Of a DNA stretch of 64,000 nt, positions 1-64,000 are shown piece after piece. Within the stretch, counting starts at the first letter, position 1. Every line of letters starts with the position of its first letter. The stretch is from Deroplatys truncata (Eukaryota > Arthropoda > Insecta > Mantodea > Mantidae). The notes below the pieces were generated by a model, which searched no databases, was not told the DNA's origin, and was given only the letters and a program-made list of their open reading frames with translations. Location of the stretch: positions 77,615,833-77,679,832 of the forward strand of contig CM060987.1 of the NCBI GenBank assembly GCA_030765065.1. The letters are read 5' to 3'. A program made the position numbers and the translations under genes.

Positions 1-110
1 GGATTCAGGGGGTCTCAAAAACATATATTTCCGGTGAAATCTCGGTATCGAATTTTTGAGTGGAATACAATACTTCCCCTTCTTACTATACGTAGTAGAG
101 AAAGTAAAAA
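1..110 (-). mobile_element. Family A (HINE-like) copy, 5' end fragment
   Basis: This is the 5' end of a family A element on the minus strand, cut off by the left edge of the window. It contains the block 'ccggtgaaatctcggtatcg', found in many other copies, and ends in GTAGAGAAAGTAAAAA, the 5' terminus of the family. Its close match to the copies at 50,527 and 51,965 places it in the younger subfamily. Confidence 0.75.
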
Positions 111-174
111 TGTAGTGTATTAAAATATCATTTATAACAGTGCTTTTAAGAGACTAATTTCTGCTTATCTGAAA

Positions 175-233
175 TCTCTCTAGCTCTCTCTGTCTCTCTG
201 TCTCTCTCTCTCTGTGTGTGTGTGTGTGTGTGT
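175..233. repeat. Compound (TC)n-(TG)n microsatellite
   Basis: A run of TCTC/TGTC units passes directly into (TG)n. The rest of 111-356 is AT-rich and shows no gene or recognisable repeat. Confidence 0.9.
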
Positions 234-378
234 GAACAAAATTTATAGTGAATGCTGATAGTCATTTTGAAATATAACATTATGTTTCTTCTTGCAATAT
301 TACTCATATATTGTTACTGATTTATTCTAAGATATCATTCATCCCATATAAATAAATGCTGGTGTGTTGCATTCACAT

Positions 379-907
379 ACCAGCGGGATGGATCATGTGG
401 TAACGTCTATGGCCCGCATTCGGGAGGTCGTGCGTTCGATTTCGTGGCCGACCTTCCTGACTCATGGGTTTTTTCAGGGTTTCCCCGAGTCGCTAGACGA
501 ATGCTGGGAAGGTTCCTTACATCTCTGAATTTTCTGTCCCTACATTTCACCTACATTCTCATTCCACTTCACTTTGATCTGCTTGGTCTGTTTCATGGCT
601 GAAAGTGTCGGCGGGAGTCTCGGCGTTGCATAGTAGAGGTAGAAGGATATTCTATGTAAAACTTCGGTCCCTGGAATGGGAGCGGACTCCGAGTCCCGGG
701 TCCGCCCCCCAGGAGTTGTGCAAGCCCACAAGGGGCAGGGGAGCCGGTTACACCAGCTGCCATACCTCCTGATCCGGCCGCTCTCTGTCTCCTCTCCCCT
801 CACCCCTCCATCCCGAGGACACCCCGTTAGGGTGCATCAGACATAAAAGGTTTTGTACATCCTAAGTCCCCCTCCGCAGTTAGTCCCAAGTCCTAATCCT
901 AGTCCTA
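379..907 (+). mobile_element. tRNA-derived SINE with 9 bp target duplication
   Basis: The head carries a B-box-like GCGTTCGATTTCG and the shared SINE body 'gtcgctagacgaatgctggg', also found near 42,590 and 46,235. The insertion is flanked by CATTCACAT at 370-378 and again at 908-916, as expected for LINE-mediated retrotransposition. It landed in the 3' end of a family A element. Its GC-rich body differs sharply in base composition from the AT-rich surroundings. No poly-A tail is obvious; the 3' end has repeated 'agtcctaatcc'-like units at 885-905. Confidence 0.75.
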
Positions 908-969
908 CATTCACATGAATTTCTTTAACTTTATATAACTATTGTTGTGAAAGCTTATTCTCCTATATA

Positions 970-2257
970 CGAGGGCGGATCGAAAAGTAACGCGCAATAT
1001 TTTTTCTGCCTAAGTATTGTAGCTGGAAGGTTGCAATTGCACACAGATGTAGTTTGAAGTTTTCACTACATAAGGTATTTTTGTGTCATGTGCAGCTCTA
1101 GCGAGAGAAACGTGAACTACGCAACAAAGATGGTGCGCATGTTACTGTCGTCCACGTGTGAAGAGCAGAGAGGTGTGGTTCGATAGTTGGGGGCCAAAGG
1201 GTATAAACCGAGTGATATTCACAGGAATATGCGTGGCGTGGTTAGAGATGATTGTATGGACCGTTGCAATGTCTCCAGTTGCTGTGCGTTCTTCCTAGAG
1301 GGCCGTAGGAACCTTAGTGATTCGCCACGCTCCGGGAGGCCGCTAACAGCTGCAACCCGGCAGAATGTCAGAGGTATTGATGAGGCAATTCTGAACGACC
1401 GGCATGTGCAACTGCGAAACTTATCGCAACAGTTCAACATTTCCTATGGTGCAGTGTACGATATTGTTCATAACACGTTGAAATTTCGTAAAGTAGTGCA
1501 CGCTGGGTGCCTAAAAACTTGACAGACAACCACAACGGTCAGCGAATGATGACGAGCTTGGATCACCTAAGGCGATAGACCGCAGAAGAGCGTGAATTTC
1601 TGAAAGAAATCGTCATTGGTGATGAGTCGTGGGCATACCATTACACACCCGAAACCAAGCAGACAAGTATGGGGTGGAAACATGCTGATTCTCCAGTGAA
1701 GAAACAATGCAAAGTGACTCAGTCTGCTAGGAAAGTGCTTGTGACAGTGTTCTGGGATATGCATGGTGCTGTATTGGTGACTTTGCTGAACACGGGACCA
1801 CTGTGAATGCTGCAGCCTGCATGAAAACTTTGGTAAAGTTGAATGCTGACGATGTCAAAATTCTTCATGACAATGCTCGCCCTCATGTTGCTGCTGCTGT
1901 TCGTCAGAAAATCACCAAATTTGACCGGGAGTTGCTCCAGCATCCACCATACAGTCCGGATCTTGCACCGTCGGACTTTCATCTGTTTGGTCCCATGAAG
2001 AAATTTCTGGCCGGCCAACGTTGCGACAGATGCGGAAGTGAAATCAGCAGTCCGCAGATGGCTATACTCCAAGGAAACGGACTTCTATGAACAGGACATA
2101 TTGAAACTGGTATCACGATGGGAGAAATGTGTTGAACTTTGGATTATGTCAAAAAGTAGGTAAAAGGTGTAAGTTCATTTGTGGTTATGTTGTTGTTTTT
2201 AACTATTAAACTTTTTTGTAAATAAATTATTGTGCGTTACTTTTCGATCCACCCTAG
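970..2257 (+). mobile_element. mariner element with terminal inverted repeats
   Basis: Terminal inverted repeats of about 30 bp (CGAGGGCGGATCGAAAAGTA at the left, CTAGGGTGGATCGAAAAGTA as the complement of the right) differ at only a few positions. The element is 1,288 bp, normal for mariner. It is flanked by TA on both sides (968-969 and 2258-2259), the duplication made by Tc1/mariner transposases. It sits inside an older family A copy and encodes a decayed DD34D transposase. Confidence 0.95.
1130..2160 (+). pseudogene. Decayed mariner transposase (DD34D)
   Basis: A cut-and-paste transposase would excise and reinsert the surrounding mariner at TA sites. The N-terminal helix-turn-helix part is seen as GAKGYKPSDIHRNM and LSQQFNISYGAVYDIVHNTL. 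The catalytic part shows the first Asp in VIGDESWAYHYTPETK, the second in ILHDNARPH and the third in YSPDLAPSDFHLF. Exactly 34 residues separate the last two, the DD34D signature of mariner. The frame starts near ATG 1130, has a stop at 1184-1186 ahead of LGAKG, and shifts near 1490, between 1770 and 1803, and again near 2020. It cannot make a working enzyme. The C-terminal stretch VKSAVRRWLYSKETDFYEQ remains readable in a shifted frame up to about 2,160. Confidence 0.92.
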
Positions 2258-3004
2258 TACTTCAGGTTAATTGAAAAAGCCCTAGCAGGAAAGCTATTAT
2301 GACACATTTCGTTTTAGGTACAAGGTGGATACGGGAAACCAAACCTATAATCTGATGTTTAAAAGCGGGTCCCTATGTGTTGGCTTTGAAATTTGGTACT
2401 CTTTCGTAGGCATAACAAAGAATAACTCAGTGGTGAGGATTTTAAACGAAGACTTACGTATTAAAAAATTCGAACAAATAATAGTTGTTTCGGAAGTGGC
2501 TGAGGCCACAAAAATAATTATTAGAAATAAATTGTGCATTTTAAAAGGATTTTCCGTGCAGTGAGTTCTTGACTATCTCTTATGGTTTACTAATTATTAA
2601 AACTATAAAAATTATATCCAAATGAAGAGGACTTCACAGACTATCCCCAGAAAATTCAAGATATGTATACAATTTGTATTGTAAATATCTTAAGTATATG
2701 ATATTATTATTAAAATGCATAAAGCCATGGGTATTACTTAAAAATTTATTGCGCAACTTTGGAAAATTTTGAATTTAACGACACCAGGTTTGGTATTTAT
2801 CAAAATCTATCCATTTTTACGAGTAGTTATGCTGTAGTTATGCTGCTGACAGACGCAAGCATACGGATCTTTTTCTAAAAATGTTTGTTTTCGGATTTAG
2901 GGTGCTTCAAAACCTTTATTTACGGGAAAACCTCGATGTCAAATTTTTGGGTGGAATTAAATACTTCCTCTACCTACTGGGTAATTGTAGAGAAAGTATA
3001 AACA

Positions 3005-3605
3005 TGTGATGTTTTACATTCACATGAATTTCTCTACTCACTAATATTTATTGTTATGCAGGTTCTACAATATATTCCTGCAAAGTTTATTCCTGTATTT
3101 CAAGTTAATTGAGACAAACGTTTTCATAAATAGTATTATTACACATTTCGTTATAGGTACACAGGGAACAGCTATAGTCATATGTTTAAAAACTGGTTGC
3201 TATATATTGGCCATGAAATTCCATGATAACGTGTGAAACAACCGAAGATTGTCATTTCTTCAAAAAATGAAATAAGTTATTGAAAAATTCAAACGAAGAA
3301 CAACGTAAGTCTTGGAAATGCCTTTATAATCAAAACGTTATTTGAAACAAATTATGATTTATGATTTATCAGGTTATAAAAATTATATAACATTCAGTTT
3401 GAATGCAGAGGACTGAACAGTATATTCCCAGAAAATTCAGAGTACACATGTTATCTATCTTGTAAATATCTTAAATAATATGTGGTGTAAAGCCATTTTT
3501 GACAAAATAAAATACATTTTATATTTATTCAGGGGGCCTTGGTGAAATCTCGACTTGGAATTTTTGGTTGGAATGCAACACTTCTACCTGTAGGCAGAGT
3601 AAAAA
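3005..3605 (-). mobile_element. Family A copy, internally shortened
   Basis: It directly abuts the previous copy. The 3' end 'acattcacatgaatttctctac' is near 3,015 and the 5' end GCAGAGTAAAAA near 3,605. The microsatellite-bearing part is missing: the text jumps from the 'gacaaaataaaa' block to 'tattcagggggcctt' near 3,530. The high divergence suggests an old copy. Confidence 0.75.
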
Positions 3606-5130
3606 TTCATCTGAATTTAACTGTTTGCGTGCTTGTACCATACTGAAACAGGCTTGATAATTATATAATAAATAAGCGATCTGTTACTCTTGTAGCTGAT
3701 CTGGTCGCATTTTATTACTAATAAAACAGAAATAATTGCCAACTGGAGTGTTAGCACTACTCCAACGATACAGAGAAGTTTTTGTAATATCAGGGGAGAT
3801 AACATGGGGGCTGGATGCATATTCGGGAGAGCTTGTGTATTTTGTTCTTTTGGGTTAGCAATATCCAGCTGGAATTTTTTCCGGCTTGCTATGTTATAAT
3901 AAACAAGGAGCGCAGATCCACGTTTCCGACGGCTGCTACAGGATCTGTGATTTAGCGGAGTGCGACTGAAGGTCTTAAGAAGCCCAGATATTACAGACGA
4001 TCCAGGAATCGCTATGCAAAACGAGCACCTAGAGGCAATCGATGTGAGAGAAGATGGGCAACTAAGAATGTTGGGACGTACATGAGAGAGTGAACCGGAA
4101 AGGGAAAGCGTTGTTGCTACGGTGCTTAACGAGCCATTTAGAAGGCTTGAAAGTGAAACAATGTGGCCTTCAGTTCGAGCCCCGCAGGATTACGTAGAAA
4201 GAGACAAGCAGTGTTCAATCCAATGAGGTGCCCGGAGGGGGGATTTCGGATTACGCTACAGAACTCCGGGAAAATAACAATGGATATAGCTCGCGTCGTT
4301 TTTGGCCTGGCAAGTTGGCTTGCTTATATCTATCCAGCTTAGCTGTTTATGAGAGCAAGTTAAATTATTGTGTGTGCAATGCCACGTTCAGGGAGGAAAA
4401 CATTAATAAATTTCGGAGTTTTCCCGTGAAAAGATTGTACAGAAAATATTAGTCAAAGAAAGTTGGGAAAAAAGGCAATAAAGTAAATAAACCCGTTTTG
4501 CTGATGTACTAGGGCTGCTTATAAATTTAGAGGTGGAAAGTGATAATATAATGTTTCATTATAGGGATGATTAATCGTATTAAGACAGCGCAGTCGAATA
4601 TAACAAGTAGCATTTAATGCATACATGAACATTTGTATTGAAGGACCAGAGGACTTATCCGCCAGTTACATTGAGAAGGTGATGGACTTGTATGCTTGCT
4701 AAAAATCTCGACGTGGGTATGTTTTACCTTTCTGCTACTTTTTCTTTCAGAGTGCTATAATGCAGCTTACATTGGCGTAACATGAGGCCTAAATTCGGGG
4801 AGAAAGGGCGCAAAATTAAAACTATCCTGTATTTGAAAACAGATGAATACAAATTGTGTTTACTATTGGTATAGGAGTTTTTGTTTTATTAGTAATGCGT
4901 TTGGTTATTTTATGGTTTGAATTATAATAACCACAATTAAAATATACAAAAACTCAAAATTTTTGTCACAAGGAGATCTCAAATTGTATTGAGATGACAT
5001 ACCCCAATGGCAACTTACAATGTTGTAAGTACTTTAAGTCCCTGGCTTCATAGTTTCAACCACTATTAGGTCAATTAATGGAATTACTTATTCTTCCACA
5101 CAAGCCGGGTGTTGGACAAGATTGGTACTG
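3606..5130. other. No gene seen
   Basis: No gene is supported here. A tRNA-like hint at 4,110-4,195 (a B-box-like AGTTCGAGCCCC near 4,175) could be a worn SINE, but it is weak. A block near 4,968-5,026 (CACAAGGAGATCTCAAATTG onward) recurs with few changes at 5,285-5,343, next to the SINE pair described below. Confidence 0.5.
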
Positions 5131-5131
5131 T

Positions 5132-5340
5132 AGAATCAGACGACTGAAAAATTCAATACCATGCCGGGATTTGAACCACGAATCTCCCGGGCTCCGTCCG
5201 GTTGCTCTAACCACTGAGCTACCATAGCAACATGCCAGTACGATATTAAACTCCCCAATTGATTCGCATTTTTACCGGTAAACCACAAGGCGATCTCAAA
5301 TTCTATTGAGATGACATATCCCAATCGCGACTTACAATGT
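5132..5340 (-). mobile_element. tRNA-like SINE, minus copy of a head-to-head pair
   Basis: On the minus strand it reads as a tRNA-like head with an A box (TAGCTCAGTGGTTAGAGC) and a B box (GGTTCAAATCC). The cloverleaf is imperfect: the T stem and acceptor pairs do not all form, so I call a tRNA-derived SINE rather than a working tRNA gene. A second copy lies in opposite orientation just to the right. Confidence 0.65.
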
Positions 5341-5530
5341 TACATTAATTTGAGATCTCCTTGTGGTTTACCGGAAAAAATGCGAATCAGTTGGGCAGTT
5401 CAATTTCGTACCGGCATGTTGCCATGGTAGCTCAGTGGTTAGAACAACCGGACGAAGACCGGGAGATCCTTGGTTCAAATCCCAGCTATGGCATTGCATT
5501 TTTCAGTCAACTGATTCTACGTTTCCAAAT
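5341..5530 (+). mobile_element. tRNA-like SINE, plus copy of a head-to-head pair
   Basis: This mirrors the copy at 5,132-5,340. It has 'ccttgtggtttaccgg', an A box (TAGCTCAGTGGTTAGAAC), a B box (GGTTCAAATCC) and the shared tail 'ttttcagtc-actgattctac'. GCCATGG and CTATGGC could form a tRNA-like acceptor stem, but the T stem has a mismatch. The two copies form a large inverted repeat with a short spacer. Confidence 0.65.
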
Positions 5531-5954
5531 AAAGAAGTGGTCTAGCCGATGCCACAGCATGCATAAAAGCCAGAAAAGGACAAAGCTATAAAGTACTGAA
5601 GTAGTATATAGCAACACCTTATCAGAATAGGACTGCATATGGTTGCAATACGCAACTCTAACCTGTTAATGCTAGTTAGAGATGATAGCCGGAGGGAGAA
5701 TGAGGAAGAGGCGCACGTAAGCTGCATACACCATCTACTCTGCCTTCGCTAATTAACACGCAATAACTGCTTCTGCAAACGCCTAGAGCACTTTGCTATT
5801 AGAATGATTGAACATGCGCAACATTGCATTAACTTCTGGCTTATTTTCAATTCAAAAAGTGTATCCAGAATAAATGACGGGAAATAGTTATTTTATAGCC
5901 ATTTGTGGTTACAGATTCTAACAATGAATCCTTTGAGCCCGATATATTCTGAGA

Positions 5955-6235
5955 TACAATATGGTGGTGATGATGGCGATGCCCAGTGTCAACTCACGTT
6001 GGCTTCCATGCGTCAGTTTTACAGTCCATTTTCTAGCCACATGCCTTGCGGCTGGTTTTCATTGTGCTAGGTAATGAAGGCAATACTAGCGAGGAGAGCA
6101 TGGAATGAATAGCAGAGAAACCGGAATACCCGGAGGAAACCAGCCTACGCGCCTCTTTGTTCCGTATCCGGACTTTAGGATCGATCCAGGGCAAAACACG
6201 ACTAGCCTGCGACTTAGCCACTGCGCCAACAATAT
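5955..6235 (-). mobile_element. tRNA-derived SINE, minus strand
   Basis: Read on the minus strand it begins GTTGGCGCAGTGGCTAAGTC (A-box-like) and has GGATCGATCCTAAAG (B-box-like). It then carries the SINE body phrase 'ggtttcctccgggtattccgg', similar to 'gttttctccgggttctccgg' in the SINE at 60,642. It ends in a GAT/CATCAC-rich tail near 5,955. The 5,535-5,950 stretch beside it shows nothing recognisable. Confidence 0.6.
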
Positions 6236-6639
6236 TTTAAATGAAACTTAAAACCGTTGTACAGACCGGCGGACTGACCGATTTCGGAAGCGGGAATTTT
6301 CTCCTTTAAGTTACAGAAGGAATCTGCACCTATTACAGTCTTATAAACTGAACACACTGCAGGTTCTCTTGACATGAAGGGTATTACTGCCAGCAGTCTC
6401 TGTTAGACTGATTGATCACGGAATTTGGATTAACACACATGTATCTGCTTACAAGACGGCGATTTTCTTTATCCACTGACACTTCAAATAAGTCTCTAAC
6501 AACTAAGAGAGTTTTCTCAACTACTAACATGGTATTCTATAACAATTTGAGATTAACATACAGAAAAACAAGCTCTGTCCAGTACGACACGGGTGACCGA
6601 GATCGCTGGGATATGTACTACTGAACAGGATAAGGTTTT

Positions 6640-6888
6640 CCATAGCCGGCCCTCGTAGCCGTGGTCGCTCCGGCGCTCCGCCAAGCTGAGGGTCGGGGGT
6701 TGCAGTCCCGCCACGGCCATGGGTGTTTGTGTGTGTATGTGTGTTGCGGAAATAAGTGGTATGAAAACAGTAAAACACAGTAACATTAATTGGGTACAAC
6801 AAGGGAACTTACATGTTCAAATTCCATTATCATTCTATTTCATTTCATGTATCATCATTGTCCACCGACTGTGGTGCCGTATGTAGAA
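6640..6888 (+). mobile_element. tRNA-derived SINE
   Basis: A GC-rich head 'ggccctcgtagccgtggtcg' carries an A-box-like part, followed by GGGTTGCAGTCCC as a B box. A GT-rich stretch follows. The tail 'atttcatgtatcatcattg' plus 'tgtggtgccgtatg' recurs at 47,295-47,340, so the two are one family. It ends directly against the 3' end of the family A copy at 6,891. The part from 6,240 to 6,640 shows nothing recognisable. Confidence 0.6.
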
Positions 6889-6890
6889 AA

Positions 6891-7740
6891 ATCTGATGTG
6901 TTACACTCACATTACTTTCTCTACTCTTGTACTAACTATTTTTACAAACGCTTATTCTCCGTCTGCTTCATGTTAATCTAGATAAACTTATTGTAATTTT
7001 CTTGTAGGTGCAAGGGGAATATGGTAGGCTTTAAGCGATAGTCAAATCTTTTAAGGGCTGGTTGCTATGTGGAGCATTCCATTCTCTTTGCATGTCCAGG
7101 ACATAAAAAAACGAATATTGAATTCTCATTTGAGAAAAAGTATTAAGTATTAGAAAATTGAAACAAATAACAAGGAATATCTCGGAAGTGGTTTTCTTGA
7201 CAAAAAATAAATAAAAGGTATTCGTCAAAAATTGTGTGTTTTAAGGATATCTACATTTTTTGTGCAGCGAAATTTTGTCTATCTCTTACGATTTACCAGA
7301 AACTACAGTTTCATTCAGAATGAACAGGACTTTTAGCGACATTCTCAGAAAGTTTAATATATATATTTTATTTGTCACGAAAATATGTTAAATATATGAT
7401 ATTTTAATCAAAATCGTTTGCGCCATTTTTTATAAAATAACAATTTTCGAAAAATGTTTCATGTAAAGTATAGTCTGGGGTGAGGGATTTTCTTGAAGAT
7501 CTTCCTGTGTCATCTTTGAAAGATGCTGAATCTAAATACCATGTTTGGTATTTATCCGACTTTTCGTTTTTGAGTTATGCTGTTCACATACACACAGATA
7601 CACACGGACCTTTTTCTAAACATGCTTTTCTTGGAATCAGGGCTCTCAAAACATGTATTTCCGGTGAAATCTCGGTATCGAATTTTTGGGTGGAATGCAA
7701 TACTTCCCCTACTTACTATACGTAGTAGAGAAAGTAAAAA
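6891..7740 (-). mobile_element. Family A full-length copy
   Basis: Both ends are present. The 3' end (complement CTGATGTGTTACACTCACAT, which holds the 5 bp hairpin stem) is at 6,892. The 5' end GTAGTAGAGAAAGTAAAAA is at 7,722-7,740. The length is 850 bp. The microsatellite is short here (ACACACAGATACACAC near 7,590). The open frame at 7,480-7,725 is a shadow of the repeat and is shared by other copies; I do not regard it as a gene. Confidence 0.85.
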
Positions 7741-7799
7741 GTAGGCATTAAACACCACTAAAAAAACTCAGCTGAGATTTATTCCATGCCGTTGTAAAC

Positions 7800-8175
7800 T
7801 CTCAGACTACCGAGCGGGATGATTCAGGCGATAGCGTGTGAAGTTCGTATCGAGAAGTCTCTGGTTCGATTACCGTTGTGCCCGATCACCCACACCTTGG
7901 GTGTTTCTTGGTTTTTCCAAATTTTTAGATGAATGAAGGGGTGCATTATAAACTACCACGAATTTCGCTGCCATTCATTTACTCTTATTTCGTTTTCATC
8001 TTCATCTTTCTGACTTGCAGGGTTAGGTATGTGAACGATTGTGTGCGGCTTATGCAAGAATGTGCGTTGAGAGAACTTTTTCCTTGGCATGCAACCTTCT
8101 ACCCGAACCTTCGTGAGGATAGGAGAGGATATCGAAAGGGGCGACCGAGGATGTTCTATCTGGAAACGCATGGTC
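7800..8175 (+). mobile_element. tRNA-derived SINE
   Basis: It begins 'ccgagcgggatgattcaggc' and has a B box (GGTTCGATTACCG). 'cttgggtgtttcttggtttt' and 'ttttagatgaatga' follow, corresponding to the SINE body phrase 'gtcgctaggcgaatgctggg'. The 3' half runs to about 8,175, where a family A fragment begins. Confidence 0.55.
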
Positions 8176-8189
8176 CCCGCCTGGTGCCA

Positions 8190-8247
8190 TTTAAATATTA
8201 CGTTTGGTATTTTTCCGACTTATTTTATACTGTTTAAATATAGACAG

Positions 8248-8290
<43 letters not shown>

Positions 8291-8425
8291 GACCCTTTTT
8301 CTAAAAAAGTTATTTTTTATTCAGGTTCAAAGCATGTATTTCATTGAAATACCTCTATCGAACTTTTCGGTGGAATGCATTACTTCATTTATCTCTATAA
8401 GTGCTAGAGAATAAAGAAATATATT
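8190..8425 (-). mobile_element. Family A 5'-part fragment with (CA)n expansion
   Basis: This fragment holds 'acgtttggtatttttccgac', then a pure (CA)n tract at about 8,249-8,288 at the usual microsatellite site, then the 'tatttcattgaaatacctc' block and a worn 5' terminus. The (CA)n tract is one of the longest in the window. Confidence 0.7.
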
Positions 8426-8729
8426 TAAAATTTACATTTCCTCCTAATATTTCTAAACTTCTATGTTTGTAAACAGGCTGTTATATCCGGTAAAAATGTT
8501 TAAGATGTATTTATGTGCATCAAACACCAAGTGGCCATTTTAGCGTAACTGGCAGGATGAAGTAGTCATTAGTCACATTTCAGAAAAAAATGTAAGTAAA
8601 TAACTTTATTTATCGCTACGTTAATCTGTTTGGTGGAAAATTATAGGTACATTCTTTATGCAGAACGCAAATCAGTAAACACATTAATAATTCTTGGAGT
8701 GACCACTTCTCTCTACCTTTTAAATACTG

Positions 8730-9386
8730 GAAAAATGAGAACACTGGTTGATAGGAAACACAATTTATTCATCACTTAGCGTAGCAGAACACGCTACACA
8801 TGAGCCACTGTTACCACACACTCAGAACAGAACACAACTGATACGTCGAATCACAACTCACATCTGAACTGCACTCGGCACATCCCACTTCTGACACCAC
8901 TGTAACAAATGAGAACACCAGTTACTGCGAAACACACTTTATTTATCACAGTGTAGCACAGAAGTTAACACTTGAGCAACTGGCACACAGTCAGAACACA
9001 ACACAATCGATCCGTTCGAATACAACTCACAACTGAACTGCTGAGTCACAACTTAAGCTGAACTGCACTCATACTGTCCACTTTTAACTTCATAACTTCT
9101 TAGCTAACTGAACTGCCCAACAGGGCTCTAGCTATCCTCCTTATATAGCCCCGCATACAAAGCAGGGGAGGCCACTAGAACTGCCGAAAGTAATCTTCTG
9201 GAGCAGTAACTACCCAAACTGCGGAGAAGCGGCACATAATGGGTTTGTTGTGCGGGCTATTGTTCTGAGGGCCGGTCATTAGCAGCACCCAGCCGGCCAA
9301 GTAAGCGGGTTGGAATACGCTCACCCCGGCGGCCCGTAGGTAACTTCCCGCCGCGGTCACAATACGTACCTTGTGTACCACTTACA
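8730..9386 (-). mobile_element. Gypsy-like LTR fossil
   Basis: The minus-strand LTR runs from 9386 (TGTAAG) to 8901 (TTACA), about 486 bp. It has a TATA-like 'ctatataagg' and a polyadenylation signal (AATAAA) near its 3' end. Directly beyond it lies 'tggtgtcagaagtggga', the leader and primer-site region typical of Gypsy/Ty3 elements. Further left (8730-8882) is a second segment resembling an LTR 3' end. No gag or pol coding region is visible, so the element is a broken remnant. The divergence between the two LTR-like parts suggests it is not recent. Confidence 0.65.
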
Positions 9387-10194
9387 GAACATGCTATATA
9401 CAACTTGATTACTTTCATTAAAGGGGAAACTCTTATAACGACCTACATATTCAAAGTATTTAGTATGTCTTTCATTATAGGTTTTGTGAAAATTAACTGT
9501 AACTTACTGAAGGTTTATAAGCATATTTTTTCGGGCAAACTTTGTTTATTACAAAATTCGATAGGATGAATATTTAAGAAATACACAATTTTTCGTTATC
9601 ATAAACATACATAAACTAGTTCTTTGATAAATTAAGTTGTTTTTTATTTACCATCACAAAAGCAAAGTTCCAAACGCTTCACATTCAAGGTTTCTGGAGT
9701 GCAAATCTTAATTGGGGTGGATTGTTTGGTTAAGATTTTTTCTGGATTTTTCCCTTATATTCAAAGATGAATGTGGGATACTTTTAAGATCTATGCACCC
9801 CTTTGACCGATCCGGTTAAAGGAAATAATAATAATAACAATAATAATGTACATACCACGCTGCTACCTAGATAGAAATTCCGGTTTATCAAGCTACTTGT
9901 GCTGAAATGTTCAAACAGGATTTTGCTCACTTTTAGAATGAATATCAAGTAGCTTTATTAACGTATGCGATCTCCGAGCGCATTTTCTCATTAATTTAAT
10001 ACTTTCGGGATTGTCTGAAATGATCCGCTTGTTTTAAGAACAGAAAACTTCCAGACGTGTGTGTGACAGGGAGAGAAAGAATGAGAAAGGGGCAGGGAGA
10101 CATAGAACGATCATGGATTTTGAGGATGGTAAACATAAGCAACACTATATAAATTACTCTCAGCTATTCATGATATTTCTCTTTGTCTACTTTA
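9387..10194. other. No gene seen; possible SINE scrap
   Basis: The stretch is AT-rich. A short segment at 9,700-9,790 ('tttttctggatttttccctt', 'aaagatgaatg') resembles the middle of the SINE bodies nearby and may be a scrap of one. Nothing else is recognisable. Confidence 0.5.
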
Positions 10195-10400
10195 CTGAAC
10201 ACTAAATTAAATCCATTTCACCACCATTTCGCTTCATCTACTTCCTTCATCCCATACCAGGCATCGGGCTGATCACCCATCCTGGATGCTCTGTCTGATC
10301 CATGAGTGTCTGCTCCTCGACGGGCCTCTGACCCCAGGCACCCGCTTGTAAGTCATGGGGGGTGTAAGTCCTACATAAGAGGAGGGTAAACAGATAATGA
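10195..10400 (+). mobile_element. SINE 3' half (truncated)
   Basis: The block 'ataccaggcatcgggctgat' through 'ctcctcgacgggcctctgac', 'cataagaggaggg' and a TAAACAG end is nearly the same as the 3' half of the SINE at 60,642-60,942. The tRNA-like head is missing. Confidence 0.7.
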
Positions 10401-12229
10401 ATGAATACAAGTAAACTCAACATCATTAATTAAAATTTTAAACAGTATTTTGAGCTCCATTGTAAGGGTTAGAAGAGGGGGAATAAAGTTAGAGAGAGTT
10501 AAAGAAGAAAGAGACCTTGGTAGTTAGCGTAACAACCGAGCAAATCTGTGCGTTCTGTTCCTCGCAGTTACTGACTAAGTGCAACAAAATTATAACTTAC
10601 TGGTGCCCCAACCTTTATTATGGATGTTGTTCCATTCGAAATCATTAAACATTAAAAGTGCAGTGATCACGCTTAAACATTCATAAATATTAAACACACG
10701 CTCATAAATATAACAGAGATTGTCTAATTTTATATTAGCACGACATTTGAAACAAATTTTGGATCACATTTAGTAGTTTCATGACAGAGAAAGCTTGATT
10801 TATGTAATCCTAATAATAATTACGACATATAAAGCTGCAGGAGGGTAACATTGACATGCGTGGTGAAAATACCTCCCCTAGCCAAGTCCCAGGAATAGAC
10901 AACCAGCTTCACATCCGCGTATGACACCCAAAATACAAATGGAAATAAGTGGGAATGCTGCGCCGAGGGAAAGCGGTGGAAGAAATCCAAATGTAACCGT
11001 GTGTCATCTTTTCACCACCTCTGGTAGAGTATATTCCTGGTTGTTCTTGGTTAGCTGCTTCTTTGGTCCCGGGTGTGGAACTGAAGATAAGAGAACTACA
11101 CACGGTAACAGGATATTCTATACAACATCGCGTTTATATGCACTTTGATATTAATTCTGACTGCCCTAAATGATTTATATGCAAAGTTCACCTTACACGC
11201 GTTTTCTGCTACAGTTAACTCTTCTTGCTTCCTCATCCTCGACAATATCTAACCGACTAAACACAAACTGAATTTTCCCAGCCTTATTTTTCCACATGCT
11301 TTGTATTTTCTTCCCAGTTACTCTTTTCACAGCTTTGGATCAGTAATTTCAACAATCGTTTCTCATTTATTACTTTCCTTCTAGCATTCATAATAATATA
11401 TTAGCCTTAATACAGCAACTATTTTGCTAAATACCTGTGCATCTTGTGCATAAGTATTTTCTGGAACCTTATACAAGCCTGAATAAAAGATTGAAGCTTA
11501 CTACTGCTGAGCCTAGCGTGAGAAAAATACCTTTCTAACAACATTTAAGCCTCCCAGGAGAGGGTCAACTTAGTCCCCATCGGCACTATTATCATTTCCA
11601 TTGCATTAGTTGTTTACGCGTTTTATACTCATTGCAAGTTACGCTTCCAGTTATTTGTTTTAAGCCACTGCTGTTTAGTGTTACCGCAATTTCTGTACCA
11701 TTTAATCCTTATTTCTTTCTTTGTTAAGTTCATCAGGTTCATTTGTTGTATAAACTGATATTGATTTTCTCATTAGACCCTAATTTTAGCAATCATTAAG
11801 ACGTACCTTCACTTGCTTCCTTATATCTTCATACCCTATGTTATCTTGTCGCGGCTCTAAAAAATGTCCTTGTAAACGTAATTTTTGTTACTTAATGCTC
11901 AGATGCCTATAAACGTATTGTTAGAGCAATATTTTCTGAAGCTTAATTTACAGATCAAATTTGAATATTCTTTATCGTCAGTCATCATGCGTTTGCAGTA
12001 CCTCAGAATTACTCCTTATATCTCTTTTTACTCCTGCTCAAATTTCTATTTCCTCTTAATTTAAAATCTAAAATAACAATAGGAAAAAGTTTAATTTCTA
12101 TCATGAGGAATGCATTTTAGGTGATTTATTCAGACGCTCCCCTTCATTTTTATTTCATTATTTGGACTTCCTTTTTTCAACTATTTCTTATAAATTACTT
12201 TATTATTTTCTTTCCCGATCACTCATGTT
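10401..12229. other. No gene seen
   Basis: This long AT-rich stretch has no supported gene. The open frames near 10,909-11,148 overlap on both strands and have no recognisable domain. The stretch between 10,850 and 11,130 is somewhat richer in GC and could be a worn repeat, but I see no A or B box. Confidence 0.5.
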
Positions 12230-13215
12230 TTGGGGCCCCTGAATCCAAAACAAGCATTTTTTAGAAAAAGGTGTGCGCGTTTGGATATGTGTCTGTGAAC
12301 AGCGTAACTCAAAAACGAAAAGTCGGATAAGTGCCAAACTTGGTATTTAGGTTTAGCATCTCTCAAAGAAGCGACACGGAGGTTTTCAATAAAACCCCCA
12401 ATCCCAGACTACTCTTTACATGGAATACTTTTTTTAAAAAATGTGATTTTCTCAAAAATGTCTCTAACAATTTTGATTAAAATATCATATATTTAAGATA
12501 TTTTAATGACATAAGATGTATATCTTGAATGTACTGGGAATAGCCTGTGAGGTTGTCTTCGTTCGAAAGAGTTTTTTGTGATTTTATATATTGAGTAAAC
12601 CAAACCATAAGAGAGAGAATAAAACTATATACACAAAAAACTTAGATCTCCTTAAAACACAATTTAATTCAAATAACGTTTTTGCAGCATACGCCATTTC
12701 CGAGATAAGCGTTAATATTTGTTTGAATTTTTCAATAATTTGTCATTTTCTTTTGAAATGTTGTTCCTATTCTGGTGTTTCTCGCAACATCATGGAAATA
12801 CCGGAATTATAAGGCCAGCATATAGCGTATTGTTTTTTAAACATCTGACTGTCGATTCGGTATCCGCCACCCTCCTAGTACCCACACGAAATTTATAATG
12901 CAACTATTTTTGCAAACGTTTATCTGGATTAACTGGAAGTAGATAAAAAAAAGAAACTTTCGTCAGAATAGTTTGTGGAAATGCAAATAAGCGATAGTAG
13001 ATTTTTCTCGTCATAATGCAAGAAGTATGGAATTTCAGTCAACACATAGCGATCCGCTTCTTAAAATTCTGACTTTCACTTTAGCCCACTATACCTACAG
13101 CGAAATTTGTAATGAAGGTTTAACTTGATTAGCAAGAAATAGATGAAAGAATAAGCTTTTGAAAGAATAATTCGTAGAAGAGTGAGTAGAGAAAGCAATG
13201 TGAACGCAACACATA
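12230..13215 (+). mobile_element. Family A copy with duplicated 3' end
   Basis: It starts at 'ggggcccctgaatccaaaac', so the extreme 5' end is missing. The '…cagcgtaactcaaaaacgaa' and 'gccaaacttggtatttagg' blocks follow. A first 3'-end region (12,740-12,990) has 'gcaaacgtttatctgg'. A second, tandem copy of the same region (12,995-13,215) starts 'tttttctcgtcataatgc' and ends GAGTAGAGAAAGCAATGTGAACGCAACACAT. The high divergence makes this an old copy. Confidence 0.75.
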
Positions 13216-13984
13216 TATTTTAAAAGAACTATATGAACATTGATCACTATCATACTATTACAGCAGTCATATTTTCAAAGTTTTAGCACATGTTAAAGAT
13301 TATTGTAATTTCTGTTGTGTAGCCATGATACAGATTAACGCGTATTAAAACACCACATGATTTCTCACCAATACCTACTAGGTAGGTTACAAGAGTTGAT
13401 TCTGAGCATCCTCAAAGATTGGAAAATACGTGGAGACTAAATGCAACTGGTACCTACTTGTTGCTTAATATATAATCTTAATTAAGATCTTATTTGCAAA
13501 CTTAAAATTAACTTAACTTTTAATAAACGAAAATGTAATAACATCTTAAATTGTTGCACCGGTGTTTCACTCCTAAATAAGTCGTGTCTAATATAATCAA
13601 GCAGCGGTGTATTCGACCGTTCCTCCTAGGACTTTCTTTCGATCCTGATAAGGAAAATTTCCCTGGAGGTTTCTTCCTTTCTGCCTCCTGACACGGATGA
13701 ATATGCAATGCGTCCTCAAACTCTATCTCAGTAGATACACTAGAGTAGGAGAGATTTTGTGGTGATTACTCAAAATTTAAAAGTATTAAACATTTTATTC
13801 AGTAACTTCAAGACAATCTTTTGCCTATAGATGTTGCACTTTAAGGGTAACTTACATTGCTGCAAGTACTTTATATTATTTTCTCTTCTACTTATGCAGA
13901 GGGGTATTGTAGTTTATTCCAAACAAAAAGTCTATACCTAGATTTCCTGGAAATATGCGCTTTGAGACTCCCTGAAAGAAAAAA
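13216..13984. other. No gene seen
   Basis: AT-rich, with a slightly GC-richer patch at 13,590-13,720 that I do not recognise. No gene is supported. Confidence 0.5.
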
Positions 13985-14395
13985 TATCTGACGTGTTGCA
14001 CTCACATGGCCTTCTCTACTCTTGTACAAACTATTTTTACAAACGCTTATTCTCCATCTACTTCATGTTAATCGAGATAAACAGAAACTCCCTTGTTGCT
14101 AATTTTGTTGTAGGTGTAAGGGGAGTATGGGGGCTTTAAGCGATAGTCAAATCTTTTAAGAGCTGATCTTAAATGTTTGGTATTTTAATCAAAATTGTTA
14201 GAGCCATTTTTGAGATAGTGGAAAATTTCGAAATAATTTCCAAGTAAAGCGTAGTTTGTGACGAAGGTTTTTTTTAATCTTCATGTCGGATCTTTGGAAG
14301 ATACTAAACTTAGATATCAAGTTTGTATTTATCGAACATTTTAGAGTTATGCTGTTCACAAACACACACACGGACGGAAATTTTAGAAAAGTCTG
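13985..14395 (-). mobile_element. Family A copy, deleted inside and truncated
   Basis: The 3' end (complement TCTGACGTGTTGCACTCACAT) is at 13,987. The copy skips from 'tcttttaagagctgat' to 'tatttggtattttaatcaaa' near 14,170, which is an internal deletion. It stops after the short microsatellite (ACACACACACGG) near 14,375. Confidence 0.75.
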
Positions 14396-14461
14396 CTTGG
14401 TTGCCTTCACATTCAAACTTCAACAACTTATTTATACAATACTCTTCCGAAGATATTTCGT

Positions 14462-14918
14462 ATAATTGTTATAACTGGTAAACTATTATAAATTAACAAA
14501 TACTTGTAAGTTAAAAGTATAGAGCTCTTTAAAACATATCTGCAATTTGTTTCAGACAACTTTTTTACGGCATCAGCCGTTTCCGAGATATCTGCTGTTA
14601 TTGATTTGAATGTTTCATGACTTTCGCCATTTGTTTAATGATGTAATCGTTCAGTTGTTTCTTACGATGTCATGGAAAGAGTAAGGCATTTCAAGGCCAG
14701 CATTTAGCGACTCGCGTTTGAACAATGGACTCTCGCCTCTCTCCCCTGCAACTTCTTGTATATACCTGAAGCGATATGTGTAATGAAACCATTTCTGCAA
14801 TTATTTATCTCGATTAAAATGTAGTAGATAGAAAAACAAGATTTTTTAAGAATAGTTTGCAGAAGCAGCATAAAAGTAAAGTAGAAAAACTCAGGTGAAT
14901 ATGACGCCATGTGCCTTC
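14462..14918 (+). mobile_element. Family A 3' half fragment
   Basis: It has the later part of the family: 'cggcatcagccgtttccgag', 'caaggccagcatttagcga', 'tttatctcgattaaaatg', and an end AGTAGAAAAACTCAGGTGAATATGACG. It belongs to an older subfamily and lies in opposite orientation to the fragment on its left. Confidence 0.65.
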
Positions 14919-15104
14919 CCTTACGCATCCCAAGGCACCAAACCGATAACCTGGCAAAACGGTTTATTGATGTTTTCACGTGTTTTATGTATCTAAGCAC
15001 TGTTGATTAATTTTAAGGCACTTTTAGGCAAAAACATATTTTGAATAGCTTAGTTTGAATAGAAGAATCACGTTTTATATGAATACGGCATACAGGTATA
15101 GCAA

Positions 15105-15465
15105 TACATCGTAGGTAGCCACCTCATGCATTGCGACCTTTGGAAGATCTATTACAACCATCACCCCACTTTCGTAATTTCCAAGGAAGGAACGACAAGA
15201 AGCTACAGGCCACAGAGACACGCGGAAGTCTCTAATAGTTCCTGATTCGAAGACCCATCCCACTATTGGGGCTGCCCAAAGAGGGCGATGAACGACCCCT
15301 TCAACCAAGCAGCCCTTTAGTGTCCACGAGGGATGTTTCCTTTGAGCAAGCATCCATGCCATCTGTCCGGGACCGCCTTAGGCCACGAAATCTAAAAGCA
15401 CACCTAAAATATGAGAAGGAAGCGAATGAAAGAGTAATGATCGAAAGGAACTCGTAGTAATAGGT
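15105..15465 (-). mobile_element. SINE 3' body fragment, minus strand
   Basis: Read on the minus strand, 'ggtgtgcttttagatttcgt', 'gcatggatgcttgctc', 'gtggacactaaagggctgct' and 'gtcgttcatcgccctctttg' match the body of the SINE at 30,103-30,619 in the same order. The tRNA-like head is absent. Open frames here are side effects of the GC-rich SINE body. Confidence 0.65.
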
Positions 15466-15546
15466 TTTTATATGAATTCTATAATATATAATGGATATAC
15501 GTGAATTTTCCACGGGTATAGAAGGTTGTGGGAGCATTCGCAACAG

Positions 15547-16455
15547 ATTTTTACTTTCTCTGCCACGTGCCTAGTAGGTGGAGAAAGTACCGTGTTCCAA
15601 CCAACAATTTGATATAGAGATTTCACCGGAAATACATGTTTTGAGCCCACTGAATCCCAAAAAAAAGCTTTACTAGAAAAAAGTGTGTGTGTGGTGGGCG
15701 TGCACTGGTGCTTGTGACTGTGAACAGCATAACCCAAGAAGGAAATACCCGATAAATACAAAATTTAGTATTTAAGTTCATCATCTTTCAAAGTTGCGAC
15801 ACGAAGATTTTCAAGAAAATGTCCCCACCCCAACTACCCTCCCACTTATATGGAAGTTTTTCGAAACGTTCGATTTTCAAAAAATGGCTGCAACGGTTTT
15901 GATTTAAATACCGTATACTTAGGATATGTACAGGAGAATAAAAGGCATATCAGGAATTTTCTGGAAGTAGCCTGTGAAGTCCTCTGCATTCGAAAGGAAT
16001 GTTATGGTTTTGTGCAAGTCATAAGAGATACAGAAAAAGTACCTTCTACCACAAGAAATGTATCTCTTTAAAACACACAATTCTTTTTCAAATAAATTTT
16101 TACAGCATAAGTTGTTTCCGAGATATTCGTTGTTTTTGATTTGAAGTTTTCAATACTTTGTTTTATAAGTGCTGTCGCTATTCAGTTATTTCTAGCGATA
16201 TCATTGAAAAGAGTAAGGAATTTCTAAGCCATAATATAGCCACTATTTTTAAACATCTCACCAGCGATGCGGTTTCCGCTATCCCCCTTATACCTTCAAC
16301 GAAATCTGTAATGAAAATATTTCTACAAGGGTTTATCTTGAAGTCGATCTCGAAGAAAAATAAGCTTTCGTATCAAGAGTTTGTGGAAGTCTTATAAAAA
16401 TAAACGATGGAAGGTAGAAAAACTTATGTGAATGTAAAATATCAGATTTTCTCTC
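15547..16455 (+). mobile_element. Family A full-length copy, older subfamily
   Basis: The 5' end TTTTTACTTTCTCTGCC is at 15,547, the core 'gatttcaccggaaatacatg' near 15,625 and the microsatellite (GTGTGTGTGTGG) near 15,683. The 3' end 'aacttatgtgaatgtaaaat' plus ATCAGATTTT is at about 16,425-16,450. The flanks are 'acaga' plus T on the left and 'tcaga' plus T on the right. It has many substitutions relative to the copies at 18,174 and 50,527. Confidence 0.8.
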
Positions 16456-17721
16456 TCTTTCTTCATCATGAATTCACGACAAAGAAAACTCGACTTGTGT
16501 TATAAATTATGGAATATTGTTTCCGTATCTTGTATGTAACCAATTCGTATAGCCTAATTTGGAATACTTTCTAGACGCTTTTATCGTGATTGACGTTAAG
16601 TTGTTAGAAAAATCGTCTTTTATATGAGTAGTATATAGCTGTGAAATTAGAAAGTCTTGCGAGCTTTACATGTATATCTCTAGTTCCTGCAATGAGCATC
16701 GGTTTCTTCTAGTGAAAAAATGTTACACTCAGTTTCCTTAGTTGAATAAAGTTCAAATCTATGAATCTCGTATTAATAACACTGTTTGTGTTCTTATAAT
16801 AAAGCCCTATAAATATGCGTAAACCAAAATATCAAAGGCTTAGTTAGTTTATACATTTTTATTTCTCCTCTTATAGTTTTCATGCTACAAAAACAACGCT
16901 GTTAGTTTATCTTTACAGAAAATAAACGTTATTTGAAGATGTACGTTCAAATATGTTTTTGCCTTAGTGGTACGATAATTTTAACAAGTTACTTCGCAAG
17001 TATTATACTTTTTAATGAAGTAATTCTCTTTGAAGCGTTGCATAATGATTGTGCGTGTTAGGTAAAATATTGAGTACTATCAATTGAATACTTCTGTAGA
17101 TACTTAAACAAAAGCATGGGCGGGAAGGGATGCTATATTTTTTAAAGTCCATGGTCGTTAAAAGTTACCAAATTTGCAAGAAACAAAAAAAAATTTAAAA
17201 AAAATAGAATTTTGCAAAACCTTCCTCGAGTCCAATTTGGAAAATAAAATTAGCCCTAATAACAGACAACCTATCGACAGACAATAATTACTATGTGACA
17301 CTTAAGACAACAATGAGAGGTTCATATCTTTAACATTAAATTAATTACATTATTTAATTATAAAAGCATACTGCTACACCCTTAACGCTCATACCAGCCA
17401 GTCTTGAAAGCTCGCAGTTTCGAAACAAGATAAGTAGACGCTGTCTGCATAGAAAAAACCTTTTTATAACAACTGGGTTTATTTCGGACATTTTTGCGGT
17501 TGCCCGTTGGTGTAACCCATAAAGTAATTTTTAAAATCAGTGTAAAAAGGAAAATATAGGCTAATCACTTATGTTTAAATGTTCAAACGCTCACCTTAAA
17601 TGTTTTTGTTTAAAACAGAGGTGCAATTTTGCTTTTATACATAAAATTGTTAATTTTTAAAAAGTCCCTACTATCGTGCTTGAATAAAACACCGAATATG
17701 CAGAAAAACGGCATTTAATTT
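16456..17721. other. No gene seen
   Basis: AT-rich DNA without recognisable genes or repeats. Confidence 0.5.
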
Positions 17722-17992
17722 AGGTATATTTTTAGAGATGCTTATGGAGGCTCTTTAACTAGCTCCAATTCTATATCGGATGTGAAAGACTCAGAGGACT
17801 CTATCAGGTTTGAGGTTCTTTTGCATGCCGCAAATCTACGACACGGGACCAACGATTTTATTTCCCTTCCGAAGGAAGCCTTGATAAGAATTTTTGCGCC
17901 CCAAAATATCCATGTTCTCCGCCGGGTTTGAACCCGCGACCTCAGGAAATAGACGCTAGCAATTCAGGTATGGAGTATATAGTTGCGTATAG
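17722..17992 (-). mobile_element. tRNA-derived SINE (second family), minus strand
   Basis: On the minus strand it carries a B box (GGGTTCAAACCCGGCGGAG) and the body 'ggcttccttcggaagggaa', 'cccgtgtcgtagatt' and 'gagcctccataagc'. It matches the plus-strand copy at 24,503-24,790 along its length. Confidence 0.75.
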
Positions 17993-18173
17993 TGAATTTA
18001 AAATACATAGAATATACGCCCATACCTCGGGGCAACATGTTATAATAATTCCTTAAATTATGAACCTATTTAAAGTCGGTGCAATATTTGAACGTATAGT
18101 AAATTAAATTTCCTTGAAGAGTAAATTTCGTGAACGAGATATACTTCATCACATATTTGCAATATAAGGCTTA

Positions 18174-18990
18174 TTACTTTCTCTACTACGTATAGTAAGT
18201 AGGGGAAGTATTGTATTCCACCCAAAAATTCGATACCGAGATTTCACCGGAAATACATATTTTGAGACCCCCTGAATTCAAAAAAAGCATTTTTGGAAAC
18301 AATTCCGTGTATTTGTCTGTGTGTGAGTGTCTGTCTGTCTGTCTGTGAACAGCATAACTCAGAAACGAACAGTCGGATAAACGCCAAACTTGGTATTTAG
18401 GTTCAGTATCTTCCAGAGATGCGACACGAAGGTTTTCAAGAAAATCTCCCCACCCCAGACTACCCTTTACATGGAACATTTTTTTAAAATTTTAATTTTT
18501 TCAAAAATGGCTCTAAAATATTATATGTTTAAGATATTTTCATGACAAATGAAATGTATATCTAGAATTTTCTGGGAATGTCTCCAAAAGTGTTCTTCAT
18601 TGTGAACGACTTTTGCATAACTGGTAAACCATAAGAGATAGACAAAATGTTACTGCACAAAAATGTAGATCGCGCTAAAGTACACAATTTATGTCTTATA
18701 CATTTTTTTTTGTAGAGTGAACCATTTTCGAGATATATAATACTTTTTCTCAAATTCTTTATTCACTTTTTTTATGTCCTGGACATGCAAAGAGAATGGA
18801 ATGCGCCACATAGCAACCAGCGTTAAAATATTTGACTATCGCTTAAAACCTACCATATTCCCCTTGCATCTACAAGAAAATTAGCAATAAGATTGACATT
18901 TCGATTAACATGAAGCATATGGAGAATAAACGTTTGTAAAAATAGTTTGTACAAGAGTAGAGAAAGTCATGTGAGTGTAGCACATCAGAT
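18174..18990 (+). mobile_element. Family A full-length copy, younger subfamily
   Basis: The 5' end TTACTTTCTCTACTACGTA starts at 18,174. The microsatellite (TGTCTGTCTGTCTGTG and neighbours) is at about 18,313-18,347. The 3' end AGAGTAGAGAAAGTC followed by ATGTG, AGTGTAG, CACAT (hairpin) and CAGA ends at 18,989. It is followed by a T run. It resembles the copies at 37,506 and 50,527 closely, which suggests recent activity. The open frame at 18,186-18,479 is shared with other copies but has no known domain. Confidence 0.9.
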
Positions 18991-19417
18991 TTTTTTTCTT
19001 TTGTGAGGTAATTTGCTGATAAAGCAACAAAGTGCATTGTTGGCTCTCAATTTTTGTCCGAAAACTGTCTTGGCAGCTGCTGTGGAGAGGTTCTTGCACG
19101 GTTTTAACCACAGAGAAGCAGACTCATTTATCCTTCTCTTCTTCCTCAAGCAAAGTTTGTGAGGAAACTTCGGAAACTGTGCTCCCAATTTAGAAAGAAG
19201 TTCGTAACGAAATGAAGCAATCAATGAGTTCTTTGTACCATCTCTTTACAAGTAGGGAGGGGAAAGGAAGTCTGTACAGCCACTTTTTTTACTCAAATGG
19301 ATACCATTTTTTTTATCCATATGTTTGCGTAGCGAGCTTTTGATGAAATCTTTCACGAGAATCCTTTATAATTGGTCTAGATAATAAAGAAGCAACAGTA
19401 TAATTTCTGCTGTTATC
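18991..19417. other. No gene seen
   Basis: Open frames on the minus strand at 18,905-19,224 overlap the end of the family A copy and have no recognisable domain. Confidence 0.5.
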
Positions 19418-19419
19418 TA

Positions 19420-19910
19420 CAAGGTGTGTTTTTAAAGTAAGAACCGATCATTTTTAAAAAAATAACATTATTTTTCAAATCCGGACTGTAAGGAGGATGG
19501 TTGAATTGTTCCCAACCAAACAATGCGATCAGATCTTTAGTTTCTTTGGCTGTGTGTGGTTGGGCATTGACGCTCATTATTGTTTCCCCATAAACCTCAC
19601 ACAATTGGCGATCAATGTTTGCTTGCGTAACATTTCTCGCATTCAAAAAGCTTATCACTGATCCGTTCCTTCGCAGTCGGCGGTTCGTTCGATTGTTTTG
19701 AACATTTCGAAACGCTCTAAGAACAGGAAAACACAAAGTGCCGATTGCTCACAGCTGCGTCTGGCTTCATAAGTTTTCTTTTTATTTTACTTATGGACGC
19801 TCTTTAACTTCCTAAGGAACGGAGGAAGTTATCGCGTGTGCTCAAAATGGCGACTATAGCGCCGCACACACAAAATATTAAAACGATACTTACTTTAAAA
19901 ACACGCCTCG
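19420..19910 (-). mobile_element. Internally deleted mariner (491 bp)
   Basis: Terminal inverted repeats (CAAGGTGTGTTTTTAAAGTA at the left, CGAGGCGTGTTTTTAAAGTA as the complement of the right) are flanked by TA at 19,418-19,419 and 19,911-19,912. At 491 bp it lacks about 800 bp of a normal mariner. It keeps intact ends, so it could in principle have been moved by a transposase supplied elsewhere. Confidence 0.9.
19425..19800 (-). pseudogene. Remnant of mariner transposase
   Basis: The minus strand reads a piece of the N-terminal DNA-binding region (LNARNVTQANIDRQLCEVYG, ETIMS) joined directly to a piece of the catalytic region (NAQPHTAKETKDLIALFGWE, then FNHPPYSPDL). In a whole transposase these are separated by well over 100 residues, so the middle has been deleted. 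The second Asp before NAQPH and everything around the first Asp are gone. Confidence 0.85.
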
Positions 19911-20286
19911 TATATTAATATTACAAAGATCGAAAATTTGTATGTATGTGTGTAGGTGTGTGTGTGTGTATATCGGGTAATCTCAGAAACCACTAAACCG
20001 ATTCCGGTAATTCTTTCATCGTTGAAAAGCCCAATTATTTCTGATGGACATCGTTTATAAAAATCCTTACAGTTTCATTTCATAAAGTATTAAAAAGGAT
20101 TTACAAAGCCCTTGTACATCCACAGGAACACCCTGGAGTAATAAAGGAACATCCTTGCAAAGAAGTCTTCGACCTTTAGTTGCGATTGCCATGAAGTAGG
20201 AAATAGTTGTTACCTCCCATAATATGCATGTAAAGTAAGACAAATGCTGTGGACATTAAATTCAAACAATATATAGGTGTATAGAT

Positions 20287-20302
20287 GTGTGTATGTGTGT
20301 GT
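20287..20302. repeat. Short GT microsatellite
   Basis: GTGTGTATGTGTGTGTGTC, next to a related GT-rich tract at 19,943-19,971. Apart from these, 19,913-20,438 holds no gene. Confidence 0.6.
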
Positions 20303-20453
20303 GTCATCAAGATTTAACCGCTAAGACACAGCAAAACAAAACAAAACAGAATCGATATGTTTATAACGTTGCGATACGCATGCAATACCAGTACCAAAAT
20401 ATTTTAATAACTCACAAGTATTTCCTTTTTATGTTATCATCAAGATCGTTAGC

Positions 20454-21005
20454 CACATTTTCAGAAGAAAATACACAAAGAATGGCTGACCAGCTGGATG
20501 AACAACTCTACAAGTAAACTTCATGATGTACGTGGAACTTCAACTCAAGAATATCCAATAAGACAGCTACAGCGGCGTAACCAAGTTGTAATATCCCGAC
20601 TACGAATTGGGCATACCAAACTGACACACTCTTATTTGTTAAATAGAAGCTCTCCACCAATATGTAAAACATGTAAAACAGCATTAACAGTAGTACATAT
20701 TATATTAACATGTCCAAAATTTGAAAATCAACTTAGTCAGGTCGGTATGCCCAGAAATATTTCTGCAACACTCAATGATGCAACTTTCATCCAGAAAGTA
20801 ATTACTTTTCTTAAATTAATTAATATATATCAATATATTTAACCAAATTGTAACCGGTATGTATACATAATGTGTAAGTATTATACTGTAGCCCAATAAT
20901 GTAAACAACTGTACATGGAAGGACGTGATAAAACCTAGGAAGGTTAAAACGACCCTAAATAAAGCTTTTTGAAAAAAAAATGGATCATTAGCAGGGTGTG
21001 TTAAA
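20454..21005 (+). mobile_element. 5'-truncated LINE 3' end with 15 bp target duplication
   Basis: Only the last part of a non-LTR retrotransposon remains. It is flanked by ATCAAGATCGTTAGC at 20,439-20,453 and an exact repeat at 21,006-21,020. A 3' UTR with 'accctaaataaagc' leads to nine A at 20,972-20,980. Between the A run and the right duplication are 25 extra bases (20,981-21,005) that are not part of a simple poly-A tail. Severe 5' truncation is usual for target-primed reverse transcription. Confidence 0.85.
20456..20842 (+). pseudogene. LINE ORF2 C-terminal remnant
   Basis: An open frame continues upstream of the ATG at 20,498 and reads QKKIHKEWLTSWMNNSTSKL, then VVISRLRIGHTKLTHSYLL, then PPICKTCKTALTVVHIILTC. 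This is the C-terminal region that follows RNase H in I/Jockey-type LINEs: the R-L-R-I-G-H-T block and a Cys-rich C-x2-C...H-x4-C motif. The frame is intact to its stop at 20,840-20,842, but reverse transcriptase and endonuclease are absent because of 5' truncation. The exact clade (I, Loa or Jockey) cannot be fixed from this piece. Confidence 0.8.
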
Positions 21006-21020
21006 ATCAAGATCGTTAGC

Positions 21021-23108
21021 AGAGAAAAAGCTAATATTAGAAATTATTTATCTGATATGTTATATTTAACAATCAGAATATTATTTTTATCCATAGTCGC
21101 AGACCACGCCTCTTTTCCAAAACGCTTAACTTGGTAACCCGGGAGTGAGAAATCTTCAGCTCTATTCCATTGGATATGTTAAGGATATGCATTATGAGAA
21201 ACCATATAGATTTTATGTTATTAAATAACAATGAGATCAAAGAGATTGCAAAAGTTTAAAAAATAAATATTTTATTTTAATTTAATTACTATATAATTAC
21301 TCATTTTTAAAACAAAAAATTACTCGACCGTTCCTACGATGACTGTACCACTGCCTAAGTTTAATTATAGGCTACGCAGCATTACCATAGCTTGAAACTG
21401 GGAGGTTCAGGAACTCATATGTTCCGCCGATGTTTCACATCCTTTTGCGAAAACATCAGGGGATTTTTCATCTGTTATTCGCCGGAGCTGTATACAGTTA
21501 CGAGTACAATTATAACAGGTAATGGGGACGATTCACTGTAAAAATCTTGCTAAATCATTGTACACAAATTTCGCAAACAACGCATAAAAGTAGGTATATT
21601 AAATTAATTTATCATTCCAGTATTTTACCACCTGACATTAGATTTTCTGTCGCCAGTGTTTACTCGATAACTGCCTTTCTGTGTAAGATCACAGGACAAC
21701 TATATATAAACAAGCAACAAAACAAATTGTGATGGTAGATGGTGTTTCTTTTCTTTCTTTTTTCTTTCTTTATTCTCAGCTAGCTTTTGTTTATTATAAT
21801 ACATAAACCCATTGCTGCTCTGTTGAGAAGCAGCCATTTTAACTCAGTTGTGAGTTCACATTCCTTTGTTCTCTCTTTTTGATTGGCTAATACTTACGTT
21901 ATATCTTCCATTTTGGATGTCTACATACTGTTAAGTTTAAGTATTAAGTCTTAATTATTATGTTTGCGGCTAATTTTCATTGTGAATAACCCCTTACTGT
22001 TTAAAACGCGTAGAGTTACGTACGGAATACTCAGCGCGAAGACAGGCTTCCCCAACTTTCATTATTATCAAACGAAAAGGCTCTATTGCACAAAATTCAA
22101 AGTCAAAGACATTTTTATGATCATGTCATAGAAACATTTGCCCGAAAAGCAGAGAGGAGGATTCCGTTGATGTACAGATCAAAATGAAGGAAGTAATCTT
22201 TATTTTCGTTTTAATACGTATTACCTAACATATTTTGGTAAATACAAGTAAGTGCAAATGCGCATAGCAGAGATTTTGAATATTAAATTGAATGAAAAAA
22301 TGCATTCCTAGAAGGAGTGAAAATATAACAATTCAATTATAAAGCATAAATAAGATTCTTACATGCTTGCTTTTATACTTTTCTCCTGTGTAGATTTGTT
22401 AAATAGTGCCTGACACTTCCATTACTGCTGGTCCCTTCTGAAAGATATTACCGCACGCCACTTGAACTATATCACATTAGTGAAGTGACAGTGGGAACTT
22501 AGTTGAAGGATAGGAAAGCCGGGCACTTACTATATATATATATATATATTGAATTATTCAATTTGTAACTATTATGAAGTCTTTAATTGTATTTCACAGC
22601 GTTACAAACTTTGATCTGTTGTGAAAATGTTCTTAATTAGTGATACATTTTTAATTAAAGAAACCTACCTCTTCATGAAGAGAACCAATGTAGATTCGTC
22701 ACGAACATTTCTTCCACAATACTTTTCCTGGAAAATTCCAAACTCTAAACTTTTGAAGTTCTTTAGAGGAATTTTGGGTGACACTAATGCCTTATACAAA
22801 CCTGTTGAAAAAAAACAAACATAATTTCCACAGTTTTTTGTCGGAGATCAAAATATGGATACAAAATGAATATTTCAATAACAAGTAGAGAAAAAACTAA
22901 TACATGCACCCATATACTGAGGCAGTATTTTTAACACTTAAATGAATTCAGTCAAATTGTATAATATATAAATTCAATAACAGCCCGCCTTAAAGCAATA
23001 TGTGTATGTAACAACATATAAAAAGTGTATATTACAGTCATTGAATATGTTTATATTATTGTAAACATGTGTAATAATGTTATGTGAATATATTACGTTA
23101 TTTAATAA
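21021..23108. other. No gene seen; (TA)n microsatellite
   Basis: This is a very AT-rich stretch. (TA)n lies at 22,531-22,549. The open frame at 22,621-22,824 has no recognisable domain and its base composition is that of the surroundings. No gene is supported. Confidence 0.5.
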
Positions 23109-23116
23109 TGTAGGAG

Positions 23117-23463
23117 CTGTGAGAATAATAAGTTAAAAGTTGCTAACAAAGAGGTAATCATGAGTCAATAACGAGTAAGAAAGTTTAACAGTACTACTTG
23201 TGATTCTTGGAGCAACAATAATGTAATTTTAGTGACAGTTTATAAATAGCCAATCAACAACCAGAAAAGGCTTTAGTTAAATGAGGGTATTCTATTGGAG
23301 TAGGATTAGCCAATCAGAAACTGAAATATAGCAAAATTTACCTGCAGACAGCGTTAGTAACCAGACGCAAAAAGTGTCCTCAAGAAATATAATGTGTATT
23401 CGTGTGAGACGAAAAATAAGTTTACGTGTTAAAAAAGTGTAATTAATAAAAGGAATCTCACAG
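23117..23463 (+). mobile_element. Possible solo LTR fossil
   Basis: The segment begins TGTGAGA and ends TCTCACA, the inverted TG...CA ends of an LTR; with neighbouring bases the match extends to 11 bp (GAGCTGTGAGA). Inside are CCAAT boxes, a TATA-like 'ttataaatagcc' near 23,240 and an A(T)TAAAA signal near the end. No matching second LTR, primer site or coding region was found, so at most it is a solo LTR. No clear target duplication was seen. Confidence 0.4.
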
Positions 23464-23723
23464 CTCTCTATATCAGTGAAGTGTTATTTAAATCGTATCA
23501 AGTATTAATAAAAGGAGTGAAGTAAAATTATAATCTGTGTAAGCCTACATTCTTGTTGCATCACAACCCTGCCAAGATATCCATGTCTCTAAAATAAATA
23601 GAGGAAAACATAAATACATAATATTTAAAGAGACAGTTTAAATTACAAAGTTAATATTTTTGAACTTGGGGCAAAGGCCACCTGCAAATAAACTTTTAGG
23701 GCGAAGGCAACCGGAAACTGTTT

Positions 23724-23856
23724 ACTATACGTGCGGTTGCAACTACAAGTTCGGCTCCCCAACAGTTGAACTATAATAAAACTCCTTCAATACTACATTT
23801 TCACAAAATGGCATCCATACGTGGGGCTAATAATACGACTCCTATAACAAACCACC
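23724..23856 (+). repeat. 133 bp inverted repeat, left arm
   Basis: This arm matches the complement of 25,050-25,182 over exactly 133 bp with about three differences. It contains 'gcggttgcaactacaagttc', 'ggctccccaacagttgaac' and 'tggcatccatacgtggggc'. The arms enclose 1.19 kb. They may be ends of a DNA element or two opposed scraps of one retroelement leader. No known family is recognised. Confidence 0.85.
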
Positions 23857-24294
23857 TACTTCAATACAAACATTGGTGAAATATGCACCAGCCCCTTGGA
23901 TATGCATTTATATGAACTACAGAACTTTTTCATGGATTTCTCATGTAAGAAACATTGTCACTTCCATGCAAACGTTTAACTTTGATGAAGAAGCAGAACA
24001 ACAACAACAACAACAAAAAGGAAATATGTGCAACAATCCACGCTCCAGTAACAACAAATAGCAACAGTTGCTGTATGCAACTATTCGATACGAGCATATG
24101 AAGACGCTCTCACTTATGTAAGCTATTGATGCCGAATTATTTCATAATTTATTTCTTAGAGTTCATAATGCATAAAATATTATGTCCATCTCCTGGATAA
24201 TCTTAATATTACAGTCGCTACATATCAAGATTATCCACTTGTTGCATAAATTACTATTATTTCATTAGTATGTTATAAACATACCAATACACAA

Positions 24295-24296
<2 letters not shown>

Positions 24297-24355
<59 letters not shown>
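24297..24355. repeat. (ATT)n microsatellite
   Basis: A pure trinucleotide run of TTA/ATT units lies between the two arms of the 133 bp inverted repeat. The rest of 23,857-24,500 has a short (CAA)n tract near 23,998-24,016 and no gene. Confidence 0.95.
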
Positions 24356-24356
<1 letters not shown>

Positions 24357-24502
24357 CTAGATACTGTGAACAATCAAAGTGCTAAAAATCAATATGCTAT
24401 TAGAGGTATAAAAAGCATAATTACCGCCGATAATGAAGTTTATGAGTAGGTACTTATGCTGACTTTTTTTATGTTCCCTTCACATGTCGCAATTAAAATC
24501 TA

Positions 24503-24790
24503 AGTCGTCCTCCATGATATAGTGGTTACCATGCTAGCCTCTAGTTCCCGGGATCGCGGGTTCAAACCCGGCGGAGGGCGATGGATTTTTTCGGCGCAAA
24601 AATCCTTAGCATGGCTTCCTTCGGAAGGGAAGTAAAGCCGGTGGTCCCGTGTCGTAGATTTACGGTATGTAAAAGAACCTCAAGCCTGATAAAGAGGCCT
24701 CTGAGCAAAATTACCGGTCTTTCACGCCCAATATAGAATGGGACGCTAAGAACCACAGCAGTTAAAGAGCATCCATAAATAAATAAAGAA
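24503..24790 (+). mobile_element. tRNA-derived SINE (second family)
   Basis: The head reads TCCTCCATGATATAGTGGTT (A box TATAGTGGTTA) and then GCGGGTTCAAACCCGGCGGA, a perfect B box. CCTCC and GGAGG could pair as an acceptor-like stem, so the ancestor was a tRNA of the Glu/Asp type or similar. The body includes 'ggcttccttcggaagggaa' and 'cccgtgtcgtagatttacgg'. It ends 'gagcatccataaataaataa', an A-rich tail. The copy at 17,722 is the same family on the other strand. Confidence 0.8.
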
Positions 24791-25049
24791 AAACTTTAAC
24801 ATCTAAGGCCATATCGGCGGATTTTTACCCTTGGAACAATTGCTCATCAGCAATGATGTTCACTCGCTTACAGTGATGTTAAACTTTGGGTTGGTATTAC
24901 TTTTGGTTAATACATTAAATTCACACTCTCATCTATGTGACTTATGGCATGTAATATCTCTGTTTGTGAGGCCCAAACGTTAACCCCCTGCCCAAAGTAC
25001 TTTCTATACACTCAACAGAACTATAAATAGAGATCTAAGTGTGCAGAAG

Positions 25050-25182
25050 GGTGGTTTGTTATAGGAGTCGTATTATTAGCCCCACGTATGGATGCCAATT
25101 TGTGAAAATGTAGTATTGAAGGAGTTGTATTATAGTTCAACTGTTGGGGAGCCAAACTTGTAGTTGCAACCGCACGTATAGT
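25050..25182 (-). repeat. 133 bp inverted repeat, right arm
   Basis: This is the complement of the left arm at 23,724-23,856. Both arms stop at the same relative points and the flanking sequences differ on either side. The short open frame through it on the minus strand (SIRGANNTTPITNH) is shared by both arms but goes no further in common. Confidence 0.85.
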
Positions 25183-25374
25183 TCGGCGAGTTATTATTTC
25201 GAAAAAAACATGGCAGATTTTAGGATAGCCAGTCAAAATGAAGATCTGTCCCCAACTTCAACGCCAACTGTAATGACTAGCGAGAAGTTACTAGCTCTAT
25301 ACTTGGAAGCATTATCGGATTGCACCTTATCATCTCGGTTGTCAATTATTTGCTTGCAGGGCACCTTTTTAGCC

Positions 25375-26622
25375 AGTGGTTCTCAAACTGTGGGGTACGG
25401 CCCCTTGTATCACAGCTTGACAGGGAAGGCATACCAACGGCACTACATAGCAATCAATAGCCAGTGTTGTTGAATCAGTTTACATTTTCGCGTAATTGCC
25501 AAAGCATGGCACTTTTAGTTTTTTGTACCGGCTTATTAGTTCGAATATCCTCTTTAATTTCATGTATGCTCAATCATTAAGGGCACATTACTTATGTTTT
25601 AAATACACTTCTTTTAATGGTACTACGTCTACCATTTTTACTGTGATTCCTGTACCAATTCAGAGAAAAACATAAGTTCTACACACTTTGGAATGGGCTG
25701 GTAAAGTTTAGTCCAACTTTTAGAGGAAGTTTTGTTCATTCAATTGGTAGTACTGTTAAATATGCCTATGTGTGCTCAAGCCATGTAGTTATTTCTTTGC
25801 AAATGCATGCGAGTTTGTTTTGTCAACTTTTGTTTCGAACAGTTTTTCCCACAGAATGACTTTTCTAGCATAAATGATCCGTTTTATTCACAAACTATTA
25901 AAACTTAGAATGATAAAAGCAACCTATAAGTGCTGTTGTGGGGTTATTTTGCTGATAATAACATGCTTGATTACTTTAACAAAATAATTTTTGATAAATG
26001 TAATAAAAATAGTATATAATTAAGAAAATAGACATATTTTCCTTAATGAACGTATTGAATAAAAGTAGATCATGACCTTAGAAGACGTGCATAAACGTTT
26101 GAGTCTGATATCTTATTTAGTTTCTGATATAACAATTCATGCATTTAGCAGATATAACATTGGCGGATTGGGAGCCGGGATAATGCAGTGATTTCGTTTC
26201 CGGCTCCCGTACTGAGGGTTCGGGATTCTATTTCCGGCTCTAGGGTGGCTCACGCCTTCACCTCTGACTTGCTCATGTGAAGTATTCTCCAGGTCCAACG
26301 TGGTTCGGAGACCACGGTAAAAGCTGTAGCTCCTCTCACTCCACCGCCATCCTCATCATCACCCTACCATCTGAGAAAACGGATTCCGCCCGCCGATGCC
26401 TCCACCTCAGAAATGGATCCAGTCATCACTGGTGAAATGGAGTATCTTCCAAAGGTTATAAAGCCATATGGGGAGCGTTAGAAACAACAGCATTGGCGAG
26501 ATGGTGTTTTCAGCCTCCCCATATCATCTTTCTTTCTAGCTTACAATGTGTATTATGTAGGGGTTGCAAAATGATTCAAGGTAAAATAGGGGTGCGAAAT
26601 ACGAAAGTTTGCGAAACGCTCT
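25375..26622. mobile_element. Non-autonomous hAT remnant
   Basis: The left end is CAGTGGTTCTCAAACTGTGG, a classical hAT terminal repeat. The right end has 'gtaggggttgcaaaatgatt', 'ataggggtgcgaaa' and 'aaagtttgcgaaacgct', the usual hAT right end in worn form. No transposase is readable between them, and an 8 bp target duplication was not found. A SINE has inserted at 26,165-26,470. Confidence 0.6.
26165..26470 (+). mobile_element. tRNA-derived SINE
   Basis: The head 'ggagccgggataatgcagtg' has an A-box-like part and GGGTTCGGGATTC is a B-box-like motif. The body has 'agaccacggtaaaagctg' and 'atctgagaaaacggattcc'. The GC-rich body stands out from the AT-rich surroundings. No clear target duplication was found. 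Confidence 0.5.
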
Positions 26623-27830
26623 ATACATCAACTACTGCAGCATCACGAACAGGGCAAGTAATAAACAGTAGGGCATTTAACATCGTTTTACATCAATGAG
26701 AATGTAACTAGTGGCAGAATATGTGAGTCCAGTTATTTAAGTGATTTTGGAAATGTGTCGGTGATTCTGAGGAGTTTTACCTCAAGAAGGGGAAGCTATG
26801 ACACAAAGCAGTAAGTGGGGTTTACACGACGTACAGTGCTTGAGCCGAAACCCATTGGCGATGTCTTTATCGCTTCCTTATGGAAAACAGCAAAGAGGAA
26901 CAAACGACTGTTGCTGACTTCACTAGGGAAGAGAACGTTAAATATCTGCTATGAATCGAAATGCCTGCTAAGCTGACGATAAACAAGATCGAGGGTAAAA
27001 TTTGGTCAAAATGTGAAAAATGGCTTTTTATCTGGTTTTCCATATTTAGTTAAATGAAACGAGGTGTTTATTACATTCGTCGTAAATGTGTGAATTTTTA
27101 ACAACAATTTCTTTCTGTTGTAAAACATTCTTAACCCCAGCAGAAACAAGTACAGACTGATAAGGAGACCATTAGATTTATGTAACCTCTGTAATCTAAA
27201 ACATTTCATTTTGGAATGAATTATTTAGGAAAATAACCAAATAAAATGCTACCTATTTATGTGTTTAAAGGAGCTAGTATTGTTTTAACTCTTAATGGAT
27301 AATAATATAATTATTTGAATGCTTTGTTTAAGAAGCATCTTTAGCCCCGTATTTATGCGTATATATATTTGTTTCAAAGAATCAGCTTCGTTTTGATCCT
27401 GGCATTTAATATAGATAGAAACATTTTCTTTTCTCATATTCCTTAATTAGGTAAAACTGGACGTTTATTATTTTTCGATTCGTTTCGATTTGCCTCGGAA
27501 CAAGTGACTGGCGCGGCGCAGCAGTAAACAAGCATGCCAGTGACTTGTTTACATCTGACGATCTGAGAGCAAACACAAGCCGGGGCAGAACACATACCAC
27601 TGGCACGTGTGGGGCGTAATAGCAGCAGCTGCTGCACTGCTATTTATATTGTCAGAAAACGAAAGTTTTTACCAAACAATTAAGCCTTCAGAAGGGAAAC
27701 ATAACCATTTTTATTGCTTGTACACTGTGGCAGTATTTTATATCATAACAATGTAAATGCCAGAGTGATTACAGTGTAAATAAGCATTATTGTATGACAT
27801 TGATTTGAGATGTTTGTTAATTATAAGCAT
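26623..27830. other. No gene seen
   Basis: No supported gene. At 27,501-27,551 two overlapping inverted repeats occur (GTAAACAAG with CTTGTTTAC, and CAAGTGACTGG with CCAGTGACTTG, one mismatch) and could form a hairpin. The nearby open frames on the minus strand have no recognisable domain. Confidence 0.45.
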
Positions 27831-28450
27831 TGTTAGGAAATAAGTTTACACGACCTCACTGAAACTGACAATAGGAGCGGGTAACAATGAGCGAGGGGGT
27901 GAGTTGTTTATCAATTATTAGAGACAAGTAAATGACGCCAGAGAAGCGCGCGTTTCTTTAGAAATGGAGGGAATTTCTTCCCTAGAGTATATGTGTTCGT
28001 AATTTTGATTGGATAAAAAAATAGACGCTAATGTTGGCGCGTTTTATTAACCAATAGCAGCTCGGTTATAATCTTTAGGCATATCGGGTGAGGGAATATA
28101 AATTATGAAGCCAAGAGACGGGTAACGTTCAGTCCAACAGAAGCACTCGCGGGTAATACGTCGTTCAGTCCAACAGAATCATACAAAGGTTATATGTCGC
28201 TCAGTTCATCAGAATCATTCGCGGGTTACACGTCGCACAGTTTAACAGAATCTCTCGCGTTGTAAAGTTAGTTATAAATGTGAAATACGCGAATTAATAA
28301 TGTGCAGCAAATAAGTGATTATAGTGATATTAGAAAATATAACAGTTTCAGTCTGGCGTGTATCAAGAGTCAATGTGTGAAATCAATTAATTGTGACGAT
28401 AATAAAAGTGTAAAAACAAATTCTTTTATAAGTGTTATCTTTCAGTAACA
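27831..28450 (+). mobile_element. Possible LTR fossil with internal tandem repeats
   Basis: It begins TGTTAGGAAA and ends TTCAGTAACA, so the ends TGTTA and TAACA are inverted. Inside are an ATTGG/CCAAT pair, a TATA-like 'ggaatataaattatg' near 28,090 and an AATAAAAG signal near 28,400. This is the architecture of an LTR promoter. No second LTR or coding region is seen and the 5 bp flanks do not match, so it would be a solo LTR or a fragment. Confidence 0.4.
28115..28258 (+). repeat. Four tandem ~36 bp repeats
   Basis: The unit has GGGTAA, then CGTCG, TTCAGTCCAACAGAA and TCA(C)TCGC. It occurs four times in a row, with the later copies diverged (CAGTTCATCAGAA, CAGTTTAACAGAA). The repeats lie just downstream of the TATA-like motif of the LTR-like segment, where promoter or leader repeats would sit. 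Confidence 0.85.
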
Positions 28451-29709
28451 AATCTTTTCCGTTTAAACACCCTGTTCAAGAGATATGCTCGACTGAGTAG
28501 TAATAATAGCTAGCCGGAGGACAAAGAACCCAAAATTCAAACTAGTAATACAATGGCAGGCGCTCAGAAATAGATAACACGAGTTACCGCGACAACACAG
28601 AGCACCAAAGAAAATCTTCGGCGGATTTTGTATCTTTTCTGGGGTCTTTTAAGGGGTGTCCTCCACCTTACATATCGCAGAGCGTGGTGGCTTGATAACA
28701 CAGCGATAAGGGGGGGGGGAGAGCAGAGGTTGATGCCTTTGCTGCTTCTGGTGTTATTGAAACCAAAATATGTTTATTATCTTTGAACCAGTCATGCCAT
28801 TTACTAGCGAAATTACTCATGGACGCATCGTGGGTATGTGGGAGGCTGGTCGCACTGTTACAGCAATTGCAACAACAGTGCATAAAATGTTTTTATAGTA
28901 AATTACTGGATAAAAATATTCCAGGAAAGTGGGGAAGACGATCTACATACTCGTCGGAAAGTGGACACTCCCCGTTAAACATCCGCAGATGATGATATTC
29001 CTTTACTAAATGTAAATTACTCTTTTGTTATAATTGGCTGATCATGTTTAGAAACTAGAGGTAAATATGTATATAGTTTACCGAATATGATATACATATT
29101 TGACAATAAAATTGTGTTATGTTTGTGTCTATAATCCTGTTGTATTCCAATGATCAGCAATATGTTAGTAAAGGTATATTAGCCAATTATAGTTTGAATT
29201 AGAGGGAAAACATGCCGCTTTATTTATTTATTATTTAGTTATGTTTGCTTCTATGCAGCAACAAGCATTGGTACCATTGTAAGAATATAGTTCTGTTTAC
29301 TTTTTGTTATAAAGTGCTGCTTGAATGCCATTAAAGCTTAATTTGCACCCCCTGAAAATCTTCCCACACTACACATTCAACATTTCGCTAACCTGGGCGC
29401 TCATAAAGTTTTCCGCTTAGCTTTTAACCCCTTCAAATGTGTGTCCTGCCCTAGCCGATAAGGTATGGGCTACCAATCACGATAAGAGGTTTGTATGACA
29501 AGCTGGATACACTCATTCCACCTCTTTCTCTTTTAGCCAATACGATCGAGAGCGTAAACATACATTTTGTTTCTACGAAACGTTGTTGTAACTATTTAGC
29601 AGAAGGACTGGCGCACCCTTGCACCGTGGCCTAAAGAAACCAATGAAACGCCCATGGCTTCGCAAGGCCACGTACAACGATAAATAATGTGACATAGACG
29701 CGAGGTGCA
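28451..29709. other. Mostly empty; possible Tc1-like N-terminal scrap
   Basis: At 28,815-28,990 one frame reads GRIVGMWEAGRTVTAIATTV followed by worn text (FQESGEDDLHTRRK). This resembles the start of a Tc1-like transposase helix-turn-helix, but it is short and has stops. The open frames called there on either strand are otherwise unremarkable. The rest is AT-rich and unrecognised. Confidence 0.3.
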
Positions 29710-30064
29710 GTGAGATTTTCTTTGGCGCTCTTTGTACCTGTAACCATTAGCCATTTTATTCTGGCCGAAACTATTTCTGAAGTTAAACACTCCGAGGACC
29801 CCGATATTAAAGAGGGATATGCAAATGAAACAACTAAAAATGTCAGTAATCAAATAATGGAACAGACCAGCCGTTTTAGCTATGTAGAAAATTCATTAGT
29901 TATGACAGAGATTGTAATATACAAAATTAATTATGCAAGTTTCAAAATACCTGTCGAGCAATTTGACAGAGCTTTTAGAAACAGCAGTAGAGAGACAAAC
30001 TACAATTTTAGTCATGGCTGCACCGGTAGAGTTATATAGTGTCTTTCAGAAATGGAAGTTTTAA
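29710..30064 (+). other. Unrecognised open stretch
   Basis: A 109-codon open stretch (29,710-30,039) opens with GTG rather than ATG. A second frame is open from ATG 29,933 to the stop at 30,062 (MQVSKYLSSNLTELLETAVE onward, 43 residues). Neither has a domain that I recognise. They could be scraps of a mobile-element protein or chance frames. No promoter, splice signal or neighbour supports a host gene. Confidence 0.2.
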
Positions 30065-30102
30065 GGGGAATAAAAGGATATCCAAACTTAGCTCAAATAA
30101 AA

Positions 30103-30619
30103 CCGAGATGGCTCAGGCAGCAACGGTTGTGACCCGCATTCGGAAGGTCGCGAGTTCGATCCCCCGTGACCGCTCAGTCTTGGGTTTTTCTTGGTTTCCC
30201 CGGAGCCCACGGCGAAGGCTGGGGTGGTTTCTTCTTTATCACGATTTCGTTTCCGTCATTTTCTTTCATTCCGTTTCCTTCTCACCTTTCAGGTGTACTT
30301 CTAGGTCTCGTGATGTATGGCGGTGTCGGATAGATACCGCGGATGCATGCTCACTGGAAAGAATACTCCCCGTGGACACAAGAGAGCTGCTGCATTGGTG
30401 GATCGTTCATCGCCCTCTCTCGGCGGCTCCGGCGGTGACCACGGGTCTGCGAGCTTGGGGGTGTTATGGACTTCCGCGCGTCTGCGTGATCTGTCTGCAT
30501 GTGGCCTGTAGTCTCCTGTGCAATTACTTCGTTTCATCCCTTCGTTCTGGTGGGTGGTGGGCTAATAGATCTCTGTAGGTCGTGGTGCCAAGGTGTCCCC
30601 CCTCCATTTAGCCTATATT
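30103..30619 (+). mobile_element. tRNA-derived SINE with 10 bp target duplication
   Basis: The head is 'ccgagatggctcaggcagca' with a B box (GAGTTCGATCCCC), then 'cttggtttccccggagccca' and 'cgaaggctggggtgg', as in the other first-family SINEs. The flanks TCAAATAAAA at 30,093-30,102 and 30,620-30,629 are exact. The 179-codon open frame at 30,039-30,578 crosses the left SINE boundary and is therefore a chance frame through GC-rich repeat DNA, not a gene. Confidence 0.8.
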
Positions 30620-30709
30620 TCAAATAAAAAGAAGTACCTAAGAGAATTTCAGATTATTAATATGAACGACAAACTGAAGGATCTTAAGGGACAATGGAAC
30701 GAACAAGTA

Positions 30710-31952
30710 AGGTGCGTTGCAAATTGAGAGGCCCAACTGATGAAACTCGTCATATACAGAGAAAAACTAAAATAAAAAATATTTTTACTTAGTAATAAAA
30801 TTATATAATTTTGTGGTATAATTTAGTTACAACCAAAAACATTCCTTTGATATACTGCTGAATACAAATAACAATGCTGTTGAAGTTTTTGTAATACTGG
30901 CAGTTCAAGTTCATTCCACGCAGATATCACAGAGATCTTTAATTTCTGCACATTGGCATATTGCTTTTCATCAGGATAAACTGATATGTAAGATTCTCCG
31001 TATGATTTAGTTCTGGAGAAATGGCGGGACATTCCATAACACTAAACCCTTTGCGACGAAACCAATTCCTTGTGGAACTAGCAATGCGGATACTTCACTG
31101 TCCTGCTGAAATATGCAATCCATTGTTCCAGTCCTCTGCAACCGGTAAAAGGTGCTCTTCAAGTAATGTCTGATGGTGTATGGCCTACAGGGAACGCAAG
31201 ATATGCTTTCCCACCGTATCCGAATCCACCCCATACCATCAGCGACCTTCCTTCTTGCTGCCTCTTTGAAAACACTTTCTCTTCTTTTCTGAGGCCATAC
31301 CAGTAGTATGCCCAGCCATCAGGACCGTCTAAATTGAATTTCTTTTTATCACTGAATATTACACGCTTCCATTCTTCCTCCCGGTGACTGTTCCTTAGCC
31401 CACTCAGCACGTCCCTGTTTATGGCGGACTGTCAAACGAGCTTGCGTTTTCCGTTTCTTGTATTTCAACATGTTTGTTTGTCTGACTGTCTTGGACAACG
31501 TCGATTTGTAAACATTGACAATGGGATCACGAGAGTTGAATCACCAGGATTCAGTCTTCTGATCACTTGCCTACTGTCGAGGCGTAAGTTTTTTAGATCT
31601 TCCAGACGACCTGTTTGTTCCATAATTATTTCCTAGCTTCAGGAAATTATTTATCACGCATGGTCACATGTACTTCAATAGTTACCGTGCACTCTCTTCA
31701 CAAAGCAACTGACATGAAGGTACTCCCTCAGTAACTGCGGCATAGTGTATAAGTATAAAGGGCACGGAATATTCAGCCTGGTCTTATCATTTTGCAGCAG
31801 TACTATTGTCTGCCTTCTAACCTGTATGCAACAAATTCGTTTGTTACGATACGATGCGAGTAATATAATTTTAGGTACTAAGTAAAAATATATTCGATTT
31901 TAGTTTTTCTCTATACATAACGAATTTGCTCTTATCATTTTGCAACGCACCT
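30710..31952 (-). mobile_element. Tc3-like transposon with long terminal inverted repeats
   Basis: The left end AGGTGCGTTGCAAA and the complement of the right end match. The match resumes 45-97 bp in ('agagaaaaactaaaat', 'atttttacttagta', 'aaaattatat'), so the terminal repeats are about 100 bp long with a diverged middle. TA flanks it at 30,708-30,709 and 31,953-31,954. The length of 1,243 bp fits a slightly shortened Tc1-like element. Confidence 0.9.
30838..31625 (-). pseudogene. Decayed Tc1/Tc3-like transposase
   Basis: Read on the minus strand, the pieces in order are: an N-terminal region (LRLDSRQVISRL near 31,590); the catalytic start WKRVIFSDKKKFNLDGPDGW, AYYW (31,310-31,370), where the usual Asp-Glu reads Asp-Lys; SLMVWGGFGYGGKAYLAF (about 31,220); the second Asp in IFQQD (about 31,115); and a C-terminal part ISAWNELELPVLQKL (about 30,910). 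The Asn-Pro-Ile-Glu-Asn region with the third acidic residue is not clearly readable. Several frame changes separate the pieces, so no working enzyme is possible. Confidence 0.85.
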
Positions 31953-31954
31953 TA

Positions 31955-32520
31955 GAAAGAAATCCAGATACAAGGCTCCCGAAACAAATATGGAGATACA
32001 ATTAGACGTGGAAAAGATCTGTAACAGATCTGTAGAAAGACTTAGAAAGAGATGGCTGGAAAATATTTGAAGAAAGGAGGGCAATTTATTGCTTCGTTGA
32101 AACATGCTGTTGCCGTCAATGGACGCTGCAGCGCTGATGCAAGCTGACATTATAGTACGAGTTTTCTCCTCGCGATCGCTCTGCCATCTCTTTGCCCTTA
32201 AAACGATATAATGTTCGTATTTGGCATAATATTTGGCAATGGAAGAGGCATTTTTATGAAAAATATTAAACATTGTGTGCATCTAATGGAATTATGCTAT
32301 ATTTAATTACGAACTTTGTAATGGAACCAAATAAGGATTTTAATAAAACCGAAATATCTAATGAGTTGTTATTTTTTACAGATAATGTAGGTTAAGAATG
32401 TAAAGTGAATTACATTTTTTTTCATTTTTTCGTTTCTACAGTTATCTTTAACCTCTATAGTCATATCTGGGGCTTTGAGTTTAGGAACAACAAAATGTTA
32501 GTAACTTGTATGTAGGTTAT
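31955..32520. other. No gene seen
   Basis: A minus-strand open frame at 31,935-32,282 crosses the right end of the Tc3-like element and so is a chance frame. A plus-strand reading near 32,000-32,100 (RSVERLRKRWLEN) faintly recalls the end of retroelement ORFs but is too short to call. Confidence 0.35.
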
Positions 32521-32521
32521 A

Positions 32522-32686
32522 TAATACGGTGAGCCGGTTCATTTTTAATTCACATCACATCTGCGCTTAGGTATTAACTAAGTAAAAGCAAAAAATATAA
32601 ATGGAAACCTTAGTAACTAAGTAAAACTTAGTAAAAACTTAAGCAAAATGTGGTGTGAATTAAAAACGAACCGTCTCACCGTATTA
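32522..32686. mobile_element. MITE, 165 bp, with 39 bp terminal inverted repeats
   Basis: The left end TAATACGGTGAGCCGGTTCA continues through 'tttttaattcacatcacat'. The right end is its complement with three mismatches over 39 bp. The interior is AT-rich and codes for nothing. The target duplication is ambiguous: TA lies at both possible boundaries (32,525-32,526 and 32,682-32,683), which would suit a Tc1/mariner-mobilised MITE. Confidence 0.85.
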
Positions 32687-32854
32687 CATAATGAACATAA
32701 CATCACACTTAATAATACCTCTGTCAATCATAAAAATCGTCTGTAAGTTTTCAACTTTTATTTTCTTCATCTTTATTAAGAAACACACTGGCTCTCATTG
32801 CCAAATTAACATTTCTAGATTATTTGGAGGGTGGGAAATGATGTTAATTAAAGA

Positions 32855-32955
32855 AAAGCCCCTTTCCCAGCCGGGAATCGAACCTGGAACATTTGGTTCG
32901 AAAAGTCAGAATGCTGATCACTCGCCATAGACGCAGTCTCAATTAGGTCTATCAG
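32855..32955 (-). mobile_element. tRNA-like SINE head, minus strand
   Basis: On the minus strand it reads CTATGGCGAGTGATCAGCAT, then CAGGTTCGATTCCCGGCTGG, a perfect B box. The same arrangement with changes occurs at 42,975-43,080 (minus). The A-box side is weak and no full cloverleaf forms, so it is not called as a tRNA gene. Confidence 0.55.
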
Positions 32956-33054
32956 TGCCCCTAAAGCAGAGATGCGTAAGCAACAATGCGTATGTAATTA
33001 AAAGGAATCGAGAAATTACCTATTCAAATAGTTTCTGTATCATCTAGCATTGTT

Positions 33055-33786
33055 GAAAAGGTTCTATGTGTATGTGTCTGTATGGATGTCTCTGTATCTG
33101 TGAACAGTAACTCAAAAACAAAAAGTTGGATAAGTATCAAACTTGGTATATAGGTTCAATATCTTTCAAAGATGCGACACGAATATTTTCAAGAAAATCC
33201 CTCCCACCCCAAACTATCCTTTACATGGAAAATATTTCCAAAATTTTGATTTTCTCAGAAATGGCTCTAACGATTTTGATTAAAATATATGTAATATTTT
33301 CATGACAAATAAAACGTATATCTTGAATTTTCTTGGAATGTTCCCAAAAGTCCTCTTCTTGCAGAATGAATTTTGCATAACTGGTAAACTGTAAGAAATA
33401 GAAACAATTTTTCTCTACAAAAATGTAGAGCTCGTTAAAACACACAATTTATATCATATACTTTTTTTGTTTGTTCTGTGGATGGAATCATTTCCAAGCT
33501 ATTTCTCGTTATTTGTTTGAATTTTCCAACAATTACACTTTTTCACAAATGGGTATTCGTTATTCGTTTTTTAATACCCTGGAAATGCAAAGAGAATGGA
33601 ATGTTCCACATAGCAACCAGCTCTTAAAAGATTTGCCTATCGCTTAAAGGCCTACCATATTCCCCTTGCACCTACAAGAAAATTAGCAATAAAATTAACA
33701 TCTCGATATCTCGATGAACATGAAGTAGATAGAGAATAAGCGCTTATAAAAACGCAGACAAAGTCATGTGAGTGGAACACATCAGG
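33055..33786 (+). mobile_element. Family A copy, 5'-truncated
   Basis: It starts in the microsatellite region (GTGTATGTGTCTGTATGG). It continues through 'aaacttggtatataggttca' and 'atgcaaagagaatggaatg' and ends GTCATGTG, AGTGGAA, CACATCAGG with the terminal hairpin intact. The GAAAATATTTCC stretch and other changes suggest medium age. Confidence 0.8.
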
Positions 33787-34375
33787 TTTTTTATTTTCTA
33801 TTTGTTCCTCATTTACAGGTATCAAGCTTGTTACTTACGCAGAAAAAGAACACAACACACCTGATAAACCGCACGCACTACCGCAATTCCATTAAAAGGC
33901 AGTTTTATCCGGTAAAAATTACGATTTATATGGCTCTCAGTTTTTTTTATCCTTTTAAGCACTAGCCGAGTTTACATGCACAGAATTCGAGGAGGAGCTC
34001 TATATAATGCTTTACCACCAACTTTCATTATTGTATTGGCATTATCCTGTCGTTTACGTACTTTTCCATTCTATTACCGTTCAGATTCGTTCACCAAAGG
34101 AATTAACATTTATTCGCTATACTTATTGCAGCATTCGCACAATTTAAAACATCATTTAAAGCTTCTTTATTGTTGTTTTGGATGTATAATTCTACTAATT
34201 GGAATTATTTCTGCAGTACATTCAGGAGTTAGCAATATATGAAAACGCATTATTTAGTAGCACATCCCTTCAATAGAGTTAGCTCAAATTTTGCCACCGA
34301 AGACGGTGTCTCTGATACACAGAGTGTTATAGAGGACAACCGATAATCTTTCAGGGATTATAAGGGAGATGTAAT
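33787..34375. other. No gene seen
   Basis: An open frame at 33,976-34,242 has hydrophobic stretches but no recognisable domain or context. The sequence is AT-rich. Confidence 0.4.
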
Positions 34376-34376
34376 A

Positions 34377-35263
34377 CGAGGGCTGGTCAATAAAGACTGA
34401 GACTGATTTTTTCCTGTAGCTTCCTTGATAGTTTCCTGTCTCTACCATGAATATTTGAAAATAGCGGGGTTTCATGTATAATGTCCATAGACGGCAGCAC
34501 TCTTGTATCGGTAGGTTGGTAGTAATGCTGTATATTGTTGACCCTACTTGAATTTCGCATACCACTCGTCACGAGAGGAGCAATAAAATTTTGTTTTCGT
34601 TTAAATCATACAGCCTCTGAAACTTTGGAAAAGCTGAAGCAAGCATACGGTGAAGACACAAATATTTCGTGCAACAGTGTTTAGGTGGTTCAAAGACTTC
34701 AAAGAAGGGCGAGTCCTCTGTGCTAAGCAAGGTGGGCCTGGTGCTTCGGCTTCTGCTATGACTAACATCAACACAGCAGCTGTGATTGTTGTTCTTCCTC
34801 ACACTACTGCTACAGCAGCGTACTACACACCAGTATTGGCTACACTGAGGGAGCACATTGCAAGGAAACATCCAGAACTTCATCAGAATGGGTGGGACTT
34901 CATCACAACAACGCATGGCCTCATGTCGCAAATCAAGTCCAGGAATTCAACATCACCTGCGTACTGCATTCGCCTTATAACCCCAATCTTGCCCCCTGCG
35001 ATTTCTTTTTTATTCCCATCACTAAAGGCAAAGCTCAGGGGCATTCGATTTGAGAGCACTGAAGCGTGCTGAGGAAAAGTGAGGCGATTCTCAAAGACCT
35101 GACAAAGAATGGCCTGCACCATGTGTTCGAGGACTGGCAGAGACGGTATAAAAAGTGCATTCAAGTAGGAGGGAACTAATTTGAAAAAGATCATGTCTAC
35201 ATTGAATCGGAGTAATAAATACTGTGAAAAAAATCAGCCTCAGTCTTTATTGATCAGCCCTCG
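34377..35263 (+). mobile_element. mariner, 887 bp, degraded
   Basis: Terminal inverted repeats CGAGGGCTGGTCAATAAAGA and (as complement) CGAGGGCTGATCAATAAAGA, about 30 bp with two mismatches. TA lies at 34,375-34,376 and 35,264-35,265. The length is 400 bp short of a whole mariner, so internal DNA has been lost. It differs from the mariners at 970 and 19,420 in its ends. Confidence 0.92.
34600..35180 (+). pseudogene. Degraded mariner transposase
   Basis: N-terminal helix-turn-helix text is readable (ETLEKLKQAYGEDT, then ATVFRWFKDFKEGR). After a deleted and shifted middle, C-terminal text appears around 34,970-35,170, where a worn 'LAPCDFF'-like stretch and CIQVGGN can be read. The first two catalytic Asp regions are not found. 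Several frame changes make it a pseudogene. Confidence 0.75.
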
Positions 35264-35265
35264 TA

Positions 35266-36425
35266 CTTTGATGCACGACACTCACGCTCTATAGTTCAGG
35301 ACTACCTATATGTAATAAAACAAAATTAATTAAGCGCCAGTATGTCAATAAAATTGTTTAACGCCCTGTATTACAAACTCCTTGGCAACCTCCAAAATGT
35401 AGACTTAATGAATATAAAGCGAACGAGCGGAAGCCGAGAGAAAGAACAAGTAGAACACAGCTATTGATTAATCCTTTGAAGAAGATAAGGAGACAAAGGC
35501 ATAACACAAGAAAACAGTCGATGTCCAGAACAGCAGCGATGAAAATAAGTATTGAAAAATTGCAATTAGGAACACTAGGGAACATGGCAAAGTTATTGCA
35601 GACATAAAACGTTAAGAGTGAGCGGTGTACCTTCACGAGTTTTGTGCAATGCTATAGAAGCCGTTCCTTCAAGGCGGCAAAGCGTCAATTAGAGTTGAAT
35701 TGAAAACGTTTTCGGACTCATTGCGACCCGCAGTATGTAACTTCATTCGCTGGACTTTCTGGGAGTTTATTCTTATTGTAATCCTACTTATGCTTTGTCA
35801 CGGAACTCATTCTAAAACAAAACGTCTCACAGACTTTGAATAAGTTTTACAGTCTTGGTTTACACAAATTATACAGAATTGAATATGCTTCACATCTTAT
35901 CACGCTTACAAAAGCGATTAGGAACAAGATTGCTTCCTAGAGAGTAAAGAACGAAAATGCTTAACAGATTTAGAGATGTTTCAAACGTAAGAGGATGTGC
36001 GTTAACGAATGTATGTTATATTCTTTCAACAGATATCTTACATTTTCACTGTCAAGAATTAGGAAAATAAACAACATTGCTTAATTACGTCAATTATTTG
36101 GTTTAAGCCGAAAACACGTATTGGACTGACAATACGTGTAACGTGTGACACAAAGTCCAATGGTTAAGCCTACAAGCAGTTGTAAAAGGGCTTTCGTAAT
36201 ATTCGATTGTTGGGCAAATGGATACCAACGACAACGGATTATATCTTTTAGACATTATTTCTAGTCCATAATTTTATTTTATTTTCAGTTCATACACTTA
36301 CTTCAACATAATAAATTGCACCTTAATGAGAAAACGCAGCTACAATATTATAGACTTATAGAACAACAATATGTCCGGTATTATAATATACGTAAACACA
36401 CTACATAGCTGATTGTATCTCGTTA
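35266..36425. other. No gene seen
   Basis: AT-rich with no recognisable gene or repeat. The minus-strand open frame at 35,358-35,636 has no known domain. Confidence 0.45.
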
Positions 36426-37450
36426 CAGGTTAAGACTGAATGTTCTACTCAAAATTTTTAGAATACTATGTTTCCAAAAACAAATGAAATGCTCTTATAT
36501 TTGACAGCTATGTACTTTCTAATGTTTTGCCAGTTGACTGACGTGTAGTTTGTTGAATTTGCTCATCATTTAAGGATTTTGTGTTTACTCAAAAATGAAT
36601 TTGACTAAAGAACATTTCCGGACTATGACTTTTTACGATTTTTAACGCCTAAACAGTGTTAAGAGGGGCCTAAAAATGTTTTTGGTGAAGAAGCCCCATC
36701 TAAGACAACAATTTATAATTGGTACAGAATTAAAAGAAGATCGGTTTTTTCTTAGTGATGAATTTCGTGAAGGACGCCCAAGAACTGCTGCTACTGGTAA
36801 AAGCACTGTCGCTGTTCGAGTAATGTTTGGTCCGAGTCAAGCCCAAAACATTTTAGGTAAGAGTGCTCTGTTAGACGTAAGAAAATTTTGTGGTCGATGG
36901 ATTCCACATAAACTGACTTCCGACTAAAAATAACAACGCATTGATTGGCGCAGAAAATTTCTGAGCTAAAAATCCAAGGCGGCACTTCAAATATGGTTTG
37001 GAATATCGTTACCAATGATGAATCTTGGATTTATTGTTATGATCCTGAAGAGAAAAGTCAATCTGCTCAATGGGTGTTACAAAAGTCCGACAAATTCCTA
37101 GTGCTGATAAGAAGATGGTAGCATGTTTTTTTTTTTAAACGGGCCATATTGGTACTATAGCATTACAAGATAGACGTACCCTTACTGCCGATTGGTACAC
37201 AAATGTCTGTTTACAGCAAATTTTTGAAAAAGTTTGCGAAAATTCCCAAAAGGAAAAATAATGTTATATCGTGGCATTGTATCGTCTCATACAGCAAAGC
37301 TAGCACTGAGTATCTGGATGCCCTAAAAGTCAGCACCGTGGACCCTCCACCATACAGCCCTGACCTAGCACTTTGTGATTTATTTTTGCTTCCAAAAATT
37401 AAATATAAATTGCGTGGAATCACTTTTTCATCATCGAATGCAAAAAAATA
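36426..37450 (+). mobile_element. mariner fossil, 3' end missing
   Basis: A likely 5' end starts after the TA at 36,424-36,425 with CAGGTTAAGACTGAATGTTC, but no matching right terminal repeat is seen. A family A copy begins 55 bp after the last recognisable transposase text, so the 3' end was lost or displaced. The start is an inference. Confidence 0.6.
36594..37450 (+). pseudogene. Decayed mariner transposase
   Basis: It opens with MNLTKEHFRTMTFYDF, followed by a worn helix-turn-helix with LKEDRFFLSDEFREGRPRTA. Later pieces are TNDESWIYCYDPEEKSQSAQ with the first catalytic Asp (37,012-37,075), and PPPYSPDLALCDLFLLPKIK with the third Asp near 37,375. The second Asp (usually HHDNA) is replaced by frame-shifted text near 37,280. 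Many stops and shifts are present. It is more degraded than the mariner at 970. Confidence 0.85.
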
Positions 37451-37505
37451 AAAAATAATTGATGTTAAAGGGGAATATTGTGAAAGACAATAAAATCATT
37501 TTAAT

Positions 37506-37638
37506 TTTTACTTTTCCTACTACGTATAGCAAGTAGGGGAATATTGTATTCCACCCAAAAATTCGATACCGAGATCTCACCGGAAATATAAGTTTTGAGA
37601 CCACCTGAATAAAAAAAAGCATTTTTGAAAACAGGTTC

Positions 37639-37701
<63 letters not shown>

Positions 37702-38391
37702 CCTGTGAACAGCATAACTCAGAAACGAACAGTTGGATAAACCCAAACTTGGTATTTAGGTTCAGTATCTTCCAGAGATGCGACAAGGAGGTTTTCAAGA
37801 AAATCCCCCTACCCCAAATTACCCTTTACATGGAAAATTTTTCGAAAATTTTAATTTTCTCAAAAATGGCTCTAACGATTTTGATTAAAATATCATATGT
37901 TTAAGATATTTTTATGAGAAATGAAATGTATATCTCGAATTTTCTGGGAATGTCTCCAAAAGTATGCTTCATTGTGAACGACTTTTGGACAACTGGTAAA
38001 TCATACGAGATAGACAAAATTTTACTACACAAAAAAATGAAGATCGCGTTAAAATACACAATTTATGTCATATATATTTTTGTTGTTGAGTGAACCATTT
38101 CCGAGATATTGCTTGTTATTCCCTTAACTTTTCCAACACTTTTTCTCAAATGGGAATTCGTTATTCATTTTTTTTACGTACTGGCCATGCAAAGAGAATG
38201 GAATGCGCCACATAGCAACCAGCTCTTAAAGGATTTGACTATCGCTTAAAAGCTACCATATTCCCCTTTCATCTACAAGAAAATTAGCAATAAGATTAAC
38301 ATCTCATTAACATGAAGTAGATGGAGAATAAGCGTTTGTAAAAATAGTTTGTACAAGAGTAGAGAAAGTCATGTGAGTGTAAAACATCAGA
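37506..38391 (+). mobile_element. Family A full-length copy with long (GT)n
   Basis: The 5' end TTTTTACTTTTCCTACTACG is at 37,506. A (GT)n tract of about 60 bases (37,642-37,690, then GC-rich 'gcgcgcgcgtgcc') lies at the microsatellite site. The 3' end is AGAGTAGAGAAAGTC, ATGTG, AGTGTAA, AACATCAGA at 38,391; one stem pair of the hairpin is changed. The open frames through the (GT)n tract give His-Thr or Cys-Val repeats and are not genes. Confidence 0.9.
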
Positions 38392-39649
38392 TTGTTTTTA
38401 AAACTAATCCTGGTTTGATTTTTAAAATGTACATAGTGTTACATTGGGCAAAAACACGTGGATACAATAGAAGCATGTGACTACAATAGTAACATGTATC
38501 ATCTTGGGCGATGGCAAGGCCAAGCATACTGAAGTCTGAGCCCGGCGAGTTAGAACCGATCGCAAAACATGTTTAAGAGGACATTCTCGTATTCAAATAG
38601 CAAAACAATGTTAATTTTTCAGAAAAACTGTTTTTAAAAGAAACAGTATCTCCAACATGTCTAGAATATATCCAGTATATATTACATTTGAAATCCATCT
38701 GGAAATTGGTATAACTCAAAACTGATAAATGAAGAGCAATATCTCCAACAACTATGTTATCAAACTTTAAATAGCTTTTTCTCAATATAGCAATTTTTAT
38801 TCTTTGAGGTATACTTTTTGTAGTAAATATTGATGCATGGGGCTGAAATTTTCAGGAAATGTAGAATATAACTTTTTAAAGAATTCTGTATATACCTTTC
38901 TGATTACTCTCACACATACATGTATATGCTTTTTTCCTTTGATTTATTAGTAACTTTATTATATTGTTATAAATACAAAAAATGATATTTCTAGCAAATA
39001 TTAGCAATTAGTAAAACAAGTAAACAAGTTTATTTCGTAGGAATAGAACAACTAGCATACCAAATTTTAGATCTCTATTTTAATTCTGAATTGCAAAAGA
39101 TGTACCTTTTATTACTAACCAACTATTTGCAACAACAAAAACAATAAATAATTTTAATTACAAAGCTATTCAATCCAGAGCAATGAAACTTATGTCAAGA
39201 ATATATCATGACAGGTGTAATTTAATCTGAAATTGCATTAAAATGGGAATTAGGGAATAAATTCCTTTTGGTACCAGTGTGTTCCCTTAAGTTCAAAAAT
39301 ATCCAACACGCCAGTTCCTTACAAGTGTTGCGAAACCATTTAAAATTTAACTCTATTCAGTCGACTTCGATATAAGGTTCGTTAAGGAAAGTTTTAGTGA
39401 GATTTAATCCGATAAGTACTTGTTAATATTGCGCCAGTAATTATTATTATCAGTTTTTGTACATTGTCTGTTATAACATCCATGTAAAAACATTTCTTAG
39501 AAAAGTTCTTTTGAGGGGGGGGGATACCTCTAAGAAAACCAACATTTCAAAATCGATCTGCTTGCTTCACGGGTATTTTAAATAAAGGTCCCATACGTTT
39601 GGACATCTAATATGCCACAAGTTAAAATTTTGTAATATAAAAACGTTGT
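38392..39649. other. No gene seen
   Basis: AT-rich DNA. Nothing recognisable apart from short homopolymer runs. Confidence 0.5.
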
Positions 39650-40518
39650 TCATGGCGTTCTCTAGCCTCTATCGTTTACTAATAGGTATACAAGTTATTC
39701 TTACGAAAGCTTGTTTTTCTATTTAATTTTAATCGAGATAAACCTTTGCAGGTAGCTATATTACAATTTCGTTATAGATAGAAAGAGAACAGCGATAGTC
39801 AAATGTTTAAGAACAGGATGCTATACGCTGGCTTTAAAATTCCATACTGTTTCCATGTAGTCGTGAGAAACAACTGACATTGGACAGAACCTTAAAATAA
39901 TGAAAGTACTAAACAATGTTAAAACATTAATAAGGAATATCTCGGAAATGGTTATGCTACAAAAAAGTTATTTGAAATAAGTTGTTTGTTCTAAAGAGAT
40001 CTACATTTTTGTGCAATACGTTTTCGTCTATCGCTTAATGTTTACCAATAATACAAGATTATATAAAGTTACTTCCGAATGAAGAGGACTTCACAGGCTA
40101 TTCCCATAAAATTCAAGATGTGTGTTTTATTTGTGGCATAAATATGTTTAATGTATAATGCTTTAATTAAAATCGTTAGAGCCGTTATTCAGAAAATAAA
40201 AAATTTCTAAAAATCTTCCACAATAAAGGGCAGTTTGGTGTTGGGAGATTTTCTTGAAAACCTTCTGCCCCACCTTTGGAAGATACTGAACTTAAATACA
40301 AAGTTTGGAATATATTCGACTTCTTGTTTTAGAGTTATGTTGTTCATAGACACACACAGATAGACAGACACACGGATACACAATCGGATCTTTTTCTAAA
40401 AACGCGGTAGTTTTGTTTCTACTTCAGGGGGACTCAAAACTCATGTTTCCGGTGCAATTTCCATATAAAATTTTTGGGTGGAATGCAATATTACGCATTT
40501 GGTAGAGAAAGTAAAAAT
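39650..40518 (-). mobile_element. Family A copy, older subfamily
   Basis: The worn 3' end is around 39,655-39,720 ('attttaatcgagataaacc'). The body has 'cgttatagatagaaagagaa' and 'cagcgatagtcaaatgttt'. The microsatellite (ACACACACAGATAGACAGAC) is near 40,350. The 5' end GGTAGAGAAAGTAAAAA ends at 40,517. Confidence 0.75.
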
Positions 40519-41461
40519 CAAAACTAAGTTTACCGCATTTCGGGGTAGAAATTAAATTTGGAGATAGAAATAAAACGAAAAGCATTTTCTGTGGCTGCAT
40601 TATAGTCCTTATTGTTTATTTATTTTTATTATTTCGCATATAGCATAAAACTGCCGTAGCGACAATTACCTTGTGCGTTAATGACGACTTTGTTTTTCGA
40701 CCTCCGGCATGTCAGAAGTATCCACTGTGCACAAATAAATACAACAAAATACTCATAAAATAAATAGTTTTATCAGAAGAAAAATGAACCCCGTTCAACA
40801 TTCTCAAATCATACAAATAATTCTACTTGTCTGAGGGCCCAAACAGTCTAAATGCAATACTTGAAAAACATGACATTTCATGATATAATTTTGTAACGCT
40901 TCTAAGTTTAATAAGCAATCCAGGGTTATGCACTTCTTCATACTATCTTCATTATGAGAAATGCAACAAGATGCCTCTACAGAGAATATCTTCCCAAAGA
41001 ACTACGGATTATATCGGTTAGTATTCCACATTTGGCTGCTTCATACATGCAGCATATTTCAGTATGAAATGTAGGTACCATAACGCAGATTAAAAATAAA
41101 ATAACGCGAGATAAAGCACTGTTTTGTAAAGCTGTCCCTACATGCCAATGTAATAAAATATAAGAACACACAAACAAAGTAAAATAAAATGGGATTAGTA
41201 AATACCTAATTTATTACTAGAATTTCATCAAGTTTCTGAGTTATGTACGTCAGAATCGGTGTTACAGAAATATAATTGCTATTTGTATGTTCCTCGATTT
41301 CATAGCATTTAGAATAGATTTAAAGTATAATCCTACTTTTCTTGCTTTTTCCAATGTTTATACTAACAAATAGAGCACTTTCTGTTATATAGGAACAAAA
41401 ACGAACCAAATAAACCCGTCTCCATCAAAGCTTACTACTAATCTTACAGATGGAAGCAAAC
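40519..41461. other. No gene seen
   Basis: AT-rich; no gene or repeat family recognised. Confidence 0.5.
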
Positions 41462-42463
41462 ATTTTTACATACTCTACTACAAGGGTGGCGAAAACGACT
41501 TCCTTCCGCGAGTCACCAAATATGCAACACGCACTGCATCACTCAGCAGCATGTGAAAAACAAAGGAACGGTTGCAGAGAGGTAACCGCCTGGGAGTCAA
41601 AATGACTTACGAGTCACGTTTTCGCCACCTCTGCTCTACTACATATGGTAAGTAGGGGAAGTATTGCAGTCCACCCAAAAATTCGATACCAAGATTTCAC
41701 CGGAAATACATGTTTTCAGCCCCCCTGAAATAAAAAAGCACTTTTATGAAAAGGTCCGTGTGTGTGTCTGTCTGTAAACAGTATAACTCAAAAACGAAAA
41801 GTCGGATAAAACCAAATTTGGTATTTAGGTTAAGTATCTTTCAAAGATGCGACGAAGATTTTGAAGAATATCCCCCATCTTACATTACCCTTTACATGGA
41901 ACACTTTTTGAAAATTTTAATTTTCTCAAAAATGGTTCTAACAGTTTTGATTAAGATATCATATATATATTTAAGGTATTTTCATGACAAATAAAATGTA
42001 TATTTTGAATTTTCTGGGAATGATCCCAAACGTCCTCTTGTTTTTGAATGGTTTTTGCATACTGGTAAACCGCAAGAGATAGGCAACATTTTTTACGCAA
42101 AAAATGTAGAGATCGTTAAAACATACAATTTATGTCATAAATACTTTTTTGCAGAGTGAACCATTTCCCAGATATTCCTTGTCATTTGTTTGAATTTTCC
42201 AATACTTATACTTCTTCTCAAACGGGAATTCGTTATTCCGTTTTTATGTTCTGGTCATGCAAACAGAATGGAATATTCCATTTAAAAGATTTGACTATCG
42301 CTTAAATCCTACCATATTCCCCTTGTACCTACAAGAAAATTAGCAATAAGATAGTTTCTGCAAATGTTTATCTGGATTAACATGAAGTAGACAGAGAATA
42401 AGCGTTTGTAAAAATAGTTTTTACAAGAGTAGGGAAAGTCATATGAGTGTAACACATCATATC
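41462..42463 (+). mobile_element. Family A copy carrying a hAT MITE in its 5' terminal repeat
   Basis: The 5' terminus 'tttttacatactctacta' (41,464-41,480) is split from 'catatggtaagtagggg' by a 153 bp MITE. The microsatellite is short (GTGTGTGTCTGTCTG near 41,760). The 3' end AGAGTAGGGAAAGTC, ATATG, AGTGTAA, CACAT ends near 42,460. Confidence 0.85.
41481..41633. mobile_element. hAT-type MITE, 153 bp, with 8 bp target duplication
   Basis: The ends CAAGGGTGGCGAAAACG and (complement) CAGAGGTGGCGAAAACG are hAT-like terminal inverted repeats. CTCTACTA occurs at 41,473-41,480 and exactly again at 41,634-41,641, the 8 bp duplication typical of hAT. The interior is non-coding. Confidence 0.92.
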
Positions 42464-42477
42464 TTTTCTTTTGTTTC

Positions 42478-42815
42478 AGCAGTCACCTAGTCAGGTGGCA
42501 CCGCGATAATGTGGGCGACTTGCATTTGGGAGGTCCTGGGTTCCGGGACCGATCAATCTAATCGAAAGTTTATTTCACGGTTTTTCTCGGTCGCTAGGCG
42601 AATGCTGGGTTAGATATGATTTGATTAAAGGGATAATTACCTATTATCCCTTTCATCACTACATATCACTTCCTTCTTCTTCAACGCCATACCAGCCATT
42701 CGACTGATCATCCATCTTGGATATGCTATGATTCAGAGCTTTCTTGCTCCTCGACAGGCTACTGACCCAAGGAATTGGCGGGGGTGTAAGTCTACAAAGA
42801 GGAGGATATTTCGTT
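42478..42815 (+). mobile_element. tRNA-derived SINE (first family)
   Basis: The head is 'ggtggcaccgcgataatgtg', followed by 'catttgggaggtcctgggtt', a worn B box. 'cggtcgctaggcgaatgctg' follows, then the tail 'catcttggatatgct', 'ttgctcctcgacaggctac', 'aagaggagg', shared with the SINEs at 10,195 and 60,642. It starts right next to the 3' end of the family A copy. Confidence 0.7.
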
Positions 42816-42974
42816 GAAGAATAAGTTTTAACAGTCCCCTTAACTTCTGTGATATATCGGTGGTTTTAGCGTAACTCATTGATTGTAGCATTTTATTTTC
42901 TTTAAGAAACAGAACCACATTCACTCCCACATTCATACTTACAGATTCTGCCGAGAGTAAGGAATGATTCTAGA

Positions 42975-43080
42975 TAAAGGAAAATATCCCCGGCCTAGCG
43001 GGGAATGCAACCTGGTACCTGAAGTTGAGAAGCCAGAATGCTGACTACTCGACTACAGAGATAGTCTCAGCAAAACTTTA
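42975..43080 (-). mobile_element. tRNA-like SINE head, minus strand
   Basis: On the minus strand it reads 'gtagtcgagtagtcagcat', then CAGGTTGCATTCCCCGC, a B box with one change. It is the same family as 32,855-32,955. Confidence 0.5.
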
Positions 43081-43193
43081 TATTTCCGTCATAATTCAAT
43101 TCCCAATCTGTTAAGCATATTTTAGAACGAAGTTATTAATTTTTAATTGTTAATTATAGATTTTAATCGTACAAATACAATGCCGTCGTTTTA

Positions 43194-43986
43194 AGATGAG
43201 GCCACAGACCGGCTATATACGTAGCACACAGTACTGCAGTGATCTCGGTATTTTTCCGATGTGGTGCAGGACGTGCTCAAGGTTATCTTTATCAGTTGTG
43301 CTTCAGTCGCCGCTTTGAGTTAGTGTTGTAAAGAAACTTTATGGATCTAAGGGCGAACGTTTATTCAAGACATCTGTGTTGTGTATGATTTGATTAAGAG
43401 TTAGTGTCTTGTTATTAGTCCACTGCAATGCTTGCGAAAAATTCACGGTTGAATAACGAATTTTTATATACGATACTAAAAACCGAATCATGTAGAGAGG
43501 TGTATAGACAATTTCAGGAGAAATTTCCTGCTATTCCAGTTCCAGGTAAGAAAACTATTAGACGTCTTTAGAACAGCGGGATCGTTAAACACTAAACCTA
43601 AGAAGCGAAAATGAGATGCTCTAACGTAGGAAAATATTGACGAAATTGGTACATCTATTTGTGGGGAACCCTAAAAAATAAGGTGTATAGCAACAATCCC
43701 CACACAATAGACGAACATAAAGACAATATAAAAACAGAAATAATGAACATTACGCAAAAAGAACTTAGGTATGTTTGTTAATGGAAATTTGATCCGAAGA
43801 TGCCAGGAATGTCTTCACGCAGATGGACACCACTTCCAACACCACTTAAAATAAGGTTGGTACCCATTATAGTGCATATTATTATCACTCGTAGCTGGTA
43901 AGTAACGCGGGAGTTACGGAACGAATAACCCCCAGTGTAACAGACAGTGTGCAGAGCACGTATACGCGCGATCCGTGGCCTCACAA
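43194..43986 (+). mobile_element. Internally deleted Tc1-like element (DUF4817 type), copy 1
   Basis: The left end (AG)ATGAGGCCACAGACC and the complement of the right end (TTGTGAGGCCACGGATC) form imperfect terminal repeats, continuing with 'tatacgt' and 'gcacac' on both sides. TA lies at 43,192-43,193 and 43,987-43,988; the exact boundary is uncertain by a few bases. It lacks the middle of the transposase gene, as does copy 2 at 62,103. Confidence 0.8.
43428..43571 (+). pseudogene. N-terminal remnant of Tc1/mariner transposase
   Basis: ATG 43,428 opens 47 residues: MLAKNSRLNNEFLYTILKTE, SCREVYRQFQEKFPAIPVPG, KKTIRRL, then a stop. This is the helix-turn-helix domain known as DUF4817 in arthropod Tc1/mariner transposases. 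Some 130 bp further on, C-terminal text of the same enzyme is readable (LIRRCQECLHADGHHFQ near 43,790-43,840). The catalytic core between the two is missing. Confidence 0.8.
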
Positions 43987-43989
43987 TAC

Positions 43990-46149
43990 AGCGACCGCAA
44001 TGTATTACATGCAGATATTTAAAAGTATCTGTGTATTTCAAATAGTGTCGTAATGCAATATTGAAAACAAAGAATTAAACACTTGTGACCACTATAACTA
44101 GGGCCCGGATTTTTAGGTCCTGTTAGCCAAGGTTTTAGACATTCTGTATACTTAAAATAGGCGTTTATAGATTTTCTTTGTGGATCATTGATATTAATAT
44201 GTAATCTTATGTTATGCTGAAAATAGTTTTTTAAAATAAATGCTAACACCAACAAATTTTGTGACTTTCATATTTTAGCAACATTTATTTATAACCTTAT
44301 TTCACAAAAGTACACCTTATCAATAACCATCATAAAACTTACAGAATATGTTTTAATACTTCTTTTGTTGGTGGATAACTCTCCCCAACAGTTTTTGGAA
44401 TGACTGATTTCCTAATATCTCGTTCCTCATTCTACCGCATAGGTTATAGATGCTAATACTGCAGGTTTAGGGTTAATTTTCCTGTATATTTTTCTCCATG
44501 AAGTACTGAACAAATCAGCTTCGCGTCTTCAAAGCCAGGATAGCGTTTAATAATTGTTTGCACACAACTCCCACTGGGCAGGGTACCTTTTCATGAAAAC
44601 ATTGCCAATTATATTATCCAAAGTGTCCTTGAGTGGTAAGGTCGCGCTTTCCAAGCAGATAATACTTCTGGTATTTTTATATCTAATATACCTTGATATT
44701 TTCCAGGGAAGTAACAATGATGGGAGCTTCGATAAATACGTATTTGTCATCTAAAGAACTGAAAACAGCGACTTGGGGCATTTTAGGTCCCAACACCTCA
44801 TTTAGATATTTTTAGGTAGGATGAAACTCATTCATTTAACCCTATGAATTGTGAAACGTATTTATATTTTGAAAATAGTTCATAAATAGCATATAGATAT
44901 AGCACATTTGGAAAGTATGTAGTTGGACTCCTACTATGAAGATGGTCGCAGGTTGAAACAGGCCTGCAGTCCATCAAGAAGGGGAGCTGCATTTATCATT
45001 TTAGCGGTGTTTATTTTCATCGCTAGGATTCTAAGAAACCACTGCTTTTATTCAGTTCGCTATTCTGGTAGGTATTCACTAAAGGGAAATGTATGTAAAT
45101 CCTCAATTGAGGCTGTAGCTTTAAAGCGTAAAGTAAACTGTTTTTTCCATCGATTCCTTTCTATAAAGTTTTCTTTTGCTGCGGCCCAAGGGCTTTTATG
45201 TACACGGTTTGAAGTGTGAGTTATCCTAAGATGAAAAAGCTTCCCCAAGGATTACAAATAAAGTGCTCTTGCCAGTCGAAGAGTTCTTACTTCACCATGG
45301 ACCGTACCATCTACAGTTGCGGCGCCAATACTCTCCGGATGAGATGCCTATCTTCAGAAATCGATTAAAGGGAAGCGCTCTCCTAGAGAGAACTTAAAGC
45401 TCAAATGCCCTAATCCTTATTGCAAACAATTTAATGATATTTCGGTTAAAGGCAACCTTTACCAGGGATAAGGGTGTAAATTATGATATTCTAATATATT
45501 ATATCAGAAGTTCGCAACTGTACAGAAATACATAGCGTCTAAAGATTTAAATGCCTATGTACGAACAATGCTGTTGTTGATTAAGGTATTAAAAAGCATA
45601 CTTTTACAGCTTATATTCAACAACCTATGTAAAATTATTATTGTCAAAGTTATATAAAATTATTTATAATACTTAGTATTACTGTAAATGTAATGCAACA
45701 TGTTAAATAAATTAATAAAAAATCATCTCCAGTAAACTGTGTTCTATCATTAACTATTTTATTGTAGTCAAAATATATTGATTACATTGTATCTACCTAT
45801 GTCCGATTTTGTTTACTTTGTTCAAATATTATGAGCAGCATATGATAAAGAATGTCTTCACTATAAAATGACAAACTTGTTTTAAATATAAAGAAAACTA
45901 AATCAACAGCAATCACGTAAGCTTGCATTTAGAACGCCTTGACAGTACAGCGCAGGGATGTACATGTTGATGTGGACGATAAGTTTAAATAGTATGAACA
46001 ATTAAATTTATTCTATTTAATTTATTATAGATAGTAAGGGGCAGGGATTGCTAAATAACCTTGAGGATGTAAGCAGGTAAACACAAATCGCTAATCGGAG
46101 AAAATCATGTCTCGCAGCTTCATCTGTTCAACTAACCTCACGCTTTCAT
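43990..46149. other. No gene seen
   Basis: AT-rich. Open frames at 44,554-44,754 overlap on both strands, and one at 44,923-45,219 lacks any recognisable domain. No gene is supported. Confidence 0.45.
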
Positions 46150-46745
46150 TACGATTACGTCTGTGGCCGCATTCGGGAGTTCCCCGGGATCGACCCCCCG
46201 ACGAGCACCCACTAACCCTGGATTTTTCGTGGTTTCCCCGGGTCGCCAGGCGAATGCTGGGGGTAGTTCTTCTTCTACCACTACTCTCCTCTCTCTCATT
46301 TTCTGTGCACATCTTATTCCTTGTGATTTGTTTCAGGGTTGTAGGACCAGGCGGAGGTGTTCGGTGGGTTGCGGCTGGGTGAGGCTTGTGTTCTGTAAAG
46401 GTTTCCTCCCTGGTGTCGCTGCTATACCGCTCAGTTAGATCTCTCCTCAGGGTAGGGCTCTGCTCTGGGGGACCCTGGAGGTTGGTGGCTTGTGGGTAGC
46501 GACCGTACGCAGTCGGATGCGTTCTACTGGAAACGTTACGGACCCCATCCATGCTTGCGCTAGTCGGCATCCAGATCTGGTCGCCCTTCGGGTCTCTCCC
46601 CCCATCCTTCCTTCCCAGGGGTCACGTTGGTAGCATAAAGGCCGCTTGGCCTGCGTGCGGTGCTCTGTCCTGTTTCCGTGATACGTACCTTTACCTTTAT
46701 TACTACCATCACTATCGCCACCACCAACACTATTATTATCAATGC
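46150..46745 (+). mobile_element. tRNA-derived SINE (first family), long copy
   Basis: It contains 'ctgtggccgcattcggga', GGGATCGACCCCCCGACG (worn B box), 'ggtttccccgggtcgccagg' and 'cgaatgctgggggtag'. The GC-rich body continues to a (TA/TTA/CAC)-rich tail at 46,690-46,745. The long open frames on both strands (up to 159 codons) are chance frames in this GC-rich repeat. Confidence 0.65.
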
Positions 46746-46879
46746 TGTAATTAGTTTTAACTATATTTATATACTGTTGAGATGCTTAAAAGAAATTGGA
46801 CGAGTCAATAAATTTCACTTACATCCAAATTAATCATTTTCACCAATTTTAATTGTGAAGAACAAACTATATATATTTT

Positions 46880-47130
46880 ATGAAACGCTTGGACAGAAGT
46901 GATAAAATAAGGCGTGCCTATCTCTGAAAGGTTTGAGTTCGAATCTCGGTTGCCTGACTAAAATAACTTTTTCCGCGATTTTTCCTTATTCTTAAAAGAC
47001 ATGCGGAGATGTGAAGTTCTGCGGAGTCATTAGCAAAGTGACAGTCATTAACGCGAATTTTGCAGAGTCATTAGGCTTGGAAGCAGACCCTCAACCCAAC
47101 ATCCCTTCTCTCTACCAGCGGAGAGAGAGG
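46880..47130 (+). mobile_element. tRNA-like SINE
   Basis: The head has GAGTTCGAATCTCGG, a clear B box, after 'ataaggcgtgcctatctctg'. 'tttttccgcgatttttcctt' and 'aagacatgcggagatgtgaa' follow. The 3' boundary is not certain. Confidence 0.5.
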
Positions 47131-47139
47131 CAAGGAAAT

Positions 47140-47345
47140 GTAGCGTTACCTTGGTAACACGTGAGGCTCGTACTCGGGATCCCCGGGACGAATTCCACCA
47201 GGACCGTCCTGCCCCACAGGTTTTTTTCCCCCATGTTTTCCTCATAAGTGGCAAATGTTTCCTTCCCCAAATTCCTACCCATATATTATTTCATTGTATG
47301 TATCACCAGTGGCCATCGCCTGTGGTGCCATATGCAGTAAGAACG
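47140..47345 (+). mobile_element. SINE related to the one at 6,640
   Basis: The tail 'atttcattgtatgtatcacc' and 'gcctgtggtgccatatgcag' matches the tail at 6,835-6,885. The head has 'aacacgtgaggctcgtactc' and 'gatccccggga', a worn tRNA-like head. Confidence 0.55.
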
Positions 47346-49465
47346 TGTGTTAAACACTTCTTAAAAAAAAAGAACATCCGCTAATGTGAACAAGTTCAAT
47401 ATTTTTCTTCCTCAATGAAATTTAATTTAAACCGACTATCTATGTCCTGCTGTCAGAGAGAACCTACAGTGCAGTTTATCATCCAATCCAGCTATGAAAA
47501 ACAGTTTAATTGCTTCAAACCTCTACCACCACCACCACCACCACTACTACTGGGTTATTTATTTTTATAATCTACATTATTTGTTTCTATATTATTACAG
47601 AGTATTAGTACTCTTGAGTAAACTTATGCTTTGGATTATATTAAATGCTAATATCATATTAACATCTAATACCCAACGGTTGTTACGTTATTGAAAGATA
47701 AATTTATCGTATTCATTAATTTTGTCTCATTTTAAGCGCGCATAACTCCGGAACACTTTATTTTAGAATATTGTACCAAATTTCATTTTGTAGATAAAAG
47801 TCCGCATTTCAATTCAGCATATGCCAATTATTTTTATATTCACAAAACTGTACATATAGTTTTTACTTATTTTAAAGCGTCTCCGGATTTTTATAAAACT
47901 AAAATATTATATTGAGAATAATCCATAGTGTCATTAAGAGAATCCGGCAATGTTAGAGTGTTCGTAGTTATAGGACAAAAAGTGAATAAATGCAGCGATT
48001 TACCTGGTTGACGCACGTATATCAAAGCACTCTGTGAATCTGCAAGGAAATACTTAGAATCGCATACTGCATAGTAAGCGTTGTCATTGTTTAAACCTTA
48101 CGCACATCAGCTTGCTTGACGTTCAGTTCAAAACAAACGTGCGAGAGCGACCATGTGTACGTATTTTACTACTCCCATGCATGAAGTAATTTGCTTTTTT
48201 AATTATTTTAGACGAATCCTTATCAGTAAGCATTACAGTAAAATATGTATTTGTATTTAAATTACGGAATCTTACCATATATAATAAAGTTTTTTTTCTT
48301 AATCCTTACTCCTACACTTGAAAAAATAGAAATTTGTTTACTTAAATAAAAATAAGAACACGTTTACTTATCAGTATCAAAATAAAGCTCTATTTAAATA
48401 ATTAGATTTAAAAGTTTCAGAGTTATAACAGCTTGGAGTAAGGAAGTTTAGGAAGATACGATACGATAAATTTTAACAATCTTAATGGCAAAACGATGAT
48501 GTTTTGAATTTTAAGAGTTTGCATAAAGAATTGTATCGGGCTTTTCTCCAATTACAAAAACCTTCGTTACGTTTAAAAAATGCAAGGTCGATTTTCCTTC
48601 TATTTCGAACGATCTGAAATGGAATATCTCGTATGTAGATAGCTCCTTTCTTAGGTAGAAATTGCACTTTGACTCCTTAATCAGTTTAAAGTTATTTTTA
48701 AACAAAAGTAAAGATATAAAAATAAAATACACATTTGCATTATCCTTTTTTGTCAGTAAAGTATAACAGGCAATCCTAATGGATCGCTGTACTTAATATA
48801 AATGTCTGAAAAAAGAGAATCTAAATAATGACATAGCTTACATTAGCTATGAATAACTAAAAAACACTTTTCACATTGTTTTAAAACAGAGCTTTTAACC
48901 AGGAAAACCAAAATGTTCTTTCTCTGTGCTGGCTACCTTTAGTTAAATATATTTAAGTTGTAAAAAAGCATATGTCAAACCTGTTTCCACCATTTGCTTA
49001 TAGCACTATTAAAGAAGATAAAAAGAGAAGAGAAATATGTTTCGGTTGTGCCATTTATGCTACGAACTGGAATTTGCTCATTCGCCATTTGAGAGGTTAG
49101 GTAACGGCTCAATTTCTTCGACCATGAATACTACTGGACTGCGCATGACCTCGTGTTATTGAAGACAGCGTGAGATCAGCTGTTTGCTGGAGAGCGGATA
49201 GCCGAAGCAAAATGTCTAGCGCTGCGTTTTGCTCATTTTTGCATGTTTATAGCTTAAATTAAGCAAATACTCGCATGTATCAGATCTCGGGTGTAAATGA
49301 GCCTAAAAAATACAGGTGCACTATGTAGTTACATAAGTGTGAATTTTCAGGTTAGGTGTGCAATGATAGTGTACTTCAAAAAATGTTTTCACAAATATTT
49401 CTATAACAGTCATGTCTGCATCCGGCACACTATAAATTTCGTAAATGATTGTTAAAACGTTAAAA
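47346..49465. other. No gene seen
   Basis: Very AT-rich with short CAC/ACT repeats at 47,525-47,552. Short open frames have no recognisable domain. Confidence 0.5.
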
Positions 49466-50433
49466 ATCTGATGTGTTTCACTCACATGACTTTCTCTACT
49501 CTTGTACAAACTATTTTTACAAACTCTTATTCTCCATCTATTTCATACTAATCGAGATAAACATTTGCAGAAACGATCTTTTGACATGCAAAGAGAATTA
49601 TATTTTAAACATAGTGACCAGTTCTAAAAATATTTGACTATGGCTTAAGGCCTACTAAGTTCTCCTTGTTTTGTATTTGCAAGGGCAATATAGAAATACA
49701 GTAGCCTTTAAACATCGACATATATCCTAATAGCTGGTTGCTAGCTGCAGCACCATTCTCTTTGCCACAGATTAATACTCTTTGCATATCAAAGACAAAA
49801 AAATGAATAACGAATTCCCATTTGAGAAAATAAGTATTGAAAAATTTAAGGGAATAACATCAATATCTCCAAAATGGTTCACTCAACAAAAAAAATGTAT
49901 ATGATATAAATTGTGTATTTTAAAGCGATCCACATTTTTTGTGTAGTAAAATTTTGTTTATGTCTTATGGTTTACCAGTTATGCAAACGTCGTTCACAAT
50001 GAAGAATACTTTTGGAGACATTCCCAGAAAATTCAAGATATACATTTTATTTGTTATAAAAGCATCTTTAGCATATGATATTTTAATCAAAATCGTTAGA
50101 GCCATTTTTGAGAAAATTAAAATTTTCGAAAACTTTTCCATGTAAAGGGTAGTTTGGGGTGGGGGGATTTTCTTGAAAACCTACGTGTCGCATCTCTGGA
50201 AGATACTGAACTTAAATACCAAGTTTGGTGTTTATCCGACTGTTCGTTTCTGAGTTATGCTGTTCAGACACAGACTCACAGACACACAGACACACACGGA
50301 CATGTTTCCAAAAATGCTTTTTATGGATTCAGGGGGTCTCAAAACATATATTTCTGGTGAAATCTCAGTATCGAATTTTTGGGTGGAATACAATACTTCC
50401 CCTACTTACTGTACGTAGTAGAGGAAGTAAAAA
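49466..50433 (-). mobile_element. Family A copy with an internal inverted duplication
   Basis: The 3' end (complement TCTGATGTGTTTCACTCACAT) is at 49,467 and the 5' end GTAGAGGAAGTAAAAA at 50,418-50,433. Between 49,570 and 49,668 the block 'gacatgcaaagagaat' to 'ctaagttctccttg' lies in the opposite orientation to the rest of the copy. The proper-orientation version follows in worn form. The microsatellite (ACAGACTCACAGACACACAG) is near 50,275. Confidence 0.8.
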
Positions 50434-50526
50434 CTAGCTCTTTAATAGCACCTATATCATGTATGTAGGTATATAACGAATTGATGCAGGAATTTATATT
50501 GCTTCTCCATTATGCTCTACTTACCC
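50434..50526. other. Short spacer between opposed family A copies
   Basis: The 5' ends of two family A copies face each other across this 90 bp spacer. It shows no other feature. Confidence 0.5.
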
Positions 50527-51420
50527 TTTTTACTTTCTCTACTACGTATAGAAAGTAGGGGAAGTATTGCATTCCACCCAAAAATTCGATACCGAGATTT
50601 CACCGGAAATATATGTTTTGAGACCCACTGAATCCAAAAAAAGCATTTTTGGAAACATGTCCGTGTGTGTGTCTGTGTGTGTGTGTGTCTGTGTGTGTGT
50701 CTGTCTGTGTGTGTGTGTGTCTGTGAACAGCATAACTCAAAAACGAACAGTCGGATAAACACCAAACTTGGTATTTAGGTTCAGTATCTTCCAGAGATGC
50801 GACACGAAGGTTTTCAAGAAAATCTCCCCACCCCAGACTACCCTTTACATGGAACATTTTTCGAAAATTTTATTTTTCTCAAAAATGGCTCTAACGATTT
50901 TGATGAAAATATCATATGTTTAAGATAATGTCATGAGAAATGAAATGTATATCTCGAATTTTCTGGGGATGTCTCCAAAAGTATTCTTCATTGTGAACGA
51001 CGTTTGCATAACTGGTAAACCGTAAGAGATAGACAGAATTTTACTACACAAAAAATGTAGATCGCGTTAAAATACACAACTTATGTCATTTACATTTCTT
51101 TTGTTGAGTGAACCGTTTTCGAGATATTGCTTGTTATTTCCTTAAATATTTCAATACTTATACATTTCTCAAATGGGAATTCGTTATTCATTTTTTTTGT
51201 CCTGGTAATGGAAAGAGAATGAAATGCGCCACATAGTAACCAGCGTTAAAATATTTGAGTATCGCTTATAACCTACCATATTCCCCTTGCATCTACAAGA
51301 AAATTACCAATAAGATTGACATCTCGATATCTCGATTAACATGAAGCATATGGAGAATAGGCGTTTGTAAAAATAGATTGTACAAGAGTAGAGAAAGTCA
51401 TGTGAGTGTAACACATCAGA
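50527..51420 (+). mobile_element. Family A full-length copy, younger subfamily
   Basis: The clearest copy. The 5' end TTTTTACTTTCTCTACTACG is at 50,527 and 'ttcaccggaaatatatg' follows. A compound GT/GTCT microsatellite lies at about 50,661-50,722. Then come 'gccaaacttgg'-type text and 'aaatggctctaacgatttt'. The 3' end AGAGTAGAGAAAGTC, ATGTG, AGTGTAA, CACAT, CAGA lies at 51,389-51,420. At 894 bp it can serve as the reference for the family. Confidence 0.92.
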
Positions 51421-51643
51421 TTTTTTTACGTCCTGGACATGCAAAGAGAATGGAATGCGCCACATAGCAACCAGCGTTAAAATATTTGACTATCGCTTTA
51501 AACCTAGCATATTCCCCTTACATCTACATGAAAATTACCAATAAGATTGACATCTCGATTAACATGAAGCATATGGAGAATAAGTGTTTGTAAAAATAGT
51601 TTGTACAAGAGTAGAGAAAGTCATGTGAGTGTAACACATCAGA
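51421..51643 (+). mobile_element. Tandem extra 3' end of family A
   Basis: Directly after the preceding copy, the last ~225 bp of the element is repeated, from 'acgtcctggacatgcaaaga' to GTGTAACACATCAGA, with the same orientation and few differences. No 5' part is present. Confidence 0.85.
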
Positions 51644-51963
51644 ATTTTTTTTTACAAATCTGACCTTATAATAAAGGTTTGCCATGTGACACAGTGTAAT
51701 ACTTCGAACTAACAGAAAAACAATCTGGTATACTACATTCATTTGACTTTCTGTATCCATTATGGCTTCCTTTTATATAGCTTCTACACACTGTTCTTGC
51801 AAAACAGTATCTATATCATGTTATAGATATAAACGTTTGCAGAATTAGTCTCATTAAACATTTCGTTGTAGGTACATAGGAGATGTTAGGAAAGCGATAG
51901 TCACATGTTTAAATGCAGGCTGCTCTTTGCATAACTTCGCCGGAAACATTTGAATAAAAAAAC

Positions 51964-52783
51964 TCTGATGTATTACACTCGCATGACGTTCTCTTCTCTT
52001 TTACAATCTATTTTTAAAAACGCTTATTCTCCATATCCTTAATATTAATCGAGATGTAAATCTTATTGCTAATATTCTTGTAGATGCAAGGGGAAGTGGT
52101 AGGCTTTAAGCGTTAGTCAAATATTTGCATTACCAGGACAAAAAAAAATGAATAACGAATTTCCATTTGAGAAAAAGTATAAGTATTGGAACATTTAAGG
52201 GAATAACAAGCAATACCTTGCAAATGGTTCACTCAACAACAAAAAATGTATATGACATAAAGTGTGTATTTTAACGCGATCTACATTTTTTGTTCAGTAA
52301 AGTTTTGTCTATCTCTTATGGTTTACGAATTATGCAAAAGTTGTTCACAATGAAGAAGACTTTTGGAGACATTCCCAGAAAATTCAAGATGTACATTTTA
52401 TTTGTCATGAAATTATCTTAAATATATGAGATTTTAATCAAAATAGTTAGAGCCATTTTTGAGAAAATTTTCGAAAAATCTTCCATGTAAAGGGTAGTCT
52501 GGGGTGGGGGGATTTTCTTGAAAATCTTCGTGTCGCATCTCTGGAAGATACTGAACCTAAATACCAAGTTTGGTGTTTATCCGACTGTTCGTTTCTGAGT
52601 TATGCTGTTCACAGGCACACAGACAGACAGACACACAGACACACACGGACATGTTTCCAAAAATGCTTTTTTTGGATTCAGGGGGTTTCAAAACATGTAT
52701 TTCCGGTGAAATCTCGGTATCGAATTTTTGGGTGGAATACAATATTTCCCCTACTTACTGTACGTAGTAGAGAAAGTAAAAAA
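51964..52783 (-). mobile_element. Family A full-length copy, younger subfamily
   Basis: The 3' end (complement CTCTGATGTATTACACTCGCAT) is at 51,963 and the 5' end GTAGTAGAGAAAGTAAAA at about 52,766-52,783. The microsatellite (ACACAGACAGACAGACACAC) is near 52,615. A short piece in the 3' third, where 'gttgctatgtggagcattc' should be, is missing near 52,125. Confidence 0.88.
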
Positions 52784-53119
52784 AGTTGTTTGAAAAAAAT
52801 TATGTTTTTAAAGAGATATATCAGAGAGGCCCAACTGCAGTCGAAAGAGGGGAGAATGGGTGAACCTCAGTCCACTCGCTCCGACATGTTATTGTGAACA
52901 TGTAAGCCTACTTTACGTTGCAAAGGATGGGCAATGTTTGTCGAGTTTCATGGTAGCTTGAATCCAATGTGGTTTACTTTAAATGTAATTAATGCAATAC
53001 ACCATGGATATCGTGCCATTTGTACGTCACATTTCTTTTAGTGACTTTTCTGGCACATCTTATTTTTAACAAGGTAATCGGTTATTACCAATAATGACGT
53101 ACAAAGTCTCAGAAGACTT
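52784..53119. other. No gene seen
   Basis: No recognisable feature. Confidence 0.5.
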
Positions 53120-54900
53120 ATCAGGTGATCGTCGCTTATCCTATTAGATATTGGACTTTAATGTAATTAATTTTGGAAAAAGTTTGCTCGTAAAAGTGTA
53201 TGGATCGAAGATTGCCATTACATTTATTTCAAACACACGTAACCCTGAAAATTCATCACATGCCAGTGATTTAAAGAGTTCCCACCCTTCTTTATTAGAA
53301 TATTTAACTGTAGTAGAACTATGTAATTCAAGTAATTTGGAGAATAGGTGGAGCCGCACTGCAAGGGAAGATTCAGAGGAGTGTTAAATAGGCGAATTTT
53401 CCATTTCGGCGTTTTCAGGTCGGCAAATTGTGATTAAAAATTGACATATAATTGATGTATAATATCAATATTGTATTAGTTGTATAGTGAAGACCGAATC
53501 CAAGCAACGAAAATTATACAGATCTCCAACTTCCAGCTGATTTCGCCAAAGAGAGAGTTTCGCTTGAACGTGTTAATGGCGTCAACTAAATCCATTATTG
53601 TTTTATGTTTAACCTGTAAAGTTGTATTCAAAATATTCAAATGTTGAAATAAATGTTGGAGACGCAAAGTCACATAGCCATTCTGATTGAGTCAGTTCCA
53701 GTAGTTCATTCCCTGCAAGATATAAACGCAATAATTACTTCATTAAAACAATAACCAGAAATATATGGACGATTTGCACGAATTTTAAGAATCATTAATA
53801 CTTACCCCTCTTTCATGAAGCTAGCGATCTCGCTACGTAATTGGGGAAAAACTGTTAACATGAAACCTCTACTCAAACATCTTATATGACAATAATACGG
53901 TACTTGTGAATATTCAGATCCCAGCTCTTCTAATAATTCTTTGAATTGTCTATGGCGGAGGGGGCTAGAGTTAATGAAATTACACACTTCACTACAATGG
54001 ACATAACATTATTCAGAGTAATTGACTTAGCACATAAAGCTTCCCTATGAATTATACAATGAATAAATAACAGTTCCGAAGTTACACCAATACCCTGTAA
54101 AATTGACTCAGCCTACCAATAAGGTCATTTCCTTGCCCTTTCATGGATGGTGTGCCATCGGTTGCGACACTTACAAGTTCAGTCCAGGGAAGCTCATATT
54201 TACATTCAACCTTATTAACAGCAGTGAATATACCTATATTCGCCGCATTTTGATTCTGAAGAAAACTACATCTAAAAGCTCTTAAACATTTCAGTCAATA
54301 TCAATCCCTCCCAAAAAATTGCTAGTTGAGCTTCATTGCATCTGTCTGTAATGTCATCTAACGCTAATTAGAAAAAAATTAGCGGCTCTATTTTCTCCTG
54401 CAGTTGAGGTTTCTTCCCAGTTCCTGGATCCTCCTGGTAACAGTAGTTTGAGAAAGGCTTAACGACTGAAAAATGTTTATGAAATTAGGGCACATTTCTT
54501 TAGCCGTTGAAATGACTTATTCTTTTATGAGCTCCGCTTCATTTAATGGTTTCATATGTTTTTCTATTTGTTTCGCAATTCAGCCCTAGGATATTTGTGG
54601 TGTTTGGAACTTGACCAGTAAATTCTTTCACAATCATTTATTATTGTAATCTAGCTTTACCTACAAATGAAACAAATATAGAATTATACAATTGCAAAAA
54701 TAAATAAACAAAATCAATGTTTCCAGTGCTATTTTAATGCTGTCAAATGTCATACCTGAAAGAACGTGTTTTGCGTAGTCAGAAATATGATACCTTTCGA
54801 AATGTCGTTTGATGTTTTATTCAGACTTCAACTTCACATGAGCATTTTACTTGGTCGTTTTCTTGGACACAAAAATATCTCACTTCCCATAATTGATGAA
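53120..54900 (-). pseudogene. Relic of a ZBED-type hAT transposase
   Basis: Minus-strand pieces in order: a BED-zinc-finger-like start (VRYFCVQENDQVKCS, CEVEV) near 54,860; LSLSQTTVTRR near 54,430; YELPWTELVSVATDGTPSMK near 54,180, the conserved 'ATDGAP' region; FINSSPLRHRQFKELLEELG, SEYSQVPYYCHIRCLSRGFM (53,850-53,985); and KHKTIMDLVDAINTFKRNSL near 53,580. A worn C-terminal dimerisation region is at 53,150-53,350. This order matches hAT transposases of the ZBED5/GTF2IRD2-like group. Stops and frame changes occur throughout, so it is a dead transposon or a decayed domesticated copy. Clear hAT terminal repeats were not found. Confidence 0.8.
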
Positions 54901-55329
54901 ATAAATACCTGGACATCTTTGAATATGCCAACGCAAAACGTGAACTCACAAGGCCACCACCACTGCAAATGAATTTTGTGAATGGTATAAGTGCGACATC
55001 GAACAACTAGCAGGTTCGTTGGACCTTTCCCCTCACGTCAAGGAGGTGGAGGTGTTCAGAGTTCAAACTTCACTAATTCGAACGGGTTACGGATGGATGG
55101 GCCAGCCTGATATACGGTTTCGGCATAGTGAGTTTTTGTCTAGCTCCTATGGTTTACACATAATACAAATTATAAACAAGCATCTTTTTAAGCCTATCTG
55201 CTAAACACTCTGTAACAGACAATGATCATGAATTATTTTTTCAATGTATTATCCAGATGGAAGTACAAGTTAGGCATTTCTTTATATTAGAACTAAAGTG
55301 TGTGTTTTGCTCCAAGTCCGCAGTTTTTT
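54901..55329. other. No gene seen
   Basis: No recognisable feature; short open frames only. Confidence 0.45.
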
Positions 55330-55337
55330 TGTATGTT

Positions 55338-55490
55338 TGCTTATGTTCGGGAATATCCGTGGGTCTTCGTGCAGGTTCGGCTGCTAGGTAGAAGTCCTAG
55401 TTTTGTAATAAAGCAAGGGGTTGTAAGTATGTTTATGCATATTTGTGTTCGGGTATGCTAGTAGGTCTTCGTACAGGTTCGGGTGCTTGG
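55338..55490 (+). repeat. Two copies of a ~45 bp GTTCGGG/CTTCG unit
   Basis: The unit TGTTCGGG-TAT-C-GTAGGTC followed by TTCGTGCAGGTTCGGGTGCT occurs near 55,343 and 55,444. Two more copies lie at 57,630 and 57,690. On the minus strand it reads RRPTSIPEHK in all copies, but no longer frame is shared, so I treat it as a DNA repeat. Confidence 0.7.
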
Positions 55491-55499
55491 TAGAAATGG

Positions 55500-56245
55500 T
55501 AGTTTGTGAAGATCGTGTATATGGTGAAATCTGTGTGATGATGAATGGAAGAAGAGTGTGTGTAGAAATCCCTGTGATAGTGAAACAAAGAGTGGTAGAG
55601 AGAATCGTGTGAATACGAATGGAGGAGTGGGTGTAGAAATACATGTGATGGTGAAACAGAGAGAATCGTGTGAATACGAATGGAAGAGAGGGTGTAGAAA
55701 TCCATGTGATGGTGAGTAGAGAAAGTCATGTGAATGGAAGACGATTGTGTATAGTAACAAACAATGAATAGAGAAAATGTATGAATGTTAATTTAGGAAG
55801 AATGTGTAGGGAAACAAAGAATGAATAGAGAAAATCATATGAATGTTCATGTGAGAAGGATGTATACAGAAACAAAGAATGAGTAGAGAAAATTGTATGA
55901 ATCTTAATGGAAGAAAAATGTGTAGAGAAAATCGTATGAATGTTAATAGAAGAAGAGGGGATGTAGTAATCACTGTGATGGTGAAACAATGAGAAGGTAG
56001 AGAAAACCGTATGAATGTTCACGGAAGAATGTGTAGAGAAACAAGGAATGAGTAGAGGAAATTGTATCAATGCTCATGGAAGAAGAATGTATAGAGAAAA
56101 GCGTATGAATGTTCGTGGAAGAAGAATGTGTGCAGAAACAAAGAATGAGTAGTGAAAATCGTGTGAATGTTAATGGAAGAAGGGGGTATGGAGAAAACCG
56201 TATGAATGTGAATGGAAGAAGTTACGCCGAGAAATCCATGTGAAT
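55500..56245. repeat. Purine-rich minisatellite
   Basis: Imperfect tandem units of roughly 40-60 bp share the cores GAGTAGAGAAAATCGTATGA, ATGTTAATGGAAGAAGAATG and TGTAGAGAAACAAAGAATGA. One strand is almost all A and G. The open frames on the minus strand (FSTHSLFLYTSFSHEHS and similar) are translations of the repeat. The core GTAGAGAAAGTCATGTGAAT at 55,716 equals the 3' end of family A. Confidence 0.9.
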
Positions 56246-57084
56246 GCAAAGTTCAGATAAAAATATGATACTCTTGCACCGATTCGTCTTTCGTGCACTG
56301 TATTGTATAAACAAAGTTAAATGTATTGTAAAAAAGCCAACACCGATTTGTATAGTTGTGTAAAAACTCACTCACCTTGCATTGTATTTGTGTTGATGAA
56401 TGCTGTGTGTGTAGAAATGGATGACTCACACTTCTTCTTAAATTAAAAAACACCCCACGTTGTTTTTGAAGTTCTTTAAAATTTAAATGTAGAGTTAATA
56501 AGCTCGCAATGGTTCTAGCAAGCGTCGTTAGCTGTGTATATAGAGATCTAAATCCCCCTTGGCTATGCCAGCACATCGTCATGGCGGGAATGTTTAAACG
56601 TCACGTGATTGTTGCACCCAATGGAATTATCACCTGCTGCACATGCGCAGAGACTCTCAGCATTTCTGTCCCTACTTGATTCAATACCCCCTCTCTCTCT
56701 CACTTTGTCTCTCTCCCTCTCTCTGTCTCTCTCTTTCTCTCAGAGAGTGTCTCCATAATGCCTTTACATAAGCTATAAAAATGTGCTGGGATGAAAGTCA
56801 TGTGAATGCGGTAGCCTGAAAAGAATTGCATTTTGCTAGGTTACAGGGAAATGAAACTAAGATTTTTTTGAATTCTGTAAGGACAATAATTTCCAATGCT
56901 AGCGTATGTGTCTTTGTGTGCGTATGTAAGTGTACTAGCGTATGTATGTGTATGTGTAATGGCTCTGTGTGTGTGCACGTGTGTATATGAATGCTCGGAT
57001 GCATGCAAGTCAAGAAGAAACAAAGGGATAGATAGAAAGAAAAAAGAGAAAAGAAAGAAGAGCAAATAAAACAAAGATACGAGC
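56246..57084. other. No gene seen; (CT)n microsatellite
   Basis: (CT)n/(TCTG)n lies at 56,692-56,745. An isolated GAAAGTCATGTGAATG at about 56,795, like a family A 3' end, follows. GT-rich imperfect repeats lie at 56,900-56,990. No gene is supported. Confidence 0.55.
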
Positions 57085-57565
57085 CTAGATAATGGGATAC
57101 CTAAGTATACACCAGGGTTTAATATAAATAATTATATTTGTTAAATACATTTTAATCTGACCGCCCATACTCCATAGTTTAATATATATTAAGCATTGGA
57201 GTTTTGCAGAAGTAAGAATCCAACTCGGACCTCAGAACACCTAACATTATCCTGCATTAAGCATCGTAATGATATATAAAATTAATATGATTATCCCTAC
57301 TCGTCTATGTTCCTAAATGTTAATAGTTATTAAGCATAAATGTTTCGCTACACTAAGACTCGAACTTGGACCTCTGGATACCCGAGAACGCATTTCATTA
57401 ATCAGGGTAATGCTATAATGCTTTATCCTATCCGTCCAAGAATCATTTTTTCATTGGCAATTAAACATTAAACTTTTGCTTGCAGTAAGATTCGAACACA
57501 GACCTAAGGATATCTAAGTATACATCGTGGTTTAATATATGTAATGATATATATTAAACACATTT
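57085..57565. repeat. Tandem ~140 bp repeats with a B-box-like motif
   Basis: Three to four diverged units begin near 57,093, 57,230, 57,372 and 57,502. Each has 'gacctc-ggatacc-aa' after a minus-strand tRNA-like motif (GGTCCAAGTTCGAGTCTTAG at the third unit). TTTAATATA-TATTAA stretches lie in between. The pattern looks like a tandem array derived from a tRNA-like repeat. Confidence 0.6.
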
Positions 57566-57624
57566 TTGATATCATTGTTTGAAAGACATGATATATGCAA
57601 AAACGGAGAGTTAGAATGTGTATA

Positions 57625-57725
57625 GGATGTATGTTCGGAGATATCCGTAGCTCTTCGTCCAGGTTCGTGTGCTTAGGGTGTGTATCTTTGTGTTCGGGTA
57701 TACTCGTAGGTCTTCGTGCAGGGTG
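57625..57725 (+). repeat. Two further copies of the GTTCGGG/CTTCG unit
   Basis: 'gttcggagatatccgtagct' with 'cttcgtccaggttcg', and 'gttcgggtatactcgtaggt' with 'cttcgtgcaggg', repeat the unit seen at 55,338-55,490. The two sites bracket the minisatellite and the ~140 bp tandem repeats. Confidence 0.7.
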
Positions 57726-58224
57726 CAAAGAGAGATTTTTCTTTTTGTAAGAATCTGCTACTGATGAATGCAAGGGGAGGGGAAATAGATGCTGCGTGGG
57801 AACGGAGATGGCGCCAGGCTGCCTTTTTGTTATTGCGCGGGTGTTTGAAAGATCAGTCAGGTATAAAAAGCACACAATGGAATGAAGAGGGGGAGGGGGA
57901 TGGAGGCAGGTGTGCTTTCCTAGCCACACGTGCAAGGATACTTCGGAATGCAATGGGATGGGGAGAATAGCGTCTGTTCTTTTGTCGGCGCGATTACAAA
58001 GCATAATTGATTACATTTCATAATCCTTTTTGACACGGGATGGAAGACTTTAATAGCACAACTGTAATGACCCTGTCAACCTTTCCATTATACATTACAA
58101 AATTTATGTCCTTCGCTGCAACAAAAAGGTACAAGAGGGGGCGTGGCAGGTGGAAGGGGGGCTTAATTGCAAATTCCTGCATATTAAGTGCGCTGAATCG
58201 CACAAATATGTGCAAGTTACGGCA
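57726..58224. other. No gene seen
   Basis: A GC-richer, G-rich stretch (57,770-57,970) has open frames on both strands but no recognisable domain. Confidence 0.4.
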
Positions 58225-58366
58225 ATTTATTTAAAATCGTCAGAGCCATTGTTTAATAATAAAACGTATATCCTCAATTTTGCTAATAGACTTTGACCTC
58301 TTCATTCTGAATTACTGTTATATAAGTAATTGGTAAACTGTAAGAAATAAACGAAATCTTACTACA

Positions 58367-58402
<36 letters not shown>

Positions 58403-58503
58403 CTGAACATTTTTGTGGAATTTACCATTTGCGAGATATTTCTCATTATTGGTCTGAATTTTCAAATATTTATAACTTCCTCAAGTGGTACGTCACTATT
58501 CGT
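58225..58503 (+). mobile_element. Family A internal fragment
   Basis: 'cgtcagagccattgtttaat', 'taaactgtaagaaataaacg' and 'accatttgcgagatatttct' are the middle of the family, in order. A (TA)n microsatellite (58,371-58,397) has grown within it. Neither end is present; it stops where the next copy starts. Confidence 0.65.
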
Positions 58504-59128
58504 TTTTACTTTCTCTTCCACGTACATAGTAGGAGGAGAAGAAATACATGTTTTGATGTCCCCTGAATAAGAAAGCCGCTTTAGAAAAAGGTCAATGTGT
58601 GCGAGTCTATGAACAGCATAACTAAAAAAGAAAAGTTGGATAAATATCAAACTTGGTATTTAAGTTCAGTATCTTCCGAAGATACAACGGAAAGATTTTT
58701 AAGAAAATCCGTCACTCCAACCACACCTCAGATGGAACATTTCCGAATTTTTTTATTTTCACAAAAGGGCTCAAACAATTTTAAATCAAGTACCATACAT
58801 GAATGATAATTACATGATATATAATGTATATCTTTAATTTTCTGGAATAGCCTGCTAAGTCCTCTTCATTTGGAAATAATTTTTGTATAATTATGTATAA
58901 CTGGTAAACGTTGAGCGATGGACGGATATGTACTTCATCGTAAAATGTACATCCCTTTAAAACACACAATTTACTTCAAATAGCTTTTTGTGGCATAAGC
59001 CATTTTCAGATATCCATTATTAAGGTTTCGAATTGTTCAATTCTTTCTTTAAGTCCTGTCAACATTCAGTTGTTTCTGGCGATTGCATGGAAACTGTATG
59101 GAATTTTAAGGCCAAGTTCTTAAATATA

Positions 59129-60307
59129 GTGTGATTCATATAAACCTGAACCACTTTAATGAACCATAACTCTTGATCCAATAATGGGACACATGTGCAA
59201 CTCTGGGAGAATATAATACACAATTGGGAGATTACATTCACGGAGTTCCCAGGTCTATTTTTATACACTATTTTTAAGATACGCGCATAAGAAAAAGTCC
59301 GGCGAGGTTAGGTCAGGTGGTCTGGGGGCAATAATCTCTTTGAGATTATTCGATTATCAAAACAAAACTGGTTACAAGTGGCATGGAGTAGTTAGATGTA
59401 TGACACGTTGCTCCATATTGCTGGAAACAATCTTATGTCAATTCGATATCACCCAGCTGCTCCACAAATGTATTGAAGGTACCCGTATAAACTGCAGTGT
59501 CTACAGTCGTATCAAGGAAAATGGGGCCAACAATCCTGGAAGCTGGCACTGCGCACCGTACTCCAACCTTTTCATCATGCAGTGGTGTTTCGTGGAGATA
59601 TGGGGGTTTACAGCAGCTTTTGATTGTTAATGTAGCCTGACAGATGAAACTATGTCTCATTTGTAAACCCCATTATGCAGAGAATGTCTGGACGTGGAAT
59701 AAGAAAACCCGAAAACCAACGACAATAACGCATTTGTTTTTCATGATCTGATTCTTTCAATTGCTGCAACATACACACTGTATGGTCGCAATCCCGATTT
59801 TTTCGCACCTCTTTGACATATGCCATATAAATAGCCTGTCTCCTGCTCAATTGACGCAAGCTCACTAAGCGTCTTCGAACATCATCAACAGACTCTGCAC
59901 TCAATGATGGTCTATGTTTCTCACTTTCACTGACGTGTACACCAGTTGTCTCGAGCTTTCTACTAGCGATAAAATTGTTGCATGTTTTGGAACATCGTGC
60001 ACATTGAATTCTCTTCGAAATTCTGTTGTGTTGCTATTAAGGAATTTGTCTTCTAATATGTTTTCACAATGAAAACACACTCTCGAAGTGAGTACTGCAT
60101 GTTTATATTAAGACTGCAAACTAAACATTGTCAACAATGTCAACGATGCTCGTAATTGCCATCGAAATCAACAAAATAGTCAACAAATGGCAGTAGTACT
60201 GATTTTCCCAGAGTCACATAGATCATTAAAACAAATTTCACATTTCTACGAGCTTTCAGAGGGAAATTATGATCCATTAAAGTATTTCAGGTTTAAATGG
60301 ATCGTAG
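59129..60307 (-). mobile_element. Tc1-like element (DUF4817 type), 1,179 bp
   Basis: Terminal inverted repeats of about 40 bp share ATAAACCTGAA / TTTAAACCTGAA, ACTTTAATG and ATCATAA-type blocks. TA lies at 59,127-59,128 and 60,308-60,309. The break points agree with the interrupted family A copy. It encodes a decayed transposase on the minus strand. Confidence 0.85.
59190..60065 (-). pseudogene. Decayed Tc1/mariner transposase (DUF4817 type)
   Basis: On the minus strand: the helix-turn-helix (FLNSNTTEFRREFNVHDVPK) near 60,010; ESVDDVRRRLVSLRQLSRRQ; LQQLKESDHEKQMRYCRWFS (59,720-59,780); IMGFTNET, where the first catalytic Asp of the usual 'FSDE' is Asn; then FHETPLHDEKVGV-like text, GPIFLDTTVDTAVYTGTFNT (59,480-59,560); and PPDLTSPDFFL near 59,310 with the third acidic position. 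The second Asp (usually QQDGA) is not readable. Frame shifts near 59,655 and 59,430, and stops, make it inactive. Confidence 0.82.
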
Positions 60308-60489
60308 TATTTGACTACCACTGTTTTCTGGGGGTATCTATAGCGAAATGCATTTTCAGCTATTTCTGCATAGGTTTGTTTCAATTAAAATGAAGTAGAG
60401 AGAAAAATGAGCTTTAGTATGAATAGTTTTTATACCCATTAATAAATGTTAGAGGGTAGAGAGAGTCATGTGAATATAACACATCAGGT

Positions 60490-61010
60490 TTCTTCTTGTC
60501 GTCATACAAAGGGCATGGAATTCCAAAGCCATTATATGGATACATTCTCTTAACCTATTGTATCCTTCTTATGTCTGCAATGAAATATGTAAATATGCAA
60601 TGGAACTTTATTTTGAATAACCAGAAGTAGGTAGAAGAATAGGCGGCGCCGTGGCCGAGTGGTTAGACCGCTTCAATCCCAGAGACCCGCATGTGGGTTT
60701 TGTGGTGGACAAAGTGGCGTCTGGGCGGGTTTTCTCCGGGTTCTCCGGTTTCCCCGGCCATTCATTCCAGCAACTGCTCCATCATCACTTTCCTCCCATA
60801 CCAGGCATCGGGCTGATCACCCATCTTCTGTCTGATCCATGAGTGTCTGCTCCTCGACAGGCCTCTGACCCCAGGCACCCGCCTATAAGTCCTGGGGGTG
60901 TAAGTCATACATAAGAGGAGGTTAAACAGAGAAATAAGAAGATAGAAGAATAATGTTTTGTAAGAGTGGTTTGTGGAAGAGTGAGCGGAAAAAATAAGAT
61001 GTATGCAACT
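60490..61010 (+). mobile_element. Tandem extra 3' end of family A, with a SINE inside
   Basis: Straight after the previous copy, the 3' part starts again ('cttgtcgtcatacaaagggc', 'atggaattccaaagcc', 'aatgaaatatgtaaatatgc'). It is interrupted by a SINE at 60,642 and resumes at 60,943, then ends 'gaagagtgagcggaaaaaat'. The terminal hairpin is worn. Confidence 0.7.
60642..60942 (+). mobile_element. tRNA-derived SINE (Ser/Leu-like head) with target duplication
   Basis: The head GGCGCCGTGGCCGAGTGGTT has a perfect A box and resembles the start of tRNA-Ser/Leu. The body has 'ttttctccgggttctccgg', 'ataccaggcatcgggctgat' and 'ctcctcgacaggcctctgac', ending 'cataagaggaggttaaacag'. The flanks TAGAAGAATA at 60,632-60,641 and 60,943-60,952 are exact (13 bp with one mismatch). 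Confidence 0.85.
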
Positions 61011-61014
61011 TTTA

Positions 61015-61880
61015 TTCTTGCATTAGCCGTTTCCGTGATGTGGGTTATTATCGGCTTTTACCTTCTCTACCATGAACATGGCAGGCTGAGAAAGTAACGC
61101 ATTCTATTAAAACATTGGTTGTCTAAATTTCACCGGAAATACATGCTTTGAGGCTCCCTGAATTCCCCACCAAAAGGGTTTAGAAAAGGCCTCTGTGAAT
61201 TGAGTGTGTGTGTGTGTGCAGCATAGCTCAAAAATGAAATGTCCAATAAATAACAAAGTTGGTATACAAGTTTAGATTTTCAAGCAAATCTCTCTACCTC
61301 CCCCCTTCCTTTAACACAGAATACTGTTCATTATTATTTATTTTCTCAAAAATGGCTCTAACAATTTTGATTAAATTATTTACATCACAAATAAATGTAT
61401 ATCTTGAATTTTCTGGGAATACCCTAAAAGGTCCTCTTTATTCGGAAGGTATTTTCTATAATTGGTAAACTATAAAAGACAGACAGACACTTACTACGCG
61501 AAAGATGGAGATAGTTTTAAACATACAATTGAATTGAAATAACTGTTTTGTAGGATCAGCTATTTCTGAAAAATTCATTGCTATTAGTTTGAATTTTAAA
61601 TAGTTTTTTTTTGAAGTGGCCTCCTTTCAGTTATTTTTCACCATATTATGGAAAGAGTATGGAATTTCAAGGCAGCATACAACGACTCTGTTTTATAAAC
61701 TTTACTATCGCCTCTTTTTATGTATTTTTCATACCTACAACGAAATTTGCAATGAAAGTATTTCTGCAAACGTTTATATGGATTAATAGGAAGTATATAG
61801 ACAAATACCTTTTATAAGAATAGTATATAAAAATAAACAATAGTGAGTACTTGAAGTCACGTGAATGTAACACATCAGAA
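61015..61880 (+). mobile_element. Family A copy, older subfamily
   Basis: A scrap of family interior (61,015-61,050) precedes the 5' end CTTTTACCTTCTCTACC at 61,054. The microsatellite (GTGTGTGTGTGTGTG) is near 61,205. The 3' end GTC, ACGTG, AATGTAA, CACATCAGAA is at 61,857-61,880. Confidence 0.8.
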
Positions 61881-62102
61881 TTGTTTATGAATTGCCAACC
61901 TTCAGTTATTTCTCGCGTTATCATGGAGAGGGTGTCGAATTTCAAGGCCAGCATATAACGATCAGTTTTTAAGCATTTTATTATTGCCGTACCCTGTATA
62001 CCTATAACGAAACGTGTTATGTAATTATGTAAGGAAACGTTTATGTGAACTAACTGAAAGAATAAGCTTTTGTACAAATTTTTATACACTGACTTCGTGT
62101 TA

Positions 62103-62790
62103 TGCCAAGGCCACAACTGCTTTATGTGCATATTGGCCGAGACGGCAGTGACCTCGGTATTATTCCACTGCGCAGCAACGGCGCAGGACGTGTCAGAGTG
62201 CGTTTATCAGCGGTGAGCTGTCTCTACCTTGCTTTGTCTTCGTGTTGTGAAGTGCTTCGTCAATACGTGTGTTATGTGTGATTTCCTTAGAAATCTTATT
62301 CTCCTATTAGTCCACGGAAATGCCTGCTAACAAATTCAGCCTTGAACAGCGTATTTTTATGTACGATACATACGTGAAAACTGAATCATGTAGACGGGTG
62401 TGTAGACAATTTCAGCAACATTTCCTACTTATCCAATTGCGGGTAGAGACACTGTGAGATGTTTGGTCAATAAATTTAGATCAACGGGATCGCTAAACGC
62501 TAAAAAATAAAGCTTATAGGAACAAACCCCACACCATAGACGAACTTAACAATATAAAAGCAGAAATTATTAGCATTACGCAAGAAGAACATGGTAATTT
62601 CATTCGACGATGCCAAAGATGTCTTCGCGCAGATGGACACCACTTTCAACAAGGTTTATAACCAGGTAGTACTCATTACGTGTGTGTTACTAACACTCGT
62701 GAGTAAGTAACCGGGAGTTACGGAAGGAAAACCCCACAGAGTAGTAGGCTGTGTGCGGAGCACGCATTCGCACTATCCGTGGCCTTGGCA
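62103..62790 (+). mobile_element. Internally deleted Tc1-like element (DUF4817 type), copy 2
   Basis: The terminal ends TGCCAAGGCCAC and GTGGCCTTGGCA are perfect inverted repeats, with longer imperfect similarity beyond. TA flanks at 62,101-62,102 and 62,791-62,792. The length is 688 bp. The internal text aligns with copy 1 at 43,194 ('gtgacctcggtatt', 'ttagtccac-g-aatgc', 'gatggacaccact'). Confidence 0.9.
62320..62457 (+). pseudogene. N-terminal remnant of Tc1/mariner transposase
   Basis: ATG 62,320 opens 45 residues: MPANKFSLEQRIFMYDTYVK, TESCRRVCRQFQQHFL, then worn text and a stop. This is the DUF4817-type helix-turn-helix. C-terminal text (HTIDEL, FIRRCQRCLRADGHHFQ) follows at 62,530-62,650. 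The catalytic core is absent, as in copy 1. Confidence 0.82.
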
Positions 62791-62861
62791 TAAAACGAAG
62801 CTACTGTAGAAGCCATATAAAAACGAGTTTGGATAGAAAAATTAATGCGAATGTAACATTC

Positions 62862-63285
62862 TTTTAAATATGAAGTGCTGTCATCATTCAGTCATTTCTC
62901 GCGCTATCATGGAAAGAGTATGGAATTTCACCCTATTATTTTTATAGTATCTACAATAAATCTATCATTTATTACCCAAACGTTTAACACACGTAACAAA
63001 ATTAAAGTTAAGATTATATAACTTACTGTTATTATAATTATAGTGATAATAAATATAGAGTGATCATGATAATATATAAGTTGTTCTATTAGACCAGCAT
63101 ATAACCAGTTTTTAAACATTTGATAATTATCGCTATTTCCTATGTACCATTACAAAATGTTTAATGTAATTATTCATGCAGATGTTTATTTGAATTCACT
63201 GGAAGAATAAGTTTTTGTACGAATTGTTTGTAGAATCTATACAAACTAACAATTTTGGGTAGAAAAGGTATGTGAATGTAACCTA
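62862..63285 (+). mobile_element. Tandem extra 3' end of family A
   Basis: 'tcatcattcagtcatttctc', 'atggaaagagtatggaattt' and, after an AT-rich insertion (about 62,935-63,085), 'accagcatataaccagtttt' and 'ggtatgtgaatgtaacctat'. It continues the tandem series. Confidence 0.7.
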
Positions 63286-63580
63286 TTTTTCAGTATCAAG
63301 TACTGTCATCATTCAGTGGTTTCGCGAGCGGCTATGAAAAGAGAATTTCAACGTCATAATATAGCAACCTGCTTTTAAACATTTGACTATCGCTACGGCC
63401 TCTTGAGCCCCCTTGTGTCTACAAAGAAGTATGTAATGAAACTATTTCTGCAAACATTTATCTCGATTAGCACGAGGTATATAGTAAAATACATGTTTAT
63501 AAGAACAGGTACTAGACGCTATATTAAAATAAAAAATAGTTCATAACAAAGTCATATGAATGTGACTCATAATTTTTAGA
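63286..63580 (+). mobile_element. Tandem extra 3' end of family A, last of the series
   Basis: 'tcaagtactgtcatcattca', 'catttgactatcgctacggc', 'gcaaacatttatctcgatta' and 'gtcatatgaatgtgactcat'. Only the 3' region of the family is present. Confidence 0.7.
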
Positions 63581-63615
63581 GTTGTGTATTCTCGTGAGCT
63601 TTTAAATAATGAATA

Positions 63616-64000
63616 CGAGGCGTATTCCAAAACTAAGTTCCGTTTGGTCATGATAACATCGCTCATGAGACAAGGTTTTTATTGACAGTAATATATGCCT
63701 ACATATATACTTTACTTTTCCACATAATCGCCGTGCACATCTATACACTTGCTGTAACACTGCACGAGCTTCTTTAACCCCTCGGTATAGAAGTCTGCCA
63801 CCTGGGACTTGAACCAGTTTTTAACGCTCGTCTTGAGTTCATAGTCGGTTTGAAATCGTTGTCCACCTGCCATAGTTTCAAATGTAAGAAGAGCAAATAG
63901 TCACTTTGTACCTGTTCGGGGCTGTACGGAGGGTGGTCAAGAAGTTTTCAACGAAAGTCTTGAATCTTCTATTTGGTTTAGGGAGCGGTGTGCGAGCGGG
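63616..64000 (-). mobile_element. mariner, cut by the window edge
   Basis: After the TA at 63,614-63,615 the terminal repeat reads CGAGGCGTATTCCAAAACTA. On the minus strand the C-terminal part of a mariner transposase is readable: FQTDYELKTSVKNWFKSQVA, DFYTEGLKKLVQCYSK, CIDVHGDYVEK with its stop near 63,715. Shifted text with HPPYSPE and SDYLLFLHLK lies near 63,900-63,950. The other end is outside the window, so completeness cannot be judged; frame changes suggest it is dead. Confidence 0.85.

Follow-up and report, generated by a model that had tools for sequence, protein, structure and literature searches.

The closest described systems are non-autonomous elements of the Helentron type. DINE-1 (INE-1) of Drosophila, in the account of PMC2374699, carries subterminal inverted repeats (subTIRs) of 13 bp, a partial inverted repeat adjoining the 5' subTIR, a CTGT/GTCY microsatellite in the 5' block, an array of central repeats, and a stem-loop with a stem of 7-11 bp a few bases after the 3' subTIR. 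It has no ORF, reaches a high copy number and is found at TT or T-rich targets. HINE-Mo of a mite and other HINEs (PMC4067079) have 12-15 bp subTIRs, the 5' one a few bases inside the element, and a palindrome close to the 3' end. Some copies contain microsatellites. The targets are T-rich, with an ambiguous assignment of the Ts, and the elements occur in clusters. The mite HINEs, which have autonomous partners, carry the 3' subTIR about 38-60 bp inside the end; their palindrome is about 8-35 bp away from it. The scheme published in the same paper assigns Helentrons to one family if their subTIRs are identical over at least 11 bp, and the Helentron endonuclease is proposed there to nick in poly-T. 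Cg_HINE of the Pacific oyster (PMC7492417) has a 5' subTIR of 11-12 bp with an inverted repeat, a microsatellite in the left flank, a palindrome after the 3' subTIR and T-rich sites without a TSD; its satellite-like central repeats precede a separate right flank of 60 bp. The 3' hairpin of Helitrons is a terminator that can be bypassed (PMC4778049). In plants, arrays of truncated Helitrons (Xiong et al. 2016, as described in the review PMC12628747) contain many 5' ends and a single 3' end.

A repeat family with this kind of anatomy is dispersed over the window analyzed here, the whole 64,000-nucleotide stretch of Deroplatys truncata contig CM060987.1. Judged by its structure, the repeat is very probably a HINE with the architecture of DINE-1, a non-autonomous Helentron-type rolling-circle transposon. 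Like DINE-1, it has subTIRs, 12 bp long here, a partial inverted repeat next to the 5' one, the 5'-block microsatellite, the stem-loop close behind the 3' subTIR, T-rich targets, no ORF and a high copy number. Unlike DINE-1, it has a 5-bp stem, and its copies are without an array of central repeats, the 3' module being doubled in some of them instead. The features listed above for HINE-Mo and other HINEs also recur, including the T ambiguity and the clusters, but the 3' subTIR and the hairpin are 22 and 4 bp from the end. Cg_HINE agrees with the family in the 5' subTIR with its inverted repeat, the position of the microsatellite, the 3' palindrome and the T-rich target sites, whereas the repeated unit of about 225 bp found here includes the whole 3' end. 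The copies and their parts are listed in Table 1.

Table 1. Positions, in window coordinates, of the repeat copies, their parts and associated features
Feature	Position	Strand	Remarks
Copy O	50527..51420	+	full-length reference, 894 bp
5' terminal T5 of O	50527..50531	+	
5' subTIR of O	50532..50543	+	ACTTTCTCTACT
Inverted repeat of O	50554..50565	+	AGTAGGGGAAGT, partner of 5' subTIR in 5' hairpin
Microsatellite of O	50663..50725	+	GT/CTGT
3' module of O	51191..51418	+	T-run at start, 3' subTIR and hairpin at end
3' subTIR of O	51387..51398	+	AGTAGAGAAAGT
3' hairpin of O	51400..51416	+	ATGTG-AGTGTAA-CACAT, then CAGA and T-run
P	51421..51641	+	second 3' module immediately after O
Copy A	1..110	-	cut by window edge
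B2 and copy B	2257..3512	-	old head-to-tail pair: B2 end (3245-3007), then B (3000-2257)
Copy D	6892..7740	-	near-full
Paralogous empty site of D	47287..47368	no strand	
Fragment E	8191..8415	-	5' part only
Copy F and F2	12224..13214	+	old; second 3' module F2 at 13002-13214
G1, G2, G3	13876..14902		minus-strand copy G2 (13987-14378) between pieces G1 and G3 of an old plus-strand copy
Copy H	15548..16446	+	old, full-length
Copy I	18171..18989	+	near-full
Copy J	33045..33786	+	5' part missing
Copy K	37505..38391	+	near-full
Copy L	39651..40517	-	old, 5' inverted repeat deleted
Copy M	41626..42461	+	near-full, first bases of 5' end missing
Copy N	49467..50433	-	near-full
Copy Q	51964..52782	-	near-full
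Q2	51727..51952	-	older 3' module beyond 3' end of Q
Minisatellite	about 55,560-56,250		periods 39, 58, 61, 97
R1 and R	58257..59127	+	old copies
S0 and S1	60309..60644	+	body-less tandem 3' modules, second at 60489-60644
Copy S	61055..61879	+	old, full-length
S2	61902-62080	+	module after copy S
T1 and T2	63094..63570	+	body-less tandem 3' modules, second at 63313-63570

The earlier note's estimate of about 25 full or partial copies is a fair one, and the reference copy that it placed at 50,527-51,420 fits exactly. A profile built from seven near-full copies gives 32 matches at E<1e-3 in the window, of which 30 have E<1e-6; they occur on both strands and span 14,796 of the 64,000 bases (23%). 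The best hit among the controls, which were five dinucleotide shuffles and the reversed window, has E=1.5e-4 and falls in the microsatellite part of the model. With separate models of the body and the 3' module, coverage at E<0.01 is 15,408 bases (24%); the best controls are E=1.7e-5 for the body model (reversed window, microsatellite part) and 0.81 for the module model. BLAST of copy O against the window likewise gives a single family with copies on both strands. The 12-mer ACTTTCTCTACT, with at most one mismatch, has 20 matches in the window, compared to a mean of 0.49 and a maximum of 2 in 100 shuffles.

The near-full copies are 0.82-0.97 kb long. The bodies of copies I, K, N, O and Q are 90-92% identical to each other, and those of D, J and M are 81-84% identical to this group. 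The old copies, H, S, B, L and R among them, are roughly 60-79% alike to other copies. Copies of such different divergence suggest that the activity of the family was spread over a long time. The bodies drift through insertions and deletions. There are five stop-to-stop ORFs of at least 150 aa in the window and none of them fills a copy; the family is without coding capacity. An inverted piece of the 3' module is found inside copy N, at 49582-49669.

The 5' end consists of T5, the subTIR ACTTTCTCTACT, a 10-base spacer and the inverted repeat AGTAGGGGAAGT. The T-run and the 12-bp subTIR, which lies 5 bp from the 5' end, had been recognized in the first reading of the sequence, but the inverted repeat, which forms a 5' hairpin with the subTIR, had been overlooked. 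In an alignment of 13 5' ends, from which L (inverted repeat deleted) and R (58,504) were omitted, the 12 pairs form in 88.4% of the cells, compared to 49-59% with the partner shifted by 1-3 columns. If partners are exchanged at random among the sequences, the mean is 85.7%, and 4 of 500 such shuffles reach the observed value. The same number, 4 of 500, reach the covariation score. The number of pairs changed on both sides is two, which 203 of 500 shuffles reach, so the covariation is modest. Folded as single-stranded DNA, the 5' end has z-scores of -3.1 in O, -3.5 in H and -3.7 in B. The T-run is exactly five bases long in seven of the ten ends tested (A, D, H, K, L, N and O), the exceptions being TTATT in I, CTTTT in S and seven Ts in Q; the tandem or decayed 5' ends of B, E, G1, M and R were omitted from this count.

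The constancy of the start bears on the reading of the repeat as a SINE-like retroposon whose tail is the T-run. SINEs are recognized by a Pol III-type head and by target duplications of variable length. The variable length of the 3' T-runs, and the lack of the 5' part in J, F and the body-less modules, would agree with such an origin. However, ten 5' ends have the same start, both ends bear inverted subTIRs, and eight insertions have no variable-length duplications and none at all outside the Ts. Furthermore, the only tRNA-type matches given by Rfam (at gathering scores) and ARAGORN are at 5,157-5,494, and no copy is located there. A retroposon is therefore a very remote prospect, and the Helentron-type assignment is preferred.

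The 5' hairpin is followed by a block of about 120 bp, by the GT/CTGT microsatellite, whose presence the earlier note had reported correctly, and by a body without long ORFs. Compared to the consensus of the young copies, 18 old segments retain 83% identity over the last 34 positions, 72% over the whole element and 74% over the first 45. The best-kept 20-base window of the old copies is internal (model positions 321-340, 90%). The stretch 50847-50960 of O, about model positions 321-420, has values of 0.78-0.90 per 20 bases, above those of the 5' end (0.74). The 3' module is not a copy of the body: a comparison of the two in O, made for an internal duplication, scores 22, and shuffles reach 28. 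Six pairs of degenerate motifs in the body were compared, and the score of one of them was equalled or exceeded in 4 of 200 shuffles.

At the 3' terminus the subTIR AGTAGAGAAAGT is followed by one base, the hairpin ATGTG-7-CACAT and CAGA. The inverted repeats are asymmetric, as had been claimed, the 3' subTIR lying 22 bp from its end as against 5 bp at the 5' end. The hairpin had been described as kept in most copies; in the young copies it is complete or almost complete, and in old copies it is frequently damaged. It is also weak, being no better than shuffles in all four copies tested (z -0.46, +0.80, +0.32 and -1.24; by copy, -0.5 in O, no fold in H, +0.3 in S and -1.2 in B2). Several of the 19 aligned 3' ends have changes on one side of the stem.

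Canonical Helitrons have 5'-TC...CTRR-3' ends and insert between A and T. A derivative of such an element would also have a hairpin near its 3' end, no clear target duplication and tandem copies. Here, however, the ends are TTTTTACTTTC and CAGA, the insertions are in T-runs, and subTIRs and a 5' inverted repeat are present. The chance that the family derives from a canonical Helitron is accordingly minute, and the Helentron-type structure is retained for what follows.

The two flanks of the insertions differ. The first eight flank bases of 15 3' ends have T in 96 of 120 positions (binomial p=2e-27). Four of these ends (O, Q, S0 and S) have a second 3' module next, and F2, G3, T1 and T2 of the 19 recognizable ends were omitted, their last bases being unclear. 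The eight bases upstream of T5 at ten 5' ends have T in 21 of 80 positions. Both flanks had been called T-rich, which is correct for the 3' side but not for the 5' side beyond the mostly constant T5. If T5 is counted as part of the element, direct repeats of 0 bp are obtained in all ten tests on eight insertions. If the element is counted from after T5, the repeats are 5, 4, 2, 2, 5, 5, 0 and 0 bp in D, H, I, K, N, O, Q and S, respectively, and for the alternative ends O+P and S+S2 they are 0 and 2. The absence of a constant target duplication, as claimed, thus holds outside the Ts, and a TTTTT duplication is compatible with the data. The authors of the HINE study met the same ambiguity about target Ts (PMC4067079).

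The comparison of filled and empty sites that had been suggested for T-T insertion was made with 15 joined flanks of 13 insertions, searched against the window. A match across the insertion site was obtained for copy D alone; it is paralogous, at 47,287-47,368, with 62 of 82 bases identical and no gap. The empty site has one T-rich 5-mer (TCTTA in the orientation of the element), and the filled site has TTTTT twice. In addition, the minus-strand copy G2 is flanked by two pieces of an old plus-strand copy at 13.9-14.9 kb, its 3' end being at the A-run of that copy.

In a different reading, the repeat is a MITE derived from a DDE transposon of the cut-and-paste kind, has inverted repeats in subterminal position, and inserts into TTTTT with duplication of these 5 bp. 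MITEs of DDE transposons are characterized by terminal inverted repeats and a constant target duplication. DINE-1 itself was once viewed as such a MITE, with a TT duplication. Both ends bear inverted repeats, mutated TTTTT would fit most of the repeat lengths obtained when the element starts after T5, and fragments of Tc1/mariner type are present in the window. Nevertheless, the 3' inverted repeat is not terminal but lies 22 bp inside the end with a hairpin beyond it, the 5' T-run is constant whereas the 3' runs vary, tandem copies are joined 3' end to T-run, and host bases other than T are unduplicated in all ten tests. A MITE is consequently improbable, though less so than the retroposon or the canonical Helitron.

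Support for the Helentron-type assignment comes from the anatomy and from the pairing conserved at the 5' end, together with the T-run on the 3' side, the single empty site, the tandem copies and the spread of divergence. The case made by the earlier note is supported by the subTIRs, the 5' inverted repeat, the microsatellite, the 3' stem-loop, the lack of a long ORF, the T-run targets and the tandem copies. Against it stand the weak 3' hairpin, the modest covariation of the 5' pairing, the first 45 positions of the old copies, which at 74% are hardly above the whole element (72%), the 3' subTIR closer to the end than in the mite HINEs, and the TTTTT on both sides, which could be a 5-bp duplication. 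What makes a HINE a Helentron derivative is an autonomous Rep/helicase/endonuclease element bearing the same ends; membership in the Helentrons is structural here and not proven. A Pfam scan of 30 of the 153 window ORFs of at least 70 codons had no Rep, helicase or endonuclease domain; its best match was DDE_3 at 7.5e-6, just under the cut-off, and the others had E-values of 0.0069 or worse. The sequence ACTTTCTCTACT is absent from the 14-row subTIR table of the DINE-1 paper (PMC2374699). A literature search for this 12-mer, with Repbase, supplementary tables and subscription papers outside its reach, returned four papers that contain it, none of them on repeats as judged by title and abstract opening. 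Scans of viral and prokaryotic contigs for exact patterns found 0 loci and carry little weight, being limited to viruses and prokaryotes. The family is new as far as the searched literature shows, and a name for it may already exist.

The window contains several other features. A tRNA-Phe gene is at 5420-5494 (+) and a second tRNA-type match at 5157-5228 (-); both (5157-5494) are within 140-nt inverted arms that are 90% complementary. Decayed pieces of Tc1/mariner-type transposases are found at 1187-2087, with a DDE_3 match (E=7.5e-6) in 1731-2087, and at 34638-35069, where the match to Transposase_1 is much weaker (E=0.22). Two pairs of inverted repeats, at 23724-23856 / 25050-25182 (133 nt, 98% complementary) and 17799-17961 / 24532-24694 (163 nt, 83% complementary), are perhaps other mobile elements.

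For the transposition of the family we infer the enzyme, the strand, the intermediate and the order of the steps, and likewise present or past activity. A Rep/helicase/endonuclease supplied in trans by an autonomous Helentron elsewhere in the genome would recognize and nick the 5' end, formed by T5 and the hairpin of the subTIR and its inverted repeat. One strand would then be displaced as far as the 3' subTIR, hairpin and CAGA end, which would act as the terminator. The displaced strand would insert at the 5' edge of a T-run of the host, with no duplication except possibly of Ts.

The most unusual property of the family is the doubling of its 3' end. A 40-bp end model, built from copies of the same family, recognizes 19 3' ends that belong to modules (B2, D, F2, G2, G3, H, I, J, K, M, N, O, P, Q, Q2, S0, S, T1 and T2) with E up to 0.062, the best control being 1.7. 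There are four further weak matches (E up to 0.03) at 359-378, 905-924, 56,793-56,809 and 62,834-62,858. At five of the 19 ends (O, Q, S0, S and T1) a second 3' module on the same strand begins within 30 bp, and the 3' end of B2 runs within 30 bp into copy B. A sixth second module, F2, sits after copy F, whose own 3' end is decayed and incomplete. Six modules that lack a body (P, Q2, F2, S1, S2 and T2) begin at most 8 positions from the module start, and each of them is located behind another 3' end. A seventh module start, 41 positions only (62,888-62,928), is 30 bp beyond the weak end at 62,858. The junctions are at T-runs or T-rich spots, although not always at the same spot, and the repeated unit, about 225 bp, contains the entire 3' end. 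Thus one 5' end can serve two 3' ends. The plant truncated Helitron arrays (PMC12628747) are similar in being incomplete rolling-circle elements in tandem, but have the reverse arrangement of many 5' ends and one 3' end.

Several origins of the doubled ends were considered. The modules of O and P are 93% identical, those of O and I 94% and those of P and I 95%. O and P are no closer to each other than either is to I, and therefore P is unlike a late local duplicate of O. Nested insertion into an internal T-run was rejected for O-P and Q-Q2, there being no split body on the other side. A two-ended donor with a bypassed inner end, recombination between T-runs, and insertion beside an existing T-run are possible routes. 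The last is favored by the sequences for the pair Q-Q2, because Q2 is far more diverged than Q.

The minisatellite in Table 1 consists of units like GAGTAGAGAAAATCGTATGAATG, which resemble the 3' terminus of the family (subTIR and stem). One unit matches the end model with E=6.6e-6 (22.8 bits), and two more are below E=0.05, although units of one array are not independent. An old 3' end composed by hand, which flatters the comparison, matches the array over 25 bases perfectly with a score of 52. Among the controls, 300 shuffles score no higher than 30, and HINE-free blocks outside the neighborhood of the array no higher than 24; the nearby blocks at 56,351 and 56,701 score 32. Sequence similarity makes a link between the minisatellite and the 3' terminus likely, with derivation in either direction. 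The array is readable as a coding repeat, RENRMNVNGRR, an explanation that is not favored, since the periods 58, 61 and 97 are not multiples of three.

A joint reading of the doubled ends and the minisatellite, offered tentatively and with the odds against it, would make the 3' module, from T-run to CAGA, the growing unit. Rolling-circle copies would often pass a weak first terminator and carry or gain a second module at a T-run, and the same end would have seeded the minisatellite at 55.6-56.25 kb.

The window thus holds a dense, long-active family of Helentron type that makes up about a quarter of its length, with bodies from about 92% to about 60% alike, and the end sequences can be used as bait for the autonomous partner. 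Elements of this kind are already well described, and the doubled 3' ends are the part that deserves a genome-wide look. If the doubling holds across the genome, it would be a natural record of terminator bypass and would provide a way to test Helentron 3' ends as seeds of satellite DNA. If the module is indeed the growing unit, tandem DNA would be born at Helentron 3' ends, along a route that is the reverse of the one reported for the 5'-end arrays of plant Helitrons.
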